DNA of 47,948 bases, taken from assembly GCA_025351645.1 (NCBI GenBank), contig JANXVN010000118.1, forward strand, positions 1 through 47,948, written 5' to 3'. Within the stretch, counting starts at the first letter, position 1; the number at the start of each line of letters is the position of its first letter. Shown one piece after another: positions 1 to 47,948 of the stretch. The notes beneath the pieces are model-generated. The model did no database searches. It had not been told where the DNA came from and saw only the letters and a list, made by a program, of their open reading frames with translations. The translations under genes and the position numbers were made by a program. The DNA comes from Ferruginibacter sp. GTDB taxonomy: Bacteria > Bacteroidota > Bacteroidia > Chitinophagales > Chitinophagaceae.

Positions 1-176
1 GTGATGGTGGCTACGGTTTTGGTGTTGTAATATTTAAAGAGCAACATCATCTCTGCCGTATAGTTTTTTACCGTGCCTTTTCCTTTGTCTTGTATGAGCA
101 ATACCTGGCGAAGTTTTTCAATCCAGTGTAAAGCATCCACATTTAATGTTTTAATTGAAATTTCATGCTGTTTCAT
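1..176 (-). CDS. Tyrosine recombinase, N-terminal part (cut by window edge)
   Basis: This is the first 58 codons of a gene reading off the left edge of the window, starting at the ATG at 176. The peptide begins MKQHEIS and carries a helical stretch with KLRQVLL and GTVKNYTAEM. That pattern matches the SAM-like core-binding domain at the N-terminus of phage-type tyrosine recombinases, which holds DNA before the catalytic domain. The catalytic R-H-R-Y residues would lie outside the window, so activity cannot be judged. Such recombinases in Bacteroidota often sit inside mobile elements, which fits the non-coding, cassette-like DNA on its 5' side. An ordinary XerC/D role is possible but less likely given the context. 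Confidence 0.6.
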   Translation of the reverse strand, partial: MKQHEISIKTLNVDALHWIEKLRQVLLIQDKGKGTVKNYTAEMMLLFKYYNTKTVATI

Positions 177-495
177 TTTTGTATATATTTGATGAACAAC
201 AAAAATGAAGGTTTATGATTTGAGGAGCTTTAATAATTGGTGGGAGCCCACCGCAGGTGTTGCTTGAACAAGGGGTTTTGCAATAGTTGGGCTTGACGTT
301 CGTACAATCAGCAGTGGTACACATCCCGGCTTTAGTTCCGGCAGGACAAGCAACATTCGGCTTTTATTGCTTAACATCATTATCTTATCTTTACTCGGTT
401 TTGGTTCCGGGCAGACAGTTGGTCAATACCCAACCATCGCAAAGCCCTGTTCGTTGTAAGCAACCCTATTGGACTAATTAAAACTGCAGTAAAAT
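177..495. other. Non-coding border next to the recombinase gene
   Basis: No convincing gene is present. The only open frame (287-481, 64 codons) has no protein-like composition. The stretch holds short repeated phrases such as TAGTTCCGGCAGGACA near 333 and GGTTCCGGGCAGACAG near 402, a decayed internal repeat. Its position between a recombinase and a gene with a non-ATG start suggests the end of a mobile element, but I cannot define its limits. Confidence 0.3.
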
Positions 496-1362
496 TTGGA
501 CACGCTTAAGGGTATTTTGTTTATTACATTCTGGGCATCGGCTACTGTAGCAACTAAGTTTGCACTAAAATCAGCAGACCTTTTTTTATTTACCAGCCTG
601 CGTTTTGCTACTGTGGCGGTAATTTTACAGGTATATATTTATGGCATAAAAAGTACTAAAGAGGTTTTGCCAACAACCACCCAAATGAAGCAGTTATTAG
701 TGCTTGGTGCCTTGAGTATTACCCTATACATGAGTGGTTTTTTAATTGCTATAGAAAATGTATCTGCGGGGCTGATAAGCCTTATTTTTTCTACCAATCC
801 ATTAATATTGATATTGCTCTCTGCAGTAGTCTTAAAAAATAAAGTCTCGTTAAGAGAGTGGCAGGGCATTGCGATAGCTGTTGGCGGGCTTGTGGTTGCG
901 GCTATACCAAACCTTCAAAATAACCATGCTTCTTTTAAAGGCATAGTGGCCTTACTGGGCGGTATTACCTCCTTTTCCTTAGGCAGTATTTATTTTTCAA
1001 AAGTAAAGCTGGCCCTATCTAATTTAACAGTAAATACCTGGCAAATAACTTATGGCGCCTTATTATTTATACCGCTCGTGTTGCTAAACCATAACCACAA
1101 TTTTTTAGTTGCCGATAAAAACTTTTATTTGTCATTTGCCTGGCTGGTGGTGCCTGTATCTATTTTAGGCTATGGGCTATGGCTTGGGCTACTGCAAAAA
1201 GATCCGGTAAAAGCCGGCAAATGGCTGTTTCTTGCGCCTATATTGGGTTATGCCATGGCAGTAGTTATTTTAAAAGAACCACTTACGGCTTACGGCATTG
1301 CAGGTACAATCCTGGTGCTTGCAGGGTTAATATTTTCCAGAAAAAAAGTGGAGGCTACGTAA
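496..1362 (+). CDS. EamA/DMT-family membrane transporter
   Basis: A 288-residue, strongly hydrophobic protein with about ten predicted membrane segments in two similar halves, the standard layout and length of EamA (drug/metabolite transporter superfamily) permeases. The opening KGILFITFWASATVATKFAL is typical of the first EamA helix, and PVKAGKWLFLAPILGYAMA lies in the second repeat. Such proteins export small metabolites or amino acids; the substrate cannot be read from sequence. The start is TTG at 496: an in-frame TAA at 490-492 rules out anything upstream, and the family N-terminus begins here. The non-ATG start next to mobile-element DNA may mean the original ATG was lost. Confidence 0.8.
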   Translation: MDTLKGILFITFWASATVATKFALKSADLFLFTSLRFATVAVILQVYIYGIKSTKEVLPTTTQMKQLLVLGALSITLYMSGFLIAIENVSAGLISLIFSTNPLILILLSAVVLKNKVSLREWQGIAIAVGGLVVAAIPNLQNNHASFKGIVALLGGITSFSLGSIYFSKVKLALSNLTVNTWQITYGALLFIPLVLLNHNHNFLVADKNFYLSFAWLVVPVSILGYGLWLGLLQKDPVKAGKWLFLAPILGYAMAVVILKEPLTAYGIAGTILVLAGLIFSRKKVEAT

Positions 1363-1567
1363 AGCTTGTAGCCATGCTAGTAAATATATGTTTTTGCCCC
1401 GGCCAATACAACAGCCATGTGGGGCTGCAGTGGCGTCGCACTCTTTTACATTGGTTTTTCAATCATCTTTTTCCACTATGCAGGTAGCAGCGTAGCGTTA
1501 AAAAATATTCCTTTCTTCTTTATTGCAAAATAATAATCAGCGTAAAGTTTTTATATGCTACTATCCG

Positions 1568-1575
1568 TAGGTTTG
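1568..1575 (+). promoter_or_regulatory. Candidate -7 box (TAGGTTTG) for the FadR-type gene
   Basis: TAGGTTTG matches the Bacteroidota -7 consensus TAnnTTTG. A T-rich -33-like stretch (AGTTTTTAT, 1546-1554) lies upstream at nearly the right spacing. It sits 107 bases before the regulator's start codon. It is inferred from consensus only. Confidence 0.35.
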
Positions 1576-1664
1576 CATTCCCAATTAAAGCATTACTAAA
1601 TTAACTATATGTTATCTCACAAAAACATTTATTTAATTACTGCCTATAACTATACCTTTACACA

Positions 1665-1677
1665 TCAGATGACCTGA
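1665..1677 (+). promoter_or_regulatory. Short dyad TCAG-N5-CTGA just before the regulator start
   Basis: The dyad TCAGATGACCTGA ends five bases before the ATG at 1683. GntR/FadR regulators often bind short dyads at their own promoters, so this could be an autoregulatory operator. It is short enough to occur by chance. Confidence 0.2.
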
Positions 1678-1682
1678 CGACT

Positions 1683-2342
1683 ATGGATACAATTGTAAAA
1701 AGAAGCGGTGTGTGTGATGAGGTAGTAAGCAAATTACAGCAGCAAATTGCCTTAGGCAAATTAAAGAAGGGTGACAGGCTTCCTTCTGAACCTGAGCTGA
1801 TGCAACAGTTTGGCGTTGGTAGAAGCAGCATCCGCGAAGCGATACGAATTTTATCAAACTCGGGCTTGGTAAGGGTTAAGCAAGGGCTGGGTACTTTTGT
1901 AGATATGCAGAATGGTACACCTGTGCCCTGGTATAAAAGGCTGGAAAGCTCCACCCCGCAAGACCTTAATGAAGTAAGGCAATTGCTGGAATTAAAAATA
2001 GCAGAAAAGGCCGCTATCAACCGTACACAAAAAGATATTGCGATACTAACAAAATTGCTAAAGAAAAGATACGCCGCAGCGCAAAAGAACCTGGCGGATG
2101 AATGTATAGATGCAGATATACAGTTTCACATCGCTATTGCGGATGCAGCAAAAAACGATATACTCGCCGACCTATATAAAAACATTGCGGCACAAATAAA
2201 AAAATCATTTAGCCAGGCATACACCAATACGGAAATGTTTTTATTAAAACATTCGCTGCACCAGGATTTATTACAAAGCATTATGGATAAAGACCCTAAA
2301 AAAGCAAGGGATTGTGTGTCTTGTATAACTGGGCAATGGTGA
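1683..2342 (+). CDS. GntR-superfamily, FadR-type transcriptional regulator
   Basis: A 219-residue DNA-binding regulator. Residues 5-75 form a GntR winged helix-turn-helix, with the diagnostic RLPSEPELMQQFGVGRSSIREAIRIL phrase spread over residues 32-58 and the wing VRVKQGLGTF. Residues 90-210 form a helical FCD effector domain; the D-x3-H of ADIQFHIAIADAAKN and the H of LHQDLL match FCD metal ligands. The usual final His near DPEKA(R)xxxxHL is missing: the tail reads RDCVSCITGQW. Another frame continues with a family-like NWAMVREVL, so a late frameshift is likely. FadR-type proteins usually control sugar-acid, lactate or fatty-acid genes. Here the next genes are an efflux operon, so the target is uncertain. 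Confidence 0.8.
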   Translation: MDTIVKRSGVCDEVVSKLQQQIALGKLKKGDRLPSEPELMQQFGVGRSSIREAIRILSNSGLVRVKQGLGTFVDMQNGTPVPWYKRLESSTPQDLNEVRQLLELKIAEKAAINRTQKDIAILTKLLKKRYAAAQKNLADECIDADIQFHIAIADAAKNDILADLYKNIAAQIKKSFSQAYTNTEMFLLKHSLHQDLLQSIMDKDPKKARDCVSCITGQW

Positions 2343-2602
2343 GAGAAGTATTGAGTATTGAGTATGCAGACAGTAGATTTTTAAAGTTGGCAATATAAAC
2401 AAGGGCTTAGTACTGAGTATTCACTTTTAAAATAATATATTTTCTGAGTCCATGCTTTTCTAAATCCTGATTATCGAAATAATGTATAGTTACAATCTAA
2501 GTACTAAGTACTCAAAATCTGAGTATTAAGTAATCATAATCTAAGTACATAGCAAAAAACGATTTGCCTGCCTCGGATACTATTTATTTAAAAGTCTTAT
2601 TT
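2343..2602 (+). repeat. Degenerate AGTATTG / AGTACTAA short-repeat spacer
   Basis: The 260-base spacer is studded with variants of GAGTATT, GAGTACT and AAGTACT, for example at about 2349-2367, 2408-2422, 2498-2516 and 2520-2533. Several lie head-to-tail every nine bases. No gene is visible. It resembles a microsatellite-like intergenic repeat rather than operator sites. Confidence 0.6.
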
Positions 2603-4012
2603 ATGAGGTTTTATTTCAGACTCTACAAATGCAGTGCATTGCTGATAACCGTCATTGGTATTTTTCAGTCAACTGATGCGCAAGAACAAAAACAATTGTT
2701 GCTTTCACAAGCGGTGCAGGCAGGCTTACAAAATTACCAAAGCATACATGCTAAGCAGCAATACCTGCGTGCATCTGCAGAGCAGGTAAAAAATACTAAA
2801 AACGAATACCTTCCAAACATAGTAGCCTCTATCCAGCAGGATTATGGTACTATCAACGGTCAGTTTGGTCCTTTAGCTCCATATGGTGTGGCAGGTACAA
2901 GCTCATCTGGACCAACAAATGCCAGCCAAAGCTGGAGGGCAGCCTTTGGCGGCGTTTATATATTGAACACTAATTGGGAAGCATTTTCTTTTGGAAGGCT
3001 AAAATCCCGTATCGAATACTCTGCTTCTTTAGTTAACAGGGATTCTGCAGATGTGGTGCAGGAACAATTTATACAAAGCGTAAAAATATCCAGTGCCTAT
3101 TTAAATTTACTGGTGGCACAAACACTTGCCAAAAGCGCAGTAGCCAACTTAGAAAGGGCAAACTATGTACAACGGGTGGTACTTGCACGTACAAAAAGCG
3201 GGCTTAATGCCGGCGTAGATTCTTCCATTGCCAATGCCGAAGTATCCAAGGCAAAACTATTGATTATTGATGCGGCCAATAACGAACAACAATTCAATAA
3301 CCAGTTGGCACAGTTGATGAATGCCGCACCAGTGGCTTATATAGCCGATTCGTCTTTTTTAAAAGTGTTACCGCAAACTTATAGCACTCAACTTACTGTT
3401 GATCAAAACCCGCAGGTAAAATTTTATAAAACACGTATTGGCCAGAGTAATAGTTATAAAAATTTACTTGCAAAAAGCATTATGCCTAGCGTTAATCTAT
3501 TTGGCATCTTCCAAAGCAAAGCATCTGGCTTCGATTATGACTACACAGCCCAAAACAGCAACTATTCTAAAAATTATTTTACGGGTATCAATCCAACACG
3601 AAGCAATTATGTGGCCGGCGTATCTATCAATTGGAACATAATGAGCATCGCCAAAATAAAACACCAGGTAAGCGCACAAATTTTTATAAGCAACGGCTTA
3701 CAATACGAATATGATTTGGTAAGCACACAGTTAAAAGACCAATTGGTATTATCTGACCAGCACATACAAAATAGTTTACAAAGCTGGCAAGAAGCACCCA
3801 TACAATATAAAGCAGCCACAGATGCCTATCTGCAAAAATCAGTATTATACAAAAATGGATTAAGCAACATCATAGACTTGCAACAGGCATTGTATTTAGT
3901 AAGCAGGGCAGAAACAGACATGAGCGTAGCCTACATCAACGTATGGCAATCATTGCTGCAAAAGGCGGCAGCATCAGGGGACTTTGATCTATTCCTAAAA
4001 CAAGCGAGGTAA
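2603..4012 (+). CDS. TolC-family outer-membrane efflux channel
   Basis: A 469-residue protein (from the ATG at 2603) with an N-terminal signal peptide ending near STDAQ, then long helical stretches with two outer-membrane efflux protein (OEP) repeats, the usual TolC length. It would form the trimeric outer-membrane duct for the RND pump encoded next. I prefer ATG 2603 over an upstream TTG at 2564 because the hydrophobic signal sequence starts there. Features such as KNTKNEYLPNIVASIQQDYG (first repeat), a long alanine/glutamine-rich helix and YKNGLSNIIDLQQALYLVSR (second repeat) are typical. It is the first gene of the efflux operon (TolC, RND, fusion protein). Confidence 0.9.
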   Translation: MRFYFRLYKCSALLITVIGIFQSTDAQEQKQLLLSQAVQAGLQNYQSIHAKQQYLRASAEQVKNTKNEYLPNIVASIQQDYGTINGQFGPLAPYGVAGTSSSGPTNASQSWRAAFGGVYILNTNWEAFSFGRLKSRIEYSASLVNRDSADVVQEQFIQSVKISSAYLNLLVAQTLAKSAVANLERANYVQRVVLARTKSGLNAGVDSSIANAEVSKAKLLIIDAANNEQQFNNQLAQLMNAAPVAYIADSSFLKVLPQTYSTQLTVDQNPQVKFYKTRIGQSNSYKNLLAKSIMPSVNLFGIFQSKASGFDYDYTAQNSNYSKNYFTGINPTRSNYVAGVSINWNIMSIAKIKHQVSAQIFISNGLQYEYDLVSTQLKDQLVLSDQHIQNSLQSWQEAPIQYKAATDAYLQKSVLYKNGLSNIIDLQQALYLVSRAETDMSVAYINVWQSLLQKAAASGDFDLFLKQAR

Positions 4013-4143
4013 GTTATGAGTTATGAGTTATAAGTTCTTTCGGCAGAAATACTCTGCTGAAATTTGAATGGCTCATACTTGCTCTTGTCTCTCAACTCAT
4101 AACGCCTACTTATAACTTTTATGATAACTTATAACCTCTTTAT
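4013..4143 (+). repeat. GTTATGAGTTATAAG-type repeat spacer
   Basis: The short gap between the channel and pump genes contains head-to-tail GAGTTATGAGTTATAAG-like words after the stop codon, and inverted relatives (CTCATAAC, ACTTATAAC) near the far end around 4098-4132. The inverted arrangement could fold loosely around the hairpin at 4038-4062. The same kind of simple intergenic repeat precedes the channel gene. Confidence 0.55.
4038..4062 (+). terminator. Stem-loop inside the efflux operon
   Basis: TTTCGGCAGA and TCTGCTGAAA pair over ten positions (one G-U) around a five-base loop. No U-tract follows, so it is more likely an attenuator or mRNA-processing/stability hairpin between the channel and the pump than a full terminator. 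Confidence 0.4.
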
Positions 4144-7100
4144 ATGAATTTAATCAGGACCGCATTAAGAAAGCCTATCACTATTTTGGTGTTGGTGGCA
4201 GCATTGTTTTTCTTTGGTGTCAATGCTATACGTACCATCAAGATCGACATCTTTCCGGACATGAATATGCCCGTCATTTACCTGTCGCATCCTTTTGGTG
4301 GTTATACGCCAGACCAGATGGAATCTTACTTCGGCAAGAATTATGTGAACCTCATGCTGTATGTATCCGGTGTAAAAAGTATCGAAACAAAAAACATACA
4401 AGGGCTTACTTTGATGAAGCTTACTTTTTACGAAGGTACTAACATGGCGCAGGCCGCCGCTGAAGTTTCTGCTTTTAGTAACAGGGCACAGGCAATTTTT
4501 CCACCAGGTTCGCAGCCGCCATTTATATTGCGGTTCGATGCGTCTACATTGCCGGTAGGCCAGTTAGTGGTAAGCAGCCCCATCCGTACTAATAATGAGC
4601 TGCTTGATTTTGCAAGCGTTTATGTACGGTCTTCTTTTTCTTCTATTCCGGGCCTTGTTACGCCCGCACCTTTTGGTGGTAACCAGCGCACCATTGTAAT
4701 AAAAGTTGACCCTGAATTACTGCGTTCGCACAACCTGACTGCCGACCAGATTGTTGAGGCTTTGCGGGTAAACAACCAAACATCTCCCGCAGGTAATGTA
4801 CGTATCGGCGACAAAAATTACCTTACTCCTGTAAACACCACTATTAAGACGGTAAAAGACTTTGAAAGCATCCCGCTATTTAAAGGCGGCGTACAAAATT
4901 TATATTTAAAAGATGTGGCAACGGTAGAAGACGGTGCCGATATTACCAGTAGTTATGCCTTAATAAACGGCAAGCGATCCGTGTACCTCGCCATCACTAA
5001 ATCTGCCGATGCATCTACCTGGGAAGTGGTGCAGAACCTAAAAAAAGCAATCCCCCGTTTTCAGGCATTGCTTCCGCCAGATGTAAAATTATCTTATGAA
5101 TTTGACCAAAGCAGTTACGTTATTAATGCGGTAAAAAGCTTGTTGAGCGAAGGGGCGATTGGAGCAATACTTACGGGCTTGATGGTGCTGTTATTTTTGG
5201 GTGACCCCAGAGGTGCGCTCATTGTTATTATGACCATACCCATTTCTATCATTGCAGGTATTTTGTTCCTATCCTTGTTCCATCAAACCATCAACATCAT
5301 GACCTTAAGCGGCCTTTCACTGGCCATTGGTATTTTGGTAGATGAATCCACTGTAACAATAGAAAATATACATCAGCACCTTGACATGCATAAGCCCAAG
5401 GCGCTCGCCATTTGGGATGCATGTAAAGAAATTGCCTTCCCTAAGCTCCTTATCTTATTTTGTATATTAGCGGTATTTGCACCGGCTTTTACCATGAAAG
5501 GCATACCCGGTGCGCTTTTCCTTCCATTGGCTTTGGCTATTGCCTTTTCAATGATAGTATCTTATTTTATGGCACAAACATTTGTGCCTATTATGGCCAA
5601 CTGGTTAATGAAAAGCCATAAAGGAAAAAAAGGCGATACGCATACGCCAGGCATTACCGAAGATGCACAATTTATAGCAACCGGGCTTACCACTTTAGAT
5701 GAAAAAGATACCTGGAACGAAAAACGGTTACTGGTAGAAAACCCTTCCTTAAAATTGTCGCCTTTCGATAAGTTCCGTAACCGCTTCCTTCGGTTTTTAG
5801 ACAGGCTTTTTCCTTACTCAAAGCTGGTGGTCGTGCTCTATGTATTATTCATTTCCGGCATTGCCTTTTTGCTATTACAAAGCATTGGTAGAGATGTACT
5901 ACCTAAAGTAAATGCCAGGCAATTTCAGGTTAGGCTGCGTGCGCCGGATGGTACCCGGGTAGAAAATACAGAACGTGACGTAGTTAAATCGTTGGCTGTT
6001 TTAGATACGCTGGTGGGTAAAGATAATATTGCCATTACTTCAGCATTTGTAGGCCAGCATCCTGGCTTATTTTCAACAAGCCCCATCTATTTATTTATGG
6101 CTGGCCCGCAGGAAGCCGTGTTGCAAGTACAATTAAAAGAAGCGTACAATACCAACCTCGAAGAACTGCAAGACAAATTCAGGGATAGGATGAAAGCTGC
6201 TTTGCCCGATGTAAAAATGTCTTTTGAACCAATACAATTAACCGATAAAATATTAAGCCAGGGAGCACCAACGCCGATAGAAGTAAAAGTAGCTGGCAAA
6301 AACAAAGTCTTAAATGAAGAGTATGCCAACAAGCTGATAGAAAAGCTGAACCAGATACCTTACCTGAGGGATGTACAGATAGGGCAGGCAACAAAATATC
6401 CATCTATAAATATTGATATAGACCGCGTAAAAGCAGCCCAGCTAGGTGTTGATGTACAGGATATTTCAAGGTCGCTTACCGCCTCTACTTCTAGTAGCCG
6501 TTACACAGAAAAAAATGTGTGGGTAGACCAGAAAGTTGGGCTTGCCTATAGCGTGCAGGTAGAGATCCCCGAAAATAAAATGAATAGCACCAATGATATT
6601 TTGGAGATACCTGTGCTGAAAAATCAACCAAGGCCTGTAATTGGCGATGTGGCTACATTAACCACTGGTACCACTTATGGCGAAAACGATAACATCGGCG
6701 TAATACCGGTTTTATCTGTCACGGCCAATTTGTATAAAAAAGATCTGGGGCATGCTACCGCAGATGTAAATACCGCCATCAAATCGCTTGGGGTAATGCC
6801 CCGTGGCTTAACGATGGAAGCGAAAGGCTTGAGCGATGTACTGACTGATACACTGGATAGTTTACAATCTGGCCTGATAGTAGCCATCGTTGTTATCTTT
6901 TTAATGCTGGCAGCAAACTTCCAATCGTTTAAAGTTTCGTTGGTTGTACTGGCAACTTTGCCGGCAGTAATATTAGGCTCGCTTTTATTGCTGATGCTTA
7001 CAGGTTCTACTTTAAATTTACAATCGTACATGGGCATGATCATGTCGGTAGGCGTTTCCATATCCAACTCCGTAATGCTTATTACAAATGCAGAGCAATT

Positions 7101-7419
7101 GCGCAAGCACAATGGCGATGCTTTAAAATCGGCCAAGGAAGCAGTGTCTTTGCGTATGCGCCCGATATTAATGACGAGTGTGGCCATGGTTGCAGGAATG
7201 ATACCAATGGCTGCAGGCCTTGGCGAAGGCGGGGACCAGGCATCTCCATTAGGCCGTGCTGTTATTGGCGGGCTTGTTGCATCTACCTTTGCCGCCTTAT
7301 TTATTTTACCATTGGTATTTGCCTGGGTACAAGGCAAAACAACCACACAATCTGTATCGTTAGACCCTGAAGACATTGAAAGCATACACTATATACCATC
7401 TTTATATGAAAAAAAATAA
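4144..7419 (+). CDS. RND-family efflux pump, inner-membrane subunit
   Basis: A 1,091-residue resistance-nodulation-division permease with the classic plan: TM1 at about 11-29, a large periplasmic porter region, TMs 2-6 at about 335-490, a second TM block beginning near 560, a second porter region, and TMs 8-12 to the end. It would use proton flow to drive export through the TolC-like channel. In the TM4 relay motif GILVDESTVTIENI, D400 is followed by E401 where AcrB has two Asp. In the second half GVSISNSVMLI has Ser where AcrB has the relay Lys (GLTAKNAIL). It belongs to a divergent Bacteroidota/Acidobacteria-type branch, not the metal-exporting CusA branch. The substrate is unknown. The fusion-protein gene overlaps its 3' end. 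Confidence 0.92.
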   Translation: MNLIRTALRKPITILVLVAALFFFGVNAIRTIKIDIFPDMNMPVIYLSHPFGGYTPDQMESYFGKNYVNLMLYVSGVKSIETKNIQGLTLMKLTFYEGTNMAQAAAEVSAFSNRAQAIFPPGSQPPFILRFDASTLPVGQLVVSSPIRTNNELLDFASVYVRSSFSSIPGLVTPAPFGGNQRTIVIKVDPELLRSHNLTADQIVEALRVNNQTSPAGNVRIGDKNYLTPVNTTIKTVKDFESIPLFKGGVQNLYLKDVATVEDGADITSSYALINGKRSVYLAITKSADASTWEVVQNLKKAIPRFQALLPPDVKLSYEFDQSSYVINAVKSLLSEGAIGAILTGLMVLLFLGDPRGALIVIMTIPISIIAGILFLSLFHQTINIMTLSGLSLAIGILVDESTVTIENIHQHLDMHKPKALAIWDACKEIAFPKLLILFCILAVFAPAFTMKGIPGALFLPLALAIAFSMIVSYFMAQTFVPIMANWLMKSHKGKKGDTHTPGITEDAQFIATGLTTLDEKDTWNEKRLLVENPSLKLSPFDKFRNRFLRFLDRLFPYSKLVVVLYVLFISGIAFLLLQSIGRDVLPKVNARQFQVRLRAPDGTRVENTERDVVKSLAVLDTLVGKDNIAITSAFVGQHPGLFSTSPIYLFMAGPQEAVLQVQLKEAYNTNLEELQDKFRDRMKAALPDVKMSFEPIQLTDKILSQGAPTPIEVKVAGKNKVLNEEYANKLIEKLNQIPYLRDVQIGQATKYPSINIDIDRVKAAQLGVDVQDISRSLTASTSSSRYTEKNVWVDQKVGLAYSVQVEIPENKMNSTNDILEIPVLKNQPRPVIGDVATLTTGTTYGENDNIGVIPVLSVTANLYKKDLGHATADVNTAIKSLGVMPRGLTMEAKGLSDVLTDTLDSLQSGLIVAIVVIFLMLAANFQSFKVSLVVLATLPAVILGSLLLLMLTGSTLNLQSYMGMIMSVGVSISNSVMLITNAEQLRKHNGDALKSAKEAVSLRMRPILMTSVAMVAGMIPMAAGLGEGGDQASPLGRAVIGGLVASTFAALFILPLVFAWVQGKTTTQSVSLDPEDIESIHYIPSLYEKK

Positions 7420-8527
7420 ACTGACATTGGCCACCATTTTTCCAGTAGCCTTATTGCTTATTGGCGGGCTGCAAAGCTGTGGTTCCTCTGAAGCAAAAAA
7501 AACAGACGGTGCAGACTCTGCCGCGATGAAAGCAGCGGCGCCTAAACCAACATTTGTATTGCAGAAAGGCATGCTTTCTTCTACGCTGGACATACCAGGC
7601 GAACTTACGTCTTTTCAACAAGTTGACCTGTATGCTAAGGTAAGCAGTTTTGTAAAAAAGATATATGTGGATGTGGGCTCACAAGTAAGCCAGGGGCAAT
7701 TATTAGCTGTTATGGAAGCGCCTGAGATAAGCTCGCAGCTGTCCGGCTCCCAATCCAAATTACAATCTTTTGATGCGTTGTACCAGGGCAGCAAAGCAAC
7801 CTATAACAGGCTGTTGGAAACTAGTAAAACGCCAGGCACTATATCGCCTAATGAATTGGAACTTGCCCTTGCAAGGCAAAACAGCGACCTGGCTCAATTA
7901 AACGCTGCAAAGGCCGCCAATAGAGAAATAACCGACACAAAAAATTACCTGGAAATAAGGGCGCCTTTTAGTGGGATAATAAGCTCCAGGAATGTTAGCA
8001 CCGGTGCGTACGTTGGGCCAGCAGGCAAAGGAAGCGACCAGCCGATGTTTTCCTTGCACCAGCAAAATAAATTACGTTTGGCAGCTTCTATACCAGCTGC
8101 CTATACTTCTTTCCTTAGCAATAAAAGCGAAATTAATTTCACCGTCAATTCAATTGCAGGCCAAAAATTTACAGCCAGGATAGCAAGGCTTGCGGGCGCG
8201 CTCGACAACCGCCTGCGTTCTGAAAACATTGAGATGGATGTTGATAATAGCAGTAAAAAATTATTGCCCGGCATGATTGCCGAAATATCCATTCCGCTGC
8301 AAGGGCAGGATAGTAGTTTTGTAGTACCCAAAACAGCAGTTGTAAACGGTACCGAAAAAGTATTTGTGATAAAAAAACAAGCTGGTAAAGCTCAATGGGT
8401 AGCAATAAAAAAAGGGCGGGAAGCCGATGGTAAGATAGAAATATTTGGTGGGCTTGGCCTTAACGCGGGAGATACAATCATCACTACCGGAAATGAAGAA
8501 ATTAGAGATGGAAGCACTTTAAAATAA
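7406..8527 (+). CDS. Periplasmic adaptor (membrane-fusion) lipoprotein of the RND pump
   Basis: A 373-residue HlyD/AcrA-type adaptor. The start at 7406 overlaps the pump gene by 14 bases; an ATG ten codons upstream gives a poorer N-terminus. A lipoprotein signal ends with LIGGLQSC, so the Cys should be lipidated. Next come a barrel-sandwich/lipoyl part (QVDLYAKVSSFVKKIYVDVGSQVSQGQLLAVMEAPE, split by a helical hairpin rich in Gln and Ala at about 110-165), its closing half with IRAPFSGIISSRNVSTGAYV, and beta-barrel and membrane-proximal domains. It would bridge the inner-membrane pump and the outer-membrane channel. Gene order (channel, pump, adaptor) and overlap support one operon. Confidence 0.92.
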   Translation: MKKNKLTLATIFPVALLLIGGLQSCGSSEAKKTDGADSAAMKAAAPKPTFVLQKGMLSSTLDIPGELTSFQQVDLYAKVSSFVKKIYVDVGSQVSQGQLLAVMEAPEISSQLSGSQSKLQSFDALYQGSKATYNRLLETSKTPGTISPNELELALARQNSDLAQLNAAKAANREITDTKNYLEIRAPFSGIISSRNVSTGAYVGPAGKGSDQPMFSLHQQNKLRLAASIPAAYTSFLSNKSEINFTVNSIAGQKFTARIARLAGALDNRLRSENIEMDVDNSSKKLLPGMIAEISIPLQGQDSSFVVPKTAVVNGTEKVFVIKKQAGKAQWVAIKKGREADGKIEIFGGLGLNAGDTIITTGNEEIRDGSTLK

Positions 8528-8673
8528 TTTTAATAAACCGATAGGCTTGGTAACAAGGAGGGGTTAAGCGTATAGAAATTAAAATGTTTTTGTATTAAGA
8601 TGGCTGCATTTTTTAGATGCCTCTTTGCAACCCCTCAATTGGCCCCGTAACAAACAAAGTTTGTAAATAGCGC
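8528..8673. other. Convergent intergenic gap with an 8-bp inverted repeat
   Basis: The gap lies between the ends of the adaptor gene and the helicase gene. It contains GAGGGGTT (about 8558-8565) and AACCCCTC (about 8629-8636) about 65 bases apart, and a repeated GTAACAA. No good intrinsic terminator with a U-tract was found. Confidence 0.35.
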
Positions 8674-10512
8674 TTACAGCTCAAACTCCCACACCGTCCT
8701 GTAACTTCCTTGTGTTTCTATGTAGGTAAGAAAAGCATTATAAAACGCATCGCCACCAATAGTGGCACTATCGCCAATTACAAACAACTGCTCTTTTGCC
8801 CTGGTAATAGCTACATTCATCCTTCTGTAATCTTTTAAAAAACCGATATCGCCCTCGTCGTTACTACGCACAAGGCTTAGTATGATGATCTCTTTTTCCT
8901 GCCCCTGAAAACTATCGATGGTGCTGATGCGCATTTCTTTTGGCAATGCTTCCCTGGCTGCGGCAACCTGCCCTGCATAGGGCGAAATAAAGGCAGTTAA
9001 TAGTGGATCGAGGATTTCTGTTTCCATTAATTTCTGCACAATCCTTAGCTCGCCTTCGTTCTGCAGGCTCATGCCATTGTCGCCCCGCTTTTCGTTATAA
9101 CCACTGCCAGCAGTATCTATAAAGCTAATGTGCGTGCCGGTATTACTAAGGTGGGCGGCGGTCTGCAATAGCCCATCATAAAAATAACCACCGCTAAAAC
9201 CTGCAATGGCCTGCCGCATGCGGTACTGGGTGTTTAATAAAAATATGTTATTTATTGCACTAATGCTTACTTCTAAAATAGAACGGTTAAGCCCAAGGCG
9301 GGCAGCTTCATTACTCAATACTGTTGGCGGTAATTGCAGGTGGTCGCCCGCCAGTACATACTTTTGCGCTAAAGGAAATATGCACCAGGCAAGCGGCTCT
9401 ATGCATTGCCCGGCTTCGTCTATTACCAATGTATTAAATTTGAGGCGATGGATTTTTGCATCGTATAAACCAATGGGCGTGCCCGCTATTACTTCAGCTT
9501 CAGTGTATAATTTATCTTCGTTGTAGGCTTGTATTTTTTTAATTTCTGCCCTAATATTTTCTACTTCTTTAAACAATAAATCGCGTTGCTCCCTTTCTGC
9601 CTTGCCAAAACTGCGCTTATATTTTAAGGCCATCTTGCGAAACTGTTCTACCCTAATTTTTAATTCTTTTATTTCTTTTTGTTGTTTGCCATTGCTAAGC
9701 TTACCTTCTGGGGTATGCATAAAAATGGCTTCGTCAACTTTGGTAGCATTGCCTATACGGAGCAGGTTTACGCCTTTTGTTATAAGGCCTTTGGCAATAT
9801 TATCTACGGCGGTATTGCTTGGTGCGGCTATCAATACTTTTTCTCCAGCTTTTATTAGTTGTATTACGGCTTCAATAAGGGTGGTGGTTTTACCGGTGCC
9901 TGGCGGCCCATGCACAATGGTAATAGTATCGTTTTGTACAATCGCCATTACAGCTTTTTGCTGGCTGTCATTTAAATGTATGTTGCTAAAATTAAGGTCT
10001 ATATTTTTGTTTGGGACAGCAAAATTTTCGGTAGGCGTTTCTTTATGCAATTGTTCAAATAAGCCGAAGAGGTGCTTGTTATCAGGTAATTGTTTTAGCA
10101 CCGTTTTCATAATGGTAGTGGTGCGTTGGTCTGGTGCAAGTTTTATGCCCACGCCATCATCTTCTATCCAATCCGGAAAGTCGGGCGCAAACAGCCTGAA
10201 CTCGCCTGTTTTTCCTTCAAGGCTCATTAGTACGCCTTTAACAGGTTCTTCGCCGCTGGTAAAACATTCAATGGAGGCACCATCTTTAAACTGGTTGTTA
10301 TCAGGCGGAAAAGGCAAGCGGAAGGTAATTTCAGGATAATCAGCGTAACCAAAATTTTTGCGGGTAACAACTATAGGGTGTAGGGCTAAACCTTCTGCCT
10401 TAAGGGCTTTTAGGGTATGTTGCTGGTCCAGGCTATATCTTTTTACCTGCTCTTTTTCTTCTAACTCTATACATTGTAATAATTGCGCTATGTGCGGATC
10501 AATAACTGGCAT
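8674..10512 (-). CDS. Superfamily 1 (Upf1/IGHMBP2-like) DNA/RNA helicase
   Basis: A 612-residue helicase. Motif I is GPPGTGKTTT (202-211), motif Ia PSNTAVDN, motif II DEAGQ, motif III GDHLQLPPT, motif IV QYRM, motif V TIDSFQGQEKEIIILS and motif VI NVAITRAK. A beta-barrel-like insert at about 40-130 (VTRKNFGYADYPEITFRL) is typical of Upf1-like enzymes, and a charged coiled-coil lies at about 275-330. It should be an ATP-driven 5'-3' translocase on single strands. Bacterial members have poorly known roles in repair or RNA turnover. No nuclease or Cas4-like domain is visible. It is transcribed toward the efflux operon and is probably monocistronic; the Hpt gene upstream is 63 bases away. Confidence 0.93.
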   Translation of the reverse strand: MPVIDPHIAQLLQCIELEEKEQVKRYSLDQQHTLKALKAEGLALHPIVVTRKNFGYADYPEITFRLPFPPDNNQFKDGASIECFTSGEEPVKGVLMSLEGKTGEFRLFAPDFPDWIEDDGVGIKLAPDQRTTTIMKTVLKQLPDNKHLFGLFEQLHKETPTENFAVPNKNIDLNFSNIHLNDSQQKAVMAIVQNDTITIVHGPPGTGKTTTLIEAVIQLIKAGEKVLIAAPSNTAVDNIAKGLITKGVNLLRIGNATKVDEAIFMHTPEGKLSNGKQQKEIKELKIRVEQFRKMALKYKRSFGKAEREQRDLLFKEVENIRAEIKKIQAYNEDKLYTEAEVIAGTPIGLYDAKIHRLKFNTLVIDEAGQCIEPLAWCIFPLAQKYVLAGDHLQLPPTVLSNEAARLGLNRSILEVSISAINNIFLLNTQYRMRQAIAGFSGGYFYDGLLQTAAHLSNTGTHISFIDTAGSGYNEKRGDNGMSLQNEGELRIVQKLMETEILDPLLTAFISPYAGQVAAAREALPKEMRISTIDSFQGQEKEIIILSLVRSNDEGDIGFLKDYRRMNVAITRAKEQLFVIGDSATIGGDAFYNAFLTYIETQGSYRTVWEFEL

Positions 10513-10575
10513 TTGGTGAAAATAACCAGGATGCTGTTAATAAAAAAATATAGTGGCCCAAAAATATAGCCAATT

Positions 10576-10953
10576 TTAGGGCAGCTCAATTTGTAAACCA
10601 ATGCCTGCAATTAATGCTTTAAGCTTTTCTTGCGCTATGTACCAGGCAGCAATAATAAAATCGGCCATCCTCGATAGTTCCGGATGAAAGTTATGGTCTC
10701 CAAATGCCCTGTCAATCCGCTTGCTGTAATCTTCCATTTCGGCTATGCCCACAATAGCCGATAGTGATATTAAAGAATGCGCATTACTTCTAATGCTGGC
10801 TGCGTCCTTTTCTTTCCAGGCATTTTTAAAAGCCCTTATTTTATCATCTATATCAGCAATTGTGCCTATTAATAACAATTGTTCAAAGGCTTTGTCCCCT
10901 CCAGTTATTGAATAAAAGTAAGTGAGGTCAATATTTACTAAATTTTCGTCCAT
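10576..10953 (-). CDS. Hpt (histidine phosphotransfer) protein
   Basis: A 125-residue, all-helical single-domain protein. The phosphorylatable His is H59 in NAHSLISLSAIVGI, which fits the Hpt pattern HxLKGxSxxxG except that the usual Lys two residues after Leu is replaced (HSLIS). It should relay phosphate between the receiver of the hybrid kinase encoded 99 bases upstream (11053-14394) and another response regulator; the nearest candidate is the single-domain receiver at 30821-31216. The Ile in place of Lys may weaken phosphate transfer or alter partner choice. The partner pairing is inferred from position. Confidence 0.8.
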   Translation of the reverse strand: MDENLVNIDLTYFYSITGGDKAFEQLLLIGTIADIDDKIRAFKNAWKEKDAASIRSNAHSLISLSAIVGIAEMEDYSKRIDRAFGDHNFHPELSRMADFIIAAWYIAQEKLKALIAGIGLQIELP

Positions 10954-11052
10954 GAGGTTATAATTTCTTTTTTAATTTTTGTACTGCAGTAATTGATTTA
11001 TTTGATGATTATTTAACCATTTTCAATTATCAGTAATTGCTTATTAAACTGG

Positions 11053-14000
11053 CTATTTTTTTACTAGTTCCATAATAGTATTAAAGAGGTCTACTGCTTT
11101 AAAAGGCTTAGCTAAATAACCATTCATACCGGCCTTATAGCAATTTTCCATTTCGCCATACAATGAATAAGCTGTCATGGCAATGATGGGTATCTTTACT
11201 TCTGTGGTTTGTAAATTACGGATGGCTTTTGATGCGTTGATACCATTCATAACCGGCATTTGTATATCCATCAGTATAAGGTCGAAATGCTGCTGCTGCA
11301 CGGCTTCTACTGCTAAGGCGCCATTAATTACATGCTTTACTTTGAATCCTTTTTTTGCCAGCACTTTAGTAGCCAGCATGGCATTGACCATATTATCTTC
11401 AGCCAGTAAAATATGTACAGGGTTGTTGGTGTTGACACATAAAAAATCGGAGCTATCAATATTATTTTCCTCAGTACCATTTGTTGTTTCCCGGTATTTT
11501 TCAAACGGTAGGGTAAAATAAAATGATGTACCTATGCCAGGCCCGCTTTGCATAGATATTGAGCCTCCATAAAGCTCGATAATACTTTTAGTAATGCTTA
11601 AGCCTAGGCCAGTGCCGCCATACAGCCTTTCTGTATTTGTATTAGCCTGTGTAAAACGTTGAAATATAGTTGGCTGCTTATCTGGCGCAATACCAATGCC
11701 TGTATCTTTTATAGAAAAATAAATATAGTCTTTGGAGGTATCTGTACCTGTTGCCAGCCGGCATTCAATATCAATAAAACCTTTGTCGGTAAATTTTATA
11801 GCGTTACCAAATAAATTAATTATTACCTGGCTAAGCCGTAATTGGTCGCCTAAAACTTTTTTTGGCAAGGCATCATCAAAATGTATCCTTACCTCCAGCC
11901 CTTTTGTTTTAGCCCTGTGTTCCAGTATTATAACGGCATCTGTAATAATGCCAGCAACGTTTATGGGCATCATTTCCAATATAACATTGTTCGATTCTAT
12001 TTTTGAAATATCCAGTATATTATTGATGAGGGATAACAAACTTGCAGATGCGGTCCTAACAATATCCACATAACTGGATTGCTCTTTACTTAAATCCGTT
12101 TCTGCAAGTAGGTCTGTAAAGCCAACCACAGCATTGAGGGGTGTCCTAATTTCATGGCTCATGTTACTGATAAATTCGTCTTTTACTTTTAACGACCTTT
12201 CCACCATTTCGTTTGCGGCTAGCAGGTCTGTCTCTACTTTGTGCCTGCTGGTAATATCCATGCCAAAGCAAAGTAGGTACTCTCTGCCGCTTTTTTCTTT
12301 AAAGCGTTTGTTCATAATGCTGAACCATGATAATTGCCCGGTAGACGGGTTTTTCAGGCTTCCTTCAGACAATATTATTTCGCCTTCTTTAATGCTATCG
12401 AGGCGGCTAATGTTTCCTAAAAAAATATCATCATCACCTAAAGCCAGGCTTTTGGCAAAGGGCATTTCCATTTCATTATACGGGTAATAACATGAAAAAG
12501 TTTTGTTGGCCAGTACAATTTGCCGTTGCTCGTTCAACATAAATAAAAGGTTAGGGCTATTATCAATAATCTGGCGGATGAATTGTTGTTGTTTTTCAAT
12601 TTCCATTTGTGCCTTTACAGAGTCGGTAATATCAATGGCGCTTGCAATTACATAAGGTTTGTTACCGTTATTGGCGTACACAGTGTTTTGATAAAGCCAT
12701 ATACGCTTGTTGCCGGATTTTGTAATAATCTTCATCCTTCCATTCACGGTTTCATTTTGGTGTATAGCTTTAATGTAGGCATCAAAATATCCATACAAAC
12801 CGGCTTCAATAATAAGCTTTAAGCTTTGGCCTACCACTTCCTTTTTTGTATAACCGCTAGCTTTTTCCGCCGCAATATTCATATCGAGCATCGTGCCATC
12901 CATATCGTGCACGCATAAAATAGTTTGTGTGTTGTTTAGCACAACAGCCTTTTCTTCTTCGCTTTTCTTTAAGGCCAATGCTACAAGTTTGGTATCTGTA
13001 ATATCCTGTACTGTACCAAAAGTACCCATGTAGTTACCTTCCGCATCCAGCTTAATTGTATTGCTTGAAATCATGTAATGCACCTGCCCTTGAATAATGT
13101 AGCGGTATTCAACTTCCACTCTTGAAGAAGCCGCTCGGCCCGTACTCATTTTTTGCTGTATATTACTAATATCTTCTGCTGGTATATTGGCATGAACTTG
13201 CTCTAAGGTTACTTCGCCTTCCAAAGGCAAATGATATAATTGCTTTAATTCTGCAGATAGGGTGAGCGTATCATTAATGTCCATTTCCCAGGCGCCTAGC
13301 CTTGCAATTTGCATAGCTTGCTGCAATTTATTTTTACTTACTAGCAACTCTCCTTGTAATGTTTTTCTTTCAGTAATATCCTGCTGCATGGCTAAAAATT
13401 GGTAAGGCTTTCCATCGGTGCCTGGCAAGGGTACAATGGTTGTATCTACCCAATAAGTTTGCCCGTTAGCTGTACAGCCTGCTAATTCCCCCGTCCAGGT
13501 ATGGCCGGCTAATAATAAGTCCCATATTGGCTTTTCTATATTATGGCCTGGCGTGCTACCGCTTATAGTCTGATAATCTATACCAATTATATTTTCTTCC
13601 GCCAGTTTACGGATGTCGCAAAACTTTTTATTTACCTGTGTAATTTTTCCTTTTGTGTTAAAGATGACCACAATAGCAGCCTGGTCTAATGCAAACTTAT
13701 AATTCGCCACTTCTTTGTACAATGCCGCAATGGCAATTTCCTTTTCTTTGCGGCTGCTGATATCATTTTGAAGGGCAATAAAATTAGAAACTTTACCACT
13801 ATCATCGAGTATTGGCTTAATACTTAACGATTGCCAGATGGTAGTGCCATTTTTGTGGTAGGTTAATAATTCTTCTACTACATCTTCGCCTTGTGTTAAC
13901 CTATCAATTATATTTCTGGCGACAGTTTTATCTGTTAGGGGGCCACGTAAAAAGTTGGTTAAATCTTTGCCTTTTGCCTCATCTTGCGTATGGCCATGCG

Positions 14001-14394
14001 TATTGGTGAAGCCATTGTTTACCCATACTATTTTGCCACTGGCATCGGTAATTACAATTGATTCGTTTACCTGAGCTATTATTTTGCCCAGTAATTTTAT
14101 CTGGTTATCGGCAGCGGTATTTATAATTTGTTCTTTAGACAGGCTATGCTTTATTTTGCGGTTAAACAGTACCAGCTGCTCTCGCCTAAAACCAATAAAA
14201 CAAAAAAGTGCACTTAGGTATAAGGGAGAAAAAACAATAATTATAAAGTCGGGCGCATATTCAAATATATGGAACCACGGACCATTAAAGCCACTTTCAT
14301 AATTAAGGAAAGCACCAATCATTATAAGGGTAATACCTAGTATAAAACCTGCGGTAGTATATACAATTACACCATGGTAAGTATCTTTTTTCAT
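11053..14394 (-). CDS. Hybrid sensor histidine kinase with five PAS domains and a receiver
   Basis: A 1,113-residue membrane-bound sensor. Two TM segments lie at about 10-30 and 47-69. Five PAS/PAC units follow at about 100-215, 228-342, 352-468, 478-592 and 603-716. The dimerisation domain has the phospho-His H747 in SHEIRTPLNAVVGF. The ATPase domain has the N-box around N864, DTGIGI near 897 and GGTGLGL near 926. The C-terminal receiver has E999/D1000, phospho-Asp D1043 (LMDIQMP) and K1096. All key residues are intact. Many PAS units suggest integration of several cytoplasmic signals (ligand, redox or light); the ligand is unknown. It is likely co-transcribed with the Hpt gene, giving a His-Asp-His relay. 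Confidence 0.93.
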   Translation of the reverse strand: MKKDTYHGVIVYTTAGFILGITLIMIGAFLNYESGFNGPWFHIFEYAPDFIIIVFSPLYLSALFCFIGFRREQLVLFNRKIKHSLSKEQIINTAADNQIKLLGKIIAQVNESIVITDASGKIVWVNNGFTNTHGHTQDEAKGKDLTNFLRGPLTDKTVARNIIDRLTQGEDVVEELLTYHKNGTTIWQSLSIKPILDDSGKVSNFIALQNDISSRKEKEIAIAALYKEVANYKFALDQAAIVVIFNTKGKITQVNKKFCDIRKLAEENIIGIDYQTISGSTPGHNIEKPIWDLLLAGHTWTGELAGCTANGQTYWVDTTIVPLPGTDGKPYQFLAMQQDITERKTLQGELLVSKNKLQQAMQIARLGAWEMDINDTLTLSAELKQLYHLPLEGEVTLEQVHANIPAEDISNIQQKMSTGRAASSRVEVEYRYIIQGQVHYMISSNTIKLDAEGNYMGTFGTVQDITDTKLVALALKKSEEEKAVVLNNTQTILCVHDMDGTMLDMNIAAEKASGYTKKEVVGQSLKLIIEAGLYGYFDAYIKAIHQNETVNGRMKIITKSGNKRIWLYQNTVYANNGNKPYVIASAIDITDSVKAQMEIEKQQQFIRQIIDNSPNLLFMLNEQRQIVLANKTFSCYYPYNEMEMPFAKSLALGDDDIFLGNISRLDSIKEGEIILSEGSLKNPSTGQLSWFSIMNKRFKEKSGREYLLCFGMDITSRHKVETDLLAANEMVERSLKVKDEFISNMSHEIRTPLNAVVGFTDLLAETDLSKEQSSYVDIVRTASASLLSLINNILDISKIESNNVILEMMPINVAGIITDAVIILEHRAKTKGLEVRIHFDDALPKKVLGDQLRLSQVIINLFGNAIKFTDKGFIDIECRLATGTDTSKDYIYFSIKDTGIGIAPDKQPTIFQRFTQANTNTERLYGGTGLGLSITKSIIELYGGSISMQSGPGIGTSFYFTLPFEKYRETTNGTEENNIDSSDFLCVNTNNPVHILLAEDNMVNAMLATKVLAKKGFKVKHVINGALAVEAVQQQHFDLILMDIQMPVMNGINASKAIRNLQTTEVKIPIIAMTAYSLYGEMENCYKAGMNGYLAKPFKAVDLFNTIMELVKK

Positions 14395-14434
14395 AGTAGG
14401 GAGAGGTGGTACGGAATGTTGGATTTGGATTTTT

Positions 14435-14459
14435 AAGCACTTGTATGTTGTGCTTTTTT
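14435..14459 (+). terminator. Stem-loop with T-run between the glycosyltransferase and kinase genes
   Basis: AAGCAC and GTGCTT pair around a nine-base loop, followed on the plus strand by TTTT. It lies just past the stop of the minus-strand glycosyltransferase (14465) and before the kinase start (14394). The T-run suits plus-strand reading better, so function on the minus strand is uncertain. Confidence 0.35.
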
Positions 14460-14464
14460 ATAAA

Positions 14465-15652
14465 TTAGTTTAATGAGGTTTCTTTGCGTTTTGCTTTGTC
14501 CCAGGTAACTTTTTGGTTGCCTGATACATATTTTTTTAAGCCTGCTAACACCGCGTAGTTCATCATGCAAAAGTAATAAGGCACAAACACTGGTTTAAAA
14601 GTAAGTTTTTTATTTTTGAGGATAAAGCCAGTAATTGCTGCTACATAAAATACTATTTGCGCAGCCATGAGGTAGCTGTAAAATTGTTGCCCGGCTACAA
14701 TTAATGGTATGTTTAGTATAAAGATGGCTATTAACAAAAAGGGTGCAACTGTCCACCTTAAAACACGATGGGAGAGATACTGAAAGAAGAGCAAAGGTGT
14801 TTTTTGAAAGCGCAGCTTGCCATATAGCCGGTTGATAGCTTGCCACCCACCTGCACAAATACGCACTTTTCGCTTTAATTCCTCTGCAACATTTATTGAA
14901 GCCGTCTCTACAGCAAAAGCTTGTGGCTCGTATATAATTTTATAGCCAGCCGCAGCCATTTGCATCGATTGCGCAAAATCATCCAGCAGCGTATCTTCTG
15001 GCAAGTCCTGGTATAACGAAACCCTGAATGCCACTAACTCTCCCGCGGCGCCAACAGCACTGTTCAGTTCTGAATCCAGCCTTTTCAGCAGCGATTCGTA
15101 TTTCCAGTAAATACCCTCGCCGGTTCCACTGGCACTATCTGCTTTGCCGCTAATAATTTTTTTCTCGCCCGATATACAGCCCACTTTATTGTTGGCAAAA
15201 TGCTTAACTATGTTTTTTACAGCACCAGTATTTAGCATGGTATTGGCATCAGAAAAAATTACGTACTCCGTTTGCACAAATTTCATCGCCCTATTTTCAG
15301 CAGCGGTTTTGCCAGCCCGGCCTTGCTGATAAAGTACAGTTATTTCTGGCCAGTGGCTTAAAATTATGTGGCTGCCATCGGTAGACCCATCTATTATAAA
15401 AACAATCGTTAATTTATTGGTGGGGTAATCGAGCAACTTGCAATTAGCAATCTTAGCTTCTAAAATATCGGCTTCATTAAAACAAGGTATTACCAATGTT
15501 ACCGCTGGCTCAAAAAATACTGGTTCATTTTCTTTTGCAGGATACACAGCCCGTTTTATTATTACCAGCAGGTATAATAAAATACCATATCCAACAAAAG
15601 CATAAAATACAATGCTTAAGGCAAGCCAGAAAAAAAATGCTATCCAGTGCAT
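14465..15652 (-). CDS. Membrane-anchored family 2 glycosyltransferase
   Basis: A 395-residue processive-type GT2. There is one TM at about 5-30, a GT-A catalytic domain (TLVIPCFNEADIL, then VIFSDAN as the DxD-like metal site, and TLLDDF as the acceptor/base motif), a RKVRICAGGWQ stretch at the place of the QxxRW motif, and about three TMs at the end. Its plan resembles poly-sugar synthases and transferases that work at the inner face of the membrane. It probably belongs to the EPS locus but is transcribed away from it, so it may be separately controlled. The sugar donor cannot be predicted. Confidence 0.88.
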   Translation of the reverse strand: MHWIAFFFWLALSIVFYAFVGYGILLYLLVIIKRAVYPAKENEPVFFEPAVTLVIPCFNEADILEAKIANCKLLDYPTNKLTIVFIIDGSTDGSHIILSHWPEITVLYQQGRAGKTAAENRAMKFVQTEYVIFSDANTMLNTGAVKNIVKHFANNKVGCISGEKKIISGKADSASGTGEGIYWKYESLLKRLDSELNSAVGAAGELVAFRVSLYQDLPEDTLLDDFAQSMQMAAAGYKIIYEPQAFAVETASINVAEELKRKVRICAGGWQAINRLYGKLRFQKTPLLFFQYLSHRVLRWTVAPFLLIAIFILNIPLIVAGQQFYSYLMAAQIVFYVAAITGFILKNKKLTFKPVFVPYYFCMMNYAVLAGLKKYVSGNQKVTWDKAKRKETSLN

Positions 15653-15879
15653 AGATAAATTTTGAATATTAGGGTAATGAAGCAGGATTAATTATCGCAT
15701 TGCTATGTGTTTGTAGCATTGCATCCTGTGAACGTTATTTTGTATAATAAATTGCGTTTATTCAAAAGTACCACAATTTATTTTTGCTTATTTTTTACAT
15801 CCCAACAATTTTATTTTAAAAATGTAGTTCTAGTAGGTAGCATTTATTTTTTTTAATCCACCTACACCCCTTACTGAAA
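15653..15879. promoter_or_regulatory. Divergent promoter region between two glycosyltransferase genes
   Basis: The gap separates divergently transcribed genes, so it should hold two promoters. TATTTTTG at 15779-15786 fits the -7 consensus TAnnTTTG for the plus-strand gene. An inverted GTAGGT/ACCTAC pair spans about 15834-15867. A GCATTGCTA / AGCATTGCA near-direct repeat lies near 15698-15723. None is proven functional. Confidence 0.4.
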
Positions 15880-16743
15880 ATGATTAACTTTTTATTACCC
15901 TCGTGGGTATCAAATATCCTGCACCAACCACTCCTTGCTAATAAATATACTGATGCAGACTTTGCGGCGCTTAAGCAAAAGCTATCAAAATTTACTATAC
16001 CTAACCCATTGGTAAGCATTGTTATACCAGCCTGGAATGAAGAGGAAGGAATATTGCATACGCTATTATCGCTTGCCGATACAGAAACAGCTTATCCAAC
16101 CGAACTAATTGTGGTAGATAACAATTCTACCGACGGCACCGCAAAGCTATTACAGCGGCTAGGCATTTGTACCTTATTCGAATCTCGGCAGGGCATTGGC
16201 CACGCCCGTACATTAGGGCTACAAAAAGCAAAAGGAAAATATATTTTAACCGCCGACAGCGATACGCTTTATCCTTCAGGGTGGGTAACCGCTATGACAA
16301 AAGCGCTGATTGAAGGAACAGCGGAGCAAGTGCATTGCGTGCATGGAAGCTACTCATTTTTACCAGGCGCAAATACCCCACGCTGGCTATATGCCTTTTA
16401 CGAAATGTTGAGCGCTGTTGTTAAAAGGAAGACAGAAAAAACGCAGCCTTATTTAAATGTGCTAGGCTTTAATTGTGGCCTTGTAAGGCAAAATGGCATT
16501 GATGTAAATGGATATGATATTCCGGTGCAGCGCACGTTTCGTGGCAATGCCGGCGAAACAGATGGCCCTGCTATAGAAGATGGCATGATGGCAATGCGGT
16601 TGCAGGAGGCTGGTGGAAAAATAAAAGCTGTAGCAAGTGCCGGTGCAAGGGTTTGGACGAGCGACCGCCGTTTACAAATTGATGGCGGCTTTTATAGGGC
16701 ATTGCTTTTACGCTTAAAAAAACATCTCTATAAACATAAGTAA
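15880..16743 (+). CDS. Family 2 glycosyltransferase
   Basis: A 287-residue soluble GT2 (GT-A fold). It has VSIVIPAWNEEEGI for the nucleotide-sugar pocket, VVDNNSTDGT, GIGHARTLGLQKAKG, and the metal-binding TADSDTLYP. A later acidic AIEDGMMAMRL matches the catalytic-base region. It lacks TM segments, so it probably acts peripherally at the membrane on a lipid-linked sugar. It is the first of three plus-strand EPS genes (with 16872 and 18044) facing the main minus-strand operon. A 128-base gap with a palindrome separates it from the next gene. Confidence 0.88.
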   Translation: MINFLLPSWVSNILHQPLLANKYTDADFAALKQKLSKFTIPNPLVSIVIPAWNEEEGILHTLLSLADTETAYPTELIVVDNNSTDGTAKLLQRLGICTLFESRQGIGHARTLGLQKAKGKYILTADSDTLYPSGWVTAMTKALIEGTAEQVHCVHGSYSFLPGANTPRWLYAFYEMLSAVVKRKTEKTQPYLNVLGFNCGLVRQNGIDVNGYDIPVQRTFRGNAGETDGPAIEDGMMAMRLQEAGGKIKAVASAGARVWTSDRRLQIDGGFYRALLLRLKKHLYKHK

Positions 16744-16815
16744 TTACTGCCAGGCATATTACCGCAGCCTTTATGGAAAGTTATCCATTGTGCCATTTTA
16801 ATAATTACGAATAAG

Positions 16816-16829
16816 TGCCTTATAAGGCA
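16816..16829 (+). promoter_or_regulatory. 14-bp perfect palindrome upstream of a GT4 gene
   Basis: TGCCTTATAAGGCA is a perfect palindrome 42 bases before the ATG at 16872. A related broken form, CCTTAT-N7-ATAAGG, occurs at about 21791-21809 in another EPS intergenic gap, which hints at a shared regulator. It could instead be a small structural hairpin. Confidence 0.3.
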
Positions 16830-16871
16830 TACTGACATACTTTTAGTTTAACCGTACCACATACCAACACT

Positions 16872-18047
16872 ATGATTATTGCAATAGAAGTACAAAGGCT
16901 GTTCAGGCCAAAAAAGCACGGCATGGAAATAGTTGCTCTAGAGATTATCCGCCAGTTGCAAAAAATACGTAACAAGAATACGTACATCGTTTTTGCAAAG
17001 GAAGATACCGATACTAATTGCATTGGTAAAAGCGCAAACTTTTCGGTTGCCAACAGCAATAGTGGTGCATACCCGATATGGGAGCAGAAATATTTACCAT
17101 TAGCCATTGAAAAAAGTAAGCCAGACATTTTACATTGTACTGCCAACACCGCACCACTGTTTTGTAAAACCCCAATGATCATTACCATACATGATATCAT
17201 TTACCTTGAATCTATTAATTTTTCAGGATCCTCCTATCAAAACTTTGGTAATATTTACCGCCGTTTTATTGTACCTATCGTTGCTAAAAAAGCGGCATTT
17301 ATAATAACTGTATCCGCTTACGAAAAAAGAAGGATCGTTAAGCGGCTTAAAGTTTCGGCAAGCAAAGTAAAGGTGGTATACAATGGAGTTAACGAACAGT
17401 TTAAGCCGATAGCAGACCAAAATTTATTAAATAATTTTAGAGATAAGTACGGGCTTCCAAAGCAGTTCCTGCTGCATTTTGGCAATACGGCACCAAAGAA
17501 AAATACAATTGGCGTACTCAGGGCTTTTGACCTGTATGTTAATGCCGTAAAGGAGCCACTATCACTTGTGTTGACGGATTGCACCTTGCCTTACATAACA
17601 GGGCTGCTTAAACAAATTGGTGCCCCTGGTTTAATAATACACATACAGGTGCTTGCTTATGTTCCCTTTGATAATATACCTTGCCTGTATAACCTTGCCA
17701 CTATTTTTTTATATCCTTCGCACCGCGAAAGTTTTGGCATGCCGGTGATAGAAGCAATGGCGTGCGGCTTGCCCGTAATAACATCGGATACATCGGCATT
17801 GCCCGAAATTGCAGGCGGCGCAGCTTGCCTTATAAACCCCGAAATGCCCAACGAAATATGCGCATATATTTTGAAATTATTAGTTAATAAAAATTTTTAT
17901 AACGAAATAAAAGATAAAGGCTTTACCAATGCAGCCCGGTTTAACTGGAAAGATGCGGCCGATAAGACATTGGCAGTATACACGGAACTAGAAGCAATTA
18001 TTAGCCTTCAGCAAAAAAATAAAGCACTTAACATATCACTTACATGA
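16872..18047 (+). CDS. Family 4 (GT-B) glycosyltransferase
   Basis: A 391-residue GT-B enzyme of the mannosyl/rhamnosyltransferase type. The N-terminal Rossmann domain includes ILHCTANTAP and IITIHDIIYLE. A linker has VYNGVNEQFKP. The C-terminal domain has LLHFGNTAPKKN and the donor-binding E-x7-E element in RESFGMPVIEAMACGLPVI. It would add a sugar to a lipid-linked intermediate of the EPS. Its stop overlaps the next gene's start by four bases (ATGA), so the two are translationally coupled. Confidence 0.9.
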   Translation: MIIAIEVQRLFRPKKHGMEIVALEIIRQLQKIRNKNTYIVFAKEDTDTNCIGKSANFSVANSNSGAYPIWEQKYLPLAIEKSKPDILHCTANTAPLFCKTPMIITIHDIIYLESINFSGSSYQNFGNIYRRFIVPIVAKKAAFIITVSAYEKRRIVKRLKVSASKVKVVYNGVNEQFKPIADQNLLNNFRDKYGLPKQFLLHFGNTAPKKNTIGVLRAFDLYVNAVKEPLSLVLTDCTLPYITGLLKQIGAPGLIIHIQVLAYVPFDNIPCLYNLATIFLYPSHRESFGMPVIEAMACGLPVITSDTSALPEIAGGAACLINPEMPNEICAYILKLLVNKNFYNEIKDKGFTNAARFNWKDAADKTLAVYTELEAIISLQQKNKALNISLT

Positions 18048-18661
18048 GCATTACCCAAACTATAAAAACTAATACGTTGTTGAAAAAAATAGTGCATTGG
18101 TGCCTGGTGCCAAAATACCAGGCAAGGCCAAGGGCATGGGTAAGGTGGATAGTTAACCCATTTTACCATAGCAAAGGTAAAGGTGCTGTTATATGCTGGC
18201 GCACCAGGGTAGATGTGTTGCCCTTTCAGCCATTTTCCATCGGCAGCCGTAGCACTATAGAAGATTTTTGCACCATTAATAACGGCGTAGGGGGTGTACA
18301 TATTGGCAATAATGCAAGGGTAGGCATGGGCACCGTTATTATTGGCCCGGTAACTATTGGCAACAATGTTATGCTTGCGCAAAATATTGTGCTAAGTGGC
18401 TTAAACCATAACTATACCAACCCCCGCACACCCATTAGCATGCAAGGCGAAACGGTGGCTGCTATAGTTGTTGAAGATGATTGCTGGATTGGCGCCAACG
18501 CGGTAATTACTGCCGGCATAACAATTGGCAAGCATAGCGTGGTTGCAGGCGGGGCAGTTGTTACTAAAAACATACCGCCATATTCAGTAGCAATGGGCAA
18601 CCCTGCCAGGGTGGTAAAAATGTATAATTTTAATACGGAAACCTGGGATAAAGTTAGTTAA
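18044..18661 (+). CDS. Hexapeptide-repeat acyltransferase (WcaF/maltose-acetyltransferase type)
   Basis: A 205-residue left-handed beta-helix enzyme. The isoleucine-patch hexapeptides run through GSRSTIEDFCTINNG, IGNNARVGMGTVIIG, IGNNVMLAQNIVLSG and DDCWIGANAVITAGITIG, ending with VVAGGAVVTKNIPPYSVAMGNPARVV. The catalytic His is expected in GLNHNYTNP. It should move an acetyl group from acetyl-CoA to a sugar hydroxyl, decorating the EPS. Its ATG overlaps the preceding glycosyltransferase stop. Downstream lies nearly 0.9 kb of repeat-rich, gene-free DNA. Confidence 0.88.
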   Translation: MSITQTIKTNTLLKKIVHWCLVPKYQARPRAWVRWIVNPFYHSKGKGAVICWRTRVDVLPFQPFSIGSRSTIEDFCTINNGVGGVHIGNNARVGMGTVIIGPVTIGNNVMLAQNIVLSGLNHNYTNPRTPISMQGETVAAIVVEDDCWIGANAVITAGITIGKHSVVAGGAVVTKNIPPYSVAMGNPARVVKMYNFNTETWDKVS

Positions 18662-18664
18662 TAA

Positions 18665-18761
18665 AACGCCCGGCAAACTAAGGCCTTATCGCTTGTTTTG
18701 AGATGTTTAGGGTGAGGTATAATCAAACAATTAAACTTTTAGTTTAACGGCACTACTATTG
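18665..18761 (+). repeat. Decayed copy of the 91-bp miniature inverted-repeat element
   Basis: The right half (AGGGTGAGGTA, then AAACA, then TTTAACGGCAC..ATTG) follows the same order as the intact copies at 31631 and 36163. The left half is recognisable only as AACTAAGGCC. The terminal repeats are degraded, so this is a tentative family member. Confidence 0.4.
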
Positions 18762-18835
18762 AATTAAAATTAAGCGTAAACAAGGGGCTTATTTCAGCTT
18801 TTGAGTTATCACCTCACTTTGTATTGCTACTTCCG

Positions 18836-19021
18836 GCTTATCCCGCCGGGATAATATACTCTTCTTAAATTGCTACAATCAGCTTATCCGGTTGGTATAA
18901 AATATATTCCTCTTATAATGCTTCAATAAGGATACCCCTAGGATAAATAAATCTATCTCCGCTATTTACAATGAGGTTTATCCCGATGTGATAAAATATA
19001 ACTTAAGTAAATAGTAACAAC
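18836..19021 (+). repeat. Four degenerate tandem repeats built on a TTATCC/GGATAA dyad
   Basis: Units start near 18836, 18882, 18931 and 18976 (spacing 46, 49 and 45). Each opens with a variant of TTATCCC-GCC-GGGATAA followed by an AT-rich AATATA word; the first is a perfect 7-3-7 dyad. No gene overlaps it. It lies between the convergent ends of two EPS gene sets, so it may be repetitive, terminating or protein-binding DNA. Confidence 0.55.
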
Positions 19022-19281
19022 CGGCAACTCCAGAGGGATTTAACAAATTCACAATTTTAATGCACCTGGGCCAACTGAAATCCCATTAGGATAGGGACAG
19101 GTGGTGTGAAGTAAATAAATGTGCACCTCTAAACTTTTCCGGCGTTAAAATATGAGTAGGGATCAGACCAAAAATCAATCCGCGGGATTTAATTTATTTT
19201 TTAACCCTTAGGGTGCTAAGGGACTGCACATAAAGAGAGTGGCTTGAGGTTAGATAAAACAGGCAAGCCCATAAATGGTAT

Positions 19282-19440
19282 CACCACGTTAGTTTAGGCT
19301 ATGGACTTTAGTTTAAGGATTTAGCTTTTACAAACGGTTTAAATAAAGGATAAATAAAATAAAAGAACGGAGAAGCCACCAAATAGACTTTCAGTACCGA
19401 ATTCAACCTATGGGTTTACAACTTATAGTATTTGAGTTTA
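19282..19440 (+). mobile_element. Internally deleted derivative of an IS200/IS605-type element
   Basis: The left segment (TCACCACGTTAGTTTAGGC onward, about 55 bases) matches the left end of the element at 34769. The right segment (ATTCAACCTATGGGTTT ... ATAGTATTTGAGTT) matches that element's right end. The transposase is missing, so this is about 160 bp of end-only DNA that could be moved in trans. Confidence 0.6.
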
Positions 19441-19537
19441 CCAGCATTGAAGCAAAACTAAAACTTAAGAATTCAATGCTAGGTGACGCTTTCAAAATAT
19501 CAACATAATAAGTCAAGTGCAACTTACAGACTGGCAA

Positions 19538-20560
19538 TTATACAGTTTTTTTATTGCCTGTTATACTGCCCAGCACATACCGGTTAGTAAAATCCCAACT
19601 TTTTAATAGCCATACCAACCCCATTGTAAGTAATAATACCACCACAAAAATACCGCTTGCCTGCAGGTTGGTAACATCATGCTGGCCCTTATTATACAGC
19701 ACCTTATAAACGCCAGCAATTATTAAAGGATGGTAAAGGTATATGCCTAATGATTGCTCATTAACAAGCAAAAACCATTTGTTTTGAAAATAGTTTTTTG
19801 GAGCAATATACAGCAGGATAAATATTACCAAACAGGTATTAAAAAGCAAGTAGGGCCAAACAATGTATATGCTCGATGAATTTTTAAGTACTAAAAATAC
19901 CAACACTGCAATGGCAATCGCCTGTATACTAATAAGCTGTATAGAAGTTATATTTATCTGCACTATTTTATTGCGTATGCAAAAGGCTAATATAAAAAAG
20001 AAGAGGTAGGCCACCATTCTTTTATCCCCCAGCCAATACAGGGGAAGTTCAGTAACCGTAAGCGGTGTATCCCTATACACATTGTACCACACAATTGTTA
20101 TGATAGCTGTAGCTAACAATACAATCCACGCCGGTATTTTATGCTTTATTATTGTATAACAAATAGTGGCACCAATAAGGTAAGAGGGTATGTACCATAA
20201 ATGATAGTATGGATAAATGATGTCTGCAAACTGTAGCCGTATGTTACGTCCTTCACTAAACCTAAGCGGCATAAAAATAAGCGATGCAGCTATCCATGGT
20301 AGTATAAGCCTATGCCAAAGCCTTTTCATATAACCCTTATAGCCATTTTTAAAGGCAGCCTCTTTCAATAAAAAACCACTAATGGCCATAAATAAAGGCA
20401 TGTGAAAAAAATACATAAAGTATAGCATTGTACTTGGTGGCAGGCAATGTGCAAACACTACCATTATTATTAGCAGCCCTTTTGCACCGTTTAAGCCGGG
20501 GTACATTTTTACCAGCTCTTTAGTTGGAGGCATACTTATTTGCGTTGCACAACTATTCAT
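19538..20560 (-). CDS. Membrane acyltransferase (acyltransferase family 3)
   Basis: A 340-residue protein with about ten TM segments. The N-terminal GLNGAKGLLIIMVVFAHCLP contains the motif region with the His typical of acyltransferase-3 (OafA/NodX-like) enzymes. The next segment reads FFHMPLFMAISGFLL. These proteins move acetyl or other acyl groups across the membrane onto polysaccharide sugars. It is the last gene of the minus-strand EPS operon and its start overlaps the preceding glycosyltransferase by eight bases. With the soluble hexapeptide acetyltransferase at 18044, it suggests at least two acylation steps. Confidence 0.88.
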   Translation of the reverse strand: MNSCATQISMPPTKELVKMYPGLNGAKGLLIIMVVFAHCLPPSTMLYFMYFFHMPLFMAISGFLLKEAAFKNGYKGYMKRLWHRLILPWIAASLIFMPLRFSEGRNIRLQFADIIYPYYHLWYIPSYLIGATICYTIIKHKIPAWIVLLATAIITIVWYNVYRDTPLTVTELPLYWLGDKRMVAYLFFFILAFCIRNKIVQINITSIQLISIQAIAIAVLVFLVLKNSSSIYIVWPYLLFNTCLVIFILLYIAPKNYFQNKWFLLVNEQSLGIYLYHPLIIAGVYKVLYNKGQHDVTNLQASGIFVVVLLLTMGLVWLLKSWDFTNRYVLGSITGNKKTV

Positions 20561-21758
20561 TTAATAACTGTTTTTGGGTGAGGTAAATTTTTTCAATGCA
20601 GGCTTGCCATGTGTGCCCTTTGGCAAAAGCAACCGCATCGGCAACAGCCTCTTCATCTTTGGGCAACAATGCTTTTTCAATAGCTTGTATGTAGGTATCC
20701 GGGCTATTTGCTAATTGCACATGTGGCAAAAACATTTGCATGGCAAGCGTATTTGTTGCCACAACAGGCTTGCCCATTGCTAAGTATTCATCAATCTTTC
20801 TTGGGTAATTGCCAATGGTCAATGGGTTAACAAGCTGGGGGTTCAGGCATACATCGAGGTGCTGTATATAGGCAGGCAATAACGATGGTTTTTTAGTTCC
20901 TAAAAAATGTACGTTAGGCAAATTGTGAAGTTTGCTTTGTTCAAATAATATTTCTTCCGGGCCAATATATACCCAGTGCCAATTTTTATTTCTTAGGGCT
21001 AAGGTTTCCAGCAGGGCAATGTCTAAGCGCTCGCCTGTTAAATAGCCGGTATAGCCAATGCGGGGCGTTGGTATGGCCATCATGTCAATAGGTAGCGGAT
21101 ATCTTTTTGCCGCATCAAATATCTCTAGTTCGCAGCCCTGGCCAACATTAATGCTTTCTGGGTTGTATTCTTTTGCATATTCGGCCAGGTAACCAGAATT
21201 TGTAAAAATAGCATCGGCTTTACTAATGGTTGCTGGTTCTAGCCTGCTGCCATGAAATTTAAAGTAGGGATGTTCAACAAGGTTATCCCTTATGTAATAA
21301 AAGCTTAACAATGGGCGCAGGTATTTTTTAGTATGCACGCCGGTATACATCTGGCTATCGTTCAGTACAATGCATTTATCTTTTTGCCAGCCTACTTTAA
21401 GGATAGCCCTTTTTAGGCTTTTAAAAAACCACCTGGCATTTTTTTCATTTAATTGGGTATGCAAATAAATATTTTTTATCCAGCTAATAGAAATGCTGAT
21501 AGTTGCCGGGGTATGCACCCATATATTGTGTGCGGCGCGCCTGGTATTTTTACCAAAGCCAATGGCCAGTTTTAAACGGTGCCTGCCATGGGCATGCCTT
21601 ATCTCTTTAAGGGCAGTCTTAACATCCATTGGTGGGTTAACATACATCACTGGCCTATCTTTGCTAAGCTCAAGGGCAAGGTTACGGGCATTGCTGCCTA
21701 ACCCAAGTGCCCATTGTTGCTGTGCAATTATTATGTAAGGCTCATTTCCTTTTTTCAT
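20553..21758 (-). CDS. GT-B glycosyltransferase (TuaH-like)
   Basis: A 401-residue GT-B fold protein. The N-terminal half opens with YIIIAQQQWALGLGSNARNLA and continues with DRPVMYVNPP. The C-terminal half holds PRIGYTGYLTGERLDIALLE, WVYIGPEE, NVHFLGTKKPSLLPAYIQHLDVCLNP and PRKIDEYLAMGKPVVATNT. That pattern fits glycosyltransferases related to teichuronic-acid TuaH. It would add one sugar during EPS repeat assembly. It is separated from the upstream GT2 by 88 bases, the longest gap in the operon, which holds an inverted CCTTAT/ATAAGG. It overlaps the acyltransferase gene. Confidence 0.85.
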   Translation of the reverse strand: MKKGNEPYIIIAQQQWALGLGSNARNLALELSKDRPVMYVNPPMDVKTALKEIRHAHGRHRLKLAIGFGKNTRRAAHNIWVHTPATISISISWIKNIYLHTQLNEKNARWFFKSLKRAILKVGWQKDKCIVLNDSQMYTGVHTKKYLRPLLSFYYIRDNLVEHPYFKFHGSRLEPATISKADAIFTNSGYLAEYAKEYNPESINVGQGCELEIFDAAKRYPLPIDMMAIPTPRIGYTGYLTGERLDIALLETLALRNKNWHWVYIGPEEILFEQSKLHNLPNVHFLGTKKPSLLPAYIQHLDVCLNPQLVNPLTIGNYPRKIDEYLAMGKPVVATNTLAMQMFLPHVQLANSPDTYIQAIEKALLPKDEEAVADAVAFAKGHTWQACIEKIYLTQKQLLNE

Positions 21759-21846
21759 ATTGTTTGTTGTTAACTCTTAAACCATTCCTTATGCCCCATA
21801 TAAGGCAAAAGATTGCGGGTAAAAAAATAATGTTCCAGGGCATAGG

Positions 21847-23031
21847 TTATTGGTTGTTGGTTGAAGTATCGCCATGAGGCGTATGTATAAATTGATTGCG
21901 GGCTTTGCCACTATGCAGCAAGGCCTTTACCATTGATAAAAGTGCTGCGGGTATTTGTAAAAATGCGAATAGTAATTTTTTATTGTACCAGCTATAAGGG
22001 ATACCCATAAACAAGCTTGCTGCCAAAGCTATGGTTAGGCCCATGCTAAAGAACATAAATTGATGAGAGAAAATAAATACCCATACCAACCAAAGCAGCA
22101 AAGTAGCTACCAGCATCACCCTTGGCAGTAGGTAGGTTTGAACCGCTTTGTCAAAAAAAGCAATATTGCCCTTAAATAATTGTACCCATCCTTCTATAAA
22201 ATATTTTTTAAAAAACTCTGCCTGCATGGCAAGCCACCTGCTTCTTTGCTTGCTGAATACATACGTGCCTGCAACCTTTTCATCATACACATATTCACCA
22301 TCCAAAAAGGCTATTTTTTTTCGCTGCCTCAAAAGGCGAAACTCCAGTTCCTTGTCTTCTCCCGCGGTATCGCCAATATTTTGTAGCAGTGAAATAAACA
22401 AGGCCGCATCGAACGCCATACCGCTGCCTATTAATGCACAGGGCAAGCCGGCAGCAACATGCCCGCGGCGAAAAATATGGTTATTGACCTCTTCTGTACA
22501 AGCATCTAAAAAGGCAAAGGGCGATGCCATATTTTTAGCGGTACGATGCCCTTGTACTGCCAGGTAGCCTTGCTCAAAAGCATTGTTCACTGCGTTTAAA
22601 AAGCCCGGTGCCATATGGTTGTCAGCATCCAGTATAAGCACTATATCAACAGGGTCGTTGGCCATTACCTTTATGGCCTGGTGCAATGCTTTGCCCTTGG
22701 TACTTTTTTCAAACTTTACCTGTATTATCTTAATTGGCAGCCTATGCAGCGCTGCCAGGGTTTGTTCGCTGAAAGAGTCTGCAATTACCACCACTTCAAA
22801 AAGTTCTGCCGGGTATATCTGGCACAAAGCATCTTTTGCCGTAGCTATAATCACTGCATCTTCTTTATAGCCGGGTATAAAGATGCGTATCTTCCTAAGC
22901 GTTTTAGCGGGCGGAAAAATAGTTGGCTTGCGTAGTTTTGCTGCCACCGAAAAAAATAATAAATACGTTACCTGCCAGGTAAGAAAAACAAGTATGCAGT
23001 ATTGAAGCAGCGTGCCAATTTGTTGTAACAT
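21847..23031 (-). CDS. Membrane family 2 glycosyltransferase with QxxRW motif
   Basis: A 394-residue processive-type GT2. It has an N-terminal TM at about 8-30, a GT-A domain with RIFIPGYKEDAVI, VLILDADNHM (DxD) and AGEDKELEFRL, the diagnostic QRSRWLAMQ (QxxRW) motif, and three or four TMs at about 290-375. This layout matches cellulose/hyaluronan-synthase-like enzymes, though such proteins in Wzy loci often add single sugars. Glu-Asp-rich GEDKE may supply the catalytic base. It starts 11 bases after the previous GT2 stop, within the EPS operon. Confidence 0.88.
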   Translation of the reverse strand: MLQQIGTLLQYCILVFLTWQVTYLLFFSVAAKLRKPTIFPPAKTLRKIRIFIPGYKEDAVIIATAKDALCQIYPAELFEVVVIADSFSEQTLAALHRLPIKIIQVKFEKSTKGKALHQAIKVMANDPVDIVLILDADNHMAPGFLNAVNNAFEQGYLAVQGHRTAKNMASPFAFLDACTEEVNNHIFRRGHVAAGLPCALIGSGMAFDAALFISLLQNIGDTAGEDKELEFRLLRQRKKIAFLDGEYVYDEKVAGTYVFSKQRSRWLAMQAEFFKKYFIEGWVQLFKGNIAFFDKAVQTYLLPRVMLVATLLLWLVWVFIFSHQFMFFSMGLTIALAASLFMGIPYSWYNKKLLFAFLQIPAALLSMVKALLHSGKARNQFIHTPHGDTSTNNQ

Positions 23032-23042
23032 GGGTAGTAGTT

Positions 23043-23987
23043 TTATGCGCTATCAGGGGTAAGCTGATGCACCAGGGATGAGGAATGTATTAACGGTTCT
23101 TTATTAGCCTTGTTACGCAGGTTCCAACGCAAGGCAAGCGCTATTGCTTTGCTATGCTGCCATTGCCCCTGCAATGCATGTTTGCAAATATGTGCCGGGG
23201 TAGATACAGATATAAAAAATAAGGCAGCAATAAGGTAACGCCAGCCTTTATAATTCCTTCGGATAAATAAAAGCCTATTCCGGTATAAATAAGCTGTTTT
23301 AAAGGGAGAGCCAATGCCAGTTGAAACAGATTCTTTATGGAACACTTCTGCACTGCCCACGTAGCATACCTTAAAGCCTGATTGCTTAAACCTTGCAGCC
23401 CAATCCAGTTCTTCATAATATAAAAAGAAGGCCTCGCTCATTATGCCCACTTGCTCCAGTAACCGCCTGGGTATCATCATGGCCGCGCCATTTGGCTGGT
23501 CTGTTTGCCTGGTATCATTAAATTGCCCTTCGTCTTTTTGCAGGTAGCCTATGTTATGGCTGCGGCTTGTTAATGGGTGCAGCCCTATGCTGCCTGCATA
23601 TTGTATGGTATCCGGCAGCGAATAGTATTTTATTTTTGGGCAGGCAATAGCGCATGTTGCATCTTGCTGAAGGTAAGCTACCAATTTACTCACCAGGCCA
23701 GGCGTTACTTCAGTATCGTTATTCAATAAAAAAATGTATTCTCCTTTTGCAAAATGAAGCCCTATATTATTGCCGCCTGCAAAGCCAACGTTATGTGGCG
23801 AGCTAATGTGTTTTATAAATGGAAATTGTTTTTTTAGGTTGATAGATGAATGTTTGGGCGAAGCGTTGTCCACAACAATTACCTCCCAGTTAGGATAATC
23901 CAATAATGATAAAGACTTAAGCAGCGAGGCTGTAACGGCAGGGGTATCGTAATTAATAGTAATGATGGATACTAAGGGCGTTTTCAT
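23043..23987 (-). CDS. Family 2 glycosyltransferase (rhamnosyltransferase-like)
   Basis: A 314-residue GT2. The start reads VSIITINYDTPAVTASLLKSL. The fold continues with VVDNASPKHS, GFAGGNNIGLHFAKGEYIFLLNNDTEV (metal-binding NND), a GAAMMIPR stretch and FFLYYEELDWAARFKQSGFKVCYVGSAEVFHKESVSTG. This set is typical of WbbL/rhamnosyltransferase-like enzymes. A hydrophobic C-terminal segment at about 248-268 may anchor it to the membrane. Its ATG overlaps the Wzy stop by four bases, showing translational coupling. The sugar donor is not provable from sequence. Confidence 0.88.
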   Translation of the reverse strand: MKTPLVSIITINYDTPAVTASLLKSLSLLDYPNWEVIVVDNASPKHSSINLKKQFPFIKHISSPHNVGFAGGNNIGLHFAKGEYIFLLNNDTEVTPGLVSKLVAYLQQDATCAIACPKIKYYSLPDTIQYAGSIGLHPLTSRSHNIGYLQKDEGQFNDTRQTDQPNGAAMMIPRRLLEQVGIMSEAFFLYYEELDWAARFKQSGFKVCYVGSAEVFHKESVSTGIGSPFKTAYLYRNRLLFIRRNYKGWRYLIAALFFISVSTPAHICKHALQGQWQHSKAIALALRWNLRNKANKEPLIHSSSLVHQLTPDSA

Positions 23988-25435
23988 GGTAATGATATTT
24001 TAGGTACGGGCTTATCGTCCCACCGTGGGCTCATCCATATTAACGCCCAGCTTACATAAACTATTGCGGAAGATGGCATAGTATTTAAAACTTCGTTGCC
24101 GTAACTACATAATAAAATACCTGTGGAGCCTGCACACAAGGCAGTTAGCTGGTTCCGTAGTATAGCATTGTTTGTTTGCCAGATGATACCTATGCTTTTA
24201 CCCAATATATAAAGCATTATGCCAAACCATATTATAAAACCAACAATGCCATACATAGCCCATATTTTTACGAATAAGCTATCTGGCGGTATGGTGGAAA
24301 TAAATTTAGTTGAGTTATACTTAAGGCCCCAAGTGCCTATGGTGCCAACGCCCGCACCAAAGGGCTTATTGCTTAAATAATCCCTTAGTATAGCCTGGTT
24401 GTTTAGCCTAACCATAAGTGAAGCATCGTTAGGGTCCAGCGATGTACGCAGCCTGGATATTTGCTGGTTGCCACTACCTGCATGCGTGTACTTTAAAATG
24501 CTAAAAAACATCATCCCGCATAAAGCGCCTGCTATTAATATGCTACCTTTTTTGCTAAGCAATAGATAAATAAATAGGCCGCCTACCAGCCCAAATAAAG
24601 CGCCCCTTGTGCCTGATAGCAGCATGCCGTACACCAGTAACAGCCCAGCGATAGCATACCAACATTTTTTTGTCGTGGTATAAGGGCCTAAAGCCAGTAT
24701 GATAGCAACAACTGCAATATGTGCCTGCGATGCGCCAAATTGCGCTGCTTCTGAATAAAAAGAAAATATCCTAAGCTTGCCAAATAGCAGGTGTGTTTTT
24801 TTTGCACCAGCTTCAAGCCACCTGTTTTCTGCCGCATCTACACCCAAAAATAATTGCTTAACGCCATACAATGCACCGGCAACCGAAAGCAATATAATAA
24901 TATTTAAAAACAGGTTTATATCAACTTTTTTATTAAAAACCATAAAAACCAGGGGGATAGTTAGCACCCAATAAAGCGAAGCAGAGCGCATTTCATAAAA
25001 CCAGCCTTCAATGCTCGGCTTATCTGGGTTAACAATTTGCAGTAGGGTGATGGCTAACCATGCAACGGCCATCCAAACAAGGCTGTTATTTAAATGCCGC
25101 AGGCGGTACCTGCCACTTCTATGAAAAATAATGCCCAGCCATGCAAGCAGCAATAGCCCATCTTGCCCAAGCCCAAATTGTACGCCATCAATATGCTTGC
25201 CAAGGGTTGAGTTTAAAAAACAGTACACTAAAAAAGTGAGTAAGGTAATGCGTGGCTGGAGGAATGCAATTATCAAATAACCAATTACAAATGGCGATAT
25301 TATTAATAAAGTTGCAACAGGCATGCCTGCTACTGCTATTATCCACCCAAAAAAGAGTGACAATATAAGGCCAGTGCCAACCCATAAGCTGGTTGTAACA
25401 GTAGTTTGCCTATCATAAAATAAATTTTTTTCCAT
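23984..25435 (-). CDS. O-antigen ligase/Wzy-type polymerase
   Basis: A 483-residue polytopic membrane protein with about 12 TM segments and a large external loop, the hallmark plan of Wzy/WaaL proteins. The Wzy_C-family phrase GMLLSGTRGALFGLVGG lies near the middle, and KPFGAGVGTIGTWG sits in the periplasmic loop. In a locus with a flippase and a Wzz-like protein, a polymerase role (joining EPS repeat units) is more likely than ligation to lipid A core, because no core biosynthesis genes are present. Wzy and ligase share the fold and are hard to separate by sequence. Confidence 0.85.
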   Translation of the reverse strand: MEKNLFYDRQTTVTTSLWVGTGLILSLFFGWIIAVAGMPVATLLIISPFVIGYLIIAFLQPRITLLTFLVYCFLNSTLGKHIDGVQFGLGQDGLLLLAWLGIIFHRSGRYRLRHLNNSLVWMAVAWLAITLLQIVNPDKPSIEGWFYEMRSASLYWVLTIPLVFMVFNKKVDINLFLNIIILLSVAGALYGVKQLFLGVDAAENRWLEAGAKKTHLLFGKLRIFSFYSEAAQFGASQAHIAVVAIILALGPYTTTKKCWYAIAGLLLVYGMLLSGTRGALFGLVGGLFIYLLLSKKGSILIAGALCGMMFFSILKYTHAGSGNQQISRLRTSLDPNDASLMVRLNNQAILRDYLSNKPFGAGVGTIGTWGLKYNSTKFISTIPPDSLFVKIWAMYGIVGFIIWFGIMLYILGKSIGIIWQTNNAILRNQLTALCAGSTGILLCSYGNEVLNTMPSSAIVYVSWALIWMSPRWDDKPVPKISLP

Positions 25436-25454
25436 TAATTATTTACGGCAATTA

Positions 25455-26774
25455 TTACCTAAAACGTACAATGCCTTTTTTTACAAATGAAAAACTATAC
25501 TGGTACACTTGGCCCCATATATTGCCATTGGCCAATATGCCCGTTCGGGCTAACATATACCACCCAAGTATGGCGCCCGTAGCCACATTTAACACGGAAG
25601 CAAATGCCACCCATATTAGTTGGTGCGTAAGGGTAATGGCCAATATATCTGCTACTATATTTACGGTTGCCATTACAAATACCTTTTTAAAATTCATTGC
25701 AGGGCGTTGCAGCGCATCCAGGCTAATGCCCGTCATCCTGTCTGTTGGCAGTAGCAAGGCATATAAAATAAACATCCTGAAAATAGGGGTGGTATCAGCA
25801 TATTTTGCGCCGCCGATAACCAATACGATGTAAGGTGCAACAATGAAAGCAATTATAAGCGCAGGTATGTACAGCAGGTATGCCCAGCTTAAATATTCTA
25901 TAAAGCTATTTTTAAAAGCACTATGGTCGCCGTCGTTATTTTTGGCCGCTAATTGCGGAAACGCAGTGGTGCTAAGGCTGCGGAGCGGTATTTCAAAAAG
26001 CTCAGTTAATTTCAATGGTACGGCGTAACTGGCAACAGCAAGCGGCCCCATAAGCATGCCGATTAAAAAAGTATCTGCGCTTTTTAACAGGTTGGTAGTT
26101 GCTAAGGTTGCCAGCGTGTATTTTATCAGCCCAAACAAAGCTTTTGCCTCCGCTACTGTTTTGTGCATTATTTGTAATGGGTTTGTTTTTTTACATAATA
26201 GTACCATCACCAATAAAAAAGATGTAAAACATAAATGCACGGTAGCAAAATTTTGCAGGCTGCCCCCTTTATAAAATGCATATAAAGCAATTAATAACGC
26301 ATTTACGCTTTGCGATACACGCAGCCATAAAAGAAACCGCAGGTCTTGCCGGGCAACTGCTGTTGCTTCTGCAATATGCAACGGCAGGGTAACAAGGCCT
26401 AACAATGCATACCAGCCACAAAATACCTGTATGCCCGGCTGATGTGTAAACACGCCAGAAAAATAAAGTATTGCTAAAATAACCGACAAGGAAAAAGAAA
26501 GTATTGCGCCAAGCCAGTAAGCGCTACCAGTAATATTTAGTAATTGTGCTTTGCTGCTGCCTGCCGCTCGCATTACCAGGGCTGTTTGCAGGCCGCCAGA
26601 TTTTATCATTTCGAACAATACCACTGCAGCCATATAAATAACATATTGCCCCAGTACCATTGGTGCTGCAGTACGTACCAACAACATAAAAGACAGTACC
26701 CCAATAACAGCAGGCACCAACTGGCTTGCAAAAGCCAGCACCTGTATATTGGCCTGTTTATTATTTGGTAGCAT
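25455..26774 (-). CDS. Wzx-type polysaccharide flippase (MOP superfamily)
   Basis: A 439-residue protein with about 12-14 TM segments and the size of Wzx/RfbX flippases. The opening ASQLVPAVIGVLSFMLLVRTAAPMVLGQYVIYMA matches the first two helices of polysaccharide-export MOP proteins. The later phrase LTELFEIPLRSLSTTAFPQLAAKN is also typical. It should flip lipid-linked repeat units to the periplasmic face for polymerisation. It starts 36 bases after the Wzz-like stop and ends 19 bases before the Wzy start. Confidence 0.88.
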   Translation of the reverse strand: MLPNNKQANIQVLAFASQLVPAVIGVLSFMLLVRTAAPMVLGQYVIYMAAVVLFEMIKSGGLQTALVMRAAGSSKAQLLNITGSAYWLGAILSFSLSVILAILYFSGVFTHQPGIQVFCGWYALLGLVTLPLHIAEATAVARQDLRFLLWLRVSQSVNALLIALYAFYKGGSLQNFATVHLCFTSFLLVMVLLCKKTNPLQIMHKTVAEAKALFGLIKYTLATLATTNLLKSADTFLIGMLMGPLAVASYAVPLKLTELFEIPLRSLSTTAFPQLAAKNNDGDHSAFKNSFIEYLSWAYLLYIPALIIAFIVAPYIVLVIGGAKYADTTPIFRMFILYALLLPTDRMTGISLDALQRPAMNFKKVFVMATVNIVADILAITLTHQLIWVAFASVLNVATGAILGWYMLARTGILANGNIWGQVYQYSFSFVKKGIVRFR

Positions 26775-26810
26775 TGTTTATTAATTGCGTTTATATTTAT
26801 GTGGGATACC

Positions 26811-28874
26811 CTAAAATTCAATATTTACTGGACGTTTTTTATACCAGCGAGGCTTGTTTTCTTTGTCGGGGGCTTCACCAATATACTCTTTGGTATAGGT
26901 TGCATCAACACCATTTAATATTGTTTGCAAAGGTTGCTGCTGGGTGGTGGTAAAGGTGCTTAAAAGCTGTTTGTCTATTGTCGTCCAGGTGCGGTTAGCC
27001 CGGCATACTAAAAAAATATGTTGTAAAGATGGCAGCATGCCCGGCGTTATGGCGAGGTTATCCAACGCAGGAAATTCTATTAAAATAATTTGTGTGCCTG
27101 CCGCTGCAATAATTAATTTTTCTTTATGCCAGGGCTGTATCTCAACCTTATAATTTAGGGCAGTCAATTTATTATGCAATATATCAATAATGGTAGATTT
27201 TCCCTCTCGCTGCTGCATGCTTATAAAACCAATTGTTACAGGTATCCCTTTATCAATAAGGGTAGCCAACAGTTGCTGCGTTAGCCTAAAATTAGCTTTG
27301 GCAATAAATGGCGGGCTTTCGTTTAGCAACGGGTAAATACCCAGTAATGGCAAGCCCATTAGCCTGTTTGCTTTTACCGGCTGCTGTACATTTTTATTAA
27401 GCAGGGCTTTTGCAAGCACAAAGGCAAGCATCATAATAGCACCCGCTAAAAACCCCACTACAATTTGTATGGCCCTTTTTGAGGGGTTGGGTTTTAAAGG
27501 CAAAAACGGAGGGTCAACTATAGTAAGCTTAGAGGTTAGCTCATTGTTTTGCTGGGCAAGCCTTGCAAGGCTAAGGCCGTGTAGCAATTCCAGGTAAGCC
27601 TGCTCGGCCACGTTTATCTGGCGCTCTACTTTTTTAAGTATTGCCCCTAAAGGAGCAAACCGGTGGTACTCTGCTATAAATTCTTTTTTGCGCTTATCCA
27701 TTACTGTAAGCCTTGCCTTGCTTTGCTCTAGCAAAAGGGTTGTCTTAAGCCATTCATCCAGCACTTCTTTTGTAGGTATGCCGTTGGGCATATTGCTTTC
27801 GGTATATAGGTTATTTAAGGTTGCACGCATATCTTTTTCTACGCCTTCGGCAGAGGCTTGCAAACTATCTGCCATTTTTTTAGCAGTAGCATCCGTTGGC
27901 TTGTTTACTATCTTGCTTAATTCTACGGATGTATAAATGCCTGCTAATTTTTCTCTTTGTTTTACAACATTTGTACCATACTGTATTTGGTAAGTGCGCC
28001 CTTTTATATTGTCATCTACTTTTGCCAGTGTTTTGCTGTTGGCCATTTTTTCCATCTCTAGCCCATGGTTCTGCGCATCAAGATTTTCTTTTTCGTTGGC
28101 AACAGCTTTTGTTTGCTCGTAATAGTTGATGATGTCGTTCCGCTTGTTAAAATCTAAAAAAACTTGTTCTATAGAATCGAGCCGTAGGTAAGCATTGTGT
28201 GTCTCTTTTTCAAAGTAGGCAATTACCGACCCTGTTTGCCCTTCTTTTAAAAGCCGGTGCTTTTTCATAAAAATTGTTGTAAGCAGGTCAAGCGTATTCT
28301 TACAAATGGCTGCATCTGTTGTTTCGTAAGATATTTTTACAACATCGCTGGAACTTACCCTTGCTGCCTTGATGTTTTGTAATGCATTAAAAGAATAGTA
28401 AGGGTTGTCAGAATTTATAAGCTTGTAGAGTGCGTTATCGCCATTGGCTTCCAGGTAACTGGTAATAGCAGCTATGGTTTCGTAAAGCGTATTTTTTACT
28501 ACAACATTCCTGGTGCTATCGGGCACTAATTTTTTTAAGTCGCTAAATGCGCCCCAGGATAAAAGGGTAGGGTCATGCTTTTTAAGCAGTAGATGCTGGG
28601 CCAGCAAGCCGATAACCACTTCTTGTTTGGTATCCCTTGAAAGTATCAGTGTAAGCAGGTTATCGAATGCATTGCCGGTAGCAAAAAAATCTGCTTTTGT
28701 ATCGCCATTAAGGCTATATCCAGATGCTATGCCTGTGTATATTACCGTTTCAGAAGAGAATATTTTTTTTTCTCCTCTTGTAAAATAATAAATTGAAAAT
28801 GCCAGCACCAAAGGAAATAACAATAGCCATTTGATATTTTTGAGCAGCAGTTTTATAAAGTGTATAAAATTCAT
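26811..28874 (-). CDS. Wzz/BY-kinase-like EPS co-polymerase with degenerate ATPase domain
   Basis: A 687-residue polysaccharide co-polymerase. TM1 lies at about 14-30. A long periplasmic coiled-coil region (about 200-430) follows, then the proline-rich PPFLPLKPNPSKRA before TM2 (about 470-490), as in Wzz. The cytoplasmic tail resembles a bacterial tyrosine kinase: FISMQQREGKSTI is a Walker-A-like loop. However, the Walker A' acidic motif is not visible, the Walker B place reads ILIEFPAL (usually ILIDTPP), and the C-terminal tyrosine cluster is absent. It probably controls chain length and export without normal autophosphorylation. Its ATG overlaps the TolC-like stop by four bases. Confidence 0.82.
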   Translation of the reverse strand: MNFIHFIKLLLKNIKWLLLFPLVLAFSIYYFTRGEKKIFSSETVIYTGIASGYSLNGDTKADFFATGNAFDNLLTLILSRDTKQEVVIGLLAQHLLLKKHDPTLLSWGAFSDLKKLVPDSTRNVVVKNTLYETIAAITSYLEANGDNALYKLINSDNPYYSFNALQNIKAARVSSSDVVKISYETTDAAICKNTLDLLTTIFMKKHRLLKEGQTGSVIAYFEKETHNAYLRLDSIEQVFLDFNKRNDIINYYEQTKAVANEKENLDAQNHGLEMEKMANSKTLAKVDDNIKGRTYQIQYGTNVVKQREKLAGIYTSVELSKIVNKPTDATAKKMADSLQASAEGVEKDMRATLNNLYTESNMPNGIPTKEVLDEWLKTTLLLEQSKARLTVMDKRKKEFIAEYHRFAPLGAILKKVERQINVAEQAYLELLHGLSLARLAQQNNELTSKLTIVDPPFLPLKPNPSKRAIQIVVGFLAGAIMMLAFVLAKALLNKNVQQPVKANRLMGLPLLGIYPLLNESPPFIAKANFRLTQQLLATLIDKGIPVTIGFISMQQREGKSTIIDILHNKLTALNYKVEIQPWHKEKLIIAAAGTQIILIEFPALDNLAITPGMLPSLQHIFLVCRANRTWTTIDKQLLSTFTTTQQQPLQTILNGVDATYTKEYIGEAPDKENKPRWYKKRPVNIEF

Positions 28875-29629
28875 TTTTGTTGCTTAATCAATGAAGAAAG
28901 ATCCGTGCCGGTATAAGCTTCCAGTTGAAGGAAATTTGTTTGGAACCTGTTGATATATGTTTCCAGTTCCATAGATGCCTTATTAAGTATATCCTGGATG
29001 CTTGATATTTCCATTGTATTATTTTGCCCCAGTATAAAATTCTTTTCGGCCATGCTATAGTTAACTTCGGCTCCCTGCTTGTTTTTGCTGCTGAGGCCAA
29101 TGAGCTTGTACGATAGCTTAAGGTCCTGGTACAGCCTTATCACTTCTTGCTTAACAAACAGGTTTATTTTTTGGTGTTCGCTGGTATTTGCCTTTATTAA
29201 TACTTCGTTTGCACGAAGCAAGCTTTTACGGGTTATAAGCTGGCTGATAGGTAACTGCAAGCCAACGCCAAAACTATAATACCCTGTTTGTGCTTTTGTA
29301 AATGCCGTATTGCCCGGCATCCCGCTTTGATTATTAATGGCAGAAAAGTTGGTGCCATAGTTATAAGAGCTAAGTAAAGACAGCGCATTAAAAATAGCAT
29401 TCTTGCTTACTTTGGCCATATTTTTAGCATAGTCAACCGTATAGCCCACCCTGCGGGCTTCTGGTGAAAATTTAATGGCAGAGTCTATTAGTTGGTGTAG
29501 CAAATCATCTGTAGCAAATGTTTTAGTAAGCACACTATCAACTTCAATAGCTGATGCTTGTGCGGGGCAATTTTGTATAATCAATAAAGCAAGGAGCAGC
29601 AAGAAGGTATAAGGATTAAGGAGATTCAT
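28871..29629 (-). CDS. Half-length TolC-like outer-membrane protein of the EPS operon
   Basis: A 252-residue secreted protein with a signal peptide ending near NCPAQAS, then helical OEP-type sequence: ARRVGYTVDYAKNMAKVSKNAIFNALSLLSSYNYGTNF, GVGLQLPISQLITRKSLLRANE and YSMAEKNFILGQNNTMEISSIQDILNKASMELETY. That corresponds to roughly one OEP unit, about half of a usual TolC (450 residues). No SLBB/Wza-type exporter is in the operon, so this may be the outer-membrane partner of the Wzz-like protein it overlaps. Truncation is possible, but both ends look natural and the reading frame is clean. Confidence 0.78.
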   Translation of the reverse strand: MNLLNPYTFLLLLALLIIQNCPAQASAIEVDSVLTKTFATDDLLHQLIDSAIKFSPEARRVGYTVDYAKNMAKVSKNAIFNALSLLSSYNYGTNFSAINNQSGMPGNTAFTKAQTGYYSFGVGLQLPISQLITRKSLLRANEVLIKANTSEHQKINLFVKQEVIRLYQDLKLSYKLIGLSSKNKQGAEVNYSMAEKNFILGQNNTMEISSIQDILNKASMELETYINRFQTNFLQLEAYTGTDLSSLIKQQK

Positions 29630-29638
29630 TTATTTAAT

Positions 29639-30808
29639 TTAAACGTTAGCGGATTGAAACAATGCCGGTATGGTCCTGATAAGCAGCTTAGCATCGTTTA
29701 AAAGGCTATGTGTGCGGGCATATTTATTATCAAGGTTTAGCCTTTCTTCTTCACTCATTTCTCCGGCGCCTCTTTTTTCTACCTGCCAAAGCCCTGTAAT
29801 GCCCGCTGGTGCAATAAAACGTGCCGCATATTTATCAGTGGTTATTTTATCAGCTTCGTAAATGGGTAATGGCCTATTGCCTATAATGCTCATGTCGCCA
29901 ATTAAAACATTCCAAAGCTGGGGCAGCTCATCTATACTGGTATTGCGGATAAAGTTTCCAATGCGGGTAATACGAGGGTCGTCTTTTATCTTAATAAAGG
30001 CTGCGCCTGTGTTGCTGCTTTTTTGGTGCTTATATAAGTTTTCGCATATTACTTTATTATCTGCATATAAAGCGTTTATACAGCCGGTGCCTGCTTTAAA
30101 GCAGGCACCGCATAGTTGTTTTACGGCTGGGGCAACAGGTGTGCTTTTTTTTGCGCTATTGTACTGGTTAAGGTGGCTAAGGCTTTCCAGCTTTTTATCC
30201 GCTCCAAAAACCATAGAACGAAATTTATAAAACTTAAATATCTTATATCCGGCACCTACCCTTAACGAATAATAAAATACCGGCCCGGCACTGCCTAGTT
30301 TTACCAGCACAGCTATAATTAAAAATAATGGGCTTAATAGCAACAAGGCAAGGCTAGAAAAAAAGATATCGAATATTCGTTTGCTAAAAGGCATTTTTTT
30401 ATGCTGTACCGTTATAGTATTTGCAAAGGAGGCTAAGTGGTTTTCTATTAAATACGGCACCCTTAGCTTTATTGCGGCAGTGTTTATTGGCTTTGAAAAT
30501 ATATCTGTAATCCCTCCCGTCATAGCTAGCTTGCGTTGGGCATTATTTATAGTATTCAATATAAGCATAAAAGGTATGCCGCCGTGCCCAAATCTTATTA
30601 GCGTGTGGCGCAATGCTGTGCCATTAGGGCCCTTTAGCTCATCATCTGCAATAATAGCTTGCGGTACGTGGTGGTTTAAAATGGCATTGTGCAAGTCAAT
30701 GCCATTAGTATAAACGCTCACGGCAAACATGCCTTCAAAAGCATTGGTAATGCTTTTTACAATTACCTTGTTATGTGTTATAAGCGCAATGCCAGGTTTG
30801 GTTTTCAT
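29639..30808 (-). CDS. Initiating sugar transferase with N-terminal receiver-like domain
   Basis: A 389-residue fusion. Residues 1-120 look like a response-regulator receiver: D55/D56 at the phosphorylation strand, T86 after strand 4, and K106 in FSKPIN. The acidic pocket near residue 12 is THNK instead of DD. From about 138 comes a polyprenyl-phosphate sugar-1-phosphate transferase: a reentrant/TM helix (FDIFFSSLALLLLSPLFLII), KFYKFRSM, DPRITRIGNFIRNTSIDELPQLWNVL with the D293-E294 catalytic dyad, and GDMSIIGNRP. A 45-residue insert carries C233, C236, C243 and C255. It should load the first sugar onto undecaprenyl phosphate. It lies 12 bases after the stand-alone receiver gene. Confidence 0.88.
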   Translation of the reverse strand: MKTKPGIALITHNKVIVKSITNAFEGMFAVSVYTNGIDLHNAILNHHVPQAIIADDELKGPNGTALRHTLIRFGHGGIPFMLILNTINNAQRKLAMTGGITDIFSKPINTAAIKLRVPYLIENHLASFANTITVQHKKMPFSKRIFDIFFSSLALLLLSPLFLIIAVLVKLGSAGPVFYYSLRVGAGYKIFKFYKFRSMVFGADKKLESLSHLNQYNSAKKSTPVAPAVKQLCGACFKAGTGCINALYADNKVICENLYKHQKSSNTGAAFIKIKDDPRITRIGNFIRNTSIDELPQLWNVLIGDMSIIGNRPLPIYEADKITTDKYAARFIAPAGITGLWQVEKRGAGEMSEEERLNLDNKYARTHSLLNDAKLLIRTIPALFQSANV

Positions 30809-30820
30809 AATAGGTTGGTT

Positions 30821-31216
30821 TTATAATTTGCCTGAGCGGCGTAACATGCTGTTTATCCTTGCGCCTAATTCTTTAGGGTTAAATGGCTTGGCAATATAAT
30901 CGTCTGCGCCTGCTTCCAGGCAACGTATCTTATCATCCGTCTTATCATTGGCAGATAATATTATAATTGGTATATGCTTTAAAAATCCACTGCTCCTAAC
31001 CTGGTTAACAAACGCATTGCCATCCATTTCCGGCATATTAATATCAGCAATAATAATATCGGGTATATAGCCAGCCTGCATCCATGATAAAGCTTCTTTT
31101 GCATTGCTGCCTGTTTTAACAATAAAAAGGTCTTTAAAATAATGCTGGAGTATTAACAATATTGATGCTTCGTCATCTATTGCTAGCATGGATAAAGCAG
31201 GGTTTCTATTAGGCAT
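30821..31216 (-). CDS. Single-domain response regulator (CheY-like)
   Basis: A 131-residue receiver with all canonical residues: D14/D15 in AIDDEAS, phospho-Asp D58 (IIADINMPEMDG), S88 and K110 in AKPFNP. There is no output domain, so it should act by protein contact or as a phosphate-relay carrier. As the first gene of the EPS operon, 12 bases before the receiver-fused sugar transferase, it is well placed to set EPS priming. It could receive phosphate from the kinase/Hpt pair at 10576-14394, but that is a guess from proximity. Confidence 0.92.
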   Translation of the reverse strand: MPNRNPALSMLAIDDEASILLILQHYFKDLFIVKTGSNAKEALSWMQAGYIPDIIIADINMPEMDGNAFVNQVRSSGFLKHIPIIILSANDKTDDKIRCLEAGADDYIAKPFNPKELGARINSMLRRSGKL

Positions 31217-31445
31217 TTAGTTAAAATTAAATTGCATAAAAGCAACTCGCCGAAATGGTATGCCTTTACAGTTATGAAATTATTTATATTAATGCAAAAT
31301 AACGCTAGCAGGCAGCAGATATTATTTTTAATATCCATTACGGCAATTATTGGATATTTTACTACAAGCTCGTAGTAATACTTCTACACGTTTTTTTATG
31401 GAGGTAAATTGAGGGGCTTTTAAAGCAAAAAGCTATTACATTATC

Positions 31446-31536
31446 GATATTATTTTATTAGGCATTTGTATGTTTGTCTTTGCCTTATGCTAACCCATTA
31501 TAAACAAAAAGAAAGGCCTTAACTTAATGTCATTAG
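31446..31536 (-). repeat. Decayed, inverted copy of the 91-bp miniature element
   Basis: Reading the plus strand, GTATGTTTGTCTTTGCCT (31468-31485), then CTAACCC, then GAAAGGCCTTAACTTAATG (31511-31529) follows the reverse complement of the intact copies in order. Both outer repeats are mutated. Confidence 0.55.
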
Positions 31537-31630
31537 TTGTAGTATTAAAATTGCAGGGTATTATTATTATGCTAAAGCAGTAATATTATAAACGCCTTTT
31601 TTATGCGCCAGCAAAATAAACTTTATAAAG

Positions 31631-31721
31631 CAATGCCGTTAAGTTAAGACCTTTCCTCTCCTTTGGAGAGGGGTAGGGTGAGGTAAAGACAAACATATAG
31701 ATCCTTAACTTAACGGCATTG
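31631..31721 (+). mobile_element. 91-bp miniature inverted-repeat element, intact copy
   Basis: It begins CAATGCCGTTAAGTTAAG and ends with its exact 18-bp reverse complement. The interior is nearly identical to the 36163 copy. The flanks CTTTATAAAG (31621-31630) and CTTTATAATT (31722-31731) agree at eight of ten positions, consistent with an ageing 10-bp target duplication. It carries no ORF. Confidence 0.85.
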
Positions 31722-32220
31722 CTTTATAATTGATGATTTGCTGTAAGCTTATGTATTTGCACGTGATGGCTAGCATGGCAAGTTGCTTAAATATGGCACA
31801 CTATATTTACAGGATACTAAGTATATAACATTAAAGCCGTGTATAACACATTGGTCAAGCTTCACATTATCTTTGGTAATTAGTATCAGCAGCTTTGGCA
31901 TAAAATTTTTGTGCATACTACTGTAAAATTCAGTCCCGGTTATACCAAATACGTTTATACATTAGCCTGCAATAAAAAAATTATAAGTTATTTTTTAACT
32001 GTTACGCAATAATCATAATTTCTTATCGTTAATTGTTTACTTTTTTAATAACCGCACCCTGTTAGTAGCCCCGCTTGTGTACCTACCACAAAAAAAACTG
32101 CATAGCCGCACTGCATTATTAAACTTTTAATCACCCGTAACCACTACTAATAATGCTAGCATAATAACCTTTGCCTTATAATAAAACACCACCCCCATCA
32201 CCTAAATTAAAAATGCCCCT

Positions 32221-34293
32221 ATGTACAAAAATTTACAACGCTTTATTTGCGTGGCTGTTACCAGCATGCTGATAGCAAGCAGCTGCAAAAAAGCAGATAG
32301 CAATATTAGTGAGCCAGCACCGCCAGGCAATACCGGCACAGATAGCCTGGGTAATATTGTAGCCCCTGCAGGTTTTAATTATACAACCACAAAAGAGGTA
32401 ACCTTAAGTATTACGGTATTGGCGCCAGATAACACCCCCGTAGCAAACATCCCCATTAATATATTAGATAAAGCGGCAGATATTGGCGGCACTATTTTAT
32501 TTACCACCTTAACCGGCAGCGATGGTAAAATTAGCGGCACCGTTAAACTGCCTGCCTATATGGATGCAGCGGTGGTTGATCCTGCTTATACTGGCATAAT
32601 GCGCAATGCCGCCGTAAGTATTGTTAATAACGCCCTTGCAGGCACTATCGGCGGTAATGCTGGTTATGCAGGCAATGTAATACCCAACAGCCCTTTAAGT
32701 GGCAGGGTAGCATTAGGCATTAGCGGCACAACCTTAAGGCCAATGGTTTTTTATAGCTACATGGGCACTTACGATAGCCAGGGCAAGCCTAATTATCTTG
32801 AACCAGTAAACCAGGTAATTAGCAGCACATTCCTCACAAACTTAAACGCAAGCTTGCCAGAGGGGCGCCCTGTAAGCACTTACCACCCTACGTACCTGCT
32901 GCAAAATGTAGAAACGAATTTAAATATAGCCTCAGTAAGCGATGTATATTTTACGTTTGTATCTGAAGGCGCAGGGTATAGAAACTCAGTAGCTTATTTT
33001 ACATATCCTACAGGCATGCCGCCTCAAAATACTTCTCAAATAGATTCTTTGCATATTATATTGCCCAATGCCAGCTTAAATGGCAGTGGTGGCTCTCTAT
33101 TGGCCGGCAATACTGTTAAGCTAGGTAGGTTTGCTGCAGGCACATCTATTGGCTTTGCCTTAATTGCCAACGGGTGGAACGGTACTGCGGTAGGCAGTGG
33201 CTATTGGATTAACTATACAGTAGACCAATTGAACCCGTCTTCAGCAGCAGCCTTAAAAAGGCAATCTGTTTTATTGTACGATCTTGGGCAAGATTTGTTC
33301 CTGGTAGGTTTTGAAGATATACGAAGGGATAATTCGAACTGCGACAACGATTTTAACGATTGTTTATTTTATGTAAAATCGCAGCAGGCCCACGCTATTT
33401 CTACAGTAGGCGTAAACCCTATTGATGTTCCTATTGATACAGACCATGATGGCGTAAATGATGTGTATGATGCTTTTCCTACAGACCCAACAAAGGCTTA
33501 CATTAACTATTACCCCAGCAAAACTACAATGGGTACAATTGCTTTTGAAGATAACTGGCCATTTAAGGGCGACTATGATTTTAATGACCTTGTAATAAAG
33601 TACCGCTACACCGTAATAAGCGATGCGCTTAACAGGGCAGTAAATATGAATGCTGCTTATACATTGCAAGCTTCAGGTGCAGCACAAAAAAATGGCTTTG
33701 GAGTTGAACTGCCTTTTGCGCCTTCTTTAATAACAAGCGCCACCGGTAGTTTGGTAACCAATACGCAAGTAGTAACCCTAAGCAGCAATGGTACAGAAAC
33801 AATGCAGCCCAAGGCAGTAATAATACCTTTTGATGATGCCTTTGCCGCCATGAATACAACCGGAGGTTTTAATACTTATATCGGCAGCCCTTTTTTAACC
33901 AGGGACACAATTAAAATGGATATTAAGTTTACCCGGCCATTATTGCAGGCAGAGTTAGGGCTTGCGCCATTTAACCCTTTCATTATTATAAACCGTACAA
34001 GGGGCAGGGAAGCGCATTTGGCAGGTTACGCACCAACAGCACTTGTTGATACCAAATTTTTTAAGACCGGGCAAGACAATACCAGCCCATCTACAAACAA
34101 CTATTATAAAACTACCAATAACCTGCCATGGGGCATTGCCTTTGCAGATAATTTTAATTACCCGGCAGAACTTAAGGCTATTAATACCGGCTATACAAAA
34201 TTTGTACCTTGGGTACTAAGCAGTGGGCTAAGCTTTACCAATTGGTATACTGATAGTGCCAACACTGTAGAAAGCCTTATTTACCATCGTTAA
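32221..34293 (+). CDS. LruC-domain surface/outer-membrane lipoprotein
   Basis: A 690-residue lipoprotein. The signal ends with MLIASSC (C22), followed by KK. An N-terminal part (about 55-120) looks like a beta-sandwich, with VLAPDNTPVANIPINIL. Around 365-380, RRDNSNCDNDFNDCLFYV is a DUF4114-like Asp/Asn cluster. DTDHDGVNDVYDAFPTDPTKA resembles a thrombospondin-type calcium-binding repeat. It is followed by AFEDNWPFKGDYDFNDLVIKYRY, the mark of LruC/DUF4842 proteins. Bacteroidota members are thought to be surface-exposed; function is unknown. The dense Asp/Asn loops suggest calcium binding. It is monocistronic. Confidence 0.85.
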   Translation: MYKNLQRFICVAVTSMLIASSCKKADSNISEPAPPGNTGTDSLGNIVAPAGFNYTTTKEVTLSITVLAPDNTPVANIPINILDKAADIGGTILFTTLTGSDGKISGTVKLPAYMDAAVVDPAYTGIMRNAAVSIVNNALAGTIGGNAGYAGNVIPNSPLSGRVALGISGTTLRPMVFYSYMGTYDSQGKPNYLEPVNQVISSTFLTNLNASLPEGRPVSTYHPTYLLQNVETNLNIASVSDVYFTFVSEGAGYRNSVAYFTYPTGMPPQNTSQIDSLHIILPNASLNGSGGSLLAGNTVKLGRFAAGTSIGFALIANGWNGTAVGSGYWINYTVDQLNPSSAAALKRQSVLLYDLGQDLFLVGFEDIRRDNSNCDNDFNDCLFYVKSQQAHAISTVGVNPIDVPIDTDHDGVNDVYDAFPTDPTKAYINYYPSKTTMGTIAFEDNWPFKGDYDFNDLVIKYRYTVISDALNRAVNMNAAYTLQASGAAQKNGFGVELPFAPSLITSATGSLVTNTQVVTLSSNGTETMQPKAVIIPFDDAFAAMNTTGGFNTYIGSPFLTRDTIKMDIKFTRPLLQAELGLAPFNPFIIINRTRGREAHLAGYAPTALVDTKFFKTGQDNTSPSTNNYYKTTNNLPWGIAFADNFNYPAELKAINTGYTKFVPWVLSSGLSFTNWYTDSANTVESLIYHR

Positions 34294-34343
34294 TAAATTG
34301 GGTTTACATTACAATGATATGATACGCCTATAAGCCAAAAACT

Positions 34344-34762
34344 ATGATTAACCCGGCATTAATTAAATGGAATTATTCAACCTTGTCGGACGGGTAATTA
34401 CTGCTTTTAGCAACCAAAGAAAGGCATAAGCTGTCAATAGATGTATTACATATTTTAGGAGAATAATTTTAAAAGCGTAGGCTAGATACTTCAATCTTTA
34501 TTAAAGCTGGCCCTGTAATTGAGCAATATAATGTAGAAAATACAAATGCGGCAACAGCCACTGTAAATACATGGGGCTTTGGCTTTAAAGAAAGGCTTGC
34601 AGGAAAAACTGATAAAGAAATTATAGACGGGCTTATGATAAAAAGGGTTGGGGCAGCAGAATCTTTATTAATAATCAAAAGGCTGCCCCAAACCAATTTT
34701 ATAAATGAAAACTTTGAGGGCTTCATTTATAAAAGTTGCGAAAACTCAATGTTTCAATTTTA
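34344..34762 (+). pseudogene. Broken gene of unknown family, three in-frame stops, cut by an IS
   Basis: One reading frame from ATG 34344 stays protein-like to the IS border: MINPALIKWNYSTLSDG, stop (34395), LLLLATKERHKLSIDVLHILGE, stop (34464), F, stop (34470), then about 95 sense codons including VNTWGFGFKERLAGKTDKE and SMFQFYW. The codons just before IS sequence have no partner beyond it. The first two stops sit where Glu codons would fit. It is a helical protein of unknown family; no product is expected. Confidence 0.55.
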
Positions 34763-34768
34763 CTGGTC

Positions 34769-35376
34769 TCACCACGTTAGTTTAAGCTATGGACTTTAAT
34801 CCAAGGCTTTAGTTTTTACAAATCTAACTAACTTTATGAGATGTAAAATTTAAGAAAAGGTAGCCACAGTGTCCATCATTTATATGTTCATATAGTGTGG
34901 AGTACCAAGTGTCGATATGAAGTAGTACAAGGCGATATTCAGTTACGATGTAGAGATTTAATTTGTCAAAGTTGTGATAGTTTGGATATTCCAATATTGA
35001 AAGGTTTTGTAAGCAAGGATCATGTGCATCTACATTTAAGTTATCCGTCAAAAACTGAGCATAAGCGATATGTTGAAGCGAGAGAAAGGTGGAAGTGCGA
35101 AGATCTTGCTGAAGGAGTATACGGAATTAAAGAAGCGCTATTGGGATGGTTATTTATGGGGTATTGGTTATGGCGTGTGGAGTACAGGCAACATAACTGA
35201 TGAGATGGTGCAAGAATACTTGAACCACCACAAGGAAGGCCTAAACAGTGACCAGAATTTTACTCTGGAATAGAAATAAACTTTTAGTTTAAGGTTTTAA
35301 TAGGCTTCAGCCTACACTTAATGACTTTAGCCAATGCATTCAACCTATTGGTTTCTAATCCATAGTATTTGAGTTA
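34769..35376 (+). mobile_element. Degenerate IS200/IS605-family insertion sequence
   Basis: A roughly 600-bp element encloses a Y1 transposase pseudogene. Its left end matches 19282 onward and its right end matches 19401-19440. The imperfect hairpin TAGGCT-TC-AGCCTA (35301-35314) and CTATTGG..CCATAG (35345-35363) fit the subterminal hairpins of this family. IS200-type elements make no target duplication, so the exact borders are approximate. Confidence 0.75.
34836..35273 (+). pseudogene. tnpA: IS200-type Y1 (HUH) transposase, frameshifted
   Basis: Sequence pieces in two frames give a full small transposase: GSHSVHHLYVHIVWSTKCRYEV, GDIQLRCRDLICQSCD, KGFVSKDHVHLHL (the HUH motif), then ISDMLKREKGGSAKILLKEY, RYWDGYLWGIGYGVWSTGNITDEMVQEYLNHH (nucleophile Tyr expected in QEYLNHH). 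A first shift lies just after the ATG (34841-34850, with a TAA at 34851). A second is at the A-run near 35049-35053, where removing one A restores the frame. The catalytic residues survive, but the protein cannot be made intact. Confidence 0.85.
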
Positions 35377-36152
35377 GTGATATACTCTTCATTCTTTAAT
35401 TTCCCTTTCGTTAGCAGATAGCTTTTTCAACAATTATTTTAATTTAAATTCTAACAGCACTAGCCATTGTGTAATATATCTTGTTAGATTGCCACCTTTT
35501 GACATACCCTGAAATTCAAAGCAATTTTATAAACCTATGAAAATCGGAATATTTTATTCAGGGACAATTGAAGAACTTAATGGGTAATTTATTAAGAGTA
35601 AGTTTTTTATTTTAGGTATTCCTTTGTTTCCAACAAGTTCTTTTTATTTTGTTAGTAAAATGCAGGGGTTCGAATTGCCATTAGTTGGTAAAAGTGCAAG
35701 GATAGGCTTAGGCAGAACTTTATGTTTAGTCATTGGAATTTTATTGACATTATTATGCCTAACGTATGATGACTTTCCTAATTCAACATTGAAAATTATT
35801 GCCATAATTGGTGCTTTCCTATTTATGGCCATAACCATTTATTCGTGGACAAGTGGACAAGTAATCCCAAGACAAGAACAAAGAACAAGGCTTATATTAG
35901 AAAAAGGTATTGGTTATAATATGTTGCCTTCTAAATTACCAAGGGATACAAGGATAATTATTTTACAATCAATCCTTAAAAAGGTAGACAACAAATACAG
36001 TTCATTTCTTTTAGACGCTGATATCACCAGCATTGATTTTGATAAAAATGAATTGCCTTTAGTATACTCCTTATCGACATATATGACTTTAATAAAAGAA
36101 AACAAAGCAGCAAGCGATTTTTTAGAAAAGTATCCTGTAAAAAAAATTTATG

Positions 36153-36162
36153 AATTATGCTT
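36153..36162 (+). repeat. Left 10-bp target duplication (AATTATGCTT)
   Basis: An exact direct repeat of 36254-36263 immediately outside the inverted termini of the miniature element, direct evidence of transposition into the gene. Confidence 0.9.
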
Positions 36163-36253
36163 CAATGCCGTTAAGTTAAGACCTTTCCTCTCCTTTGGAG
36201 AGGGTTAGGGTGAGGTAAAGACAAACATATAAATCCTTAACTTAACGGCATTG
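36163..36253 (+). mobile_element. 91-bp miniature inverted-repeat element, intact copy with perfect target duplication
   Basis: It has perfect 18-bp terminal inverted repeats (CAATGCCGTTAAGTTAAG and its reverse complement) and a 10-bp duplication AATTATGCTT on both sides. The interior, with CCTTTCCTCTCCTTTGGAGAGG, can form a further hairpin. There is no ORF, so it must be moved by a transposase in trans. TSDs of 9-12 bp are known for IS4-type transposases, but no candidate is in the window. Confidence 0.92.
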
Positions 36254-36448
36254 AATTATGCTTTGAGAATAAGGCTATTGCCTAATATTGGTTTTTATGC
36301 AAGTTGGGCAGAAGCAAAAGTCAAGTATTTTTATTGTATAAACGCCCGTTACAAATTATTGGCTTGCCCTGCATTTTAATGTACAATGCCCGGGTACTAA
36401 AAAGGAGCTGCTCACGCAACTCCTTTAATTTATATCAATCCGTATATT

Positions 36449-39400
36449 TTATTGAATCAATATGCTTATGGTTGCCTTAACATTATCAGGGCTAGTTACC
36501 TCTACTTTATAAGTACCGCTTGCAATACTATTTCCGGTTTTTATTTTTTGTGTAGCCGTACCACCTGTATAAGTAATTTGTTTTGATAGTACTATTTGCC
36601 CCTGGTTATTTATTACCCTTGCATTATAATTTCCTTTTGGCATTCCGGTAAATTGCAAATTGATTATTTTATCAACAACAGGGTTAGGGTAAACGCTAAT
36701 GTTAGATTCAGTTGCTGCAATGCTTGCCTGTACTATTTTACTGTAAGCCATGCTGCCATCGGTATTAATATTTTTTATACGGTAGTAATTAATTCCGGTA
36801 ACAGCATTTACATCAATCCAGTTATAGGTAGTGCTGCTATCAGTAACAGCTGTTGCTTTAATAGTACCAGCTGCTGCAAAATTTGCTCCATCTATTCCTT
36901 TTTCAATAGTGTAGCTTTTAATGTTAAGTTCATTTTCTACCTGCCATCTTACCGAAACATTATTATTTTTAGGCGAAGCTTTAACGCTGGTATAGGTTGC
37001 CGGCAATGCCTTCACCGCAGTAAACACAATGTAAAAACGGGAAGCCGATTGTGATGCCTTAACAGTATCTACCTCAAAATTTACCGTACTTTTATTTGTG
37101 TTGCTAAGCAATGTTGCTTTGCCGGTATAAGTATCGTGCAAAACAGGCAACAGGGTAGTATTTAAATTAGCAGGCACAAATTCAAACTGGTATTTTAATT
37201 GCCTTGTCTTAGTAAATTTAAAAAAGATAGTATCGTTAGCTGCCTGTGCCGGCCTTCTATCCGCAGCCAGTGACGTTGTGCCGCTTAGCAAACCAAGTGT
37301 TTCATAAACATTGCTAAATTTCAAGGCATCCTGCATATCAATTGCCGCATTATAGTTGGCAGCAAACTGTGTCATATTACCATCGGCTAATTGCGTGGTA
37401 CTATCATCTCTCAATAAATATAGATTGGTATTTAATGTGGCAACTAAAGCCGCAGTACCTGCAACCTTAAAAGCCTTTAGATTGTTTGACATAGCTTTTG
37501 ATGGCTCTGTAAAAGATATAGATGCAGTACCCGCAAGGGCTGTTTGTATCCAAATTGCCTGGCTCGATTGAATGAAGTTATTTTGCCCACCCGGCGGGTT
37601 TGATGGTGTAGCAGTGTAGGTGCCGGTATTATTAAAATCGTCCATCAGCACATAACCTCCCTGCTGGTTGTTAAGGTAAGGGTCCCAAACATAAAAACGA
37701 TTAGCCAGGTTGTTTTTAGTAACCGTAGCAAAATTTACAGAAGATGCATAAGGGTTGCCAATAAGGGTATACCCGCTTGCGGCCGGTGAAGCAGTAAATG
37801 TTTGTGCCCCAGTTTGCAGGTTGCCTATACTGCTAATAGTGGTAGTGTTGGCAAAATTGGTATTATAAGTAGCAGCCGTACGGTCGCCCCTTACAAAAAT
37901 AAAAAAGGCTTTATTATCTGCATTGCCCGTGTTGTTAGATAAGTTTTCAGATGTATTAACAACTGGCGTAAAAGACGAGCCTTCTTTTAAAGAACTATTA
38001 TTTAGCGGGCTGTTATCCAGCCCATTTGATGGGGCTGCCCCCGGGCCAGAAATATAAGTTCCCCTGCCTGGCGTGTTATTGCCATTATTTTGCCAGCTAC
38101 TATATATTGAGCCTGTGGCAGATAATGGGCTTGTTGCCAAACGCCATGCCCGTCGTGCGGGAAAAAAGCGCTCTACAGCTACTTTGCCACTAAATGTGTT
38201 GCCCTTGTTTACACTATTATTAGTTATATCTGCAACCGTTGCCGTTGCTGCAGCGGTAGATACCAGCACAATATTATCCCCGGTTTTAGTAACGGTATTA
38301 TTTACATTACCAAAGGCAAGTGCACCGGTAATATATAATAAGCCAGCATTGGTGCCGCTTGTTATTATAATGCCAGCGGCATTACTGTTTGTAAGGTTCA
38401 ATAAAGTATCACCTGCAAACATACTGCCGGCAATAGTTTGCGTTGTTGCACCAGCTAAATCGAGTGTGCCTTTTTTCATATCCAAAGTGCCACTATTGGT
38501 TATAATGCCTGTTATGTGCAACGTAGCGGCGGTAACTGTTAAAGATGCGTTTGGGGCAATTATTAGATTGTTGCACATTACAACAGCGGTTATAACAGGT
38601 TTATTTGTAACTGCGCCTATAACAACATTTGTGGTGGCAGCAGGCACAATGCCCCCGCACCAGTTATTTGGGTCTGCCCAACTAGTGCTGGTATTACCTG
38701 TCCACACACCGCCAGTATTGGTAGGTACAAGGTTAGTATATGCAGTGGCTGAACAACCAGTAACTGTTACCTGTAAAGTATACGTACCTGCAGTAGCCGT
38801 TGTAAAGGTTATGGCTGGGTTTTGTAAAGAAGAAGTAAAGCTGTTGGGGCCAGCCCATGCATACGTAGCACCAGAAATTATTGTAGCAGAAAGGTTAACC
38901 TGAGAACCTGCACAAACAGGCCCGTTATTGCCAGCACCATCTGGTGAATTATAAAGGGTATTAATTTCTGTTGCAGTAAGGGCCCTGCTATAAATCAATG
39001 CATCATCAACAAGGCCATTAAAATAAAAGCTGGATGGAGCAGATGGCCAGCTGCTGGTAATATTATCATAGCCTATGCGCCAATAACCAGTATAATTATC
39101 GCCAGTTTTACCTGTTGCATTATTGGCAATTTGTACGCCATCAATATAAAGCACCATGCCTGCCGTAGCAGAAGCAGTACCTGTTGCAAGATGCCAGATG
39201 TTATCGTTATACGCTAAGGCAGAATTAACCGAATATAGCGCGCTGCTGTTCATCCCAAAATATACTTGCCCTGCGTTGTTCATGTACATATGGCGGTCGG
39301 CTTGTGCGCTTGGCCCTGTTGCGGAACTTCCAAAACCAATCAGCATCCCACCAGTTACAGAAGCTGTTTTAAACCATATAGAAACTGTTAGGCCTGTAGG

Positions 39401-41248
39401 GTTGCTAAAAGCTGTTGCTGTAGAGATATATTGGCTCGAACCATTTAAACTGTAAGCAGATGCCGCAATACCAAACCTGCCTGCAGCAGTTGCAGGTAAA
39501 TTTTGAAGCGTGCCGGTATTGTTATTGCCAGATGCATCGGCCGCATTGCCGGTAAATGTGTAATTGCCTATGAGGCTGGTAGTTGGTATTTGGCTTAATA
39601 CTGGTGAAGTACCGGAAGATACACTTACCGCAATGGTAGCCTGCGGGCTTAAACAGCCATTTACTGTTTGGCTTACTAAATAGTTAGTAGTGCCAATGGT
39701 TGTAGTAGATGGCACAGGCGCAGTAACTGTGGTGCCTGCCACAGTAAACTGAATATTATTAAAACAACGTTTACCGGTAACTGAAACGCCTGTAATGCTT
39801 ATGGAGCCTGTAACTTCTGTAATAGGGAAGGTAGGGCTATCGTACCCTATGTTGCCCGTGCCCGCCGCTATGCCTATTTTATAATTGCCCGCCACTAAAA
39901 TATTGTAATTAAATGTGCTGCTCATTTTTATAGTGGTAGCACCCGCTGTAAAGCTTGTGGTGGTAGCAGATGTAGCTATCAAAATATCGTTGTTATTATA
40001 TATCCCTAATACCAAGCCATTAATAGCCTGGTTTGCGGGTACATAATAATCAATTGTAGTAATAATGGTATTATTCTTTGTGGTAGTAAAATAGGTTTTT
40101 TTATTATTTCCTGCATTAGGGTTGTCTACAAAAGTGTTCGCATTTAAAGTGGCAGTGCCGCCCACAGAGCCGTAAGCAGCAATGGTGCCCCATAATAAGT
40201 TACTACCTGTAGCAGTAAGCGCAGTAGCTGTAGTGTTAAGGCAATAATTTACAGGGCTTATAACTGTTGGGGCAGGCGATATGCACAACAACGCAGCACT
40301 GCTTAATGCACCTTCTGTAACAGCCAATACCTTCCAATAATAAATGGTATTTGCGGTTAAGCCTGTTAGGGTGGCGGTAATGGCATTTGCAGTTGTTAAC
40401 GTATCATAGCTATAATTTACGCCATCTGTAGAGTGATAAATGGCAAAACCAATTTCGTTATTTGAATTATCTGTCCAATTTAAACTGATAGCTGATGAAG
40501 TACTGTTAGAAAAAACGAGGTTAGTGGGCGCAATAGGCAACGCTGGCGTAAAAGAATAGATTTGCCCTGTAGAAGGGTTTTTGCTGATGTCGCCATTATC
40601 ATAAAAGGTAGTTACAGTCCCATCTGAATGTAATGCAAGGTAATTATTGTTGCCGGTACCAACTGCAGTAATGCCTATAGATGCAGAACCGCTGGTTACC
40701 GCACTGGTTTGTTGTTTATAAATAAAATCTATTTGACCGGTATTTTCATAAAGTTTAACCTGGAAAGAAATGGTATTGCCAGAAGCTTTTGACCATTTTA
40801 CATTTAGGTATTGAATGATAAAAATTCGGCTACCTGTTGTGCCTGTTGTTAGGTAAGATACATTGGAGGCAGACACTATATCAAGGTCATCCCATAACGG
40901 AGCCAATATAGGGCGTATTGTTCCACCACTTACAAGATTATTGACTGGCGTGGCATCGCTTATTATTTTACCTGGCGTTATCCATCCGTTAGTACTTGCA
41001 GATATAGAAGTGGTACGTACGCCCATATACCAAAAATCAAAACCAATGGGTATGTTGTTAAAATAGCCTTCATCTGTAGTACCAGTAAGTGTAGGGTTGG
41101 TAGCTCCGGAGAGCAAAACAAATGTGCCGGAGGGACTTGAAAAGCTGTAATTTATTATTGATTGTGCTGTTGCTTGTTGTTTAAAAACTGCGGTAAAAAT
41201 TATTATAAAACATAACAATTTACTGTGCCTTCCTAAAATTTTACTCAT
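36449..41248 (-). CDS. T9SS-exported multidomain surface protein (FN3, LamG, sorting tail)
   Basis: A 1,599-residue secreted protein. A signal peptide (1-29, ending ATAQ) is followed by a beta-sandwich opening domain (about 30-230, with WITPG and LAPLWDDLDI). Then come a fibronectin type III unit (about 238-325, PTNLVFSNSTSSAISLNWTDNSNNEIGF), a LamG/concanavalin-like domain (IGNYTFTGNAADASGNNNTG to FNGLVDDALIYSRALTATEI), Ig/PKD-like and repeat-rich parts, and a type A C-terminal sorting domain (ISVYPNPVVDKIINLQF ... SGTYKVEV). The tail directs export through the type IX system and surface attachment or release. Adhesion or polysaccharide binding is likely. It is alone in its transcription unit, with an FNR-type site upstream. 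Confidence 0.9.
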   Translation of the reverse strand: MSKILGRHSKLLCFIIIFTAVFKQQATAQSIINYSFSSPSGTFVLLSGATNPTLTGTTDEGYFNNIPIGFDFWYMGVRTTSISASTNGWITPGKIISDATPVNNLVSGGTIRPILAPLWDDLDIVSASNVSYLTTGTTGSRIFIIQYLNVKWSKASGNTISFQVKLYENTGQIDFIYKQQTSAVTSGSASIGITAVGTGNNNYLALHSDGTVTTFYDNGDISKNPSTGQIYSFTPALPIAPTNLVFSNSTSSAISLNWTDNSNNEIGFAIYHSTDGVNYSYDTLTTANAITATLTGLTANTIYYWKVLAVTEGALSSAALLCISPAPTVISPVNYCLNTTATALTATGSNLLWGTIAAYGSVGGTATLNANTFVDNPNAGNNKKTYFTTTKNNTIITTIDYYVPANQAINGLVLGIYNNNDILIATSATTTSFTAGATTIKMSSTFNYNILVAGNYKIGIAAGTGNIGYDSPTFPITEVTGSISITGVSVTGKRCFNNIQFTVAGTTVTAPVPSTTTIGTTNYLVSQTVNGCLSPQATIAVSVSSGTSPVLSQIPTTSLIGNYTFTGNAADASGNNNTGTLQNLPATAAGRFGIAASAYSLNGSSQYISTATAFSNPTGLTVSIWFKTASVTGGMLIGFGSSATGPSAQADRHMYMNNAGQVYFGMNSSALYSVNSALAYNDNIWHLATGTASATAGMVLYIDGVQIANNATGKTGDNYTGYWRIGYDNITSSWPSAPSSFYFNGLVDDALIYSRALTATEINTLYNSPDGAGNNGPVCAGSQVNLSATIISGATYAWAGPNSFTSSLQNPAITFTTATAGTYTLQVTVTGCSATAYTNLVPTNTGGVWTGNTSTSWADPNNWCGGIVPAATTNVVIGAVTNKPVITAVVMCNNLIIAPNASLTVTAATLHITGIITNSGTLDMKKGTLDLAGATTQTIAGSMFAGDTLLNLTNSNAAGIIITSGTNAGLLYITGALAFGNVNNTVTKTGDNIVLVSTAAATATVADITNNSVNKGNTFSGKVAVERFFPARRAWRLATSPLSATGSIYSSWQNNGNNTPGRGTYISGPGAAPSNGLDNSPLNNSSLKEGSSFTPVVNTSENLSNNTGNADNKAFFIFVRGDRTAATYNTNFANTTTISSIGNLQTGAQTFTASPAASGYTLIGNPYASSVNFATVTKNNLANRFYVWDPYLNNQQGGYVLMDDFNNTGTYTATPSNPPGGQNNFIQSSQAIWIQTALAGTASISFTEPSKAMSNNLKAFKVAGTAALVATLNTNLYLLRDDSTTQLADGNMTQFAANYNAAIDMQDALKFSNVYETLGLLSGTTSLAADRRPAQAANDTIFFKFTKTRQLKYQFEFVPANLNTTLLPVLHDTYTGKATLLSNTNKSTVNFEVDTVKASQSASRFYIVFTAVKALPATYTSVKASPKNNNVSVRWQVENELNIKSYTIEKGIDGANFAAAGTIKATAVTDSSTTYNWIDVNAVTGINYYRIKNINTDGSMAYSKIVQASIAATESNISVYPNPVVDKIINLQFTGMPKGNYNARVINNQGQIVLSKQITYTGGTATQKIKTGNSIASGTYKVEVTSPDNVKATISILIQ

Positions 41249-41353
41249 GCGTAGCCGTGCTCCGGTGTTTATGGAATTACTTAAATATTATTTAAGGTTG
41301 AAAAATAGGAGGTTGTAATGCTTGTGTGAGGTAACCCTGTTGAGTTATTAAAT

Positions 41354-41361
41354 GCAAATAT
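41354..41361 (-). promoter_or_regulatory. Candidate -7 box (TATATTTG) of the T9SS protein gene
   Basis: Reading the minus strand, TATATTTG exactly fits TAnnTTTG. It implies a transcription start about 100 bases before the ATG at 41248. A T-run at 41384-41388 may be the -33 region, with spacing slightly long. Confidence 0.5.
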
Positions 41362-41367
41362 AGTCGT

Positions 41368-41385
41368 GTTAGGTATAACTACCTA
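41368..41385. promoter_or_regulatory. 18-bp dyad TTAGGTA-N4-TACCTAA inside the promoter
   Basis: A perfect 7-4-7 inverted repeat lying between the likely -33 and -7 boxes of the T9SS protein gene. A protein bound here would block RNA polymerase, so it looks like a repressor operator. Confidence 0.5.
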
Positions 41386-41408
41386 AAAAGTACAGTAATT
41401 TTACTGAT

Positions 41409-41426
41409 ATTTGATTAATATCAAAT
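41409..41426. promoter_or_regulatory. FNR/Crp-type binding site (TTGAT-N4-ATCAA)
   Basis: ATTTGATTAATATCAAAT contains the exact FNR consensus TTGATnnnnATCAA with an extra matching A/T on each side. Its centre lies 41 bases upstream of the other dyad's centre and roughly 70 bases before the inferred start, a usual activator position. It may bind an FNR- or Crp-family regulator. Confidence 0.6.
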
Positions 41427-41507
41427 GCATAACTTAAAGAATTCATATGTATATTACATAATTTTATTATACTTAAAACATAAGATAAAAATTATTTAAG
41501 TATGTGG

Positions 41508-42147
41508 TCATATTGGTATAGATACTATTCCTGTACAAAAGCTTGGGGCGGCATGTTTATTATATGCAGTTACAAAAACAATGCAGGTATATATTATTTC
41601 CTTTAAATAATTGGGCAGCAAAACTACCCGTAAATTGACTGCGTAGGGCATTTCCAATACAATATATTCAGCCTTCGGTTTGGCACAGTACACTACTATA
41701 AAAGCTTTATCACTAGCTTTGGTTATACCAGTGCTAATATGGTTAACCCAATTAAAAGTAACCAGGCTAACGGCAATAATCGAAGGGGTGGCTATAACAG
41801 CGCCTGGCAGGCTGCCATTGCTCATTAATACTTTTTTAGGCCTATACTAAAGTTGGGTTCAGTGCATACCAATGCATTAAGCCTTATGTAAGAATTGGCG
41901 CAATTGTTACCTGTTTTGCCTATTGGCAATCCTTTGTATCCAATGGTGACGGCTGCATTTATTTTTACGACAAACTGAGATACTGTTGCCATCTTCAACT
42001 GGTTTGCCAGCTGTAAGTCAGATGCATTTTTATTGTCTTTTCGCCCAACATTACTAGCTATGTACGGAATACCTTTTCAGGTTTTAAAATCTATTTTCCC
42101 TAATTTTTCATAAAACCTTGTATTTTTCCGCCAATGATAATAGCCAT
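41508..42147 (-). pseudogene. DUF6266-like protein, frameshifted and nonsense-ridden
   Basis: Reading the minus strand from ATG 42147, segments in shifting frames reconstruct an about 210-residue protein like the DUF6266 family: MAIIIGGKIQGFMKN, then KGIPYIASNVGRKDNKNASDLQLANQLKMATVSQFVVKINAAVTIGYKGLPIGKTG, then a shift at the A-run near 41827-41835, then MSNGSLPGAVIATPSIIAV to the end, with KASDKAFIVVYC. Stops occur at about 42102 and 42079. DUF6266 proteins are of unknown function, common in Bacteroidota. No full product can be made. Confidence 0.65.
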
Positions 42148-42571
42148 CCTTAGTATTTTTTTAGTTATAAATTATGCGCAAAAGCTATACTGCAAATAAA
42201 TAATACGCTTTAAGTCTAATAGGTAGTTGCCTGCATAATTTTGTACAGGTCTTTTTTTTAGCTTAAATGGTTGCATCAAAAAAAATAAACTTTAAAAGCT
42301 GTTTTTTAATACCCACAATAAAGACTGGTTAGCAAATAATAGTTTTCTATAAAATGGGATAAGCAAAGTTATGTTCAACATATACTTGCTTTGTGGCTAC
42401 AAAATATCTGAAAAGTGCCTGTAAGGGGGTTTTATGAGGAAAAAGCTCTATCAGGTCCTTAGCAGGCCCCTGGCAGGTACGGTAGAGGTAGCGTACAGAT
42501 AGGCCATCACGATGAGAATAACTACTACAGTTTAAAATTTGCCAGTACTTATTTGGTTGCTATATTTAATT
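42148..42571. other. Gene-free stretch
   Basis: Nothing recognisable on either strand apart from AT-rich runs. A phrase around 42475-42510 has weak transposase-like translation, too little to support a call. Confidence 0.5.
42562..42571 (+). repeat. Left 10-bp target duplication (ATATTTAATT)
   Basis: Exactly repeated at 42661-42670 on the other side of the miniature element. Confidence 0.85.
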
Positions 42572-42660
42572 TATTGCCGTTAAGTTATATATTTAAATGA
42601 TTGTATTTACCTCACTTTTTCCTCACCAAAGGAGAGCAAAGGGCTTAACTTAACTGATTG
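42572..42660 (-). mobile_element. Diverged miniature inverted-repeat element (89 bp) with perfect target duplication
   Basis: The inverted termini (TATTGCCGTTAAGTTA.. and ..CTTAACTTAACTGATTG) and the internal TTACCTCACTTTTTCCTCACC and CAAAGGAGAGCAAAGGG match the intact copies read in reverse. The flanks ATATTTAATT are identical, confirming insertion. Confidence 0.8.
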
Positions 42661-42768
42661 ATATTTAATTATATAAATTGTAAGATGGACGCAACCCTGT
42701 ATTTTATATAAGCAATAGGCCTTTATCAAAATGCACCCGCAAATACTTCCAATAAGGCCATAATTAAA

Positions 42769-43113
42769 ATGTTAGAAAAAGAGAATGTAGCAGTGGATGT
42801 TTCAACCTACCTTGTAATTTTTATCCCTCTAGCTTTGGGCAGGATAATATGCGGTGAATTAAATATTAATTTTACTGATGAATATGAAGAGCATCTTTTG
42901 CATGTAAAAATCAATAAAGGCCTTTTGAGCAGGAATAGTATGTACGTAAATATATTTACCCTTTCAATGAATTTTATTTTAGATAGTAATAACAAAGCGC
43001 TTGTTTTAAAAATTGATGGTGCTAGTCCGGAGCTTAAGATTATTAATGAAGCACTTTTAAAAAATTTAGTTGTAAACGAAATTAAATTTTCGACACTTCA
43101 CGTTGTAATGTAA
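42769..43113 (+). CDS. Conserved-looking small protein of unknown function
   Basis: A 114-residue protein from ATG 42769 with a mixed beta/helix composition; GRIICGELNINFTDEYEEHLLHVKINKG and NEALLKNLVVNEIKFSTLHVVM look like a compact globular fold. There is no signal peptide or TM. I do not recognise a family. It begins 109 bases after the miniature element and ends 92 bases before the next unknown gene. Coding likelihood rests on its length, clean frame and residue composition. Confidence 0.5.
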   Translation: MLEKENVAVDVSTYLVIFIPLALGRIICGELNINFTDEYEEHLLHVKINKGLLSRNSMYVNIFTLSMNFILDSNNKALVLKIDGASPELKIINEALLKNLVVNEIKFSTLHVVM

Positions 43114-43205
43114 AATATTTTTTATTTATTTTGGTGAGGGAAGCGAAATAAAAACTTAAAGCATAAAATGCAGGAATAGCAACATTTTAAAATAAGATTA
43201 CTTTA

Positions 43206-43733
43206 ATGAACCTTAAACAACAAATAGCAAAATATATATCTAATAATTTACCATCAGAAGAGTTGCCGGAATTAGCTATGCAAGGAATTAAAGAAAATTT
43301 CGATTCGCCATCGCTACATATTCTTGCTGGGCTTAATAAACAGGATTGTATGTATGAAGGCTATGATTACTTTCGCTATGCAATGAGTGAGTTGAAAATT
43401 GCTTTGCCTGATAGTAGGCAAGCTACGCTTGAATACTTGCTTGCCGTTGTTGATGAAATAATTGATGGCAATGTTGATATACTGAAAGCAATAAAAGAAA
43501 TTACCGGGCAGGTTTTATATAACTACCATTTCTCCGATGAAAATAAATATTATTGTTATGATAGCATCCACTTTGAAAAAGCTTATGGGTTAATTGATAC
43601 CATTGATGAATTAACTACAGCAGATTATCCATGGCGGCCAGGCAAGACAAATAAGGAGTTAATTGAAGAAGTTATAATCGAATTGGTAAACGAATTTAAA
43701 AAATGGAAATTATTAATAAAGGTAAATGTATAA
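43206..43733 (+). CDS. Acidic soluble protein of unknown function
   Basis: A 175-residue acidic, helix-rich cytoplasmic protein with no signal sequence. It has SPSLHILAGLNKQDCMYEGYDYFRYAMSELKI, EYLLAVVDEIIDGNVDILKAIKEI and DYPWRPGKTNKELIEEVIIEL. Size and acidity resemble immunity or antitoxin-like small proteins, but no family match is claimed. The next ORF overlaps its end by eight bases, which suggests co-transcription. A toxin or DNA-binding partner is not evident. Confidence 0.65.
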   Translation: MNLKQQIAKYISNNLPSEELPELAMQGIKENFDSPSLHILAGLNKQDCMYEGYDYFRYAMSELKIALPDSRQATLEYLLAVVDEIIDGNVDILKAIKEITGQVLYNYHFSDENKYYCYDSIHFEKAYGLIDTIDELTTADYPWRPGKTNKELIEEVIIELVNEFKKWKLLIKVNV

Positions 43734-43953
43734 AACTTACAACGTTATCCATATAAAATTATTGCTGGTAATTGTAATTTTTAGTACTGCTTCCATTACC
43801 ACACAAAAAGCAAAAACGTTATTAACTACCTGCAATCTTTTCGTTGCAAAAGCAGCCTATCAAGTAGGCTTTAAACAAGCTCAATCTTTTAATAAAAAAT
43901 TCAAGCGTAACAGAAACCTTGCTCCATTACAATTTAAACAAACCTTCAACTAA
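43726..43953 (+). pseudogene. C-terminal fragment of an AraC-type regulator
   Basis: A 75-codon ORF. Its last 48 residues (KAKTLLTTCNLFVAKAAYQVGFKQAQSFNKKFKRNRNLAPLQFKQTFN) match the second helix-turn-helix of AraC/XylS regulators, where the usual pattern is IAYQVGF..xSFxKxFKxxxxxxPxxFR. The hydrophobic N-terminal 27 residues are unrelated, and the first helix-turn-helix is gone. It is best read as a truncated gene remnant, not a working regulator. It lies directly before the DNA glycosylase gene. Confidence 0.55.
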
Positions 43954-43955
43954 CT

Positions 43956-44507
43956 ATGTCGTACTGCAGCGCAATAGAAAATATGAGCGAAGATAGAAAG
44001 GCTTTGCACAAGGCCTATCATGATAAGCTGTATGGCTTTCCCATACATAATGACAACGAATTATTTTGCCGGCTGGTGCTTGAAATTAACCAGGCAGGGC
44101 TAAGTTGGGAAATCATCTTAAAGAAAGAAAAAACCTTTAGGCAAGCCTATGATAATTTTAATATTAAAAAAGTAGCCGCTTACACAGAGGTAGACACGGA
44201 TAGGCTTTTAGCTGATGCGGGCATTATACGCAACCGCTTAAAAGTAAACGCTGCTATAGAAAATGCAAAGGCGATATTGGCATTACAAAAAGAACATGGG
44301 TCTTTTGAAAAGTGGCTGCAGCAACATCATCCCTTACCCATAGCAGAGTGGGTAAAGCTGTTTAAGAAAGTATTTAAATTTACGGGTGGCGAAATAGTAA
44401 ATGAGTTTTTAACGAGCATTGGCTATTTGTCCGGTGCACATACCTCTGATTGTAAGATATATAAAGTGGTGAACAAACAACAGCCTATGTGGGCAAGTAA
44501 AAAATGA
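43956..44507 (+). CDS. tag: DNA-3-methyladenine glycosylase I
   Basis: A 183-residue base-excision enzyme that removes N3-methyladenine from alkylated DNA. The family zinc site is present: C4, H22 (AYHDKLYGFP), and the His and Cys of GAHTSDC near 163-169. The catalytic/base-recognition Glu is E43 in LVLEINQAGLSWEIILKKEKTFRQAY. Helical core and length match Tag. The start ATG 43956 gives the expected short N-terminus before the first zinc Cys. The neighbouring genes are unrelated to repair except by location. Confidence 0.93.
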   Translation: MSYCSAIENMSEDRKALHKAYHDKLYGFPIHNDNELFCRLVLEINQAGLSWEIILKKEKTFRQAYDNFNIKKVAAYTEVDTDRLLADAGIIRNRLKVNAAIENAKAILALQKEHGSFEKWLQQHHPLPIAEWVKLFKKVFKFTGGEIVNEFLTSIGYLSGAHTSDCKIYKVVNKQQPMWASKK

Positions 44508-44626
44508 TGCGCCATACATGCTTAGCGTCTCAGGATTAGATTTTGCAAACAAGGGATTGATATTTGCAAACAACCAATATTCTTTAAACGCCACCTTTGT
44601 ATAATCAAATTTTAAAACAAAATAAA

Positions 44627-45406
44627 ATGGAACTAACCAACAATACAATTTTAATTACTGGTGGCACAAGTGGCATTGGATTGCAGTTTGCCATACAATT
44701 ACTTAACCTTGGCAATACGGTAATTATTACTGGCCGTAACCAGGCAAAGCTTGATGAAATAAAAAAGCGATTACCCCAAGCGCATATTTTTAAAAGCGAT
44801 GTAAGCGACCCATTAGCTATAATAGAACTTTTTAAAAAGGTAACCATACAATTTCCCACCCTAAATATTTTAATAAATAATGCAGGTGAAATGCGTAACC
44901 TTAATTTACTGGATACATCCATAACCGTGGAAGATGTAAACCGGGAGATTGCTATTAATTTATCAGGGCCGGTATGGATGGTACAGCAGTTTTTGCCCCA
45001 TTTACTAAAACAAAAAACAGCAGCTGTAGTAAATGTCACCTCTGCTTTAGCCTATGTGCCTTTTGCTTTGTCGCCAGTTTATAGTGCTACTAAATCCGGG
45101 CTGCATGCCTATACGCAAGGTTTGCGTATTCGGTTAAAAAAAACAAACATTAAAGTATTTGAATTATTAGCACCGCTTACAAACACGCCTTTGGGCGATA
45201 AATTTGCAGGCGACTTTGATAGCAAGATGATGATGGAGCCTGATAAATTGGTTTCTATTGCTATTAAAGGTTTGATGAAAGATAAATTTGAAATACTGCC
45301 TGGCATGGCAATAATGCTTAAATTAATTAGCCGCATAGCACCAAAATTTATTTTAAAACAAATGGGCAAAGTGGCAGAAAAATCCTGGGCTCATGAAAAA
45401 TTATAA
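44627..45406 (+). CDS. Short-chain dehydrogenase/reductase (DltE-like)
   Basis: A 259-residue classical SDR. The cofactor-binding TGGTSGIGLQFA begins at residue 11, then NNAGEM near 79, the catalytic Ser in VVNVTSALAYVPFALSP and the Tyr-x3-Lys in VYSATKSGLHAY. These confirm an NAD(P)-dependent oxidoreductase. ATG 44627 is chosen because ten extra codons upstream have no family match. The C-terminal stretch LKLISRIAPKFILKQMGK is typical of the DltE-type group. Its substrate is unknown. Confidence 0.9.
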   Translation: MELTNNTILITGGTSGIGLQFAIQLLNLGNTVIITGRNQAKLDEIKKRLPQAHIFKSDVSDPLAIIELFKKVTIQFPTLNILINNAGEMRNLNLLDTSITVEDVNREIAINLSGPVWMVQQFLPHLLKQKTAAVVNVTSALAYVPFALSPVYSATKSGLHAYTQGLRIRLKKTNIKVFELLAPLTNTPLGDKFAGDFDSKMMMEPDKLVSIAIKGLMKDKFEILPGMAIMLKLISRIAPKFILKQMGKVAEKSWAHEKL

Positions 45407-45568
45407 CCGGCATAAAGCCTGTTTTATAAAGGCAGCAACATCATGGTACAAGCGGAAGAAAATAAAATAGATAGCGGAAGCAATTAGTTTTATTTTAGTT
45501 GTTGAAAAAGATGAGGAAATGATAGTAGGGTTAAGATATAAAATTGTAAACCAAAGCACTACCAGCGC

Positions 45569-46036
45569 ATGAAAATAATTACCGGGCCATTATTAATTAT
45601 TTGCACACTACTATCTTGTACAGCAAAAACAAGTATAGAAGTTAAAGCACCATCCCTGCCTATAGAAGGCACCTGGAAATTAATTACCGGTACGCTGGTA
45701 CAAAAAGGCGATACAGTTGTAACGCAGTATACCAAAAATATTTCTTTCATCAAGGTAATCAACAACACCCATTTTGCATTTATGCTGCACGACTTACTAA
45801 AAGGAAAAGATACTACTGCCACTTACTCATCTGGCGGTGGCACTTATATTTTAAAAGACAGCACCTACACAGAACATTTAGAATACTGCAGCGACAGGGC
45901 AGCAGAAGGCTACGACTTTACATTTACCATCCGAATTAACAATGATACCCTTACCCAGCATGGCATAGAAAAAATTGAAAGCAAGGGAACGGAGCGGATG
46001 AACACAGAAGTGTATGTTAGGATTAAAAGGGGATAG
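45569..46036 (+). CDS. Small lipoprotein, lipocalin-like fold
   Basis: A 155-residue lipoprotein. The signal ends in CTLLSC (C17), followed by a beta-rich domain: IEGTWKLITGTLVQKGDT, FIKVINNTHFAFMLHD, YSSGGGTYILKDSTYTEHLEYC and INNDTLTQHG. The pattern of GTWKL.., F.KVI..., GTY.L.. is that of lipocalin-like DUF4488-type proteins in Bacteroidota. Function unknown; it may bind a small hydrophobic ligand at the membrane. It ends six bases before the open frame of the RHS tail. Confidence 0.8.
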   Translation: MKIITGPLLIICTLLSCTAKTSIEVKAPSLPIEGTWKLITGTLVQKGDTVVTQYTKNISFIKVINNTHFAFMLHDLLKGKDTTATYSSGGGTYILKDSTYTEHLEYCSDRAAEGYDFTFTIRINNDTLTQHGIEKIESKGTERMNTEVYVRIKRG

Positions 46037-46042
46037 GGTTGA

Positions 46043-46984
46043 TTTATTATTGGGGTATACCGCTATGGCTTCAACGGGCAGGAAATCTCTACAGAGATAA
46101 ACGACAATTTAACGACGGCAGAATACTGGGAATATGATTCAAGAATTGGAAGAAGGTGGGACAACGACCCAAGTCCAAATGTATCATTAAGCCCTTCCGC
46201 TACTTTTGAAAACAATCCAATTTATAATGCTGACCCTTTAGGTGATACTTCTATCAATGGGCAAAAGATGGAAGGGCGAAACAAGGCCAGCGCCAGTACG
46301 TTATCTGAAGTTGTTGGCTCAGCGACAAGGGCAAAAAAATTGGACATGTCAGCAGTAATAAGCGACATGCAAAGCCATCAAGCCGAGATAAAGCCTGCCC
46401 AAAAGAATTGGGGACAGAGTTGGGACGATTTCAACAAGCGTACTACTGGTGGTTATGCGTCAAAGATTGCATATGGTATTGTTGATGGGATCTGGACTTT
46501 TTCCTCCTCTATTAAGAATGGATGGAGAGATGCTTCAAATATCAGGGGGGAAGGGATAATATCTACTTATGGAGCCGCAGCGGCAGAAAAGATGAGGATG
46601 CAGTCGGCGATTTCGACTATAGGGTTAATGACTCCTATAAGATTTGAAGGGGGGAAGGGCATAAGTTTTTGGAGTGGTCTTGGCACGGAAGCCTCAGCTA
46701 TTGCTGATGGATTTCAGACGTTAGGTCAAACAAGAGCTGGACAGAATTTAATTAAACTAACAGAAGGAATGCCTTATTACCCTGCTATCAATGGGCAACC
46801 CGCTTCTCAAGCATATCAATGGTGGGCAAGATTGTCGACTCAAGCTGCTAAAAGTGCATCTGGTACAGTACACGTTTATCAGTTACCCCTACAGCAAGTT
46901 GACAATCTTAGTATATGGAGGCTACATGAATACCCTACGTTAAAAGCTAATCCTAATGTTACAAAAATCATTTTTCATTATTGA
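46043..46984 (+). pseudogene. Headless RHS-repeat C-terminal toxin cassette
   Basis: An open frame from 46043 has no start codon until ATG 46268, but its first residues (VYRYGFNGQEISTEINDNL, YWEYDSRIGRRWDNDPSPNVSLSPSATFENNPIYNADPLGD) are an RHS-associated core end, where Rhs proteins release the toxin. The remaining about 240 residues form an unassigned C-terminal domain ending with FWSGLGTEASAIADGFQTLGQTRAGQNL, QAYQWWARLS and NPNVTKIIFHY. The long RHS shell is absent, so this looks like an orphan tip left by recombination. A short product from 46268 could be made without secretion. The toxin activity is not known. Confidence 0.75.
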
Positions 46985-46996
46985 AACTTAAATTAA

Positions 46997-47290
46997 GTGA
47001 TTACAGAAAAAAAAATAAATCTTTACGATAAGTACAATGGCTTTGTAGATGCATATATTTTTGAGAATAGAGATTTACCTAACAAAGATTTTGACGTGAT
47101 GGATTGGAGCACTATTGATGAACTTATTGGTAATATTATTTTGTTAAAAAGTGGTAATGCTAGTTTAAGTTTTCAATTAGTATTAAAAGAAAACATCCAA
47201 AAAGAAACGGAAAATGATTTAGTAGTTGAATATTTAGAAAGAATAGCAGAAAAGAAAGCAAGGGGTTCTGCTCCTCAGCATCTTTCATGA
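46997..47290 (+). CDS. Probable immunity protein for the RHS toxin tip
   Basis: A 97-residue acidic, soluble protein with a GTG start at 46997, 12 bases after the toxin stop. It has YDKYNGFVDAYIFENRDLPNKDFDVMDWSTIDELIGN and VLKENIQKETENDLVVEYLERI. Position, size and acidity are what RHS/CDI immunity proteins show. No family is recognised, so the role rests on gene order. The last residues ARGSAPQHLS look unlike the rest and may be a read-through into foreign DNA. Confidence 0.6.
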   Translation: MITEKKINLYDKYNGFVDAYIFENRDLPNKDFDVMDWSTIDELIGNIILLKSGNASLSFQLVLKENIQKETENDLVVEYLERIAEKKARGSAPQHLS

Positions 47291-47948
47291 TAAATCAGTA
47301 TACTCGGCACTCTGTCCTGTTGCCCGTTGTTACTGCTCTTCATGGATAAAATTGCGGATAAATAAAGAGTAAAATATTGAAGCCACCGGTTGTTTAGCCC
47401 TTGTTGGTGTTCGCCTAGCATTTAAAGAACTGTAACTAACAAGGAGTGCCGCCGTTGTGTGTTCTGCACCTGTAGCCTTAGCAATATTGAATGGTATTAC
47501 AGATAAATAAAAGTGTTAAAATATAGAAGTCACTAGCTTTGAAAACCGTTGGCGATAACATTTATATTTTTTTATCATTTACTAACAATCCAATAGCAGT
47601 AACAATTTCGGCCCAGGAAGGCCGCCCACAAAACCACCGCCTCATTCCTGCGCCTAAAACTTCAAACCCGCGCCTATGGGGGATAACAGGGTTAACGAAT
47701 ATTCCATCGTCCTGGTCTCCTCATTTTTAATTTTGTTGTTAAAAATTTTTGCAGAAAAAAGACAACAAAAAAATAATATATTTTATCACGGAGTTATAAA
47801 ATATATTATGCACTTAAATTATTCTTGCTGCAGGATGCGTACCGGCCCCAACAACCCTGACGAAATTAATGGTGAATCCTTAGTAAAATAATTCCACGTA
47901 GTAAAACAATACCTGCCTTTGGAGGGCCGCGGTTGTTTGTTTAAAAAA
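47291..47948. other. Gene-free end of the window with decayed repeats
   Basis: No convincing gene; the open frames at 47539 and 47676 have poor composition. A pair of related segments (about 47351-47391 and 47501-47541) share GATAAATAAA, TAAAATAT and GAAG in order, about 150 bases apart. GTTGGTGTTCGCCTAGC near 47404 recalls cassette-type intergenic repeats, but no attC or insertion-sequence border was confirmed. Confidence 0.4.

Follow-up and report, generated by a model that had tools for sequence, protein, structure and literature searches.

The locus described here raises the question of how the first step of an exopolysaccharide pathway may be controlled when the priming enzyme carries a receiver-like domain in front of its catalytic part and four cysteines within it. 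The window (the whole stretch of DNA analyzed) comprises 47,948 nucleotides of contig JANXVN010000118.1 of a Ferruginibacter sp. An earlier note on this DNA had described a gene at positions 29639-30808; the open reading frame is real, with the strand corrected to minus (30808 to 29639), and the plus strand shows many stops in the frame read. The 12-base gap which the note gave between this gene and that of a stand-alone receiver (31216 to 30821) is correct according to the ORF coordinates, and the 3' neighbor, a gene of an outer-membrane export family, lies 9 bases away. Since the gene is followed on the same strand by genes for a Wzc-like protein, Wzx, Wzy, three glycosyltransferases and an acyltransferase (Table 1), its 389-residue product, a monotopic priming sugar-phosphate transferase (PGT), is taken as the priming enzyme and is most likely the initiating enzyme of a Wzx/Wzy-type exopolysaccharide operon. 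The whole genome contains four PF02397 matches. The window also shows, at 36449-41248 on the minus strand, a gene encoding a 1599-residue protein with fn3 and Laminin_G_3 domains and a weak Por secretion-tail match.

Table 1. Features of the exopolysaccharide locus, with positions in the window and the basis of each assignment.
Feature	Position	Strand	Basis
Hybrid histidine kinase, 1113 aa (PAS-HisKA-HATPase-REC), several PAS domains, inside the glycosyltransferase region	11053..14394	-	Domain search
Glycosyltransferases (two GT2-type, one GT1-type) and an acyltransferase for repeat-unit assembly	19538..23987	-	Pfam
Wzy_C O-antigen ligase/polymerase family protein	23984..25435	-	Pfam
Wzx-type flippase (Polysacc_synt_3)	25455..26774	-	Pfam
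Wzc-like chain-length determinant	26811..28874	-	Pfam GNVR below cut-off; TIGR03007 E 3e-10, below cut-off
OEP family (outer-membrane efflux/export) protein, 252 aa, next in operon	28871..29629	-	Pfam
Priming sugar-phosphate transferase (monotopic PGT), 389 aa, with N-terminal pseudo-receiver and four-Cys insert	29639..30808	-	ORF, Pfam, AlphaFold2, PDB matches
PGT, catalytic C-terminal half, residues 269-389, with invariant D293-E294 (aligned with PglC 93-94) and DPRIT	29642..30004	-	Alignments, VIA-align
PGT, four-Cys insert at the mobile-loop tip (by alignment), residues 217-268; codons C233 30110-30112, C236 30101-30103, C243 30080-30082, C255 30044-30046	30005..30160	-	Alignments, PglC position
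PGT, predicted long helix, residues 141-172, with S159-P160 aligned with PglC Ser23-Pro24	30293..30388	-	AlphaFold2, VIA-align, alignment
PGT, predicted pseudo-receiver, residues 1-125; T11/H12 in place of the acidic pair, L84 in place of Ser/Thr, D55 and K106 kept	30434..30808	-	AlphaFold2, VIA-align, alignment
Stand-alone receiver, 131 aa, intact quintet D14 D15 D58 S88 K110, 12 bases upstream of the PGT gene; proposed phospho-partner	30821..31216	-	ORF, Pfam, alignment

The catalytic part matches Pfam Bac_transf (PF02397) over residues 143-384, covering positions 1-178 of the 179 of the profile (E 2.5e-57, 193.7 bits with a cut-off of 27). AlphaFold2 models residues 139-386 as a PglC-like monotopic PGT, and VIA-align superposes the model on PglC 8e37 with a Z of 20.3 and an rmsd of 2.2 Å over 177 residues. 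Full-profile homology and a PglC fold with the Ser-Pro motif and the catalytic Asp-Glu place the protein in PF02397, and its predicted activity is most likely the transfer of a sugar-1-phosphate to undecaprenyl phosphate. In a 39-row alignment, which contains the window and 38 of the 41 relatives found by a contig scan (L038, L040 and L052 were omitted as near copies), P160, D293 and E294 are invariant and S159 is conserved in at least 90% of the rows. The Ser-Pro motif corresponds to that of PglC described in PMC10519829, and the helix that contains it is predicted to be the re-entrant membrane helix. The TIGR03025 (EPS_sugtrans) threshold was not reached (233.4 versus 295.55 bits), the best stretch being positions 240-442 of the 445 of the profile. 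The full-length AlphaFold2 model of the PGT has a pTM of 0.52.

From sequence, the fused receiver is uncertain, since the Pfam Response_reg match on residues 10-116 is weak and below the cut-off (21.6 versus 30.2 bits). In the AlphaFold2 model, residues 1-123 form five strands (6-10, 29-33, 51-55, 80-84 and 102-105) that alternate with five helices, with pLDDT block means of 82-94 for residues 1-120. The best superposition by VIA-align was with the response regulator 2qxy (Z 18.1, 1.8 Å rmsd, 118 residues), with many further receivers behind it, and the matches listed for the whole PGT model are mostly to this part. The earlier assignment of residues 1-120 to a receiver thus agrees with both the model and the superposition, and the receiver fold of residues 1-123 is confirmed at the level of structure prediction.

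The phosphorylation site of this domain is degenerate. Its quintet reads T11, H12, D55, L84 and K106 (THDLK) versus DDDSK in the stand-alone receiver. The description of D55/D56 and K106 as kept beside an altered acidic pocket holds for D55, which is the equivalent of the phospho-site, for K106 and for the pocket, now T11-H12, but not for D56, which aligns with a non-canonical position. Among the 55 aligned fused receivers of Cys-bearing relatives (the domain of a 56th, L059, was lost to the cutting rule, and a profile of Cys-branch fused receivers does find it), the full quintet is found in none, both pocket acids in one, the Asp in 16, the Ser/Thr in 21 and the Lys in 14. Neither D55 nor K106 is therefore a family trait, and the domain resembles a pseudo-receiver. 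An intact fused receiver was rejected as a candidate, because the pocket is lost in the window and in the Cys-bearing relatives. Another reading, that the fused receiver is still phosphorylated at D55 and that both receivers compete for one kinase, is suggested by the presence of D55 and K106 in the window; however, the Mg-binding acids and the Ser/Thr have gone and the family counts point the other way, so that we regard it as very improbable. These counts also do not support direct phospho-control of the fused domain, which the earlier note allows, and the signal should arrive through the neighboring stand-alone receiver instead.

The stand-alone receiver shows a full Pfam Response_reg match (E 4.9e-26) as well as the complete quintet. 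Relatives with both the Cys insert and a fused receiver were found at 56 loci, a count that leaves aside the window, its copies (L004, L005 and L078), the duplicates L076 and L077, and 11 other PGTs (L001, L002 and L026-L034). In 55 of these loci a stand-alone receiver gene lies directly upstream on the same strand; the exception is L082, for which the wider region (L099) shows a histidine kinase upstream in its place. The quintet is kept in 53 of the 55 neighboring receivers, and DEESK replaces it in the remaining two, L092 and L094. Good documentation of an inactive fused receiver beside an active separate one is limited to the Cys branch. Because an intact receiver is kept as a neighbor in nearly every locus, the suggestion that the two receivers may pair is the best reading of their adjacency.

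Conservation within the fused domain is consistent with such a pairing. Among residues 2-125, only D102 (37/39), P107 (36/39) and R116 (38/39) reach 90% conservation in the 39-row alignment. In the 56 fused domains of the Cys branch, window included, D102 is found in 49 and R116 in 52; G63 (52), P79 (52) and F80 (50) are equally conserved, so the pair is not unique. By alignment anchored on the receiver-motif Lys-Pro and on the VIA-align range for 1zes, D102 and R116 correspond to D101 and R115 of PhoB, with the Lys-Pro motif numbered as in that protein. The fused domain would thereby keep the Asp/Arg pair central to the PhoB-type dimer face. In PhoB, activity is reduced by R115D and partly restored by D101R, according to PMC4511772; in MtrA, an Arg115-Asp101 contact is described across the same dimer face (PMC10609481), and in RegX3 a neighboring Asp-Arg pair stabilizes beta5/alpha5. 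A kept dimer face together with a dead pocket is what would be expected of a docking pseudo-receiver, and fits pairing with the phosphorylated neighbor or with itself. The D102-R116 pair may also act inside one chain or in dimers between fused domains. In the stand-alone receivers, the equivalent alignment shows D106 in 52 of 56, R120 in 40 of 56 and E116 in all 56; this invariant Glu, another position of the dimer face, is absent from the fused domain.

Homodimers would be equally consistent with the conservation of D102 and R116. The pseudo-receiver could then serve constitutively for homodimerization or positioning, as a counterpart to the cytoplasmic DUF found in large PGTs; in one of these, WbaP, the functional dimer is mediated by that DUF (PMC12802240). 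The adjacent receiver would in that case regulate another part of the cluster. We consider this possible but rather improbable, given that the receiver adjoins the PGT not only in the Cys loci but also in 17 of the 18 relatives that have an N-terminal domain and lack the Cys insert, even where other polysaccharide genes are rearranged, as in Cyclobacterium. Locus L013 begins 548 bases before the PGT frame, so the absence of a receiver there may reflect the end of the contig.

If the stand-alone receiver is the phospho-partner, a kinase would be expected to act on it, and the hybrid kinase of the window (Table 1) is a candidate. Its homologue in Limnovirga soli (L045; 34% identity over 659 residues) is encoded immediately upstream of the receiver gene and is likewise a candidate. 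A kinase-motif scan, with a crude motif that can miss kinases, found one in only 1 of 29 Cys loci of at least 15 kb, which weighs against this reading; histidine kinases near the PGT were found in L096, L097 and L099, which are outside that scan. Another neighbor is a DUF4842/DUF4114 gene (window positions 32221-34293, plus strand), divergent from the receiver gene and beginning 1 kb upstream of it. In L095 (6087-8120) and L097 (9512-11677) a homologue separates the receiver gene from that of the PGT, and blastp found none in the other loci compared. Its product is possibly a partner of the exopolysaccharide module.

The other particular feature of the enzyme is the insert located just before the DPRIT motif, which holds every cysteine of the protein (C233, C236, C243 and C255). 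All four are present in 37 of the 39 aligned homologues, which were not selected for cysteines, and absent in L069 and L070; since they are, in addition, the only positions with at least 90% conservation among residues 217-269, the set is more than chance. The spacing CX2C-X6-C-X11-C is found in 34 of 43 ORFs with the four-Cys pattern, X6 being replaced by X8 in seven and by X5 in two, with X11 throughout; these ORFs include two window copies, the spacings visible are limited by the pattern, and L006, L007 and L010, where the four Cys are present, were missed by it. In the insert alignments A2 and A3, drawn from these ORFs, the Cys are invariant by construction, and conservation was counted on the 39-row alignment only. 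The claim of a conserved four-Cys insert before DPRIT is supported by these counts, the spacing being near-constant across the homologues. With the receiver fold predicted as well, neither of the two outcomes that the earlier note named as refuting was seen.

Alignment of the PGT with PglC places residues 141-204 on chain positions 9-72 and residues 274-385 on 78-186. In the numbering of the VIA-align entry (139 = 3), chain positions are about 4 above entry numbers, and with this shift residues 205-273 replace about positions 69-73 of PglC. M199 falls on PglC Met63, just as S159-P160 falls on Ser23-Pro24 and D293-E294 on 93-94. The mobile loop of PglC comprises residues 61-81, with N70 at the top, and its closure follows the occupancy of the active site, as stated in PMC10519829; in predicted complexes, Met63 contacts uracil, and loop closure is tied to ligand binding (PMC12550135). 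Since the insert replaces a segment inside this loop, the Cys4 module would sit, by alignment, on the tip of the catalytic lid.

The nature of the module was analyzed with the isolated insert. Its model has a mean pLDDT of 61.6 and shows a short helix at CX2C, a hairpin and a helix after the last Cys. Foldseek with this low-confidence model gave 23 matches, all with E>2 and none at E<=0.001; 11 of these 23 non-significant matches are LIM/LMO2 domains, which are Zn proteins. One PDB sequence search with the insert gave a single match (E 0.5), and a second gave 13, the best (E 0.012) to protein A and without covering the Cys part. Pfam assigned no family to the insert of the window, and among 26 insert sequences it gave weak matches to the RecR Zn finger in two (best E 0.19) and a PHD-like Zn finger in one (E 0.0028). 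The redox or metal control suggested in the earlier note may exist. The spacing of the cysteines fits a Cys4 metal site, and it is this spacing, with the leaning of the weak matches, that favors a structural Zn, so that the probable role of the module is to give the loop its shape by holding a metal. Four conserved cysteines on a loop that closes over the active site, in an insert where no other position reaches 90% conservation, could also form a redox or Fe-S switch, with oxidation or loss of the cluster locking the loop and stopping priming. However, no computed result favors Fe-S over Zn, and the weak matches are to LIM/LMO2 domains and Zn fingers; we hold such a switch to be unlikely.

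The contig scan, which picks up close relatives only, gave 41 loci, all in Bacteroidota by title (Cyclobacterium, Lunatimonas, Lunatibacter, Mucilaginibacter, Limnovirga, Parapedobacter and Bacteroidota MAGs), and further relatives were obtained from 98 genomes near the window and 395 genomes of the phylum. With an insert profile, for which up to 15 candidates per genome were scored, the insert was found in at least 17 of the 395 phylum genomes (own included) and at least 13 of 170 genera. The full-length form is patchily distributed in the genus: among the matches listed, those that begin no later than query residue 34 and extend to the C-terminus come from 6 of 59 genomes, own included, with two copies in G019. 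The genome of the window also contains a paralogue (L102:7132-8867, G000:C261), a Cys-less PGT whose upstream receiver is partly degenerate (GDDSK, below the Pfam cut-off) and whose N-terminal domain has no Pfam match, gives E 0.006 over part of its length with the Cys-branch receiver profile, and is not recognizable as a receiver.

The insert and the fused receiver are separable, since four relatives (L088-L091, open frames of 253-266 residues) carry the insert without the receiver. That both form one unit was rejected, both for these four and for the 18 relatives with an N-terminal domain and no insert. In the 17 of these 18 with an upstream receiver gene, the quintet is kept in seven; the other ten (L003, L011, L012, L015, L018-L021, L023 and L025, the last with partly masked sequence) have lost part of it, as if the receiver had turned structural. 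The Cys-branch receiver profile recognizes a receiver-like N-terminus in 8 of the 18 (E<=0.001, in some over part of the domain), and the N-termini of the other ten score no better than a classical PGT; in these, the term fused receiver is based on gene position and a forced alignment.

A tree of the catalytic domain (84 rows, quick method, SH-aLRT only) shows a single change of the Cys label (support 80) and the four receiver-less relatives as a clade inside the Cys branch (support 86). Duplicates L045 (Limnovirga soli) and L066 (Chitinophagaceae bacterium BSSC1), whose catalytic domains are identical to those of L077 and L076, respectively, from two genomes (G220 and G244) of the same family as the window, were dropped from the tree, as were L001, L028 and L030-L033, in which the motif was not found. 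Because the four are nested in the Cys branch, loss of the receiver is the simplest reading, with moderate support. Two of them (regions L095 and L097) still have a separate same-strand receiver gene about 2.5-2.7 kb upstream, with a DUF4842/DUF4114 gene in the interval. Region L096 shows two receivers about 2.5-3.2 kb past the 3' end of the PGT gene on the other strand and, at a distance of about 0.2 kb from the 5' end of that gene, the start of a divergent hybrid kinase gene; in L098, blastp found no receiver in 17 kb. Receivers still near the PGT in L095-L097 suggest that the company of the receiver gene partly outlasts the fusion.

The folds predicted, the place of the insert, the conservation of its cysteines, the loss of the phospho-site in the fused domain with its retention next door, and the gene linkage are the direct results; from them we infer a physical pairing and its effect on priming, the kinase, and the metal with its role. 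In the joint explanation that we prefer, to which we give about even chances, a histidine kinase, with that at 11053-14394 as candidate, would phosphorylate the stand-alone receiver, and the phosphorylated receiver would pair through the alpha4-beta5-alpha5 face with the fused pseudo-receiver. The pairing would turn priming on or off in the fashion of EpsW on EpsZ, with a fused domain as landing pad, and the Cys4 module on the mobile-loop tip would bind a metal (structural Zn being the likeliest) and shape or steer closure over the UDP-sugar site. A more ambitious proposal is that a Bacteroidota class of priming enzymes integrates two cytoplasmic signals with AND logic at the first committed exopolysaccharide step, through a metal- or redox-sensing Cys4 lid and a heterodimer of phospho-receiver and pseudo-receiver; we regard this as speculative and unlikely.

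In Wzx/Wzy pathways, the timing with which undecaprenyl phosphate is committed to a polysaccharide is largely an open question, and EpsW/EpsZ is the worked case of a receiver and a PGT found in the literature search. The relatives described here supply many natural receiver/PGT pairs in which the landing domain is built into the enzyme, in cultured Cyclobacterium, Lunatimonas, Mucilaginibacter and Limnovirga, and the sister branches without Cys insert or without receiver make both the control of priming by a receiver and the role of the mobile loop directly testable. The PGT with a pseudo-receiver and a Cys4 loop is a real, conserved and well-defined variant with a published regulatory analogue.

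A literature search of partial coverage turned up no description of a PGT with a Cys4 insert in its loop, nor of any PGT locus that pairs an intact with a dead receiver. Fusions of receiver and PGT have been mentioned in print, and the control of a PGT by a receiver has been published; the Cys4 loop module and the intact/dead pairing are, tentatively, apparently new. The catalytic part resembles Campylobacter concisus PglC (8e37 and 8g1n) in its fold, the Ser-Pro motif of the re-entrant helix, the Asp-Glu pair and the mobile loop; unlike PglC, which has neither a receiver nor a Cys insert at the loop tip, the PGT described here has both. The N-terminal domain is comparable to the atypical phosphorylation-independent response regulators (HP1043, 2pln, and 2hqo, which is so titled), whose receiver fold has a role that need not use phosphorylation. 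HP1043 is a transcription regulator, whereas the receiver-like domain here is fused to a membrane enzyme. Small monoPGTs that may include receiver domains, thus sharing this domain with the PGT, are mentioned, with reference to O'Toole et al. 2021, in the discussion of PMC12802240. The equivalog cut-offs of the Myxococcus xanthus pair were not reached either by the PGT for EpsZ (NF041877, 159.3 versus 800 bits) or by the stand-alone receiver for EpsW (NF041866, 66.5 versus 200 bits). In that system EpsW~P, a single-domain response regulator, binds and activates the initiating PGT EpsZ, according to PMC12802240 (2025). The locus would resemble it in having a stand-alone receiver that acts with the PGT initiating a Wzx/Wzy-type pathway and, by analogy, post-translational control of priming; however, EpsZ is a large PGT with a TM bundle and a cytoplasmic DUF, whereas the enzyme described here has a pseudo-receiver N-terminus and a Cys4 insert in its mobile loop.
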